A stretch of 36,781 nt of DNA from a virus, in the IMG/VR virus record IMGVR_UViG_3300020437_000023, positions 1 to 36,781 of that record. One strand, written 5' to 3'. Positions 1 to 36,781 of this stretch are shown here, in pieces. The notes under the pieces are model-generated. The model ran no database searches. It was not told the DNA's origin and was given only the letters and a program-made list of their open reading frames with translations. A program made the position numbers and the translations under genes. Positions within the stretch are counted from its first letter, which is position 1, and every line of letters begins with the position of its first letter.

Positions 1-690
1 AGAAGAAGGGGAGGGCTAATAGCGAGTAAAGTTGAAAACCTTTTTAGTACGCCAGTATTTACAACCAAGTTACAAAATTTCTATGTAGTTGAAAGAGCGG
101 CTTACTTGGCTATGGAGTTTCACAAAAACTCCAAGCAACCTTTGTTGGTTTCTGATAAGTGGAACGAACAAGTTCGCGGTAAAAATAAGAAAGAAAAGGA
201 TGAGTTTGGCACAACATCCTTTGGTGATAACCGAACATTATTTGAAAGCAAGGAGTGGGTTCCTGTCGCTGAAGCAATCCTTGACTGTGTAGAAGAAATG
301 CTTTCGTCTGCTTATGGCGAGCTTTCACACTTCCCAATACTCCAAACTATGTGGCTTTCCGTTTATCCAGACGGCGGGTATATCCCAGAACATGTTCACG
401 CAAACAGTATTTTTAGTGGGGTTTTCTACGCCAAGGCAGAGCCAAATGCGGGGAATTTAGTTTTTTCTGACCCCGCTTGGATTACAAAGACTATGTTTCA
501 AGTTAGTGATATAAATAAATCTTTTTTTAGAACCAGAGATGAAATACCAGTAGAAACAGGAAAGGTTATTTTATTCCCAGGCTGGCTCCCACATTCCTCT
601 CAACCCAACAAGTCAGGTCAAAACAGAATTATTATAGGGTTTAATATTGGCTTTGGGACGAAGGATATAGAAGTATCTGATAGTGTATGA
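1..690 (+). CDS. 2OG-Fe(II) oxygenase, TIGR02466-like (5' end at window edge)
   Basis: Probable non-haem Fe(II)/2-oxoglutarate-dependent oxygenase; the substrate is unknown. The motif order fits the family: a His pair at codons 391-399, an Asp-Pro at 469-474 in a Gly/Leu/Val-rich strand, a Leu-Pro-His at codon 592, and the Arg that would bind 2OG at codon 625, followed by an IIIGFNIG strand. The frame is open from base 1, and the first ATG or TTG near 106-112 would cut off a typical N-terminal segment (ENLFSTPVF). The real start is therefore either outside the window or the ATA at 19-21, which sits 4 nt after a GGAGG. Such genes are common accessories in marine phage structural regions. The fold is fairly sure; the start and role are not. 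Confidence 0.75.
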   Translation, partial: RRRGGLIASKVENLFSTPVFTTKLQNFYVVERAAYLAMEFHKNSKQPLLVSDKWNEQVRGKNKKEKDEFGTTSFGDNRTLFESKEWVPVAEAILDCVEEMLSSAYGELSHFPILQTMWLSVYPDGGYIPEHVHANSIFSGVFYAKAEPNAGNLVFSDPAWITKTMFQVSDINKSFFRTRDEIPVETGKVILFPGWLPHSSQPNKSGQNRIIIGFNIGFGTKDIEVSDSV

Positions 691-721
691 AAAAAACAAC
701 AAGAGATTTGCGGATTAACTA

Positions 722-988
722 ATGAATATCGACCTTGATAACGAGGAATTAAAAGCATTGCTGACGCAAGCCGCTAAGGACGGCGCACAGCAAGCCTTAG
801 CCGAGGTGGGTCTTGATGGCGCTGATGCTCATAAAGACATCCGAGAGCTAAGACATTTAATAGATTCATGGCGTTCTGCAAAAAAGACAATGGGCCAGAC
901 GGCTCTTAAACTAATAACCACCTCCGTTCTGGTCTTTATTGCAGTCGCGGTGGCTATGAAACTTGGGCTTCAAATAGGAGATAAATAA
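722..988 (+). CDS. Small single-TM phage protein, DUF6127-like
   Basis: This 88-residue protein has an acidic, Ala-rich helical N-terminus. A charged segment (roughly residues 38-58, with KDIRELRHLIDSW) follows, then one C-terminal membrane helix at about 64-84. The layout and the segment around KDIRELR resemble DUF6127-type proteins of alphaproteobacterial phages and prophages, recalled from memory and not searched. The function is unknown. Its TAA stop shares a base with the ATG of the next gene (TAATG at 986-990), which suggests coupled translation. The upstream SD is weak. Confidence 0.7.
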   Translation: MNIDLDNEELKALLTQAAKDGAQQALAEVGLDGADAHKDIRELRHLIDSWRSAKKTMGQTALKLITTSVLVFIAVAVAMKLGLQIGDK

Positions 989-1116
989 TGGACCTAAAAA
1001 TAAAGAAACCAACTTTAAGCGAAAACAGAACAGGAGGTTCTGGCGTTAAAGGTAAAGCTAACAAAACATGTATTGCTACAAAAGCAACTGTAAGGAAAGG
1101 TAAAAAACAAAAGTAA
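988..1116 (+). CDS. 42-residue basic miniprotein
   Basis: This very small gene encodes a Lys/Arg-rich, Gly/Thr-containing protein with a single Cys and a strongly basic tail (RKGKKQK). Support comes from a good SD (AGGAG at 976-980, 7 nt before the ATG) and from TAATG overlaps with both neighbours, the 88-residue gene before it and the 84-residue gene after it. The function is unknown. The charge suggests nucleic-acid or virion binding, which is inference only. No homologue is recognised. Confidence 0.6.
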   Translation: MDLKIKKPTLSENRTGGSGVKGKANKTCIATKATVRKGKKQK

Positions 1117-1370
1117 TGTCATCTAAAACTGACCTTAAAAACATTAAATCACTTGAAAATTCAAACGGTTGGAAAACATTAAGGCGGGTCATGGAGGCAG
1201 AGATTGTTACTGCCGCGATGCAAATAGCCGATAATCCCAACATGGAAATAAATGAAATCAACTTTAGGCGTGGAGCAATCTGGGCGGCTAACAGAATGTT
1301 AGAGATGCCCCTCAGACTAACGACAAAGTTGGAGGCAGAAATCGCGCTGGATAAGGACGACAGCGTTTAA
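1116..1370 (+). CDS. Conserved phage hypothetical protein upstream of scaffold
   Basis: The 84-residue product is soluble and mainly helical, with no signal peptide or membrane segment. It includes a GWKTLRRVMEAEI helix and a central NFRRGAIWAANRMLEMP segment. I recall similar small proteins just ahead of scaffold genes in marine phages, but no function is known to me. The start codon shares a base with the stop of the 42-residue gene (TAATG at 1114-1118). A minor assembly or head-completion role is possible from position alone. Confidence 0.65.
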   Translation: MSSKTDLKNIKSLENSNGWKTLRRVMEAEIVTAAMQIADNPNMEINEINFRRGAIWAANRMLEMPLRLTTKLEAEIALDKDDSV

Positions 1371-1433
1371 TCCGTATATTAAATTCGTCCTATTAACAAC
1401 TTAATTCCCGCTACGGCTGGAAGGAGAAAAAAA

Positions 1434-2504
1434 ATGGCAGTACCACAAAGCAAGGAAGACATGCAAAATGCTGTTGACGCGATAGCCTCAAAGCAAATGG
1501 GTGTCCCTCCCCAAGCAGGCGGCGCAACAGCCCCGCAACAAGCCCCTCAACAACAAGCAGAAACAAAAGAAACAAACCAAGAAAAGGCCGCAAGTACAGG
1601 ATCACCTAACACAGAAGGTGATAAGGTTGCCGCTGAAGCTGTGGTTTATGAAATAGATTTTGGGGAAAAAGATAAAGACGGAAACTCGGTTATGAAGACA
1701 TTAACCGACAAGCAAATCAAAGGAACCTTTGAGCGCTATTCCGCAATGAACCACCAGAACGCCCAATACAAACCAGTTATGGATTTGGTAAGGCAGATAC
1801 AGCAAGCAAACCCTGACTTGCGAGACCCAGCAAAATTTGCAGACCAGATGAAAAACATCTACATGGCCCAAGTAAAAAACCCAACTATGGGAAACACTGA
1901 GGGCGAAAGGTCTCAGGGTCCAACAGATTCAAAAATGACTCAACCATTGAATGACCAACTGTCAAAATGGGAAGAGGATAACGCTGTTCAACTACCCCCA
2001 GGCTACAAAGAAATGTTAGTTAATGGTGGTGGAGAGATGAAGGCTATTAAACAACAATTAGCCCAAACGCAAAACGCACTTCGGGCAATGATGGCTAGAA
2101 CTCAAGGTGTAGCTGATGCCGCAAGAGATCAGGTGCAAAATGCCACCCAAGACAAGACGATGGCTATTAAGCAGTCAATCGCTAATAATTTAGATCAGGC
2201 ACAAGCGGCTTTACGTCTTCCAGACGACAAGGCAAATGACTTTATGGTTTTTGCCGCAGAACGTGGGTTTACTATGGAAGACTTTGCTGACCAAACGCTT
2301 ACTATGAGAGTAATGCAAGACTACGCAAATAATATGAATAGTCCAGAAATGGAAAGAATACGGGGTATAGCTATGAACCGTCAGGCATACACAGGTTCGC
2401 TTGGTTCCTCACCTGGAGGAGGCTCATCTGCCGCTCCAGCAGAAGAGATGAGTACATTCGACAGGATGGCTAATGCCGCAATGTCGAAAAGAGGAATGGC
2501 TTAG
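1434..2504 (+). CDS. Putative scaffolding / capsid assembly protein
   Basis: This 356-residue acidic, Gln/Ala-rich protein lies directly upstream of the major capsid gene, the usual scaffold position. The N-terminal 80 residues are low complexity (many Gln, Pro, Ala, Thr). A folded strand-helix segment follows (EIDFGEKDKDGNSV, then an FERYSAMNHQNAQYKPV helix), then long helices consistent with coiled coil at about 200-260, and a Gly/Ser/Ala-rich tail. Low-complexity ends around a helical core fit scaffolds. The SD AAGGAG (1421-1426) precedes the ATG. A terminator begins 16 nt after the stop. An ERSQGPT motif near residue 160 recurs in the 645-residue virion protein, encoded by an identical 15-nt string. 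The call rests on position and composition. Confidence 0.7.
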   Translation: MAVPQSKEDMQNAVDAIASKQMGVPPQAGGATAPQQAPQQQAETKETNQEKAASTGSPNTEGDKVAAEAVVYEIDFGEKDKDGNSVMKTLTDKQIKGTFERYSAMNHQNAQYKPVMDLVRQIQQANPDLRDPAKFADQMKNIYMAQVKNPTMGNTEGERSQGPTDSKMTQPLNDQLSKWEEDNAVQLPPGYKEMLVNGGGEMKAIKQQLAQTQNALRAMMARTQGVADAARDQVQNATQDKTMAIKQSIANNLDQAQAALRLPDDKANDFMVFAAERGFTMEDFADQTLTMRVMQDYANNMNSPEMERIRGIAMNRQAYTGSLGSSPGGGSSAAPAEEMSTFDRMANAAMSKRGMA

Positions 2505-2519
2505 ACTCCTCCCTAACTG

Positions 2520-2570
2520 ACCCTCGGCTCGGATTTTAGGTGTCCCCTTCCGTCCGAGGGTATTTTTTTT
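2520..2570 (+). terminator. Rho-independent terminator after scaffold gene
   Basis: A perfect 8-bp stem (ACCCTCGG at 2520-2527, CCGAGGGT at 2554-2561) is extended by an inner CGGA/TCCG pairing and followed by A and eight T residues (2563-2570). It would end or attenuate transcription between scaffold and capsid genes. Confidence 0.85.
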
Positions 2571-2731
2571 CAAAATAGGGACGAAAAACTTTTTTAGATA
2601 GTCTAATATCCAAAACATACGATTAACGCAACGCTACGGCCTTGCACGTAACAACAGATGTTTAGGGATGACAATGGCCCCTAACTCGCTCTAACCCTTT
2701 TTTTTAACCTAAACCATTAGGAGGATTAGTC
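2571..2731 (+). promoter_or_regulatory. Capsid gene leader, possible weak promoter
   Basis: This 161-nt non-coding leader lies between the terminator and the capsid ATG and ends in a strong SD (AGGAGG at 2719-2724). Because a terminator precedes it, capsid expression needs read-through or a local promoter. The best sigma70-like pair I see is weak: TAGATA (2595-2600), 17 nt, TACGAT (2618-2623). A phage-specific promoter cannot be excluded. A short TAGGG/CCCTA inverted repeat lies around 2660-2683. Confidence 0.35.
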
Positions 2732-3919
2732 ATGGCGGCTATTCAAGGACTTAGGGGTACAGGTGAGTTTACGACTGACTTTAGACCCCGAAACTACAGA
2801 GAGCTTTTCACGCTCTTGGAGCCTAACGGTAATGCTCCTCTAAATGCTTTGCTTGCTATGGGTTCGTCTGAGGGAACAGATGACCCTGAGTATAAGAATT
2901 TTAGAGATGAATTGCCCGATAGGAAAATGAAAGTTGATGGTGCAGTAGCTAGTACATCTACTACTACTATTACTATTGACGCTTCTGACGATAACAAATT
3001 CGCAATCGCGGGTTCCATTGTTGTAAACAGTGAAACTGGTGAGGTGATGCACGTTACCGCAGACACAACGGGTACTACATTAACTGTGGCTCGAAACATT
3101 GGCGCAACTTCGCACCAGATAGCTGATAATGCTGAACTCTTCATCGCTGGCTTTGCGGCGGCTGAAGGTGCAAACAGCCCTACTGCTATTTCGTTCGACG
3201 CAGTTGTATCCAACAACTATTGCCAAATTTTTAGGACAGCTTTTCAAGTATCAAACACCTTGCAAAGCACTTACCTAAGAACTGGTGACAAGTTGGATGA
3301 AGCAATGACAAAAGCTCTTAAGCTCCACATGAGCGACATCGAGAGAGCTATGTTCTTTGGCATGAAGCATGAAGACGCTTCTACTGCTTCTCAGCCAGTA
3401 CGCTTCACTGGTGGTATCATCAACAGTCTTACTAATGTTGTGGACGTTTCTACAGACTTCGCTTCATATGGCGGCTCTAACGCTGGTCAAATGACTGAAG
3501 CTGGATTTGATGACTTGCTCATCTCATCTGTCTTTAAGTATGGCTCTAAGCAAAAGATCGCTTTTGTCGGTGAAACTGTGGCTAACCAGCTACAACAAAT
3601 CGGTAAAGACCGTTGGCAACCAACGCAGTACGAAGGAGCGTATGGGGTGAATTTGACCCAATACACAACTTTTGCGGGCGATTTGATGGTACATTTGCAC
3701 CCTCAGTTCAGACAAGTTCCTGGCATGAAGACTGCAATGATTATCATTGATTTTCCATATCTGTCTTATCGCTACCTAGAAGGTCGTGATACTCAGTTGT
3801 TAGAAAATCGCCAAGCACCTGACGCAGACAGCACCAAGCATGAGTATTTAACTGAGTGCGGTTTGGAGATGCTTCAAGATAAGGTACATTCGTACATTAA
3901 GAATTGGTCAACCCGATAG
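2732..3919 (+). CDS. Major capsid protein, SU10-like (DUF5309), HK97 fold expected
   Basis: The 395-residue product matches the pattern I know for DUF5309/SU10-type major capsid proteins. It has an N-terminal arm with NYRELFTLLEPNGNAPLNALL and a Thr/Val-rich beta insertion at about 70-150. A core helix region follows with VSNTLQSTYLRTGDKLDEAM, then KALKLHMSDIERAMFFG. A central glycine-rich stretch and a C-terminal segment (FPYLSYRYLEGRDTQLLENRQ) complete it. It would form the icosahedral shell. The ATG has a consensus SD 7 nt upstream. It is the only gene between two terminators (2520-2570 and 3950-3976), which suggests separately set expression. No capsid protease gene was recognised. Confidence 0.88.
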   Translation: MAAIQGLRGTGEFTTDFRPRNYRELFTLLEPNGNAPLNALLAMGSSEGTDDPEYKNFRDELPDRKMKVDGAVASTSTTTITIDASDDNKFAIAGSIVVNSETGEVMHVTADTTGTTLTVARNIGATSHQIADNAELFIAGFAAAEGANSPTAISFDAVVSNNYCQIFRTAFQVSNTLQSTYLRTGDKLDEAMTKALKLHMSDIERAMFFGMKHEDASTASQPVRFTGGIINSLTNVVDVSTDFASYGGSNAGQMTEAGFDDLLISSVFKYGSKQKIAFVGETVANQLQQIGKDRWQPTQYEGAYGVNLTQYTTFAGDLMVHLHPQFRQVPGMKTAMIIIDFPYLSYRYLEGRDTQLLENRQAPDADSTKHEYLTECGLEMLQDKVHSYIKNWSTR

Positions 3920-3949
3920 GGACGACCACTTCCTAAAAGTGAGTATACT

Positions 3950-3976
3950 AAAGGGGTGCATAAGCGCCCCTTTTTT
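3950..3976 (+). terminator. Rho-independent terminator after capsid gene
   Basis: A 10-bp stem (AAAGGGGTGC at 3950-3959, loop ATAA, GCGCCCCTTT at 3964-3973, with one G-U pair) runs into a T-rich tail (T6 at 3971-3976, partly in the stem). It lies 30 nt after the capsid stop. Confidence 0.85.
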
Positions 3977-3989
3977 ATTGGAGGAAAAC

Positions 3990-4307
3990 ATGGCAACAAA
4001 ACCTAAAAGAGCAAGAAACGCTAAAGGTCACTATAAAGCTGACGACCCCACAACTCCCGACATCAACGAGGCTTTTGAGCAAGACGAAAAACCTGTCGTA
4101 AAACCAAAGGCCACTGCCTTCAAGCCAGAACTTGTTTGGTTTGAGTCTAGGGAGAAAGAACCTAGCATGTTTGAAGTCGCTGGATATGGAGCGTTAAGAA
4201 ATTTTTCTAATGGTCGTCTTGAGTGGAAGGTCAAGGCTGATGACGTAGAACGATTTATGGCAAATCACTTTGTCAAAACGGGTCGAGTAGTTAAGAAGGC
4301 AGGCTAA
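3990..4307 (+). CDS. Small conserved virion-region protein
   Basis: This 105-residue protein follows the capsid gene. The ATG at 3990 is chosen because GGAGG (3980-3984) lies 5 nt upstream and because the longer GTG frame from 3939 would run through the terminator hairpin. The N-terminus is basic and probably disordered (KPKRARNAKGHYKADDP), and the C-terminal half is a compact alpha/beta segment with LVWFESREKEPSMFEVAGYG. I recall similar small proteins next to capsid genes in marine podoviruses. A head-completion or decoration role is possible. The function is not established. Confidence 0.65.
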   Translation: MATKPKRARNAKGHYKADDPTTPDINEAFEQDEKPVVKPKATAFKPELVWFESREKEPSMFEVAGYGALRNFSNGRLEWKVKADDVERFMANHFVKTGRVVKKAG

Positions 4308-4309
4308 TC

Positions 4310-4807
4310 ATGCAAGATGGGACTGAGACCAAGACGACAGCTACGTTCACCAGTAACACGAACCCTCATGTCCGTGACAAGAACTCTCCTTTGTCCGCGC
4401 TAATCATGCAGGCTTTACGCCGATATGGGGACTTCCACCCTGGTACTGTTGATGGTGATGTTATGCTTATGATGTTGGAATTTGCCAACACTATAATAGA
4501 TGACATCCGCCAGCACCCATATCACGATATAGATTATCCTCTTGACTACTACGAATCTGTAGAAGAAGTCAGGGCTATTCCTGATCCTATTTTAGTTAAT
4601 GGATTGCTCTATCACTATGCCCTTCAGCAAGGTAGCGATAAGCTACAGATGTATCTTCCTATGTATTATCAAACTATGAATAGACTGCTTTGGCAGGCTA
4701 AGAATGGAAACACGGAACTAAAAATGCGTGTCATGGATGAAGGTACAAACAAAAGAAACCTTAACGGAGGGACGACAAGTACATTCAATGGGACCGTTAA
4801 ACCGTGA
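4310..4807 (+). CDS. Putative head-tail adaptor (connector) protein
   Basis: The 165-residue mainly helical protein contains ALIMQALRRYGDF, then FANTIIDDIRQHPYHDIDYP and VEEVRAIPDPILVNGLLYHYAL. This is a helix-bundle pattern typical of podovirus head-tail connectors such as T7 gp11 or P22 gp4. Position between the capsid module and the 503-residue protein supports that role at the portal-tail junction. The stop overlaps the next start (GTGA at 4804-4807), so the two are probably translationally coupled. The family call is by pattern and order. Confidence 0.65.
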   Translation: MQDGTETKTTATFTSNTNPHVRDKNSPLSALIMQALRRYGDFHPGTVDGDVMLMMLEFANTIIDDIRQHPYHDIDYPLDYYESVEEVRAIPDPILVNGLLYHYALQQGSDKLQMYLPMYYQTMNRLLWQAKNGNTELKMRVMDEGTNKRNLNGGTTSTFNGTVKP

Positions 4808-6315
4808 CATCATCAGTAAAGTCTGCCTCTGGGCTAAAACTAAAGACATACGCATATGAGAATTTTCAAGGACTAGACACGAGTAGAGATGTCACCTCCC
4901 TGGACACTGGTAAGGACCAACACCTTACCATTGTTGACAATGCTACTTGTGACTGGCGGGGTCAGATAGTGCGTGACCCCGCCCACAAATTTTTAGAGGG
5001 GCAACATCCTGTAAATCACATTGCCTTTTTTAACAAACAAGAAATTGTTTACGTTGAAGAAGATGGCGCGGCGTTAAACTTTAAATCAGAACGCGACCAC
5101 ACGCTGACTGGCGTGTATGATAAAGAAGAAGTTGTCTCATCTACAATATTTAACCAAATGGCTTTCTTCGCTGTAAGAGGTCAACCAGTTTATAGATATG
5201 ATGGTATCGTTTTTTCTAGCAACGAGTCACCAGCATTAAACGATTTAAGGCCAGCATATATGGCTTCAGTTCAAAGAAGACTAGCTGTTGCTGGCATCCC
5301 TGGACGAGAGACGGAGGTACATTTATCGAGAGTAGACCAAGACGAAATATTTCCAGACGACGAAGCTGACGATGAAACAAATGTCCTTCGTGCTGGGTTC
5401 TTCGACATCGCCAACCAGTTAGGTACGGCGGATCAGATAACTGGTCTTGGATCATTTGAACAAAACCAGTTGGTAATTTTTACAGCGGATAGGGCGTTAA
5501 TCTTTAGGATTGACCCTGACTTTACAAGATGGACAATAAACGACAGCGCGAACATACATATAGGTTGTGCCAGCCACAATACTATAGTGAACGCGGGGAC
5601 GGACCTACTTTTCTGCTCACGATCTGGTATTCACAGCATCAAACGAAGCGAAGAGAACGGCATCCTCGTATATTCTTACAGTCTCTCGGACAAGATAGAC
5701 CTCCTGTATCGAGAACTGTTCAACTCGGTAGAAAACCCAGAAAAGATTTCCGCCGTCTTTGACCAAGACGAGGGGCAGTATCATATATTCTTCCCGCAGA
5801 GTGGAGACTTTATCACAAGACGACTAACTTTGGCGCTCAACCCCGAAGGGGGTGACGCTCAACCAAAGTTTAGTACGGGTTCTTTTCTCAATCAAAGATG
5901 CGGTGCGTTCCTTAACGGGCGTTTTGTTGTTGGGACAGTAGGTGGTATCTACGATGTTTTTAAAGTTGAATCAGAAAAAGAGGGTGCGTTTACCCCCGAT
6001 ATGACTGTAACAACTCCACTACTCTGGCATGGAAGTTTGCAGAATACCAAGGAAACCCACAGCATTTTAATCCAAGCGGCTGGCAAAGGAACAATTACAG
6101 TCGATGCTCAAGACCAAAACGGAAAAGTCATTGGGGAAATGATTATAGAAGTAGATGATACAAAGGACGACAATTACTTTGTTGATGTGCCATTATCTCG
6201 TCAATACGAACGTAAGTGGCAACACCGTTATCTAGCGGCCCAGTATAGGTTTAGAAGCGCTGGTGGGCGCGGTCTTCTCAGGATTATCGGGTTTGCAATT
6301 ACAGTGAGGGATTAA
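4804..6315 (+). CDS. Putative tail tube / neck (stopper) protein
   Basis: This 503-residue protein starts at GTG 4804, overlapping the TGA of the adaptor gene. It is beta-rich throughout, with repeated short strands and turns (NFQGLDTSRDVTSLD, then an FDIANQLGTADQITGLGSFE stretch, and DLLFCSRSGIHSI). This fits the beta-propeller-like nozzle or stopper proteins found directly after the adaptor in podoviruses, as T7 gp12 or P22 gp10 are. It probably forms the short tail tube with the adaptor. There is no signal peptide or enzyme motif. The call is mainly from gene order and beta-rich composition. Confidence 0.6.
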   Translation: MTSSVKSASGLKLKTYAYENFQGLDTSRDVTSLDTGKDQHLTIVDNATCDWRGQIVRDPAHKFLEGQHPVNHIAFFNKQEIVYVEEDGAALNFKSERDHTLTGVYDKEEVVSSTIFNQMAFFAVRGQPVYRYDGIVFSSNESPALNDLRPAYMASVQRRLAVAGIPGRETEVHLSRVDQDEIFPDDEADDETNVLRAGFFDIANQLGTADQITGLGSFEQNQLVIFTADRALIFRIDPDFTRWTINDSANIHIGCASHNTIVNAGTDLLFCSRSGIHSIKRSEENGILVYSYSLSDKIDLLYRELFNSVENPEKISAVFDQDEGQYHIFFPQSGDFITRRLTLALNPEGGDAQPKFSTGSFLNQRCGAFLNGRFVVGTVGGIYDVFKVESEKEGAFTPDMTVTTPLLWHGSLQNTKETHSILIQAAGKGTITVDAQDQNGKVIGEMIIEVDDTKDDNYFVDVPLSRQYERKWQHRYLAAQYRFRSAGGRGLLRIIGFAITVRD

Positions 6316-6316
6316 G

Positions 6317-7879
6317 ATGGCAAGAATTAGACAACAGTACCCCCAAAATTATGGAAGTTCTGGTAACATAAACACTGAATTTGAATCAGTTATCAGATAC
6401 CTAAACGCCGCTGAGATTGGCGATAACACCATCGGGGAACTTCTAGGCAAAATTTTTGACAACGCTGGTAACTGGAATGGTCCAGTCGAATTTAGAAAAG
6501 ATAGTTCGTCTGGCATCCAATATAGAGTTGGCGAATATGCAAACGCCGACACTGGCTGGCAAACTCTTGCCACATTAGCCGAGCTTCGTGGCGAGGATGG
6601 TGCGCAGGCATCTGAAATCGGTGCGCCAATATTTTTTGGAAGAGTTGATTTCACACCTACGGCTGGACAAACAGAGTTTGAATATGCTCATTCAACGACA
6701 GACTCATTGTTGGTATACCAAAACGGTATATTAAAAGCAGAGGGCGCTCTTAATGATTACACCACAAGCGCTACTGGTGGGTCATCTGGTGCGGGGTCAG
6801 TTACATTTAACACGGGCCTTACAACAAGTGACTCTGTTACAATATTTAAAGTTCGATCAACTTCGATTACTGGGTACACACGCTCAGACACAGTGACGAC
6901 TGCAACACAGATTAACTTTCCATTTACTCATGATGAGAACACTAAGTTACAAGTTTACTTAAACGGTATTTTGCAGAAAGAAGGGGGAACAGATGACTAC
7001 ACCACAATCCCTGCGCAAAATGTTATTCAGTTTAATACAGGTGTGCCAGCGAACAACCTAGTTACCATAATCACAGTAGAGAACACTTCTGTCCAAGCTG
7101 TGACAGGTTTGATGTTTGAGGAAAACTTTGTCCACACGGATACGGGGTTAATTAAGTTTCCAAAACTCAGCATAGCTGATGGAGACATAGCTCAGGCAAA
7201 AGTTGCTAACCTAACATCAAGTCTAACAGAAAAAGCCAAAATAACAGTTGGATCGAATACACCGACAAACCCTGCCACTGGTGATTTATGGCACGATACA
7301 TCTATTAATCCAAATCAGTTGAAGTTTTATGACGGGACAATGTTCCTCAGAACTTCACCAGAATCTTCATTGCCTACTTTCCAAACAACTGATGCTGGTA
7401 AATTTGTTAAAGTTAATAATACTGGAACTTCTCTTGAGTATGGTAATCCTGATTTCTCAGGTCTTATCCCGATTAACCAAAAAGGTGCATCATCTGGCGT
7501 GGCCTCTTTGGATTCTCAAGGTAAGCTACCACAGAATCAGTTGCCAACAACTCTTGCATCGGACAGTTTTTACGCAATCATTACAACAGCCGCAAACAGC
7601 CCGTATGTAATTAAAAGAATTTTTAAACAAAAAATAACCATTGATGGTATTGCATTGCAAACTTCTACTGGTACTTGCTCGGTACAGATAGCAGTAGATG
7701 GGGTGGGTTACGGTGATGTCCATGCGGTGAGTTCTGTACCTACAGAAATATCTGCGCTAGGTTCAGTTATTGAGGTCAATGCAACATCTCAATCTCACAG
7801 CGTTGGATTTATTGTAACAAACAATAGCTCTGCTGGAAATCTGGAGGTGGTACTCGCAGTAGCAATATCCGCAGTTTAA
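6317..7879 (+). CDS. Tail fibre / appendage-like protein with tandem beta modules
   Basis: The 520-residue protein begins with a short helical virion-anchoring segment (about 1-60). At about 112-265 there are two tandem copies of an 80-90 residue module. Each copy has the form F-x-YxxxxxxLLVYQNGIL or KLQVYLNGIL, then DDYTT or NDYTT, a VxFNTG strand and a closing VTI strand. The middle is low-complexity Ser/Thr/Asn with a GDLWHDT..PNQLKFYDG segment like those in phage fibre shafts. The C-terminus is beta-rich. The likely role is host attachment, as fibre or fibre-anchoring protein. No chaperone or lyase motif is visible. The start is 1 nt after the previous stop. Confidence 0.7.
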   Translation: MARIRQQYPQNYGSSGNINTEFESVIRYLNAAEIGDNTIGELLGKIFDNAGNWNGPVEFRKDSSSGIQYRVGEYANADTGWQTLATLAELRGEDGAQASEIGAPIFFGRVDFTPTAGQTEFEYAHSTTDSLLVYQNGILKAEGALNDYTTSATGGSSGAGSVTFNTGLTTSDSVTIFKVRSTSITGYTRSDTVTTATQINFPFTHDENTKLQVYLNGILQKEGGTDDYTTIPAQNVIQFNTGVPANNLVTIITVENTSVQAVTGLMFEENFVHTDTGLIKFPKLSIADGDIAQAKVANLTSSLTEKAKITVGSNTPTNPATGDLWHDTSINPNQLKFYDGTMFLRTSPESSLPTFQTTDAGKFVKVNNTGTSLEYGNPDFSGLIPINQKGASSGVASLDSQGKLPQNQLPTTLASDSFYAIITTAANSPYVIKRIFKQKITIDGIALQTSTGTCSVQIAVDGVGYGDVHAVSSVPTEISALGSVIEVNATSQSHSVGFIVTNNSSAGNLEVVLAVAISAV

Positions 7880-7891
7880 TAAGGTAACTTA

Positions 7892-8356
7892 ATGAAAATA
7901 CGATACGCAAAGAAAAGTGATATAAAAATTGGAGTAGATTTAGGGGCAGTAATGTGGGCGGAAAGCAGTTTTATTTCATCCGACTACAGTAAGGAGAAGT
8001 TATACAAGTGGGCTGATAGCCTAATAGATGATGAAAATGGATTTGTTGCTGTTGCAGTGGACGACAATGACATACTTTTTGGTATGTACTTAGGGTGTTT
8101 AGAGCAACACTTCTTTGGGAACGATATTTATGCAAGGGATTATTTATGGTTTGTTGAACCATCAAAAAGAGGCGGAATGGCGGCAGTCAAACTTGTTAAG
8201 AAGTTTGAGGAGTGGGCTAAAGAAAAGGGAGCAACGGAGTTGCGTCCAGGTATATCGACAGGTGTATACATGGATAAAATCAAAGGTTTGTATGAGAGAC
8301 TTGGCTATGAACACGTTGGGTATCTCTTCAAAAAGCAGATAGAAAAGGAGGCATGA
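7892..8356 (+). CDS. GNAT-family N-acetyltransferase
   Basis: The 154-residue protein has a GNAT layout: beta1 at the start (MKIRYAKKSD), a helical region, then the acetyl-CoA motif A, a YLWFVEP strand followed by SKRGGMAAVKLV (about 84-102). In that motif RGGMA stands for the usual Q/RxxGxG/A loop. A C-terminal LYERLGYEHVG segment follows, the typical GNAT tail. It would transfer an acetyl group from acetyl-CoA to an unknown substrate. Acetyltransferases often lie next to tail and ejection-protein genes in marine phages. Modification of a virion or host protein is a guess. Confidence 0.8.
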   Translation: MKIRYAKKSDIKIGVDLGAVMWAESSFISSDYSKEKLYKWADSLIDDENGFVAVAVDDNDILFGMYLGCLEQHFFGNDIYARDYLWFVEPSKRGGMAAVKLVKKFEEWAKEKGATELRPGISTGVYMDKIKGLYERLGYEHVGYLFKKQIEKEA

Positions 8357-8357
8357 C

Positions 8358-10265
8358 ATGTGTGGTGGCGGCGGAGGTTCTAAACCCCCTGATTATACAG
8401 CTGAAAGAAATCAGCTAAAAGCGGATACGCTTGCAGATTATCAATCTCAAGCAGATGCGTATAACCAAAGTTTGGCGGCTTACAACGAAAGTGTGCAAGA
8501 CATACTAGATCAAGGTAGCGAATTGCAGAGTTCATTTGCTGGCGCAACTTACGATCAGTTGTATGATGACCCAACCACTTCTGTAAACGAGAGCCTTCTC
8601 GCTGGTGATCCTTTAAATACAGCCTCAGGATTGCAAGCACAGTTCGACGCATTGCAAATGCCAGAAAAACCTATATTCGATCCTGTTGTTATGGGTGAGG
8701 GAGGTATAGGTTCTGTCAGCATTGGCGCAAATGAAATGCCAACCCTTAACGAGGCAATGAATATAGACTCTTCTGGTTTTGGCGCTCAGTTAGATGAACT
8801 CGGTTCTACGATTGCTAATTTGCAAGCGCAAGGCGCGGCAGAGGAAGCGCGGCTTCAAGGTATCTACGATCAATACAATTTAGATACCGCAAACACAGCA
8901 TTTGATATTGGTCAAATGGGAATAGGTAGCAACCTTAATAGCTCATACAGAGATTTAAATACTCTTGAAGCTACCCTTGGCAATGTAAGAAGCCCAATCG
9001 CAGGCTTCATTGACTTTGATGGTGACGGCATTGCTGGTAACGAAGCTCAAAAAGCTAGAGATGCAATAAAAGGTTACAGGAGTTCTCTTGACGCTATAGG
9101 TGCGCAAACTGCGGCAGAGAACCAACGAATAGCTAATTTTGGTTCTGATCTCTACAGCGCTATTGACACGGGAAGAACAACCTTTGGTGGTTTAGCTGGT
9201 GATTATACTAAGCAAGCTGAAATTGACGCTCTTATGAATACCATCACGCAAAAAGAAAGAGAGATAAATAGGTTCAGTTCACCACTTGGGGGCGATTTTA
9301 GCGGTCAAAGGGCCGAGTTAAATGCTCTCAAACAACAACTACAAGGGCTTATAAACGAAGGAAACGTAGAGAGAGAAAGAGTATCTGACTTTATAGAAGA
9401 TCAAGCTGATGCTTACGAAGACCTTTTTAATACTGCTCAGGATACAGGTATTTACAGTCAGGCTGGGTTAGATGCTTTGGGCTTGGCGAGAGATAGGCTT
9501 CAGTATGACATAGACAACTTTAGTACGCCTTTTGGTGATACTCTCTACAATCCAGAAAACGTAGGCGGTTTTTATAGAGACCAAGCATTAAACGCAATAA
9601 CGGGTCTGGGTACTCGACGTCAGACCCAACTTGATGCAATATCAGATGCAATAGGTGGCGCGACTGCTGGTCTGGCTGATGTGCCTTTGTATGATGAAGA
9701 CGCTATACGTGATTACTACGATGCCTTAGATACTGCGGCTGGAGACTTTAGTAGGTTTTCTGGAGGCAGAGTAGATGAAATCCAAGCTGAAATTGATACT
9801 CAGAGAACAGCCATTGATAACCGAATCAATGAACTGAGGGCATACAGAAATACTCTTGAGGAAAACGCACAAACACTTCTTGAAGAGATAGAAAGTGGAT
9901 CGTACTACGCCCTTTCAGACCTAGATGATCCTGATGCTAGAGCTTTACAGATGGAAAAAAACATCGACCTTTACAATGCTCAACAAGCCTTGGACGAGAT
10001 TGCAGTAATCGAACAAAGGTTACAAGCGCAGAGATCAAGACTTGAACAGGACGCTCAGAATGTTGCTAACAGAACAGCAAGCGCTCAAGGTGCAATTCAA
10101 ATTGGGGCAGGCGGAACGCCAACATTCGGAAGGGCCGCTTTCTCAACGCCAACAGCCGCTTCAAACGTGGCTAGATATAACCCAACTGAGGAGGAAGAGG
10201 ACAACTACTTAGGTGGAAGAACCCCGTTTAGTTCGTCACTTGGGGCTATCCAGATAGGCGGCTAA
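8358..10265 (+). CDS. Internal virion protein-like, MCGGGG N-terminus, coiled coils
   Basis: This 635-residue acidic protein has an unusual MCGGGGGSKPPDY start, which I recall from internal or tail-associated proteins of marine podoviruses. The rest is Ala/Gln/Asp-rich, with long predicted helices and coiled coils (for example about 335-360 and 470-570) and Gly/Tyr-rich interruptions. A DFDGDGIAGNEAQ segment resembles an EF-hand-like Ca2+ loop (DxDxDG). The strong SD AAGGAGG (8346-8352) lies 5 nt before the ATG. Order and composition suggest the first of four ejected-type proteins. The Cys2 could be a lipidation or metal site, but there is no signal sequence. Confidence 0.6.
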   Translation: MCGGGGGSKPPDYTAERNQLKADTLADYQSQADAYNQSLAAYNESVQDILDQGSELQSSFAGATYDQLYDDPTTSVNESLLAGDPLNTASGLQAQFDALQMPEKPIFDPVVMGEGGIGSVSIGANEMPTLNEAMNIDSSGFGAQLDELGSTIANLQAQGAAEEARLQGIYDQYNLDTANTAFDIGQMGIGSNLNSSYRDLNTLEATLGNVRSPIAGFIDFDGDGIAGNEAQKARDAIKGYRSSLDAIGAQTAAENQRIANFGSDLYSAIDTGRTTFGGLAGDYTKQAEIDALMNTITQKEREINRFSSPLGGDFSGQRAELNALKQQLQGLINEGNVERERVSDFIEDQADAYEDLFNTAQDTGIYSQAGLDALGLARDRLQYDIDNFSTPFGDTLYNPENVGGFYRDQALNAITGLGTRRQTQLDAISDAIGGATAGLADVPLYDEDAIRDYYDALDTAAGDFSRFSGGRVDEIQAEIDTQRTAIDNRINELRAYRNTLEENAQTLLEEIESGSYYALSDLDDPDARALQMEKNIDLYNAQQALDEIAVIEQRLQAQRSRLEQDAQNVANRTASAQGAIQIGAGGTPTFGRAAFSTPTAASNVARYNPTEEEEDNYLGGRTPFSSSLGAIQIGG

Positions 10266-10276
10266 GGAGTTAGGAT

Positions 10277-11740
10277 ATGGGTTTTGGTGCAGTAGTCGGA
10301 GCGGGAGCAAGTTTAGCAGGCTCTATTTTTGGCGCTTCAACAGCGGCGAAGCAGGCTCAACGTGATCGTGAGTGGGCGAACTTTCGTGCCTCACAATCGC
10401 AGAACCTTGCTGACGCTCAATTTAATTTAAGTCTTGCTGACAGAAGATTACAGCAAGAAGAAAACGCCTATCAAAGAGTTATGAACTCATTGATGAGGCG
10501 GCAGGCTGGTCAAGAAAGACAGTTTCAAATCAATGAGCTTAACGCTTACAAGTCACAGTTACTAGAAGAGAGGGCCGCTGACATACGCCGTCAGGTAACT
10601 GAGGATAGAGCGGCGGCTAAACAACGTGAGTTTCAACTGCAACAGCTTTTGCGAAACCAAGAGTTGAGCGCACAAGAAAGAGCGTTTGCCTTGGAAGAAT
10701 TGAAGCGAGCGCAAGAGATAGCGTCTGGCGAAAGAGAAGAAGAGCTTGTTCGCTTCTATGAGGACAGGGCAGAAAAAGACATCGAAAGAGAATTTTATAT
10801 TTCTCAGATGGGTCAAGCCCGCCAGGACTACCAAGACGAGCGCGAATACGACCTCGGCATTAGAAATCGACTTCTGCAAAGAATGGACGAACTAAGCCAA
10901 ACGGCTCAAATGGCATACGATGAGTTGCCTATGGTCCAGCCACTAGCACAAGTAGATCAAAGAGATATTATGTCTGAAGCTCTGCGCAGAGAACAGCAGT
11001 ATGTAGCTGATGTTGACAGAGCCGCAGATCGAGTTGCGTCAGTTGGCGAAGCTGGCCTTATCCGCAGAGCTATGGATGAGAGTGACACCGCCACAGACGA
11101 AAGAGCTAGAATTGCCGCTCGTCTTGCGGGTGAGTATGCAGATGCGAGAAAGAGGGCTAGGGACGAAGCTACAAGTTACATTTCGGGGATAGCGGCGGCA
11201 AGAAACGAACCGATTATTCAACAGATGGCACAGAACCGAGACCGTATGGCTATGGCTACTGGAGCCGCTGAGGCTGGGATGAATTACTTTGCTCAGTTGC
11301 CTGGGGTTACATCTACTGTTGGTCAATATAATTTATTGGGAGCAACGCCTACTGGAATACTTGATAGGGATATTATGTCGGCAAACAATTACCGTTCGCC
11401 TGTAAACATTACCTCTGCTATATATGACGATATGAGAGTTGGTACAGGGTTAGCTGATTATAGAAGGCCATCCACCGCTAGTGACGCTGGGTTCTTTAAT
11501 GTAAGGTCTGCTATTTATGACCCATATAAGGCAACAGTTGGTAATTACAGCATTGGAAACCCAGCAGGCATTTATAACAATCTTGCCAGCGAGCAAAATA
11601 GAGTTGCTATATCATCAGCGGAAAATGCTAGAGAAGCAGGCAAAGGCGTAGGGTCTGCTATGAAGAACTTCTTCGATGAAGCAGGGTTCGAGCAAAGTCT
11701 CGACAAATGGTGGTCTAACAGAAATAAAGCAGGTATGTAA
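10277..11740 (+). CDS. Internal virion protein-like, glycine-rich membrane segment plus long coiled coil
   Basis: The 487-residue protein opens with a glycine-zipper-like hydrophobic helix (GFGAVVGAGASLAGSIFGA, about 2-20), of the kind that inserts in membranes. About 230 residues of highly charged, Gln/Arg/Glu-rich coiled coil follow. The C-terminal half is less charged and Tyr/Asn-rich. This matches the architecture of T7 gp14/gp15-type proteins that leave the capsid and line a channel across the envelope; the function is inferred. The SD AAGGAG (10264-10269) overlaps the stop of the preceding gene. The stop shares a base with the next ATG (TAATG at 11738-11742). Confidence 0.6.
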   Translation: MGFGAVVGAGASLAGSIFGASTAAKQAQRDREWANFRASQSQNLADAQFNLSLADRRLQQEENAYQRVMNSLMRRQAGQERQFQINELNAYKSQLLEERAADIRRQVTEDRAAAKQREFQLQQLLRNQELSAQERAFALEELKRAQEIASGEREEELVRFYEDRAEKDIEREFYISQMGQARQDYQDEREYDLGIRNRLLQRMDELSQTAQMAYDELPMVQPLAQVDQRDIMSEALRREQQYVADVDRAADRVASVGEAGLIRRAMDESDTATDERARIAARLAGEYADARKRARDEATSYISGIAAARNEPIIQQMAQNRDRMAMATGAAEAGMNYFAQLPGVTSTVGQYNLLGATPTGILDRDIMSANNYRSPVNITSAIYDDMRVGTGLADYRRPSTASDAGFFNVRSAIYDPYKATVGNYSIGNPAGIYNNLASEQNRVAISSAENAREAGKGVGSAMKNFFDEAGFEQSLDKWWSNRNKAGM

Positions 11741-13677
11741 TGGATTTTTCACAATGGTACTCAGGCTGGGAAGAGCGCGAAAAGTATAATACTCGCCAAC
11801 GGCGAGATTTTGCTAAAGCGTTTGAGACCTTTAAAAAAGACAACCCTTACGCTACGTTCAAGGACTATCAGGATTATATTGACCAGATGGCGGGTGGGTC
11901 TAACTACATACGTGGTGGCGCACCAAGCCAAGACGTTCTAAGAAACATGGCTAGTGAGAACGCAAGAAATCTTGCCGCAAAAAGAGCAAAAGAAGCGCAT
12001 GACGCAAAGCTCCGTGAGTTTGATCGTTTAAAATTATATCAAGAAATGGCACAGCCATTCCTTATGGGTGGCAAGCCAGGCGAAATAGATAAAAGAAAAG
12101 AAGAGTTTTATGGCTCTATTGGCGAGGTCAGTCCGTTAGTCAAAGGCGCATTGGACAATTACTTTTCAGAGAGCAACTATATGGGACAGCAGGGTCAGAT
12201 GTTGCTTGGCAAGGTAGATCAAGCGGCAAATTACCTAACTCGTGTTGGTGGTAAGGTTGAGAACAAAGAACAGTTTGCTCAGTTGATGGGAGTGCAACCT
12301 CACTTTGTCGATCCGCTAATTAATATGGCAAACTCAGAATATGAAAAAAGAAGGAACGACCACTGGTTAGATAAGACAGGTGTTCTTGAGGACAGGGTTG
12401 TAAAACTTGCCGCAAGAGGTGGGGACATTGACGCATTTATAAAAGATACTGAAGAAAATGGTATCTATAAAATGACAGAAAACTTAAAAACAAATTTAAG
12501 GTCTATTTTTGATTCAGAAGAATCCAGACTAGATGACGAAGTATCGCAAAAAGCGGCAGAGGCGTTTAGGAATATCCGAACTGGCATGGACACAGATCAA
12601 GACTTTATGGTTGGTTTATTAAACGATGGATATGATGAAATTCTTGCGAAAGTAAAAAATCGTTTTGTAAATCAAATGTCGCCAGATCAATTTATGAAAC
12701 ACTTTGGTTCCCCGCCAAACGAGGTAGGCGACACAAAGTTTAAAGCCATTGCCGACGAATTAATTAGAATTGCTCAGAATACTCAGTCGGCTCAAAGAAC
12801 AAAAGCCCAAGACGAAGTTAAAGCAACAGTTACAGGTGATGTTACTGAAGCTATTAATCAAAGATTTGACCAGGGCGTGAAGGAACTTTCTAAAGCTAAC
12901 ATCTATAATAACGACGAAAGCCCTGCAAAGACTGTTCAAGTCTTTCAACAAATCGCTCAAACCTTTTATCCCAGCCCAGCAGTGCAGAGCAGATTGCTTG
13001 AGATAGTAACCGAGTTTGAGGATCGTAGTGGGGACAACTGGTCTGCACAACAGCTTTATGCGAAAGCTTTGCAAGATAGCAGTATGCAAAGACTTCTAAA
13101 ACGCCAAGACCAGTACAGTCAGGAAAGAGTTGATAAAGCTATAGAGTTACGAGGTGGCTACGACATCTCTACGTTTAAAGAATGGATAGACGGATTTTCT
13201 GACCTTCAAGACAAAAGACTTCAAGCATATGGTCAATATGACACCATGATTGAACAAAACGCAATGGCTAATATTCCATTGCCGCCCGCTGGTTCTGACA
13301 GAAAAGAAGTTCTTGATGCAGAAATGAAACAAATTGCATATAAAGTCCAAGAGTTCGAGAAATTCCAAGCCGAGATTGAAGAAAAACTTAGAGAAGCTAA
13401 CATGGATTGGAACAGCAGAAGAGAGCGCTCTCAGGGTCCAACATCTTGGCTCAAGACTGGCACAAAAGATTCTCGATGGAAAGACAACGAGGCTAATGAT
13501 GCAAGGGCCACATATCAAAGAGGGTATGGAGAGTTGCTCGAATTTATCAGAGCAAAAAAAGAAGAGATGAAAAACCAATATCTACAGCTAGAGGAAGAAG
13601 CAACCGATTTATTAGAATTTAATCCTGAGATGAGACCGAACGCTATAGTTAGATTATTAAGTGATCTGTTCAATTAA
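11740..13677 (+). CDS. Internal virion protein-like, helical
   Basis: This 645-residue soluble, strongly helical protein has charged coiled-coil stretches (Lys/Glu/Asp/Gln-rich) through most of its length. No signal peptide, membrane segment or catalytic motif is recognised. It sits between the 487-residue protein and the 3230-residue giant. By analogy with the T7 gp15-gp16 order it is probably an ejected core protein. The motif ERSQGPT near residue 565 is shared with the scaffold, including 15 identical bases at 13429-13443. Translation is coupled to the preceding gene by TAATG. Confidence 0.6.
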   Translation: MDFSQWYSGWEEREKYNTRQRRDFAKAFETFKKDNPYATFKDYQDYIDQMAGGSNYIRGGAPSQDVLRNMASENARNLAAKRAKEAHDAKLREFDRLKLYQEMAQPFLMGGKPGEIDKRKEEFYGSIGEVSPLVKGALDNYFSESNYMGQQGQMLLGKVDQAANYLTRVGGKVENKEQFAQLMGVQPHFVDPLINMANSEYEKRRNDHWLDKTGVLEDRVVKLAARGGDIDAFIKDTEENGIYKMTENLKTNLRSIFDSEESRLDDEVSQKAAEAFRNIRTGMDTDQDFMVGLLNDGYDEILAKVKNRFVNQMSPDQFMKHFGSPPNEVGDTKFKAIADELIRIAQNTQSAQRTKAQDEVKATVTGDVTEAINQRFDQGVKELSKANIYNNDESPAKTVQVFQQIAQTFYPSPAVQSRLLEIVTEFEDRSGDNWSAQQLYAKALQDSSMQRLLKRQDQYSQERVDKAIELRGGYDISTFKEWIDGFSDLQDKRLQAYGQYDTMIEQNAMANIPLPPAGSDRKEVLDAEMKQIAYKVQEFEKFQAEIEEKLREANMDWNSRRERSQGPTSWLKTGTKDSRWKDNEANDARATYQRGYGELLEFIRAKKEEMKNQYLQLEEEATDLLEFNPEMRPNAIVRLLSDLFN

Positions 13678-13710
13678 GGACGACAGGCAACCCATATAAA
13701 TATATTCTTA

Positions 13711-13732
13711 CTCCAGTAGACGGAAACTGGAG
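13711..13732 (+). promoter_or_regulatory. Hairpin covering the SD of the giant gene
   Basis: A perfect 7-bp inverted repeat (CTCCAGT at 13711-13717, ACTGGAG at 13726-13732, 8-nt loop) contains the only good SD (GGAG at 13729-13732, 8 nt before the ATG at 13741). Folding would hide the SD, so translation could be damped or made conditional. AT-rich sequence at 13694-13707 may hold a promoter, but no -35 is clear. Confidence 0.55.
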
Positions 13733-13740
13733 AACCGCTC

Positions 13741-16700
13741 ATGGCAGACAGAGACTTAGGGATTAAGTACAACCCTGGTCAAGCTGATGATCCATTCACA
13801 GCTGATAATGACTATACAACAGACCTTCGTGGTAAAAATCCATTATATGACCCCCGCGTAATTGCTGATCTTCGCGCTCACTACAATGAGTTAGGTCACA
13901 ATGTTCAAGGCATGACTGACGAGGAAATCGTTGACGAGTTTTATTCTGATAAAACTTGGGGAAGCCTTAACACTATGGGTGGCGCAAAGCGTTTGTATGA
14001 GTCAACCCAACTAAGCGATGAAGGTAAACATCGCCTTATGCGGTTAAATAAAGTCTACGAAAGAGCGCCACAATTCTGGGAAGAAGGCGGACGAGGCTGG
14101 CTTAGTGCCTTGTCATCAGGTGCGGGTGCCATCCTTCTCGACCCCATAAATTTAATTCCTTTTGGTAAAGCGTTCCAAGCTGGAGCAGGCGCATATAAAG
14201 CGGGTAAAACTGGTTGGCAAGCGGCGAGGGCTGGTGCTGGAAGAGGCGCAATATACGAGGGCGCTATAGGTGGTGCGCATGAAGGCATCATGGCAACAAT
14301 GGAGGAGAACGAAAGGAAGAACCTCGGATACCAAAGAGAAGTAGATTTAGGAAATATAGCAAGTCGAACAGCGTTAGGTACAGCTTTCGGTATGGGAACT
14401 GGTACGGTTCTCGGTGGGATCGCTGGGCGAACAGGATATGATAGTCGTGTTGGTGAAATTTTTGGAACAACAGGCGCACAACAAGCGGAAGCTGGTCGTT
14501 TTGCTGGAATGACAGACGACGAAATCGCCCGAATGACACACAAAGAGGGTGAAGAGTTAGTCAAAAAATATAAGTCTGGAGAACTTGTAGAGGGGTCGGC
14601 ACGTTCAGCAGATCAAGCTCTTGACGCTGACGGTACGGACCCAACCGCCCCAACAGAACCAGAGTTGTCCCCAGACGAAATAAAAATGGTGGACGAAAAA
14701 TCTCAGATTGAGGCCGCTATTGCAGAATATGAAACCGCTGAAACAAACTTAAGGCGCGATAATGTTGACGGCTCTCTCGATGCACAAATCCAAGAAGCAA
14801 GAGAGCAGATCGCGGCTCTACAAACTCTTAGTAACTTTGGTCAAAGAGTTGAGTTAAAGAAAAAACAAATAGATGACCTTGCAACAAACGTCCCCAAAGA
14901 ATCTGCTGAGTTCCAAAAACGTGTTGCTGAATATAACGAAGCGTACTCCAATTACAGATACGCTATAAGCTCTATTGGTAAGCCTGAGTTTAACGATGTT
15001 ATGAAAGACATCGTTCGTGGCCTAGACCTTGAACCACCAAAGGTAGATGCAGAAGGACCAGAAGTACCCAAAGCTCCTGGGGGAGAAACAGAGGTAGGGG
15101 TAGAAAAAGGAACTGGCGGACAAGAAGACCCCAAAGTTGGAACAGGAACGCCAGAATTAGGAGAGGCTAAGGGTGGCGGAGAAGGTAGCCCAACTCTGGA
15201 GGGTGGGATTGATAATCCTCCCGAAGTGCAAGTGGATATTCCCTACCTCAACACGAAACAAGTACAAAAAGTACAAAAAGAAATACTGGAGCCATACGGC
15301 ATTACCGAAGCCGAGCTTAAAGTTATTTTAGATGACCCTGCTAACGGTGTCGTGTCTCGATCTGGAGGCAGTGTAAACTCTGGGAAGATAACTAATCAGA
15401 CCATTAAGGAAATTAAGGAGCATTTGGATGGCAAGAAGAAACCTGTTGTTGAGGATGCTCCTGAGATTGATGCTACGCCTCCTAAGGAACCTGAGCCGTC
15501 AGCCGTATCCGCAGAGTTAAGAGGATACGCTCTTGCTCAAGGGATAGACCCAAACAAATTGAAACCCGCTGGGAAAAGAACAGTTGTTTCTAAGACTCAG
15601 ATAGATAAGGAAGCCGCTAAAGCTACAGCAGAAGATGATTACGCAAGGAAAGCGTATGAGGAGCTTGCCAGAATTAGCGACATGTTTGGTGACGGAGAGG
15701 TTGATGTAAATGTTGCAGAGGCGGCAATCAGAGCTATTGCCAACGATGACAGCATTACGACACCAGCCGACGACCTCATTGCGCTTCGCAGGCATTTAGA
15801 CAGTCTCCCAGACGAGTTTGTTGAAGAGAGCGTACCGCCGACAGAACTTACACAAACACAAAAGAAAAAAATTAGAGCAAGGAAATCGACCCTTAAAAAG
15901 CAATTCCCTGGCCTTACAGATGATGCGGCAGAAACAATGGCAAGATCACAAGTCTTGTCGCAAGGTCCAGAGACACCAATTCGCGGAACAGGAGAAGCAA
16001 TAGGAGAAGCCGCTAAGTTTACAACGGCAGGCTTGTCAAACAATGGTCGTATCCAAGGATTGCTTAGACGCGGAACTCGAATAGGTAAAGGCTCTGACTA
16101 CACTGTTACAGGTAAAAGCCCAAGACGAAACGAGTTTGGCTTTGAGGCCGCACTTATTCGAGCAAGGTCTGGCAATGGTCCTGATGTTGTTGAATATGAA
16201 ACAATGGGTAAGGAAAAAATACTTACTCGAAGTGGACCAATAGAGGTTCCGAAAGGGACTGTTGCTTATGCCGATGCTGTATCTGGCAGAGCTTTTGACA
16301 CTCTTGAGTTTGCCTTAGAGTTTAGGGATGGCGGAAAACCATCCCCTACTCGTCTTGGCGAATACAATTCTACAGCGCCAGCAGATCAGCCAACAAAAAC
16401 GCCAATAGACTTAGCTGGAATACTTGAGAAACATAAAGATAATCCAGCCGAGCTTATAAAAATATTGGAAGCGGCGGTAAGAAAAACCGAGCCTACATCA
16501 GAAACACCAGACACCAAGACGATAGCAACGATCCCGCCACAGAAGGGGGATCATATTGCTGTTGTCAGAAGTATGGATGATCCAAATGATGTAAGGATGC
16601 TTAATCCAAACACCCAAGAAGGTCAGGATATAAGTGTTGTTATCGGCAAAAGCGGACCAAAATCTGATCCATCAAGATGGGAGGTCAGATATGCGCCAAG

Positions 16701-19700
16701 AGACCGTTATACAAATAGACCAAAAGACAGAGCGAGATTATTTGACAGTCTACCGCCAGAACCTAATCAGGGTGCAACATCAAAAGGCAACCCGATAAGA
16801 GGGTTTAGATACGAAGCTGGTTTGGCTACTGGCATGGGTGAGCCAGTATCTATGAGTGATATGGGCAAGATTAAGCTAACCGAAGAAATGCTTACCCCAG
16901 CCCTTCAAAACGCAACTATATATGCGTATGGAAGCAGAGCGCCAACATTAGATACAAACACTACTGCTTCAGATATTTTCTCTATTACCAAAGCGATTGA
17001 GACCCAAAGGTGGCAGAGAAAAGTAGAGTCAAATGCCAAGACAGCTATGCACCTAGAAAACCTCTACGGGGTGTTACATAGAATGGCCCCAGAGGGTTTT
17101 ATAGCTGACAGCACAACAAGAGCGCAGTCTATTGAAGAACTTAAAGCAGTATTTTCAAAAAGATCACAACCAGAGTTAGATGATGCGCTAGATTTTTTAA
17201 ACAGTCTCGGTGGTGATCGAGGCATAGGACCGAGTTTTAAATCTAATAGGTCTGGCAACTATCATAATACTGAGATAACTAGAGGCTCTGGTGTTAGAAG
17301 CCATATAAACCTAGATCATAAAGAAGGGTTGACTATCAACCCGCAAAACACTTTTTATCATGAGGTTGCTCACTGGGCATACGACAACATTCTGACCCCT
17401 TCAGATAAGATAGACTTCTGGAAGGCGATGAACAAATACTATGATGAGGGCGGAAACCTAGATAAAGACGCTATCCAAAACAAATTAGCAAGTTATGGTG
17501 GCATGGAGTATGAACATGAAATACTCGGCACTCAAAAGTTTGGTGGCGGAAACTCTATGTCAAGTCCGCAAGAACTTTTTGCAAATCAATTTGATATTTG
17601 GGTAACAAGAAAAAGACATTTTGCTGGGACAGATACATTCTGGCAGAAAATAAACAGGTATGTGAAGGCTATTATTCAGAGATATGCCAAAGATGCTGAG
17701 ATTGACCCAGACTTAGAAAAATTATTTTCTAAAATATTACCTGATACAGAACGTCCTAAGTTTAAGTTGGGGGCAGATGCTAAACCAACAACTGATTATA
17801 CCAAGCATATTAACAAACGCTGGACAGAACTTAGTCTTATAAGGGAAGACCTAGAGGATGCTCTGCATAGGGACAGTGCAAGCGGTATTGTCCAAGCAAC
17901 GAGAGACCTTGTAGGTTTTATGCTGTCTGTAGCGCCTCGATACAGCAAGAAAAAACTAGCTGAGATGAGTGCCGCTGGACTTCCTGTGTCCAGAACCTTT
18001 GGCCCATTCGACGGCAGACGAGGTATGCGCAGAACTATCCATGATCGGATAGACGATCTTACAGAAATACTGTCTGGCAAGAACACTGACTGGGACGGAA
18101 TAACAGGCAAGACAGACGAGACTGCTGGCTACTACGATGATGGCCTTAGTCTTGGTGCAGACGAGCAAGATGTAGCCGATCTAATCAGAGACTTCTGGGA
18201 GAATGGATATAACGGTAAGTACAAGCCAAGCCGAGGTATAAGTCCTGGGGCTGAGAAAAAGATGGAAAACACATCTCTTTCTAAAACTATGGACAATATG
18301 AAAAATGCGTTAGAGGCACATTACAACGCTAAAGAACTTGGCAAGATGCCTGGAGACAGGCCCGCAACTGAACCCAAGACGACTCCTAGAGGAAAGGCAA
18401 ACTCAGCGGTTCGTAAGAAAAAGAAACTTGATGCTAGATCAAAGAAAGCTGTAGACAACGAGGCAAAAAATATAGCTAAAACACCTCCGTCAAAGAGGAA
18501 GAAAACAAATAAGCCTAAAGTTACAGACAGCAATGCCCCTGACATTAAGGAGAAAAACCCTGACGAACTCAGGAAGTTGTATGTAGAACACAGAGGTACA
18601 GAGTTTGGCGACCAGATAGCAATAGAGTTGCTACGAAAAGAAAAAGCTATTCCGCCACCTAAAACTGTCAAAGTTACTAGGGAGATAATGTCTCTGGGCA
18701 AAGCTGACCTAGAACAAAGATACCTTGACGCTCTGGAATTAAATAACTCCAAAGACATAGACATGATTTTGAGTGAGTTGCGCAGACGACACGCTAATAA
18801 GGGTTTGAAGAAGGGCGACCCAGGCAAGATAACAGCAACATTTATCCAGAAGAGCGGACTGCTACGAACTGAAATCAATGACAATAGAGGTATCTCTACT
18901 CATGACGGCGTTCCGTCTTATGCGCGGGCATCGGTTAGAGAGCTTCTAGGAACCATTACCCATAGAGACCCAGAGATAGAATATACAGCGAGAACCATGA
19001 CCTATCGTATGCTGAATATGATGGGCAAAACACAGCAACAAGCTATCGGAAGAATGAATATATTTAGTTCAGAAGATTTGGCTCGTCTTGCTGGCGAACA
19101 GCCTGGGGCAACAGATACTCCTTTGTTTGCTGATTTGCGTGGGCCTCACTTTAAAAAATTAAGAAGTGATATGCGTAGGTTAAGCGTTGGTTTAACTAAA
19201 GGAGAAACATCTCCTTACGACATTATTCATGAAATAGGGCATATGTTGGTTCGTGCCAATGTCATGCCTGACGAAGAGATGACTGCTATTCGTGAACTTT
19301 ACATGAAAGCAGATGATCCTGTTAAGAAAAGAGTGCAAAGCAAATATGGTGCTAAATATGTAAACAGAGATGACCAAACTCAGGACGCACTTTTGGCAGA
19401 AGAATGGTTTGCAGAGAGCCTTACAGAATACATGGCTGAACGTGTAGCTAGAGGCGACATAATAAATTCTGTGGTTACTGGCGATGTCAGTAAGATTAGG
19501 CTCAGAAATACTTTTGAACGAGCGTTAGACCGTATGGTGGAATACATGGCATACACAGTTAACGGTCTTATCGGAAGGAACGACATCAAACAACAATTCA
19601 GAAGGCTGGCGCTTTATGGAGATATGTTTGAAGCTGATGATAAATTCCCTCTAAAAAATATGGTCCGATCTGGTCCAGCCATTCACCCATCTTTAGCGTC

Positions 19701-22700
19701 AGACGCGGTAAAAGACTATGTGATGGCTACCCCAAGAGCGAAGCGGGAACAAATGATGGATTTTGTCAGGGGCGGTATCAGTCACAATGAAGGTATGGAT
19801 GACATCATTCCATACTATCACGGCACACCTAATGGTTATGCCTTCAACAGAAATACAAACCCTAATGTCGTCTTGCGTCCAAGCACTATAGGCTTCTATG
19901 GACCAGGGACTTACTTAACCGACAGTCCTGTTGCGGCTTCTGGAACTTACGCGAAGAAGCCAACGCCAGAAAGTATGCGTCAGCAAATTATGGATACTGA
20001 TTTAACAGATGAGCAAAAAGAAGAGCTTATCTACGAAGCAATGGATTTGCATGAAATCAGAAAACAAATTTCTAAAGCAAGACGAAACTACTGGTTAGCT
20101 GAAAGTGTTGGCGACAAAGACGCGATCCAAAAGTATAAAGAAGATTTGGATGAGATGGTTGATGCAGAAGAAGCTATACAAGATGCGCTTGGAGAAGCAG
20201 GCATAAAAGCTGACCCTATGGTTATTCCAACCGTTGTTAACGTGCGCAACCCAATAGACTTTAGAGAGACCGCATCTTACACAACTGCTGACGACAATGC
20301 GGTTAGGGCAATCCTAGATTACCTTAATATGACAGACAGCCTTGAGCAAAATGCGTTAGGAAAATTTGCTTCTGCTTTTGAAGATGGTCCACTTAACGGT
20401 AAACAAATGTACCTATCTCTTATCGAGCTACTAAAAGGCTCTGGCAGAGGTGGTCGTAGGGCGCAATCTGAATTGAACGGAGTTCTCGAAGACGTTGGTT
20501 ATGACGGCATGTTGACAACGCATTACAATACTCAAGATGCGGCTGGTAACATTCCTAGAATGGCTAATGGAGAAACATATGAAGGTGTGCAAATACCCCA
20601 CACTGGCGTAGTCGTCTTCGATATTGGAAACGTCAAGCATATTGATGCGAATGAATTTGACACATCCGATCCTCGTTTATTCAAAAGAGAAGACATGGCT
20701 ATCCCTAAAGGTTTAAATGGGGAAGTCCTTAATATGATTACCGAGGGTGATATAGATGGTGTCGCAGACATACCTTCTGGCATGGTTGGGGACATTCTTG
20801 AGGTAAACCATGTAGATAGAAGTATTACATCCGCTATTATGTCTATCGGAAAGAAGAGACCGCTAGATGTAAGAGAAGAACAAGCTCTCAAAAAAGCTAC
20901 ACCTATGGGGCTATGGAGTTCTCAGTCTACAGCCATGAGAGATATTGGCGCTAAGTGGACTGGAGACTGGTTTGAAAACCATTTCCCTGATGTCCACCAA
21001 AGGTTTGCAAAAACATATATGCCACTGAAAAGATTGATGGAAGAGCTTCCTGACGCAAAAGGATATGTAGGATCATGGTTCGAGCGTGGCCCAAGAACGC
21101 TACTTTCACCATTGTTGCCTAGACAACTAAAAGCTAAACAACCAAAAAGTCATGCAAAGATTGTTGGAGCTTTAAGATTTGGTACTGGCTCTCGTCAATA
21201 CGCTGAACTAACCAATCAAGAGAAGAAAGTTTACCAAGCTGTGCGCGGTGCTTTCGATCAAGAGTGGGTTAAGATGAATGAGCTTGGGATATTCGTTGGT
21301 AAAAGAGAAAATTATCTACCTCAAATTTGGGATAAAGAAAAAATAGTTAGCAATGAACCCAAGTTTATAGCGGACATGATGGAGTATTATCAATTAGAAG
21401 GCACTAGCCTTGGCATTGTTAGAACCTCAGATGAGGCAAGAAAATTCGCGGACGAAATTTTTATACGCCTTACAGCCGACGATGCTGATGGACACTTTAT
21501 GCCACAAAAAGCTGGATCAAGAAATTCTGTATCAGACCACATAGATCATGGGCGTGTACTGGAGCTTGAAAAGTACCCACTTAGCATGGCAAAGCTACAA
21601 GATTTCCTAGAGGATGATCTTGACGCATTGCTTGTCAAGTATTTTGACGGGACATCAAGACGAGTAGCGCAGACAGAACAGTTTGGCGTAAACGCTCATG
21701 GTTTCTATGACTACATGTTTATAGCAGAAAAAGGTAGGCAAGCGATAGCAGACCTTCTCAGCAAAAACAAAACATTTAGAAAGAACTTCAGCGCACTGGG
21801 CGAAGAAGGACACATGGAAGATGTCACCTTGGACGATCTTGTTGTAATGCCTTTCGCTGGCAAACCCATGATGGCTACAAGGTTTGTATCCGCATTGGTC
21901 GCAGAGCAGTTGAAGAACGGATCAGCTGGTGTGGAGAAAATGCTAGACGATGTTGCTGTTACAGGATTTGGCGGCGTAGTTCCTCCAGCATACACAAGAC
22001 GAAAAGAAGCAATCGTCGCGGCACTGAGAGATTTTAATGGAGAAAAGGCTCAGTGGGATAATGGCACGTTTGACTTTATGGAAAATGCTCTTCGAGTTGC
22101 CCAGAAGAAACCTCAGGTTGGCGGTTTCTCAAACAAACTTAACAGAACGTCAAAGGTACTAAGAGGGATTAACTCTGTTACATTGCTTGGTTGGACAACA
22201 CTTACATCGTTGCCTGACACAGCCCTACCAATAATCCGATCTGGTTCAATAAAAGATTGGGCAAAAGGTATCTATAAATATAAGAATGATCCAGAGTTTG
22301 CCCGCATGATACAGAATGTCGGTGTGGCTATAGAGAATATTGTCCACGAAAGACAACTTCATATGTATGGCGCAATAGATGGCAAGATGACTAACGCCTT
22401 CTTTAACGCAACAATGCTTACACCTTGGACCGATCTTAACAGAAAGATTGCCGCCGCTACTGCATACGAAAGTTTCAAGTCGATGCAAGCAAAAGCCGCT
22501 AAGTCATATCGAAAAGATTTAGGCAACCTGGCAAACCAAACAACGGAATACAAGACGGCACACAGATATTTAATGAAGGTTGGTCTTGGAGACTTTCTCC
22601 CAACGGGTTCTCGTCGTGGCGAAAACATTAGCAATCCTCGCTTGCTAGAAGATGATCCACAAGTAAGAACAGCGGTGATAAGATTTGCAAATCAATCCGT

Positions 22701-23433
22701 ATTCCAGCCTAACGTAGATGATATGCCGTTGGCGTGGCAAACTCCATTCGGGGCTATTGTAACTCAGCTTAAATCGTTTCCTCTTATGATGCACAGATTG
22801 TTTATGCACACAGTTAACGAAGCATTTGGCGTAACAAAGGCAGATGGCACAGCGGGTAAACTCACACTTAACTTTAATAAAGCAAACAAAAACTTTGCAC
22901 CCCTCGCTTATCTACTAACACTTGGACCTCTTGCTGGTGCGGGAGCTTTGGGTGTCAAAGACGTTATCCAAATGAGAGGTGGCGAAGAAGAAAAAGAAAT
23001 GGCGTTCAGAAAAAGATCAGCCGCGAAGTTTCTTGGCTTCAAAGAAGAACAACATGGAGACATTGATAAGTTTCTCGGTTGGTACTTAGAGGGCATGATG
23101 GCGATGGGCGGTCTGGGCATCTTAGCTGACCTCTTCCACACTACGTCACAGCAAATAGATAACGCCGCCTATGGTCGTGAGCGTATAATGAGTACGCTTC
23201 TAGGTCCATCATACGGTCTTGCAACTACGGGTATAAACATTACCGCAGGCATAACTGATGCTGTGTTTGACAGAACAAAATCAAACGCAAAAGAACGCAC
23301 AGCGGTAAGAGATGCGGTAGCAAGAATACCAGTCCTCGGAGGAAATAGAGCCTTTAGAGAAGGAACGGTAACTGCAATCGCTGGAGAACCAACGGGCAGA
23401 AAAGGGAAAAGAAAAATACCTGATTGGTATTAA
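13741..23433 (+). CDS. Giant polyvalent-type internal virion protein: two metallopeptidase-like segments and an ART-like segment
   Basis: The 3230-residue protein takes up about a quarter of the window. From N- to C-terminus: membrane-active Gly/Ala-rich helices (about 121-165 and 211-231); an acidic Gly/Pro linker (434-495); HEVAH at 1207-1211 with a downstream SSPQELFAN Glu at 1278. Next come a Lys-rich linker (about 1551-1605) and HEIGH at 1830-1834 with EEWFAES at 1887-1893. An ADP-ribosyltransferase-like segment follows: YYHGT at 2025-2029, GPGTYLTD at 2054-2061, and a later VVVFDIGNVK strand. A long helical region and hydrophobic stretches near 3052-3071 and 3118-3132 complete it. This matches the polyvalent-protein theme (MPTase-PolyVal, ART-PolyVal, LPD domains) of phage proteins carried into host cells. 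Its place after the ejected-type proteins supports packaging. Enzyme activity is inferred. Confidence 0.75.
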   Translation: MADRDLGIKYNPGQADDPFTADNDYTTDLRGKNPLYDPRVIADLRAHYNELGHNVQGMTDEEIVDEFYSDKTWGSLNTMGGAKRLYESTQLSDEGKHRLMRLNKVYERAPQFWEEGGRGWLSALSSGAGAILLDPINLIPFGKAFQAGAGAYKAGKTGWQAARAGAGRGAIYEGAIGGAHEGIMATMEENERKNLGYQREVDLGNIASRTALGTAFGMGTGTVLGGIAGRTGYDSRVGEIFGTTGAQQAEAGRFAGMTDDEIARMTHKEGEELVKKYKSGELVEGSARSADQALDADGTDPTAPTEPELSPDEIKMVDEKSQIEAAIAEYETAETNLRRDNVDGSLDAQIQEAREQIAALQTLSNFGQRVELKKKQIDDLATNVPKESAEFQKRVAEYNEAYSNYRYAISSIGKPEFNDVMKDIVRGLDLEPPKVDAEGPEVPKAPGGETEVGVEKGTGGQEDPKVGTGTPELGEAKGGGEGSPTLEGGIDNPPEVQVDIPYLNTKQVQKVQKEILEPYGITEAELKVILDDPANGVVSRSGGSVNSGKITNQTIKEIKEHLDGKKKPVVEDAPEIDATPPKEPEPSAVSAELRGYALAQGIDPNKLKPAGKRTVVSKTQIDKEAAKATAEDDYARKAYEELARISDMFGDGEVDVNVAEAAIRAIANDDSITTPADDLIALRRHLDSLPDEFVEESVPPTELTQTQKKKIRARKSTLKKQFPGLTDDAAETMARSQVLSQGPETPIRGTGEAIGEAAKFTTAGLSNNGRIQGLLRRGTRIGKGSDYTVTGKSPRRNEFGFEAALIRARSGNGPDVVEYETMGKEKILTRSGPIEVPKGTVAYADAVSGRAFDTLEFALEFRDGGKPSPTRLGEYNSTAPADQPTKTPIDLAGILEKHKDNPAELIKILEAAVRKTEPTSETPDTKTIATIPPQKGDHIAVVRSMDDPNDVRMLNPNTQEGQDISVVIGKSGPKSDPSRWEVRYAPRDRYTNRPKDRARLFDSLPPEPNQGATSKGNPIRGFRYEAGLATGMGEPVSMSDMGKIKLTEEMLTPALQNATIYAYGSRAPTLDTNTTASDIFSITKAIETQRWQRKVESNAKTAMHLENLYGVLHRMAPEGFIADSTTRAQSIEELKAVFSKRSQPELDDALDFLNSLGGDRGIGPSFKSNRSGNYHNTEITRGSGVRSHINLDHKEGLTINPQNTFYHEVAHWAYDNILTPSDKIDFWKAMNKYYDEGGNLDKDAIQNKLASYGGMEYEHEILGTQKFGGGNSMSSPQELFANQFDIWVTRKRHFAGTDTFWQKINRYVKAIIQRYAKDAEIDPDLEKLFSKILPDTERPKFKLGADAKPTTDYTKHINKRWTELSLIREDLEDALHRDSASGIVQATRDLVGFMLSVAPRYSKKKLAEMSAAGLPVSRTFGPFDGRRGMRRTIHDRIDDLTEILSGKNTDWDGITGKTDETAGYYDDGLSLGADEQDVADLIRDFWENGYNGKYKPSRGISPGAEKKMENTSLSKTMDNMKNALEAHYNAKELGKMPGDRPATEPKTTPRGKANSAVRKKKKLDARSKKAVDNEAKNIAKTPPSKRKKTNKPKVTDSNAPDIKEKNPDELRKLYVEHRGTEFGDQIAIELLRKEKAIPPPKTVKVTREIMSLGKADLEQRYLDALELNNSKDIDMILSELRRRHANKGLKKGDPGKITATFIQKSGLLRTEINDNRGISTHDGVPSYARASVRELLGTITHRDPEIEYTARTMTYRMLNMMGKTQQQAIGRMNIFSSEDLARLAGEQPGATDTPLFADLRGPHFKKLRSDMRRLSVGLTKGETSPYDIIHEIGHMLVRANVMPDEEMTAIRELYMKADDPVKKRVQSKYGAKYVNRDDQTQDALLAEEWFAESLTEYMAERVARGDIINSVVTGDVSKIRLRNTFERALDRMVEYMAYTVNGLIGRNDIKQQFRRLALYGDMFEADDKFPLKNMVRSGPAIHPSLASDAVKDYVMATPRAKREQMMDFVRGGISHNEGMDDIIPYYHGTPNGYAFNRNTNPNVVLRPSTIGFYGPGTYLTDSPVAASGTYAKKPTPESMRQQIMDTDLTDEQKEELIYEAMDLHEIRKQISKARRNYWLAESVGDKDAIQKYKEDLDEMVDAEEAIQDALGEAGIKADPMVIPTVVNVRNPIDFRETASYTTADDNAVRAILDYLNMTDSLEQNALGKFASAFEDGPLNGKQMYLSLIELLKGSGRGGRRAQSELNGVLEDVGYDGMLTTHYNTQDAAGNIPRMANGETYEGVQIPHTGVVVFDIGNVKHIDANEFDTSDPRLFKREDMAIPKGLNGEVLNMITEGDIDGVADIPSGMVGDILEVNHVDRSITSAIMSIGKKRPLDVREEQALKKATPMGLWSSQSTAMRDIGAKWTGDWFENHFPDVHQRFAKTYMPLKRLMEELPDAKGYVGSWFERGPRTLLSPLLPRQLKAKQPKSHAKIVGALRFGTGSRQYAELTNQEKKVYQAVRGAFDQEWVKMNELGIFVGKRENYLPQIWDKEKIVSNEPKFIADMMEYYQLEGTSLGIVRTSDEARKFADEIFIRLTADDADGHFMPQKAGSRNSVSDHIDHGRVLELEKYPLSMAKLQDFLEDDLDALLVKYFDGTSRRVAQTEQFGVNAHGFYDYMFIAEKGRQAIADLLSKNKTFRKNFSALGEEGHMEDVTLDDLVVMPFAGKPMMATRFVSALVAEQLKNGSAGVEKMLDDVAVTGFGGVVPPAYTRRKEAIVAALRDFNGEKAQWDNGTFDFMENALRVAQKKPQVGGFSNKLNRTSKVLRGINSVTLLGWTTLTSLPDTALPIIRSGSIKDWAKGIYKYKNDPEFARMIQNVGVAIENIVHERQLHMYGAIDGKMTNAFFNATMLTPWTDLNRKIAAATAYESFKSMQAKAAKSYRKDLGNLANQTTEYKTAHRYLMKVGLGDFLPTGSRRGENISNPRLLEDDPQVRTAVIRFANQSVFQPNVDDMPLAWQTPFGAIVTQLKSFPLMMHRLFMHTVNEAFGVTKADGTAGKLTLNFNKANKNFAPLAYLLTLGPLAGAGALGVKDVIQMRGGEEEKEMAFRKRSAAKFLGFKEEQHGDIDKFLGWYLEGMMAMGGLGILADLFHTTSQQIDNAAYGRERIMSTLLGPSYGLATTGINITAGITDAVFDRTKSNAKERTAVRDAVARIPVLGGNRAFREGTVTAIAGEPTGRKGKRKIPDWY

Positions 23434-23447
23434 TTAAGGAGCTAACT

Positions 23448-23708
23448 ATGGCAAAAAAGAAAGCAAGTAAAAAAAGTATGCCTTGCAACAAACCTAAGCG
23501 CCAAACATCTGGCGGTAAAAAGTTTGTTGTGAAAGCATGTCAAGGCGGGAAGGAAAAGATAATTCGATTTGGGGACGCTAATATGTCCATCAAGAAAGAT
23601 CAGCCAGCCCGTAAAAAATCTTATTGCGCTAGGTCTGGCGGAATAAAAGGTAAGAACAACAAGCTATCAGCAAATTACTGGTCGCGTAGAGCATGGGGGT
23701 GCAGATGA
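23448..23708 (+). CDS. Small basic Cys-containing conserved marine-phage protein
   Basis: The 86-residue protein is highly basic (MAKKKASKKSMPCNKPKRQ). It has a conserved-looking core, VVKACQGGKEKIIRFGDANM, and a C-terminal NNKLSANYWSRRAWGC. Three further Cys residues follow the first one. I recognise this pattern from many marine phages, with no known function to me. The ATG at 23448 follows AAGGAG (23436-23441) by 6 nt; the upstream GTG at 23424 lies inside the giant gene and lacks such a site. Its end overlaps the next gene by ATGA. It is probably a small virion or nucleic-acid-binding protein (inference). Confidence 0.75.
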   Translation: MAKKKASKKSMPCNKPKRQTSGGKKFVVKACQGGKEKIIRFGDANMSIKKDQPARKKSYCARSGGIKGKNNKLSANYWSRRAWGCR

Positions 23709-23854
23709 GTTTATACCGAAACATTAACAAGCGAAAGAAAGCTGGAACATCCAGAAGTAAATCGAAGTCAACAATATCACCTAAAGCATATGCTGATATG
23801 AAAGCAGGCTTTCCTAACAGCAAGAAGAATAAAGCTAAACGAAAGAGGACTTAA
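23705..23854 (+). CDS. 49-residue basic conserved phage miniprotein
   Basis: This is a very small Lys/Arg/Ser-rich protein (MSLYRNINKRKKAGTSRSKS, then ISPKAYADMKAGFPNSKKNK and a basic tail). It overlaps the previous stop as ATGA (23705-23708). I recall almost the same layout (LYxNIxxRKKAG, then SPKAYAxMKxGF) in other marine phages, usually beside the 86-residue type protein. The paired conservation supports a real gene. The function is unknown. Confidence 0.7.
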   Translation: MSLYRNINKRKKAGTSRSKSKSTISPKAYADMKAGFPNSKKNKAKRKRT

Positions 23855-23857
23855 CCT

Positions 23858-24247
23858 ATGGCAGTAACATCACTCCTTGGATCATTGATAGAACCCGTTA
23901 GCGGATTGCTCGGCAAGGTTATCGAGGACAAGGATCAAGCAAATAAATTAGCCCACGAAATAGCAACGATGACGGACCGACATCATCAGGAGCTAATGAA
24001 ACTTCAGTTGGAAATAAACAGAGAGGAAGCAAAAGGTAATTGGTTCCAGTCGTCTTGGAGGCCAGCTACCGCCTGGGTATGCGTCCTGGGCTTCACAGTA
24101 AATTTTTTAATATCACCACTCGCCGCACCGTTCGGCTTCGTAATCCCGCAGGCTGACATGTCAATCATGATGCCCGTCTTGCTGGGTATGCTTGGTCTTG
24201 CTGGGGCCAGAAGTTTTGAGCGTGTGAAGGGTGTGGGGAAAAGATAG
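23858..24247 (+). CDS. 3TM holin, GTA_holin_3TM-like
   Basis: The 129-residue protein fits the GTA_holin_3TM pattern. It has an N-terminal partly hydrophobic region, a charged helical middle (HEIATMTDRHHQELMKLQ, 33-50), the signature SSWRPATAW (65-73), and membrane helices at about 70-90 and 101-117. A short basic tail ends it. Such proteins permeabilise the inner membrane to release an endolysin or gene-transfer particles. The M15 endolysin starts 12 nt downstream, giving a normal lysis pair. The SD is moderate (AGAGG, about 9 nt before the ATG). Confidence 0.85.
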   Translation: MAVTSLLGSLIEPVSGLLGKVIEDKDQANKLAHEIATMTDRHHQELMKLQLEINREEAKGNWFQSSWRPATAWVCVLGFTVNFLISPLAAPFGFVIPQADMSIMMPVLLGMLGLAGARSFERVKGVGKR

Positions 24248-24258
24248 AAAGGTAAAGT

Positions 24259-24714
24259 ATGGCATACACATTCTCAAAAAAATCTATGAAGAAATTAGAA
24301 GGTGTTAATGAAGATTTAGTTGGCCTTGCGGAGATGGCTATATCTGTCTCCGACATTGACTTCGGAATTTCTGAAGGGCTTCGTTCGCAAGAACGTCAGC
24401 AAATTTTGTACGACACAAAAAGATCACAGACACTAGAATCAAAACATATAGTGGGTAGAGCTATAGATGTGTTTGCTTTTGTAAATGGGGAGGTCTGTTG
24501 GGAGCTTGCGGTCTACGACGACATAGCTGACGCATTTGCTATGGCATCAAGGGCGCATGGAGTTCCATTGAAGTGGGGATGTGCATGGACTGTTTCCGAT
24601 ATAGGCACATGGAACGGGACGATGGAAGATGCAATGAACAGCTATATTGATATTAGGAGATCGCAAGGAAGGAGACCCTTCCTCGATGGCCCTCATTTTG
24701 AACTATCGGATTAA
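24259..24714 (+). CDS. Endolysin, M15-family peptidase (L-alanyl-D-glutamate type)
   Basis: The 151-residue protein has the M15/VanY zinc-peptidase pattern: EGLRSQERQQILYD (39-52), SKHIVGRAID with zinc ligands His63 and Asp70, and DGPHFEL with ligand His146. It would cut peptidoglycan stem peptides, as the T5 and A500 endolysins do. There is no signal peptide or cell-wall-binding domain, so access depends on the holin just upstream. Compact single-domain size fits Gram-negative phage endolysins. The stop and next start form TAATG (24712-24716). Confidence 0.87.
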   Translation: MAYTFSKKSMKKLEGVNEDLVGLAEMAISVSDIDFGISEGLRSQERQQILYDTKRSQTLESKHIVGRAIDVFAFVNGEVCWELAVYDDIADAFAMASRAHGVPLKWGCAWTVSDIGTWNGTMEDAMNSYIDIRRSQGRRPFLDGPHFELSD

Positions 24715-24908
24715 TGCAAGATTTATTTAGACACTTGCGCATACATGTTGGCGGGAAAAGAAGAGTGGAAAACAAAACAAAGAGTGCAAGACGGTGTAAG
24801 AGGTGCGGTTCTGATAAGGAACCTGTAGAAGTACACGGTCATACGCAATGTGCAGATTGTAAGTGTGTTCAAGAAGATTGTTGTCAAGGAGAGTGTGCAA
24901 CAGAATAA
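24714..24908 (+). CDS. Cys-rich zinc-ribbon-like small protein
   Basis: The 64-residue protein has a basic N-terminus and then eight Cys in about 30 residues: CKRCG, a HGHTQCADCKC segment, then EDCCQGEC. The CxxC/CxxC spacing suggests a zinc ribbon, with four extra Cys that could bind a second metal or form disulfides. It is coupled to the endolysin gene by TAATG. The function is unknown; whether it belongs to lysis or is a late accessory cannot be told from sequence alone. Confidence 0.65.
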   Translation: MQDLFRHLRIHVGGKRRVENKTKSARRCKRCGSDKEPVEVHGHTQCADCKCVQEDCCQGECATE

Positions 24909-24918
24909 GGAGAGTAAA

Positions 24919-25128
24919 TTGTTTATACCCGTCATTTTATTCTGCATGACGGTTCATGTTTCGTCTTGTACCTTAGTCGCTAAACCAGGTGAATACCATG
25001 ACAACTTAGATGCTTGTATGGAAGAGGCTGTATTGGTGGCTAAAAATATGCAGAACTCAGAACAATACAGAATAGCATTTGCAATGCCGTACTGCGTCCA
25101 TGCAAAAAACGCTCGAACTTCTATTTAG
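24919..25128 (+). CDS. Small secreted or lipoprotein-like protein downstream of lysis genes
   Basis: The TTG at 24919 is chosen because AAGGAG (24907-24912) sits 6 nt upstream, giving 69 residues. A longer ATG form from 24850 would overlap the Cys-rich gene and bury the hydrophobic segment. The N-terminus is a short hydrophobic stretch (FIPVILFCMTV) followed by VSSC, which fits a lipobox, then NLDACMEEA and, 25 residues later, a second Cys in MPYC. The mature part could be a small periplasmic or outer-membrane peptide. A spanin-like role is conceivable by position, but it is short and lacks the Pro-rich pattern of o-spanins. It ends in an 8-nt convergent overlap with the next gene. Confidence 0.55.
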   Translation: MFIPVILFCMTVHVSSCTLVAKPGEYHDNLDACMEEAVLVAKNMQNSEQYRIAFAMPYCVHAKNARTSI

Positions 25129-25411
25129 TTTTGCTTAGTTCAGCACCGATAGCAGAATAACCGCACTTGTCTACCCAGCTATCCTCATGGTCAATCGTGT
25201 GGCAAAGACGACAAGTTTTTACCCAGTCCATCATAAGTGTTACGTGAGCTTTTGTAATTCTTCCCTCATTTTCAATAGCGGCTTTTGCTATAACGTCAAA
25301 ACCTACAGCTATTCTTTCATGGTTTTTATCAGCGGGTCCATAATCTTTTGCTCTAGGTCCATTGATAGTTTTGTTAGATTTGTTGAGAACTTTAGTTCTA
25401 ATCTTCGTCAA
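25121..25411 (-). CDS. DUF6378-like phage protein
   Basis: The 96-residue protein carries the pattern I know as DUF6378: an NGPRAKDYGPADKNHERIA segment, a helix with THVTLMMDWVK-like spacing, and a C-terminal DSWVDKCGYSAIGAEL. It is common in phage early regions; the function is unknown. The TTG at 25411 is chosen because GGGAGG (25420-25425) lies 8 nt upstream, and because the longer ATG form from 25450 would overlap the previous gene by 53 nt and add unconserved sequence. The overlap with the previous gene is then 14 nt. Last gene of the leftward operon. Confidence 0.7.
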   Translation of the reverse strand: MTKIRTKVLNKSNKTINGPRAKDYGPADKNHERIAVGFDVIAKAAIENEGRITKAHVTLMMDWVKTCRLCHTIDHEDSWVDKCGYSAIGAELSKTK

Positions 25412-25736
25412 CGATAATTCCTCCCAACAGTAGTCTCGTTTCAAGCTCAACCCTTTTAATCTGGATTTCGCAATCTCTTACCTTGAAGTTTGTTTCGGTA
25501 ATCTTTTCTCTCAGTCTTTTTCTTTTGTCTTTTGCTTTTGTGATTTCATCATGAAGTTTTTTATCTCTGTCGCCAGTCGGTGCATTAATAATTAAATCCT
25601 CGATGCGCTCAGATATTGATGCTATCTCGTCTTGTGATTGTTCTTTTTCCTTGAGGAGCTTCGCTCTGATCCCAGCGTAATCCTCATAAGTGTGCATCAA
25701 AACACTAGCCTCTTTGGCTAATCTTTCGTCTGTCAT
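25398..25736 (-). CDS. Coiled-coil hypothetical protein in recombination operon
   Basis: This 112-residue, almost entirely helical protein has heptad-like Leu/Ile spacing through residues 20-105. It has no signal peptide, membrane segment or catalytic motif. It starts directly after the nuclease stop (TAA then ATG) with GGAGG 5 nt upstream, so the two are tightly linked. It may be a partner or assembly helper of the nuclease, by analogy with small partners in recombination operons. That is inference; no family is recognised. Confidence 0.6.
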   Translation of the reverse strand: MTDERLAKEASVLMHTYEDYAGIRAKLLKEKEQSQDEIASISERIEDLIINAPTGDRDKKLHDEITKAKDKRKRLREKITETNFKVRDCEIQIKRVELETRLLLGGIIVDED

Positions 25737-26552
25737 TTACGCCTCCTTACTAAGTGGTTGGTAGAGGCTATAATCTCCGCAAGTTTCTATGGCTAGCTTG
25801 TCGTGTCGGATGCAATGCCAATCTCCGCTACTTGTTGCTCTGGAGTGTTCACAAGTTTTACACATTTTTGCTACTTCTTTATTTTCCCAACACACACCAC
25901 GCTTGAAACAGCCCTTGCATCTCCAATCGGTAGCATCTTTACTTATTTTTTTTGCCTCATTATTTATTACTTTGCCTACTCTTTCTTGGATGTAGGCGTA
26001 TTCAAATTCATCAAACTCGATTATCTGTGCGTGGTACTCTGAATTATTTTTGTTCACTGCTATAAAGAAAGATGTTGGTATATCAGATAGGCCCATCATC
26101 ATTTGGCACTGTGCATAATATTGTGGGTGGCTCACCTTGACACCATTCTTTTTAAACTTGGAAAAGCTAGCATCGTTCATGGTTTTGATTTCCAAAACTC
26201 TTAGCTCTTCGTCGCCTATATCTATATGCCCATCCATGTGGCACACAACATGACCGCCCAATGCCTCATATGTATGTTGGTTTCCAGTAAGACCATCAAC
26301 TTCCCACACTTGCATCTGTGCTTTTTTCTTTAAATCTTTAACAACCTCGTCTTCTAGTATATGTCCTAGTCCGAATATTCTTAATAGTCTTGGGTCAGGG
26401 GGAGTGTTAGGGAAACCTCTGAGGTTAAACGCAAGCATCGCGTCACACTGGTTGCCTATTATTGATGCTCCGATATAGCTTCTGGCTTTTTCTTTATGGT
26501 CTTTTTCGTAGCCGTCATCTATTTTTTTTATAATATCTTCTGCTGAAGTCAA
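25737..26552 (-). CDS. PD-(D/E)XK (Cas4/RecB-like) exonuclease with C-terminal Cys clusters
   Basis: The 271-residue protein shows the PD-(D/E)XK order: GHILE (His64), GHID (Asp111), LEIKT (Glu121, Lys123) and QYYAQCQ (145-151). Cys36 together with CKGCFKRGVC (212-221) fits the Fe-S-binding set of Cas4/AddB nucleases. A second Cys group (231, 234, 247, 258) may hold zinc or more Fe-S. It probably degrades or resects DNA ends for the neighbouring SSB-like and Sak4-like proteins. The TTG at 26552 is used because AAGGA (26560-26564) is 7 nt upstream; an upstream TTG at 26582 lies inside the terminator hairpin. Gene order supports recombination, and exonuclease activity is inferred. Confidence 0.78.
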   Translation of the reverse strand: MTSAEDIIKKIDDGYEKDHKEKARSYIGASIIGNQCDAMLAFNLRGFPNTPPDPRLLRIFGLGHILEDEVVKDLKKKAQMQVWEVDGLTGNQHTYEALGGHVVCHMDGHIDIGDEELRVLEIKTMNDASFSKFKKNGVKVSHPQYYAQCQMMMGLSDIPTSFFIAVNKNNSEYHAQIIEFDEFEYAYIQERVGKVINNEAKKISKDATDWRCKGCFKRGVCWENKEVAKMCKTCEHSRATSSGDWHCIRHDKLAIETCGDYSLYQPLSKEA

Positions 26553-26564
26553 GGTTACATCCTT

Positions 26565-26596
26565 AAATAAAAATGGGGACAACTTTAGTTGCCCCC
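26565..26596 (-). terminator. Terminator inside the recombination operon
   Basis: On the - strand a 9-bp stem (GGGGGCAAC, loop TAAA, GTTGTCCCC, one G-U pair) runs directly into ATTTTTATTT. It lies between the SSB-like gene stop and the nuclease start and would lower nuclease expression. On the + strand the same pairing has an A-C mismatch, so it acts better leftward. Confidence 0.75.
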
Positions 26597-26606
26597 ACTA
26601 TATTAT

Positions 26607-27113
26607 TTAAAACGGTATTTCGTCGTCCAAATCACCACCTTTTGTGGCGTCATCACCGCCACCATCACCCTTGAGTTCCTGAGCATTTCTTTTAGCTTGG
26701 GATGCCAAGACGTTGAAGTATTGAACCTCTACTCTTTTTTGTCCCATGTATTCGTCACCCAACTGAAGGACAACCTCACACTGACCACCGACCAATGTTT
26801 TTATATCCCCTGGCAAATCTGGGGTAGGATGCCCCATAGCCATTAGATATGATTTTAAACCTCGTCGTCCTATGTCTTGCGCCGTCTTGCTTTTGTTGAC
26901 AACATTTAGGTTACACCAAACTTGACCAGAGCCATCGTTGGCCTCGAACCTCAGGGATACTTTCTTACCCCCAGTAGTCGTGTCCTTAATTTCCGCCCAT
27001 TTACATGTAACGTCATGCTTGCCAACTCCGAGGTCTGGTAGTTGTGCGGGTTTTGCCTCCGCATCAATGCTCGATAAATCAAGGCTACCGAAACCATTCC
27101 AATCGTTACTCAT
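26607..27113 (-). CDS. Single-stranded DNA-binding protein-like (DUF669-like)
   Basis: The 168-residue protein has a beta-rich core: a GKHDVTCKWAEIKDTTTGG segment, a KKVSLRFEANDGSGQVW segment, and an EVVLQLGDEYMGQKRVEVQYF segment. These are consistent with an OB-fold-like ssDNA binder of the DUF669 type. The C-terminus is acidic and ends in DDEIPF, like the SSB tail that recruits partner proteins. It lies between a Sak4-like ATPase and a RecB-like nuclease, as in phage recombination systems. It overlaps the ATPase gene by 8 nt and has GGAG in a good place upstream. The fold is inferred and not confirmed. Confidence 0.75.
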   Translation of the reverse strand: MSNDWNGFGSLDLSSIDAEAKPAQLPDLGVGKHDVTCKWAEIKDTTTGGKKVSLRFEANDGSGQVWCNLNVVNKSKTAQDIGRRGLKSYLMAMGHPTPDLPGDIKTLVGGQCEVVLQLGDEYMGQKRVEVQYFNVLASQAKRNAQELKGDGGGDDATKGGDLDDEIPF

Positions 27114-27876
27114 CGCTTTGCTCCTTTCCGTTTGCCATTCGCTCTAGCAACTCTGTGATGTCGTCAACCTCTTCGTATGGTTTCAGACGATTAAGTGGGT
27201 CTCTTGCTTTGCCATGCCAACCCGACACTTCGTCGGTGACAACATACCTTTTAACTTTGGGCCTTCCGCCCTCTGTCTTTTCAGTAGTTCTTACGCCACA
27301 AAAAACATGATCGAAAAGGGCGGGTACATGTTTTGAAACCGCTTGTCCTTTTACAAGTACCCAGTATTGGGTAACATCGTTTGCGTCCTTCTCTTCTTTA
27401 GCAAGAGCAGATACATAAACATGATAAGGAAGATCGCGTATCCATTTCAGACTACCAAGCATCAGACGATTATACTCACCCCACATTTGGAAGTCTGCGG
27501 TTTTGCCTTTCTCTTTCCATTCATATTCTAATTGCTCCACAAGTCGCTCAGACATTTCTGTTAGACTGTCTATGGCTATCCACTTGTAACCAGCTTTTTT
27601 AAATTCGTCTGACTGAAGCATACGAACAATTCCGCGAAACGAATAAACACCTTCCTCTGGATTATGTTTGTTGTTCCAAGAAGAAAATGGAAGATAATCT
27701 ATATCGACATCCTCAACTGATTTCAGTCCAGCCTCACCAGAAATTATTATTCCTTTGCCGTAGCGCTTTTGAAAGTATCGGCACTGATAAGTTTTACCCC
27801 ATCCGTGATGTGCATACAAAAGAACTTTAGCGGGACCATCCTTTTGGATGTCCCTAGTTGACATAGTTTTAAACAT
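27106..27876 (-). CDS. Sak4-like RecA-type ATPase (AAA_24)
   Basis: The 256-residue protein has a Walker A loop AHHGWGKTY (22-30) and a Walker B strand KWIAIDSLTE (Asp103), in the short RecA-like layout of AAA_24/Sak4 proteins. These act with phage SSB in single-strand annealing or recombination. The Sak4, SSB and nuclease order supports this. It overlaps the 171-residue gene before it and the SSB-like gene after it by 8 nt each, a sign of coupled translation. No membrane segment is visible. Confidence 0.82.
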   Translation of the reverse strand: MFKTMSTRDIQKDGPAKVLLYAHHGWGKTYQCRYFQKRYGKGIIISGEAGLKSVEDVDIDYLPFSSWNNKHNPEEGVYSFRGIVRMLQSDEFKKAGYKWIAIDSLTEMSERLVEQLEYEWKEKGKTADFQMWGEYNRLMLGSLKWIRDLPYHVYVSALAKEEKDANDVTQYWVLVKGQAVSKHVPALFDHVFCGVRTTEKTEGGRPKVKRYVVTDEVSGWHGKARDPLNRLKPYEEVDDITELLERMANGKEQSDE

Positions 27877-28384
27877 TTTTAATTACCTTTACTCTTGGAG
27901 AGTTTAGATTTCGAGTCAAAGCAAACTTCAATGCAGACTGGTCCTCGTGAGGTAGCCTCTGAAATTTTCTTTTATCGACGGTTAAATTGCGAGTTACATA
28001 AGGTGGTAACTCTTGCTCACCAAAATGCTCTTCGAGTTTTTTCTTATCCCAAACCCAACGCTCAGTTCGATTAACAACAATGTTAAACTCACCACTTTCT
28101 TTTGAAACTTCGCCAGCTTCTTCTGGAAAATAGTGCGCTATCTCTGCTGTGAGTTGGTCCAATTCAGCCGTGTCCCTCTCGACACGCTCATGAATTTCTT
28201 GGAACCTATATGCTAGATCAACTAAAAGGTTTGATTTGCGTTTGTCCGCTTCTTTTATTTTAGTCGTTATACTTGCACTTTCTGTAGACCTTACCTCTGC
28301 ATCAACATCTTTAAGCGGTGCGGATGTTCTAGTAGAAGTAGGATCAAATGCGCTCCATTCGGAGCTATCTGTCTTCACTTTCAT
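27869..28384 (-). CDS. Conserved phage protein heading the recombination operon
   Basis: The 171-residue protein has a charged, partly disordered start (about 1-45) and a coiled-coil middle (about 46-85). The C-terminal half is the most conserved-looking part: FPEEAGEVSKESGEFNIVV, a NRTERWVWDKKKLEEHF segment, then PPYVTRNLTVDKRKFQRLP. I recall this C-terminal pattern from many phages next to Sak4-type recombinases, with no known function. It is the first leftward gene from the divergent control region, so probably an early product. SD AAGGAG-like sequence precedes the ATG. Confidence 0.68.
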   Translation of the reverse strand: MKVKTDSSEWSAFDPTSTRTSAPLKDVDAEVRSTESASITTKIKEADKRKSNLLVDLAYRFQEIHERVERDTAELDQLTAEIAHYFPEEAGEVSKESGEFNIVVNRTERWVWDKKKLEEHFGEQELPPYVTRNLTVDKRKFQRLPHEDQSALKFALTRNLNSPRVKVIKNV

Positions 28385-28512
28385 ACTGTCTCCTTATTGT
28401 ATGAGGTCAGCTTACATTTGTTTGACCCGTTAACAAATGGTGTCTTTACAACACCACAAGTTGTATGATACACAATACAGATGGTAATGCAAGTAAAAAA
28501 AGGAGACCCTTT
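28385..28512. promoter_or_regulatory. Divergent control region with nested inverted repeats
   Basis: This 128-nt gap separates leftward recombination genes and rightward replication genes. Besides the main repeat (listed separately) it holds GGTGT/ACACC (28439-28443 and 28451-28455) and ACAAC/GTTGT (28448-28452 and 28460-28464). A TATGAT at 28464-28469 is a good -10 for the rightward gene, but I see no clear -35. TACAAT, read leftward near 28395, is a candidate for the other side. It is the best place for an operator bound by the Cro-like protein. Confidence 0.55.
28415..28439. promoter_or_regulatory. Candidate operator: 8-bp inverted repeat
   Basis: CATTTGTT (28415-28422) and AACAAATG (28432-28439) are perfect inverted copies around a 9-nt spacer, a 25-bp site typical of a dimeric HTH repressor. 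It lies between the two divergent genes and overlaps a TTGACC that could be a -35 for rightward transcription. Binding by the neighbouring HTH protein is inference. Confidence 0.6.
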
Positions 28513-28752
28513 TTGAAGAAAGTTCTCAACATTCAAAAACTTATAGATGATGTAGGTGGTGCGGCTAAGGTTGCTGAGATTGTCGGTGTCGTTAGAACTG
28601 CTCCTTATGGATGGATTGACCGCAATTACATTTCATCAACTAACTTAGAAAAGATATTGAGTGCTGATCCCAACCTTAAAATTGATGATTACTTTGAACT
28701 AACAACGGAGAAACAGCATGAGCAAATTGACGGAGGCGTTAGAATATCTTGA
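28513..28752 (+). CDS. Cro-like small HTH regulator
   Basis: The 79-residue protein has a short helix-turn-helix: IDDVGGAAKVAEIVGVVRTA followed by PYGWIDRNYISSTNLEKIL, in the way of Cro/YdaS-type repressors that use one short domain. The TTG at 28513 is chosen because AGGAG (28501-28505) is 7 nt upstream; the ATG at 28465 overlaps the -10-like site and lacks an SD. It overlaps the next gene by 35 nt. It probably controls the divergent promoters beside it. The identity as an early switch is inferred from position. Confidence 0.7.
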   Translation: MKKVLNIQKLIDDVGGAAKVAEIVGVVRTAPYGWIDRNYISSTNLEKILSADPNLKIDDYFELTTEKQHEQIDGGVRIS

Positions 28753-30601
28753 CCGAGGGTGGTCAATTATTCCTATAAGACCAGAGACCAAGAGACCAGC
28801 AATAAAATGGATTGAGTATCAAGACCGTTTACCTACAGAAGAAGAAGTCGAGAGGTGGTGGACAAACCATCCAGACCACGACATAGCCATTGTTACGGGT
28901 CATCTCTCTGGTTTAGTCATCGTTGATTGCGATAATGAAGAGTCAAGGATTGCGGCACATGAGGCAGGCATGGACTCGTTGATTCAAGTTAAAACAAAAC
29001 GCGGAATACATTTATACTTCGAGCATCCTAGAGATGGCATACGTCGAGGACCGAGGGCGGGTATAAATTCAAGAGGCGTTGATTGGCCTAAGATTGATGG
29101 CCTTGATTTTCGTGGGGATGGATCGTATGCCCTACTCCCACCTAGTAAAAACTATGAATGGAACATCCCGCCCCACTTCGACTGGGATGAGATGCCAGTA
29201 TGGAAAGATTGGAGACCTGTTGTTTCCGATGGCGAAAAAGAGTTCCGATTCAATGAGCTAGATTTAACGGGGGTTGCCCCCCTCACCGAGGAAGATTTCT
29301 TAAACGAGTGGGATCGAACTGCAAAGTTTGTTAAGGACACCTATCCAAACACTATGAAAATCCCAACTGGCTTTAGCAATGGTCGGAATGAGCGGGTCAT
29401 GAGATATGTTTCCGAGACCATTAAGCAAGGTTATTGGGGAGCAGAACTTAGGGTGAGAGCATACGCTTTTATGCGAGAGTTCTTTGAAGAACCTCTTGAC
29501 GAGAGAGAGTTTGAGGCGACTGTTTCATCAATGGAGCAGTCAGAAAAAAGAAACCATCCCGAAAATTTCAATCATGCAGGGGACTTCCTGTTAAGACCAC
29601 AAGACGAAGACAGACCGCGAGAAAGAAAACTTATTAGAATGAATGACGCGGAACAGTTGCTCGAAAAAAGTCAGGCAAAGTCTTATCTCATAGAGCCTTG
29701 GCTACCAAGCAATACAATAGTCCAAGTGTTTGGTTACTCTGGTCATGGTAAGAGTTTGTTTGTTCAACATGCAATGGCGGCTCTGACAGCGGGACAAAGA
29801 TACTTTGGACCCTTCGAGGTTGGTCGTGTAGCAAAAGTTTTATATTTAGATTTTGAGATGGGCATGGCTACCATTGCAAGAAGGCTCATGGACTTGCGTT
29901 CAGTTCATGGCGATACGGGTGAACGCTTGAATATATGGACACCTTATGTTGATGAGAGAGAGATGGACCTTAATCAGAGAGAGGGGTTGCAAGAACTTGA
30001 AGGTTGGATTGAATTTGTAAAACCTGACGTTGTTGTAGTCGATACCATCAGAACAGCATACCCTGGCCTCGCAGAAAATTCCTCAGACGAATGGTCTCGC
30101 GTCAATAAATTGGCGGTTCGTCTTAGAAACGCGGGGATGTCTGTTATCATGATCCATCACAGCAACAAACCTAGCGAGAATGGTATTGGTCGTGAAGCTG
30201 GATCAACTAATCAGTTGACTGTACTAGAGACACAAATAAGGATAGCTCAGGTATTTAAGGATGAAGAAACTGCAAAACAAAATGCGGCATTGTACGATGG
30301 CAACTACGAAAACCCTATATATCCACAGCTTGAGTCGAAGTTACCCACAGACTTTATGTTATATATGGTCATGGAAATAAGATACGGTAAGGTCAGGGAG
30401 TGGACCGATCTCCATGATCGTGTTCAGTGGATAGGCTTTGCGGTACACAATATAACAGACGAGAAGATTATCGTGTCTTCTTCCAGCACAAAACAAAGAG
30501 CTAAGACAATGGCACTCGATGGTAAAGACCCGTCACTAATTGCCGATAAACTATCTAGGCCTCTTCGTCAGGTGAGGGAGTGGTTGGAGCTTGACGCTTG
30601 A
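28718..30601 (+). CDS. PrimPol-helicase replication protein (Prim-Pol N-domain + RepA-type AAA ATPase)
   Basis: The 627-residue protein joins two enzymes. The N-terminus fits bifunctional primase/polymerase domains: catalytic Asp70 and Asp72 in VIVDCDN, RGIHLYF (95-101), and DGLDFRGDGSYALLPPS (127-143). The C-terminus is a RecA-like helicase of the AAA_25/RepA type: Walker A GYSGHGKS (339-346), LYLDFEMG (375-382), Walker B VVVVD (Asp442) and a His-His at 480-481. Together they can prime, extend and unwind DNA. No separate DNA polymerase gene is visible, so the phage probably uses the host replicase. It overlaps the HTH gene by 35 nt and the - strand Pro-rich gene at its 3' end. Confidence 0.85.
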   Translation: MSKLTEALEYLDRGWSIIPIRPETKRPAIKWIEYQDRLPTEEEVERWWTNHPDHDIAIVTGHLSGLVIVDCDNEESRIAAHEAGMDSLIQVKTKRGIHLYFEHPRDGIRRGPRAGINSRGVDWPKIDGLDFRGDGSYALLPPSKNYEWNIPPHFDWDEMPVWKDWRPVVSDGEKEFRFNELDLTGVAPLTEEDFLNEWDRTAKFVKDTYPNTMKIPTGFSNGRNERVMRYVSETIKQGYWGAELRVRAYAFMREFFEEPLDEREFEATVSSMEQSEKRNHPENFNHAGDFLLRPQDEDRPRERKLIRMNDAEQLLEKSQAKSYLIEPWLPSNTIVQVFGYSGHGKSLFVQHAMAALTAGQRYFGPFEVGRVAKVLYLDFEMGMATIARRLMDLRSVHGDTGERLNIWTPYVDEREMDLNQREGLQELEGWIEFVKPDVVVVDTIRTAYPGLAENSSDEWSRVNKLAVRLRNAGMSVIMIHHSNKPSENGIGREAGSTNQLTVLETQIRIAQVFKDEETAKQNAALYDGNYENPIYPQLESKLPTDFMLYMVMEIRYGKVREWTDLHDRVQWIGFAVHNITDEKIIVSSSSTKQRAKTMALDGKDPSLIADKLSRPLRQVREWLELDA

Positions 30602-30863
30602 CGACATCTCGTCTTGGTCTTACGGCGACCACCTTAGCCCCAGGGAAGTGCTGTCTTATTTCATCTACCATCCGAGCTATCTCAGGATACTTCGCACGAT
30701 TTTCCCTAGCTAGATGTTCGTAGTCTTCTCGTCTTGGTACTTTAACGCTGGGGCGGCTGTCTGCTGGCGGGGGTGGGGGTGGCGGAGTTGGAGAAGTCTT
30801 TCTTCTTTTCCACTCTTCATACAATTTTTCTTGATGTATTTGCTTGGGAGTTTTCTTTGGCAT
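30555..30863 (-). CDS. Pro-rich hypothetical protein, antisense to the 3' end of the PrimPol gene
   Basis: The 102-residue basic protein has a run of Pro residues at about 26-33 and an otherwise charged helical content, with no membrane segment or known domain. It overlaps the end of the PrimPol gene by 47 nt on the opposite strand. No clear SD is seen; a stable hairpin (30874-30897) lies 10 nt before the ATG. Without a homologue it is uncertain, but the gap beyond the PrimPol stop has no other candidate. Confidence 0.45.
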   Translation of the reverse strand: MPKKTPKQIHQEKLYEEWKRRKTSPTPPPPPPPADSRPSVKVPRREDYEHLARENRAKYPEIARMVDEIRQHFPGAKVVAVRPRRDVVKRQAPTTPSPDEEA

Positions 30864-30873
30864 CTTAAAGGTA

Positions 30874-30897
30874 GGGGGAGTATTGGCGTACTCCCCC
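30874..30897. promoter_or_regulatory. Perfect 9-bp inverted repeat upstream of the Pro-rich gene
   Basis: GGGGGAGTA (30874-30882) pairs with TACTCCCCC (30889-30897) across a 6-nt loop. The stem is strong but there is no T-tract on either strand, so it is probably not a simple terminator. Transcribed leftward it lies just before the Pro-rich gene's start and could block or guide initiation. Confidence 0.5.
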
Positions 30898-30978
30898 CCG
30901 TTTCCGACCTTTTAATCTACATGGATAGATCATTACCTTAACACGTTCCCCCTCAGATACCAAGAAGTGTATAGTAGG

Positions 30979-31094
30979 TTATAAACTGCTTGGTAGATAA
31001 CTTTCGTTATCGAGTTCTCTCGCTCCAGCAGTGGGCCTACGGCCCAACTGCTGTTCGCTTCTAAGGAGAAACTCTCGCAGTTTATAAATTTTTT
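30979..31094 (+). ncRNA. Candidate structured RNA (three-way junction) between PrimPol and HTH/Zn genes
   Basis: A compact fold is visible. Outer stem P1 has 11 bp (TTATAAACTGC at 30979-30989 with GCAGTTTATAA at 31077-31087). Inside, hairpin A is a perfect 6-bp stem (30996-31001 with 31006-31011, loop TTTC). Stem B (GAGTT/AACTC and CTC/GAG, 31012-31019 with 31066-31074) encloses hairpin C (CAGCAGT and GGGCC with GGCCC and ACTGCTG, 31026-31053, one bulged A). T6 follows P1 at 31089-31094. A TATAGT at 30970-30975 could place a start near P1, but no -35 is clear. It does not fit a tRNA. A replication-origin cruciform is an alternative. Confidence 0.5.
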
Positions 31095-31185
31095 CCCTAA
31101 AGGTCAACCCCTTGAATAAAAATTTCTCATTGCCAAATCACTTTGTATAACATACATTAAAACTTTGAAAGGAGGTGTATTTTAT

Positions 31186-31479
31186 ATGCCAAAACAGGTT
31201 AGGATTAGCGATCCAGACCTGAGATGGCTCCAAAAAAACCATAAAAGTTATAGTTATTCTGATTTAGCACAGCGAGTAGGTTGTTGTGTCGATACCTTAA
31301 AACGAATTCTTGTACGCGAAGGACTACAAGAATTTGACGGAGCTAAGTATCAGGTCCGTAGGGATTTTAGTGACAAGACATGGACGAGGCCGTGTATGTC
31401 GTGTCGTTCAACCGAGGAACGCCCAAAGAATTGGTTCTTTTGCAGAGATTGTAGAAAGTCAATGGGGTACGAGGATTAA
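31186..31479 (+). CDS. HTH plus zinc-ribbon small regulator
   Basis: The 97-residue protein joins an HTH-like segment (YSDLAQRVGCCVDTLKRILVREG, about 24-46) to a C-terminal Cys pair set: CMSC (70-73) and CRDC (86-89), a likely zinc ribbon. It may bind DNA as a regulator or recruiter. The ATG at 31186 follows GGAGG (31171-31175) by 10 nt; the TTG form at 31165 would start on top of this SD. It couples to the resolvase gene by TAATG (31477-31481). The combination is common in phage early regions, with no assigned role. Confidence 0.65.
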   Translation: MPKQVRISDPDLRWLQKNHKSYSYSDLAQRVGCCVDTLKRILVREGLQEFDGAKYQVRRDFSDKTWTRPCMSCRSTEERPKNWFFCRDCRKSMGYED

Positions 31480-31895
31480 TGGGCGGTAGGTCTAGTAAAA
31501 ATAAAGGCGATAATTATGAGCGCGAACTCGCGGCTTATATTAATGAGGCGACTTCTATACAAAGTTTTCGTGCGCCCCTGTCTGGTGGTGGACACGTAGG
31601 ATTGTCAGGTGGGGCTGATCTAATGGGAACGCCCCATTTATTTGTAGAAGCAAAGAGGGTGGAAAGATTAAACTTTCACGCCGCAATGCAACAGGCAGAG
31701 ACAAATAAGGTCAAGACGAATAGCCCTGAGCATCCAATAGTAATGACAAGACGTAATCGAATGAAGACGGGTGAGAGCTTGTGCGTCCTACGTTTGGATG
31801 ATTTTTTGGAGATGTATAAAGTGTATCTTGAATACAAAGGAGAAAATAAGATTGGGCATCCAAAAGAAGAGATGTCCACGATGCAAGAAACTTAA
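31479..31895 (+). CDS. Hjc-like PD-(D/E)XK Holliday-junction resolvase
   Basis: The 138-residue protein matches the archaeal-type Hjc layout: KGDNYERELAAY (Glu14, Glu16), FRAPLSGGGHVGLSGGADL (Arg31, Asp47) and FVEAKR (Glu57, Lys59). These would form the metal-binding active site that cuts branched DNA. A short C-terminal tail follows. Phages often encode such resolvases to clear junctions before packaging. The C-terminal 44 nt overlap the HNH gene's start. The fold call is from motifs. Confidence 0.75.
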   Translation: MGGRSSKNKGDNYERELAAYINEATSIQSFRAPLSGGGHVGLSGGADLMGTPHLFVEAKRVERLNFHAAMQQAETNKVKTNSPEHPIVMTRRNRMKTGESLCVLRLDDFLEMYKVYLEYKGENKIGHPKEEMSTMQET

Positions 31896-32376
31896 AACCT
31901 TAGATCAATTTTATAGGAGGAACGGTCCTACGGCAAAGAAAGAAGGTAGGATTGGAGCGCCTTATGGCTACTGCAAGCCTTGTAATAACAAGCGAATGGC
32001 TGACACACCGTATAAATTTTTCAGTCAATTACTAAGTACCGCTCGCCTCCGCACTAGATATAAAAAAATAAATAGAGGCTGGAACGAAAAAGAACTGGTC
32101 GATAAAAATTACCTTGTGGAATTGTATAAAAAACAAAAAGGTCTTTGCGCAATCACTGGCTTTCCTATGAAGATGGAGAGAGGTGGTAAGAGCAGTGACG
32201 AAAACTATAAGTATAATATATCAATGGATCGCATTGATAATAGTCTCGGCTATGTAGTCGGGAACATAAGATTAGTAACAAAACAAGCTAATGTTATGCG
32301 TAATCGTCTTGAGGATCATGAACTAATTGTCTGGGCTACCGCAATCGTAAACACGCTCAGTTCGGACGACAAATAG
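31852..32376 (+). CDS. HNH-type endonuclease with N-terminal Cys pairs
   Basis: The 174-residue protein has an N-terminal zinc-ribbon-like part (CPRC at 8-11, CKPC at 41-44) and a C-terminal HNH-like part: GLCAITG (98-104), SMDRIDNSLGYVVGNIRLVT (124-143) and NVMRNR. In the middle motif the usual catalytic His is replaced by Asp-Arg, as in other phage HNH proteins I recall. It may nick DNA near packaging or replication sites. The TTG at 31852 is chosen because AAGGAG (31837-31842) lies 9 nt upstream; the longer form from 31771 overlaps the resolvase gene heavily. Confidence 0.7.
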   Translation: MGIQKKRCPRCKKLKTLDQFYRRNGPTAKKEGRIGAPYGYCKPCNNKRMADTPYKFFSQLLSTARLRTRYKKINRGWNEKELVDKNYLVELYKKQKGLCAITGFPMKMERGGKSSDENYKYNISMDRIDNSLGYVVGNIRLVTKQANVMRNRLEDHELIVWATAIVNTLSSDDK

Positions 32377-32432
32377 TTTAACTTCCATCATAGTTAAACA
32401 AGCCTCCCCCGCTTCGCGGGTCGGCTTGGAGG
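32376..32432 (+). promoter_or_regulatory. Two hairpins upstream of the 198-residue gene
   Basis: First a perfect 8-bp stem (GTTTAACT at 32376-32383, AGTTAAAC at 32392-32399). Then a compound stem (CAAGCC/GGCTTG at 32399-32404 and 32423-32428 outside, CCCGC/GCGGG at 32408-32412 and 32416-32420 inside). The SD GGAGG (32428-32432) starts at the last base of the second stem, and CCTCC (32403-32407) could pair with it instead. There is no T-tract. This looks like a structured leader that can set SD access. Confidence 0.55.
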
Positions 32433-32437
32433 ATAAG

Positions 32438-33034
32438 ATGGAATTAATTAGCGCAGAAGAATGGGATGACGAGGCATTAAAGATAGCAGAACGTGTGCGT
32501 ATCTGGTCTATCTCTCAAATAGAAGTTCCTAATCCTATATATAATGGCCCACCCTGTCCTTTTGCAAAAGCGGCATGGGCAAGACATAGAGTTATGATAC
32601 ATGTAACTCCTGACCTTGAGGCAGTTGTCGAACTCAAAGGTTTTAATCCTCCCGAAGGTGACTTCACGCATGTTGTTGCATGGACAGGTTGGAGGGACAT
32701 GAGTGAAGACGACTTCTCTGATTGGATTTATTCACAAAACGAAAATCATTTTGGGGTATGGATCAGCGCTTTCCACCCAGGTTTCGGGGAGAAGATGCAA
32801 GACGAGACAGATATTTTTTCACAAGTGGACGACATCTGTATCATTCTTGTGCAAGAATACGAACATCTTGTTAGAGCATCAGACGCTCTTAAGAAAACAG
32901 GATACTATAGATCGTACTCCAATGTAGAGTTGGAGGTTTTGGACGAACGAAAGGAGCAGTTAAATGCGTGGAAACGTAAGACCAGTGCGTGTCAAAATGA
33001 AGATTACAAAGAAGGCTGGGCCGAAGAACACTAA
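32438..33034 (+). CDS. Unknown conserved-looking phage protein
   Basis: The 198-residue protein starts at ATG 32438, 5 nt after GGAGG (32428-32432). It has a NGPPCPFAKAAW segment, a Trp-rich VVAWTGWRDM stretch, and a WISAFHPGF segment, followed by a charged helical C-terminus. I recall a CPFA-containing protein in other marine phages but no function. No signal peptide or membrane segment is present. It heads a run of small genes, and its end overlaps the 34-residue gene by 71 nt. Confidence 0.6.
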   Translation: MELISAEEWDDEALKIAERVRIWSISQIEVPNPIYNGPPCPFAKAAWARHRVMIHVTPDLEAVVELKGFNPPEGDFTHVVAWTGWRDMSEDDFSDWIYSQNENHFGVWISAFHPGFGEKMQDETDIFSQVDDICIILVQEYEHLVRASDALKKTGYYRSYSNVELEVLDERKEQLNAWKRKTSACQNEDYKEGWAEEH

Positions 33035-33068
33035 AAAGAAAGCCAAGAAAACTAAAAGGAAATACTAA
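32964..33068 (+). CDS. 34-residue Lys-rich miniprotein
   Basis: The gene overlaps the last 71 nt of the previous gene in another frame. The strong SD AAGGAG (32951-32956, 7 nt before the ATG) and the TAATG link to the next gene (33066-33070) support it. More than 40% of its residues are Lys or Arg, mostly in the second half (KKAGPKNTKKKAKKTKRKY). It is probably a nucleic-acid-binding or condensing peptide, which is inference. No family is recognised. Confidence 0.55.
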   Translation: MRGNVRPVRVKMKITKKAGPKNTKKKAKKTKRKY

Positions 33069-33259
33069 TGCGGAAAGATAGAGGTATCATCTTTGGTGTC
33101 ACTAGCGGAACAAGGTCTGCACCTATCAGGATAAATAACTATAGGGCAAAGGCAAATCTCCCTACACATTTTGGTAGAATGGCTAAGTCCACTTCCTCTT
33201 CTCAGTCTGACAAACCTTTGTACGGTATGCGTACCACCAAGGTACGAAGAAGGCGTTAG
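33068..33259 (+). CDS. 63-residue basic miniprotein
   Basis: The small protein is rich in Arg, Ser and Gly, with an Arg tail (RTTKVRRRR). It has no membrane segment. The ATG overlaps the TAA of the 34-residue gene, so translation is probably coupled. The function is unknown; basic charge and position next to another basic peptide suggest a shared nucleic-acid role. Confidence 0.55.
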   Translation: MRKDRGIIFGVTSGTRSAPIRINNYRAKANLPTHFGRMAKSTSSSQSDKPLYGMRTTKVRRRR

Positions 33260-33277
33260 TTTTTAGGAGTAATTATT

Positions 33278-33445
33278 ATGTTGGAAGGAGCGAAAAGCTG
33301 GGTAAAAACCTCATTTAATTCTTATATTATTTCACCTATTAAATCATTGTTCAGCCGCATCCCGCCGCAATACAAGACGAAAGAGTTCTTGGTTTGCTTG
33401 GGGGTTATCATCTTTCTAGTGCTAGTCATCCTTAGCGATTTTTAG
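33278..33445 (+). CDS. 55-residue single-TM miniprotein
   Basis: It has an amphipathic N-terminal half and one strong C-terminal membrane helix (EFLVCLGVIIFLVLVIL). AGGAG (33265-33269) lies 8 nt before the ATG. It is the first of three membrane proteins in a row. A role in membrane remodelling or host control is possible, but nothing is certain. Confidence 0.6.
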   Translation: MLEGAKSWVKTSFNSYIISPIKSLFSRIPPQYKTKEFLVCLGVIIFLVLVILSDF

Positions 33446-33456
33446 GGTGGCTGGCA

Positions 33457-33609
33457 ATGGAGCTTTCGGATGTACTTTCCCTGATCTGGGGTCCGCTCGT
33501 CGCGTGTATTGGTTTGATTATTGTTCTAGCCAAGATGCACAATGACATTACAATTTTGAAAGAAAAGGTAGCAACTCTATTCAATCTTTGGAATGACAAA
33601 GATAAGTAA
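33457..33609 (+). CDS. 50-residue TM plus coiled-coil miniprotein
   Basis: An N-terminal membrane helix (about 9-26, with LIWGPLVACIGLIIVLA) is followed by a C-terminal heptad-like helix (MHNDITILKEKVATLFN). The layout resembles small holin/antiholin or XhlA-like proteins. The SD is weak. It starts 11 nt after the previous stop. Function is uncertain. Confidence 0.55.
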   Translation: MELSDVLSLIWGPLVACIGLIIVLAKMHNDITILKEKVATLFNLWNDKDK

Positions 33610-33623
33610 AGTAGGCGCGAGCA

Positions 33624-34076
33624 ATGGAACCAATATCTACCGCAATGGCGGCATTTTCTGTGGTATCTGCGGGGATAAAAGCGGGGAGAGATTTAGGCTC
33701 GCTCGCCAAGCCCCTCGGACAACTGTTCGATGGGATAGACGATGCCAAGGGGAAGCACAACAAAAAGAAAAGAAGCCCTTTCTCAAGCGCGAACGAGGAA
33801 GCATTATCAACTTTTATTGCTAAAACTCAGGCAGAAGATTTAGAGCAAGAACTAAGAGAGATTATAATAAACACCAGAGGAATATCAGCATGGCATCAAC
33901 TGGTGGCATTGCGAACTCAGATAAGAGTTGACAGAAAAAAAGAAGAGGAAGAGCAAATTAAAAAGCGAGAAGAGTTTAGAGAAGCCCTAACGATATGGTT
34001 ACTAGGTGGCTTTATATTCTTTGGGATAATAGGTTCGTTAGTTCTATTTGTAGCTTGGCGAATGGGAAAGTTGTAA
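33624..34076 (+). CDS. Conserved marine-phage membrane protein of unknown function
   Basis: The 150-residue protein has a hydrophobic, Ala-rich start (about 4-18), a charged middle with conserved-looking INTRGISAWHQLVALRTQIR, a Lys/Glu-rich helix, and a C-terminal membrane helix (about 125-145). I recall similar proteins in many T4-like and marine podoviruses, with no known function. It ends in a 33-nt convergent overlap with the - strand winged-helix gene. Position after two membrane miniproteins suggests a membrane module. Confidence 0.62.
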   Translation: MEPISTAMAAFSVVSAGIKAGRDLGSLAKPLGQLFDGIDDAKGKHNKKKRSPFSSANEEALSTFIAKTQAEDLEQELREIIINTRGISAWHQLVALRTQIRVDRKKEEEEQIKKREEFREALTIWLLGGFIFFGIIGSLVLFVAWRMGKL

Positions 34077-34310
34077 CCAATACTTCAAGTATTTATCTGC
34101 GTTCGGACCCGTCTTGTATGGTTTCCTGCTGTTCCAGGGACTATCAACAATGCCAAGACGGTTCAGTTTTGTAATAAGTTTTGACATTACATACGGAGAT
34201 GTACTCGTCGCACTAGCAAAATCTTTAAGCGTCAGTGTCTTGGTCGCCTGTGCTATCAACCGAAGGATCAGGATTGCTCGTTGTATCTCCTTCTCTTTCA
34301 ATTTGTGCAT
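34044..34310 (-). CDS. Winged-helix DNA-binding protein
   Basis: The 88-residue protein contains a winged-helix pattern: helices with QRAILILRLIAQ, a TLKDFASATSTSPYVMSKLITKL recognition region and a GIVDSPWNSRKPYKTG wing. It may be a transcription regulator of the lysogeny region. The ATG at 34310 has GAGG 6 nt upstream and overlaps the preceding gene by 86 nt. It is the last gene of the leftward lysogeny operon, with a convergent overlap of 33 nt with the membrane-protein gene. Confidence 0.6.
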   Translation of the reverse strand: MHKLKEKEIQRAILILRLIAQATKTLTLKDFASATSTSPYVMSKLITKLNRLGIVDSPWNSRKPYKTGPNADKYLKYWLQLSHSPSYK

Positions 34311-34509
34311 CTGACACCTCTCGATCTGGCGCAGTCATAACTTGACTTGTTATCCATGCACTGCTGTTGAGACAGTGCCGAACCATATCTAAAACTATAA
34401 CCGCTCCCTCTTTGTTGTTTACGTTTTCATTAAAATCTATTTCGCAAGATATAAACTGTTCACCTCTTCTGATTAGTGAGATGGAACCCACTGGTATCTT
34501 GTCACTCAT
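34225..34509 (-). CDS. Hypothetical protein with acidic tail
   Basis: The 94-residue protein has a beta-rich N-terminal half (VGSISLIRRGEQFISCEIDF, then a short helix) and a disordered acidic C-terminus rich in Asp, Ser and Thr (about 70-94). The start overlaps the preceding stop as ATGA (34506-34509), and a strong SD AAGGAGG lies just upstream. The acidic tail overlaps the winged-helix gene in another frame. The function is unknown. Confidence 0.55.
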   Translation of the reverse strand: MSDKIPVGSISLIRRGEQFISCEIDFNENVNNKEGAVIVLDMVRHCLNSSAWITSQVMTAPDREVSDAQIEREGDTTSNPDPSVDSTGDQDTDA

Positions 34510-34733
34510 TTATCATCCTCCTTGTTTATGATCTCGTCACAATCAATCTTTGCATCAATTATTATGTCAAGTAAATCATCAACGCTTTGTCTTCCTAAAG
34601 GTGATCTCAAAGATGACCGCGCTTGGTTCTTGTCCTGATAATCTGTTATCACATCTATAAGGTTCTCGCAAAGATGCTTGATATAATCAGCATCCTTAGT
34701 GTTGAGTGGGCTTTTAACTATTCTTGGATACAT
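34506..34733 (-). CDS. Small helical hypothetical protein
   Basis: The 75-residue protein is mostly helical with many Asp/Asn and Ile/Leu (for example DADYIKHLCENLIDVITDY and DLLDIIIDAKIDCDEI). The ATG at 34733 is chosen because AAGGAGG lies a few nt upstream and because it overlaps the preceding stop as TAATG (34731-34735); a longer form from 34808 would overlap the previous gene. The function is unknown. Confidence 0.55.
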   Translation of the reverse strand: MYPRIVKSPLNTKDADYIKHLCENLIDVITDYQDKNQARSSLRSPLGRQSVDDLLDIIIDAKIDCDEIINKEDDK

Positions 34734-35020
34734 TATTTGACCTCCTTCCAAGATGGTTGTCGGGGGATTGGTGGCGAAACGTAGTATTTTATCTTGATTG
34801 GATAGCAAGATTGATCCTCGATCCTTACATTGTATTGTGTAACAACGTGTTCGGGGATTGCCTCAAGATAATGTTGTACTCGTTGAACGCACTCCAACCG
34901 ATCCACAAACCTATCGTCTAAAGTGAACCGCTTCTCTTCCCTAATTTCTGGCACAACCATGTTGGCAACAAAGCTAAGAATAACAGTGGCTTTGTATAAG
35001 GTTGTTTCGACTAGCATCAT
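34733..35020 (-). CDS. Small secreted-type two-Cys protein next to the integrase
   Basis: The 95-residue protein has a hydrophobic N-terminal stretch (about 8-22, YKATVILSFVANMVV). Two Cys follow, in RLECVQRVQHYL and, 28 residues later, DQSCYP, which could form a disulfide in the periplasm. The start overlaps the integrase stop as ATGA (35017-35020), with GGAG upstream. No charged n-region is obvious, so export is not certain. It resembles in layout two other small proteins in this window. Confidence 0.5.
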   Translation of the reverse strand: MMLVETTLYKATVILSFVANMVVPEIREEKRFTLDDRFVDRLECVQRVQHYLEAIPEHVVTQYNVRIEDQSCYPIKIKYYVSPPIPRQPSWKEVK

Positions 35021-36132
35021 TTTACTCTCCTTAATAAGACAACATTATCTGGTGCATTACCGTTCGGCTCTAGTTCTGTGCCAGCCCTGCAAGCTGGGGG
35101 TGTACTCGACCAAGACGAGAGCAGATTTGTTGTTTGGTCTAGTGCATTTGGGGCAAGGTGAGCGTACCTCGTGACCATCTGAATAGATGAATGACCCAGA
35201 AGTTCTGCAACTGCTTGCAAACTCGCACCTTTTTGCACAAGTAAACTTGCAAATGTGTGCCGACAATCGTGAGGTTTAAAATCTTCTATTGATAAACTGT
35301 CCAGAAGTTCTGCGAACAACCGCTCAAACTTTCTGTTGGTCCAAGGTTGACCGTCCTCGTCTTGGAAAACGTACCTGTCAATATGATCCCCGTAACAATT
35401 TCCGTGACGAGATACCGATAACTCTCGTTGCAACTCTGGAACAATAGGAATACCTCGCCACTTCTTAATCTTCCGCTTGCCTTTTCTTGACCAAACATAT
35501 GCTTTACCATCCCTCATATCTCTATGAGTAAGTCGTATAGCTTCGCCAAGTCTGGCTCCCGTATAGAATAAGAATGAAATAAGTGATCGGGCATGTTCTG
35601 GTGATCGCTGTATGACAAGATCGCGCTCAGGCTCGGTGAGCCATCGCGTTCTGGCATCATCATAGTAAGGTTTCTTGCATCGCCATGTCGGGGTGTTCGG
35701 GTAGTCAATGCTCTCAAGGTAATTAAACATGGCATTGATGCTTGTCATTTTTCGGGCAATCGTGTTGGGCTTGTTGCCCAACGTATTCAGCCAACCAACA
35801 CATTCACGCAAAGTAAACTCTGTTAACTTCGTCTTGGGAAACTCATCCCCCAGCCGCGTCAGAAAATTTCTGTCTGTGTCGGATAAAACTGTTGCGGGTC
35901 TTTTTACATACTGCTTTATGGCATCGGATATGTACTCGACCTCCGATTGGGCAGTATCAAGTTGACCATCCATAGCAGAAATTAGCAACTCAGCTAGAAA
36001 TCTTTCTGCGTTTGACCGTTGCGCGGAGTTGTACCCCGTTGCTCGTCTGATCCGAATTTTATTCCCGCTGGCTAGCTTGATTGTACCGCTGACATAGTAA
36101 TGATTGTTTCTTAATGTAAGTTTAAGGCTCAT
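35017..36132 (-). CDS. int: Tyrosine integrase
   Basis: The 371-residue protein has an N-terminal arm/core-binding part (about 1-165) and a C-terminal catalytic domain. The catalytic set is complete: Arg194 in TGARLGEAIR, a Lys at about 221, His288 and Arg291 in HDCRHTFA, His314 in LLGHSS and nucleophile Tyr323 in TRYAHL. It would recombine attP with a host site and allow lysogeny. The start overlaps the preceding gene as ATGA (36129-36132), so it is made with the 70-residue protein from the promoter at 36349-36377. No attP core or tRNA remnant was found nearby, and no excisionase was recognised. Confidence 0.9.
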   Translation of the reverse strand: MSLKLTLRNNHYYVSGTIKLASGNKIRIRRATGYNSAQRSNAERFLAELLISAMDGQLDTAQSEVEYISDAIKQYVKRPATVLSDTDRNFLTRLGDEFPKTKLTEFTLRECVGWLNTLGNKPNTIARKMTSINAMFNYLESIDYPNTPTWRCKKPYYDDARTRWLTEPERDLVIQRSPEHARSLISFLFYTGARLGEAIRLTHRDMRDGKAYVWSRKGKRKIKKWRGIPIVPELQRELSVSRHGNCYGDHIDRYVFQDEDGQPWTNRKFERLFAELLDSLSIEDFKPHDCRHTFASLLVQKGASLQAVAELLGHSSIQMVTRYAHLAPNALDQTTNLLSSWSSTPPACRAGTELEPNGNAPDNVVLLRRVK

Positions 36133-36341
36133 GGTCGTGGCATCGGCTTTACAAGTTCATTGGATGCAAACCTTGTGCCTTTGCAATAGATATGCACATC
36201 GTCATGTTGCGGTATCATGATGCTATACATAGCCCCCTTGCTATGACTACACGCATCATAGCTAGGGAATAAAATGTTATGTGTGGCTTGCTCTCCTTGA
36301 ACCGAGTAGCTTAACACCATGAACGTAAAATATTTAATCAT
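36129..36341 (-). CDS. Small secreted-type two-Cys protein heading the integrase operon
   Basis: The 70-residue protein starts with a hydrophobic segment (KYFTFMVLSYSV) and then has SYDACSHSKGAM and, 22 residues after the first Cys, IYCKGTRF. The pattern may be a small exported or membrane-linked peptide with one disulfide. No SD is visible before the ATG at 36341, and the predicted promoter would start transcription about 1 nt before it, so the mRNA may be leaderless; an internal ATG at 36320 also lacks an SD. Coupled to int by ATGA. Confidence 0.5.
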   Translation of the reverse strand: MIKYFTFMVLSYSVQGEQATHNILFPSYDACSHSKGAMYSIMIPQHDDVHIYCKGTRFASNELVKPMPRP

Positions 36342-36346
36342 GGTGT
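36314..36346. promoter_or_regulatory. 9-bp inverted repeat at the start of the integrase operon
   Basis: ACACCATGA (36314-36322) and TCATGGTGT (36338-36346) are perfect inverted copies around a 15-nt AT-rich spacer. The site covers the start codon of the 70-residue gene and lies just downstream of the promoter, a position suited to an autoregulatory operator or an integrase/excision arm site. Confidence 0.55.
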
Positions 36347-36348
36347 CT

Positions 36349-36377
36349 TATATATTATACTACTCCATCTGTGTCAA
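36349..36377 (-). promoter_or_regulatory. Sigma70-type promoter for the integrase operon
   Basis: Leftward TTGACA (36377-36372) is followed by 17 nt and TATATA (36354-36349), with a TATAAT-like sequence overlapping the spacer. A start near 36342 is expected. This is the best consensus -35 I found in the window. Confidence 0.65.
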
Positions 36378-36392
36378 GGCTCGTTAGGACAT

Positions 36393-36764
36393 CTACTTTG
36401 CGTAGTTGTCTCGATAGTGGTCGATAACTTTATTGGCATTGACATTATTATATATATGCGTGAGGCCACTATATGTGCCAGTGGCCCCAGAAGGCCAATG
36501 CAATTCAACCTCGCACGAATGATGGCTACGCATTGCTAGGATGTAGGCATTGTCTTCGTCCTTCGGTTCGCGCTGATGTATAATTACATATTCACCTCTA
36601 CCAATGTCTGCTTCGTAGTCATTCGTGAAATCACCTATGGCCCTAAACATACCCTTCTTGGTATCATCAACACCAGTGATTGACTTCATGTAGACTGGTG
36701 ACTTGACACCCTTCTTCCAACCGCCTTTGCTTTTCGTCTTGGGCGTTTTAGACCCCCCTGACAT
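36393..36764 (-). CDS. Unknown protein at the right edge
   Basis: The 123-residue protein has a basic Ser/Lys/Gly-rich N-terminus (GGSKTPKTKSKGGWKKGVKS) and a folded part with GEYVIIHQREPKDEDNAYIL, then VELHWPSGATGTYSGLTHIY. There is no signal peptide, membrane segment or known motif. The frame stays open upstream of the ATG at 36764 to the window edge and there is no clear SD, so the real start could be further upstream. It may belong to a head- or packaging-side module beyond the window. Confidence 0.5.
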   Translation of the reverse strand: MSGGSKTPKTKSKGGWKKGVKSPVYMKSITGVDDTKKGMFRAIGDFTNDYEADIGRGEYVIIHQREPKDEDNAYILAMRSHHSCEVELHWPSGATGTYSGLTHIYNNVNANKVIDHYRDNYAK

Positions 36765-36781
36765 TTTTGGTACTGTTTCGT

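Follow-up and report, generated by a model that had tools for sequence, protein, structure and literature searches.

The window analyzed here, an IMG/VR virus record taken in full (36,781 bases), comes from a CRP-810-type temperate podovirus and contains one open reading frame of 3230 codons (positions 13741–23433, + strand), whose product is likely to be a gp16-like large ejection (internal virion) protein with a predicted zincin (MP1), a second zincin-like site (MP2), and an ADP-ribosyltransferase (ART) of the ART-PolyVal type in the middle of the chain. By joining zincin-like and ART domains to an ejection-type C-terminus, the giant protein has the architecture of a polyvalent protein, i.e., several unrelated effector domains in one chain, as a preliminary description of this DNA had proposed. 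The positions given there for the ORF and for the motifs HEVAH (residue 1207), SSPQELFAN (1274), HEIGH (1830), EEWFAES (1887), YYHGT (2025), GPGTYLTD (2054), and VVVFDIGNVK (2290) were all correct.

The other genes recognized in the window encode a major head protein, a holin, an endolysin, a Cas4-type exonuclease, a Sak4-like annealing protein, a primase-polymerase, a RusA-like resolvase, and an integrase, and the gene order is that of the isolate CRP-810, on which a family of temperate marine phages was founded (PMC11288001). As neither a portal nor a terminase gene was identified within the window, the record is probably incomplete. The giant ORF occupies a late structural position, after the tail genes and immediately upstream of the holin and endolysin genes, and the same is true in CRP-810. 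Three ORFs upstream of it (635, 487, and 645 aa; 8358–13677, + strand), which are syntenic with CRP-810 gp39–gp37, are by their position candidate partner ejection or tail proteins; family searches with these three gave no informative match. Also within the virion gene block is an acetyltransferase gene (7892–8356, + strand; phrog_1249, 2.5e-29), whose counterpart in CRP-810 is gp40 (GNAT family) and which may have a role in virion or tail modification. A 2OG-Fe(II) oxygenase gene (1–690, + strand; PF13759, 1e-18) is truncated by the left end of the record.

Alignment conservation and hydropathy delimit an N-terminal domain (residues 1–240; 13741–14460, + strand), and the equivalent ORF in CRP-810 is annotated as "internal virion protein D". 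It is followed by a poorly conserved linker (residues 241–1033; 14461–16839, + strand). In the family alignment, this linker past residue 240 is the least conserved region, and MP2 and the C-terminal part show the highest conservation. Membrane-active helices had been suggested near both ends of the protein. We found mild, Gly/Ala-rich hydrophobic peaks at residues 121–139 and 211–229 in the N-terminal domain and at 3052–3070 and 3111–3129 near the C-terminus, but their Kyte–Doolittle averages of only 1.1–1.5 do not correspond to a classical transmembrane helix. The Pfam scan of the whole 3230-aa protein gave no matches, nor did a scan of linker residues 241–580, and nothing convincing was found among PDB sequences either by phmmer with the whole protein or with profiles of MP1, MP2 plus ART, ART, and the C-terminus. 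The two HExxH motifs compare with 0.06 per protein expected from composition, and their conservation among relatives, given below, speaks against a chance occurrence.

The C-terminal ejection-type domain (residues 2370–3230; 20848–23430, + strand) shows some of the highest conservation in the protein. It matches phrog_6958, a virion structural protein (5.9e-8), and gave tblastn matches to Escherichia phage TL-2011b and Aeromonas phage phiA008. By hhalign, the C-terminal 860 residues aligned with a 1004-aa protein of TL-2011b (98.6%, E 7e-16, 581 columns) and with a phiA008 protein (98.7%, E 4e-16), in each case over more than 550 columns and with scores of 132–138, compared with a maximum of 26.4 for shuffled controls. 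The TL-2011b protein, which shares this region but is itself without HExxH or ART motifs, is a member of phrog_342 ("internal virion protein with endolysin domain"). It is this homology to an internal virion protein that marks the giant as gp16-like; the link to the T7/epsilon15 gp16-like group is drawn via TL-2011b. Together with the match of the ART model to a pre-ejectosome protein described below, these results support the virion-associated context assumed in the preliminary description.

The ART domain (residues 1990–2330; 19708–20730, + strand), which carries an inserted helical stretch at about residues 2090–2150, contains H2027 (in YHGT), Y2058 (in GPGTYL), and D2255 (in GYDG), all three of them invariant across a 24-row alignment. 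The active site of ART-PolyVal (PF18760) consists of a histidine on strand 1, a tyrosine on strand 2, and an aspartate on strand 5 (Iyer et al. 2017), and the window protein has this same H-Y-D set, which D2255, unnamed in the preliminary description, completes. The PF18760 profile matched 11 of 17 members of a first alignment (best 2.6e-8) and 19 of 24 in a wider one (best 1e-9), the window segment among the latter. The window segment itself scored 21.3 bits (E 4.8e-4), under the curated cut-off of 31.2, whereas in a whole-record scan the relatives L085 (39.7) and L018 (38.4) cleared it; CRP-810 gave 6.3e-5 in that scan, and the published prototype RPP1, as positive control, gave 1.5e-11.

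An AlphaFold2 (AF2) model spanning MP2 and ART had an overall pLDDT of 69.7, with values mostly between 80 and 93 across ART. In VIA-align, the best PDB fold match of the ART model was to residues 1418–1601 of 9k3a_B (Z 9.7); PARP catalytic domains came next, near Z 6.5, amid unrelated helical rows. Foldseek against the PDB gave no significant match for either the ART-containing model or the MP1 model, so that the informative fold comparisons are the VIA-align second look and a viral library. The chain 9k3a_B is A4L_27, a 1717-aa pre-ejectosome protein of cyanophage A4 (Anabaena phage A-4L), so that an ART-like domain of this shape is already known from the ejection machinery of a different podovirus. 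The YHGT, GTYF, and GVDA motifs of A4L_27 are in register with the triad of the giant (profile score 31.7; shuffled maximum 24.4), and it matches PF18760 weakly (E 0.0035). It differs in having no HExxH, and its remainder shows no detectable relation to the giant. Its gene (L162, 20116–25269, minus strand) is annotated as "tail protein", with the ART-like segment at residues 1425–1590. Profile, triad, and predicted fold support the assignment of the ART segment to the ART-PolyVal clade, and enzymatic activity is predicted from it.

MP1 (residues 1034–1345; 16840–17775, + strand) has its predicted zinc site at HEVAH 1207–1211 (17359–17373), with E1278 (17572–17574) as putative third ligand. When its AF2 model (pLDDT 74) was compared by VIA-align with 793 re-aligned PDB chains, the top three were all HExxH zincins, with modest Z values of 5.2, 4.8, and 4.3 and the next chain at 2.8; the closest solved folds include the catalytic domain of a zincin that cleaves host proteins. 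The viral library returned three significant matches (E 1.7e-12, 5.3e-9, and 6.5e-6), all of them phage proteins that bear the name "large polyvalent protein associated domain". The model thus supports a zincin-like fold for MP1, from which zinc binding and proteolysis are predicted. MP2 (residues 1720–1990; 18898–19710, + strand) contains HEIGH 1830–1834 (19228–19242) and the putative third ligand E1888 (19402–19404). As at MP1, HExxH and a downstream glutamate are both present and conserved in relatives, but the MP2 part of the AF2 model was helical and of low confidence. Of the two metallopeptidase-like segments proposed earlier, MP1 is therefore backed by a predicted fold and by polyvalent relatives, whereas MP2 is partly supported as zincin-like, by a complete conserved motif and weak profile links; structure prediction was informative for ART and MP1 and gave no confident model for MP2.

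The profile links of MP2 lead to the 2050-aa protein of Aeromonas phage phiA008, which has a homologous C-terminus and a HELGH…EWFADQF site resembling both MP1 and MP2. It differs from the giant in having a single zincin-like site, and no ART motif was found in it. MP2 scored 36.0 against its HELGH region (shuffled maximum 29.5), and the MP1 Glu helix likewise scored 36.0 against the HELGH…EWFADQF site (shuffled maximum 24.7). That one site resembles both is consistent with duplication of a single ancestral zincin, although it is not proof. In direct comparison, MP1 and MP2 gave an hhalign score of 29.1 (P 0.003), just below the 29.5 attained by shuffled controls against MP2, and because of this weak score we put forward a duplication as a suggestion only.

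Two further profiles, from families named in the preliminary description, gave no match. PF18818 (MPTase-PolyVal) had no match in the window protein, which tells little because the model was equally silent on N4 and RPP1, members of a virion RNA polymerase (vRNAP) group that always carries MPTase domains (Iyer et al. 2017). PF18857 (LPD38) matched nothing in the window or in 23 related records; as it matched nowhere, it was uninformative. The impression that two peptidase-like copies in one protein are unusual was not supported, since Iyer et al. (2017) report more than one MPTase copy for about 8% of the polyvalent proteins that carry this domain and RPP1 has two HExxH motifs.

The giant is a single frame of about 2900–3400 aa in dozens of related marine viral contigs, and the family numbers about 270 members. 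Among the 73 relatives covering both MP1 and MP2, both sites are kept in 26, MP1 only in 36, MP2 only in 11, and neither in none. L085 is an example of an MP1-only relative and L087 of an MP2-only one. Counting all four residues, HExxH plus E1278 is intact in 62/73 and HExxH plus E1888 in 37/73, and E1278 is also gone in the single clade without the MP1 site. A tree of 55 representatives, computed from the C-terminal part of the protein, places a single loss at MP1 and about four at MP2; the clade without MP1 retains MP2 in 8/8 representatives. The absence of a double loss is not significant (2dlnL 1.9 for 2 df; 66 of 211 comparable simulations were likewise without one), since the losses number only about five in all. 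For this reason we treat a requirement for one active zincin as a hypothesis and do not claim a constraint.

The H-Y-D triad is intact in the large majority of relatives. One distant clade (L188, L196, L198, L171, L175–L177, L195, and L200) has HYE, HHE, or HHQ in its place together with an inactivated MP2, so that MP1 is its sole fully intact site. Two other relatives, L166 and L169, are without the YHGT motif and without the MP2 HExxH, and L166 retains MP1 only. An alphaproteobacterial MAG contig (L028, 1–3290) encodes a shortened relative of 1095 aa in which residues corresponding to about 2120–2758 are missing, possibly a prophage remnant.

Among the closest known systems is CRP-810 itself, a phage of Roseobacter CHUG (OR671924; PMC11288001), whose gp36-gp35-gp34 are homologous to the giant over nearly its whole length, with 33–49% identity depending on the piece and the same gene order. 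It differs in that the homologue lies in three overlapping ORFs, annotated as "internal virion protein D" and hypothetical, with the former label on the N-terminal piece only; the main text of the paper does not mention peptidase, ribosyl, or polyvalent (PMC11288001). The frame breaks (L005, 17799–17845 and 23770–23835) may reflect real gene fission or sequence error, and at the second, located at the ART/C-terminal boundary, a 31-bp stretch in tandem duplicate shifts the frame. In another relative (L076, IMGVR_UViG_3300046167_000237), the giant is also in three frames, with breaks at 4633–4922 and 7769–7893. These differ in place from those of CRP-810 and are likely small indels, because homology runs on across them. 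Given these different positions, the tandem duplication, and the continuous homology in L076, we dropped gene splitting as a family trait.

The vRNAP of Roseovarius Plymouth podovirus 1 (RPP1; CBX87992.1; L236, 434–11716, minus strand), the ART-PolyVal prototype and, like the window protein, a giant of a Roseobacter podovirus, shares the ingredients of one ART (YHGT 1028, GYDG 1118) and two HExxH motifs (1291 and 2520). However, it is an N4-like RNA polymerase protein with another domain order, and as a single sequence it gave no significant profile match to MP1, MP2, ART, or the C-terminus. N4 gp50, the virion RNA polymerase, follows the same logic of an ejected protein with a membrane N-terminus, an enzyme, an HExxH in C1, and a large helical C2, but it has the polymerase in place of the ART, and again no significant profile match was obtained. 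No T7-like, single-subunit RNA polymerase domain was detected in the giant by the whole-protein Pfam scan or by profile comparison with N4 gp50 and RPP1 vRNAP. An identity as N4-type vRNAP was dropped on these grounds; formally, a very divergent polymerase could lie in the linker. The polyvalent class and the list of ingredients, as in RPP1, are thus already known. What is new is the carrier, a podovirus ejection-type C-terminus without a detected polymerase, and the finding that the ART is near family-wide in a podovirus group while the zincin sites alternate by repeated loss.

We propose that the C-terminus common to other podovirus ejection-type proteins serves as a scaffold for a protein that carries enzymes in its middle. 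The giant would travel in the phage head and pass into the cell when infection begins. The model of T7 gp16 has a membrane region on each side of a part projected into the cytoplasm; by analogy, the Gly/Ala-rich segments near both ends of the giant would sit in the inner membrane, with the zincin and ART region facing the cytoplasm. There, a zincin would cleave either the giant itself or a protein of the host, and modification of a host target by the ART would favor the incoming phage. In addition to the C-terminal homology and the gene order, the ART profile and fold, the MP1 fold with its polyvalent relatives, and the published models for polyvalent proteins, T7 gp16, and N4 vRNAP argue for this ejection reading. 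We counted against it the low confidence of the MP2 fold, the silence of PF18818, the lack of a significant Foldseek match, the mildness of the hydrophobic stretches, the restriction of the "internal virion protein D" label to the N-terminal piece in CRP-810, and the altered ART residues or absent YHGT in some relatives.

What the zincins would cut allows two readings, and the weight given to each does not compete with the ejection carrier, because both are sub-cases of it. A self-processing peptidase, which would cleave the giant either inside the head or once it has entered the cell and so separate the ART from a membrane-bound ejection domain, is a serious candidate, if short of an even chance. 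Self-processing has been put forward for polyvalent MPTases, and P1 DdrB is cleaved before packaging (Iyer et al. 2017); in agreement with this idea, at least one complete HExxH plus glutamate is found in 73/73 relatives, and one of the CRP-810 breaks falls at the ART/C-terminal boundary. On the other hand, N4 vRNAP is packaged unprocessed (Iyer et al. 2017), no cleavage site was identified, the tree lends no statistical significance to the retention of at least one site, and the CRP-810 breaks may be sequence errors. That the zincins are instead effectors, which cleave host proteins or open an envelope path for the ejectosome without cutting the giant, seems to us somewhat unlikely. The host-protein-cleaving zincin among the closest MP1 folds points in this direction, as does T7 gp16, which has its envelope-acting enzyme within the ejected protein, and the lineage-wise loss of one or the other site would fit changing targets; yet the MP1 fold match is modest, and a shared fold shows no function. 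A more demanding version of the model gives an RNA-polymerase-free gp16-like carrier two duplicated zincins together with an ART. At least one of the zincins would have to remain active, and obligatory proteolysis in or after ejection would release the ART, with each lineage using one copy; we regard this version as doubtful.

Two readings depart further from an enzyme-bearing ejection protein. The enzyme-like segments could for the most part be structural remnants, with no catalysis, in an ejection protein that forms a channel, in line with the losses of catalytic residues at MP2 and MP1, the HYE/HHE/HHQ clade, and the ability of TL-2011b to manage with the C-terminal region and no HExxH. This is improbable, as the triads persist at deep divergence, with MP2 retained throughout the MP1-less clade and H-Y-D intact in most relatives. 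Even less probable is that the giant has its role not as a virion component but once it is expressed in an infected cell or a lysogen, where superinfecting phages might be its targets: the phage is temperate and has an integrase, and polyvalent domains have been suggested to counter other elements as well (Iyer et al. 2017), but the gene lies in the late structural block and its product shares its C-terminus with internal-virion-type proteins.

Under the preferred reading of an enzyme-bearing ejection protein, the CRP-810 isolate and its cultured host FZCC0198, the conserved H-Y-D triad, and lineages that naturally have one zincin site allow a direct test of whether a polyvalent peptidase cuts its own carrier or the host. 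A published survey put the share of siphoviruses and podoviruses with an ART at only about 3% (PMC9503650). If the reading is true, ADP-ribosylation at entry would extend to nearly all members of a podovirus group, and the virions of this phage family probably carry its tools for taking over the host.
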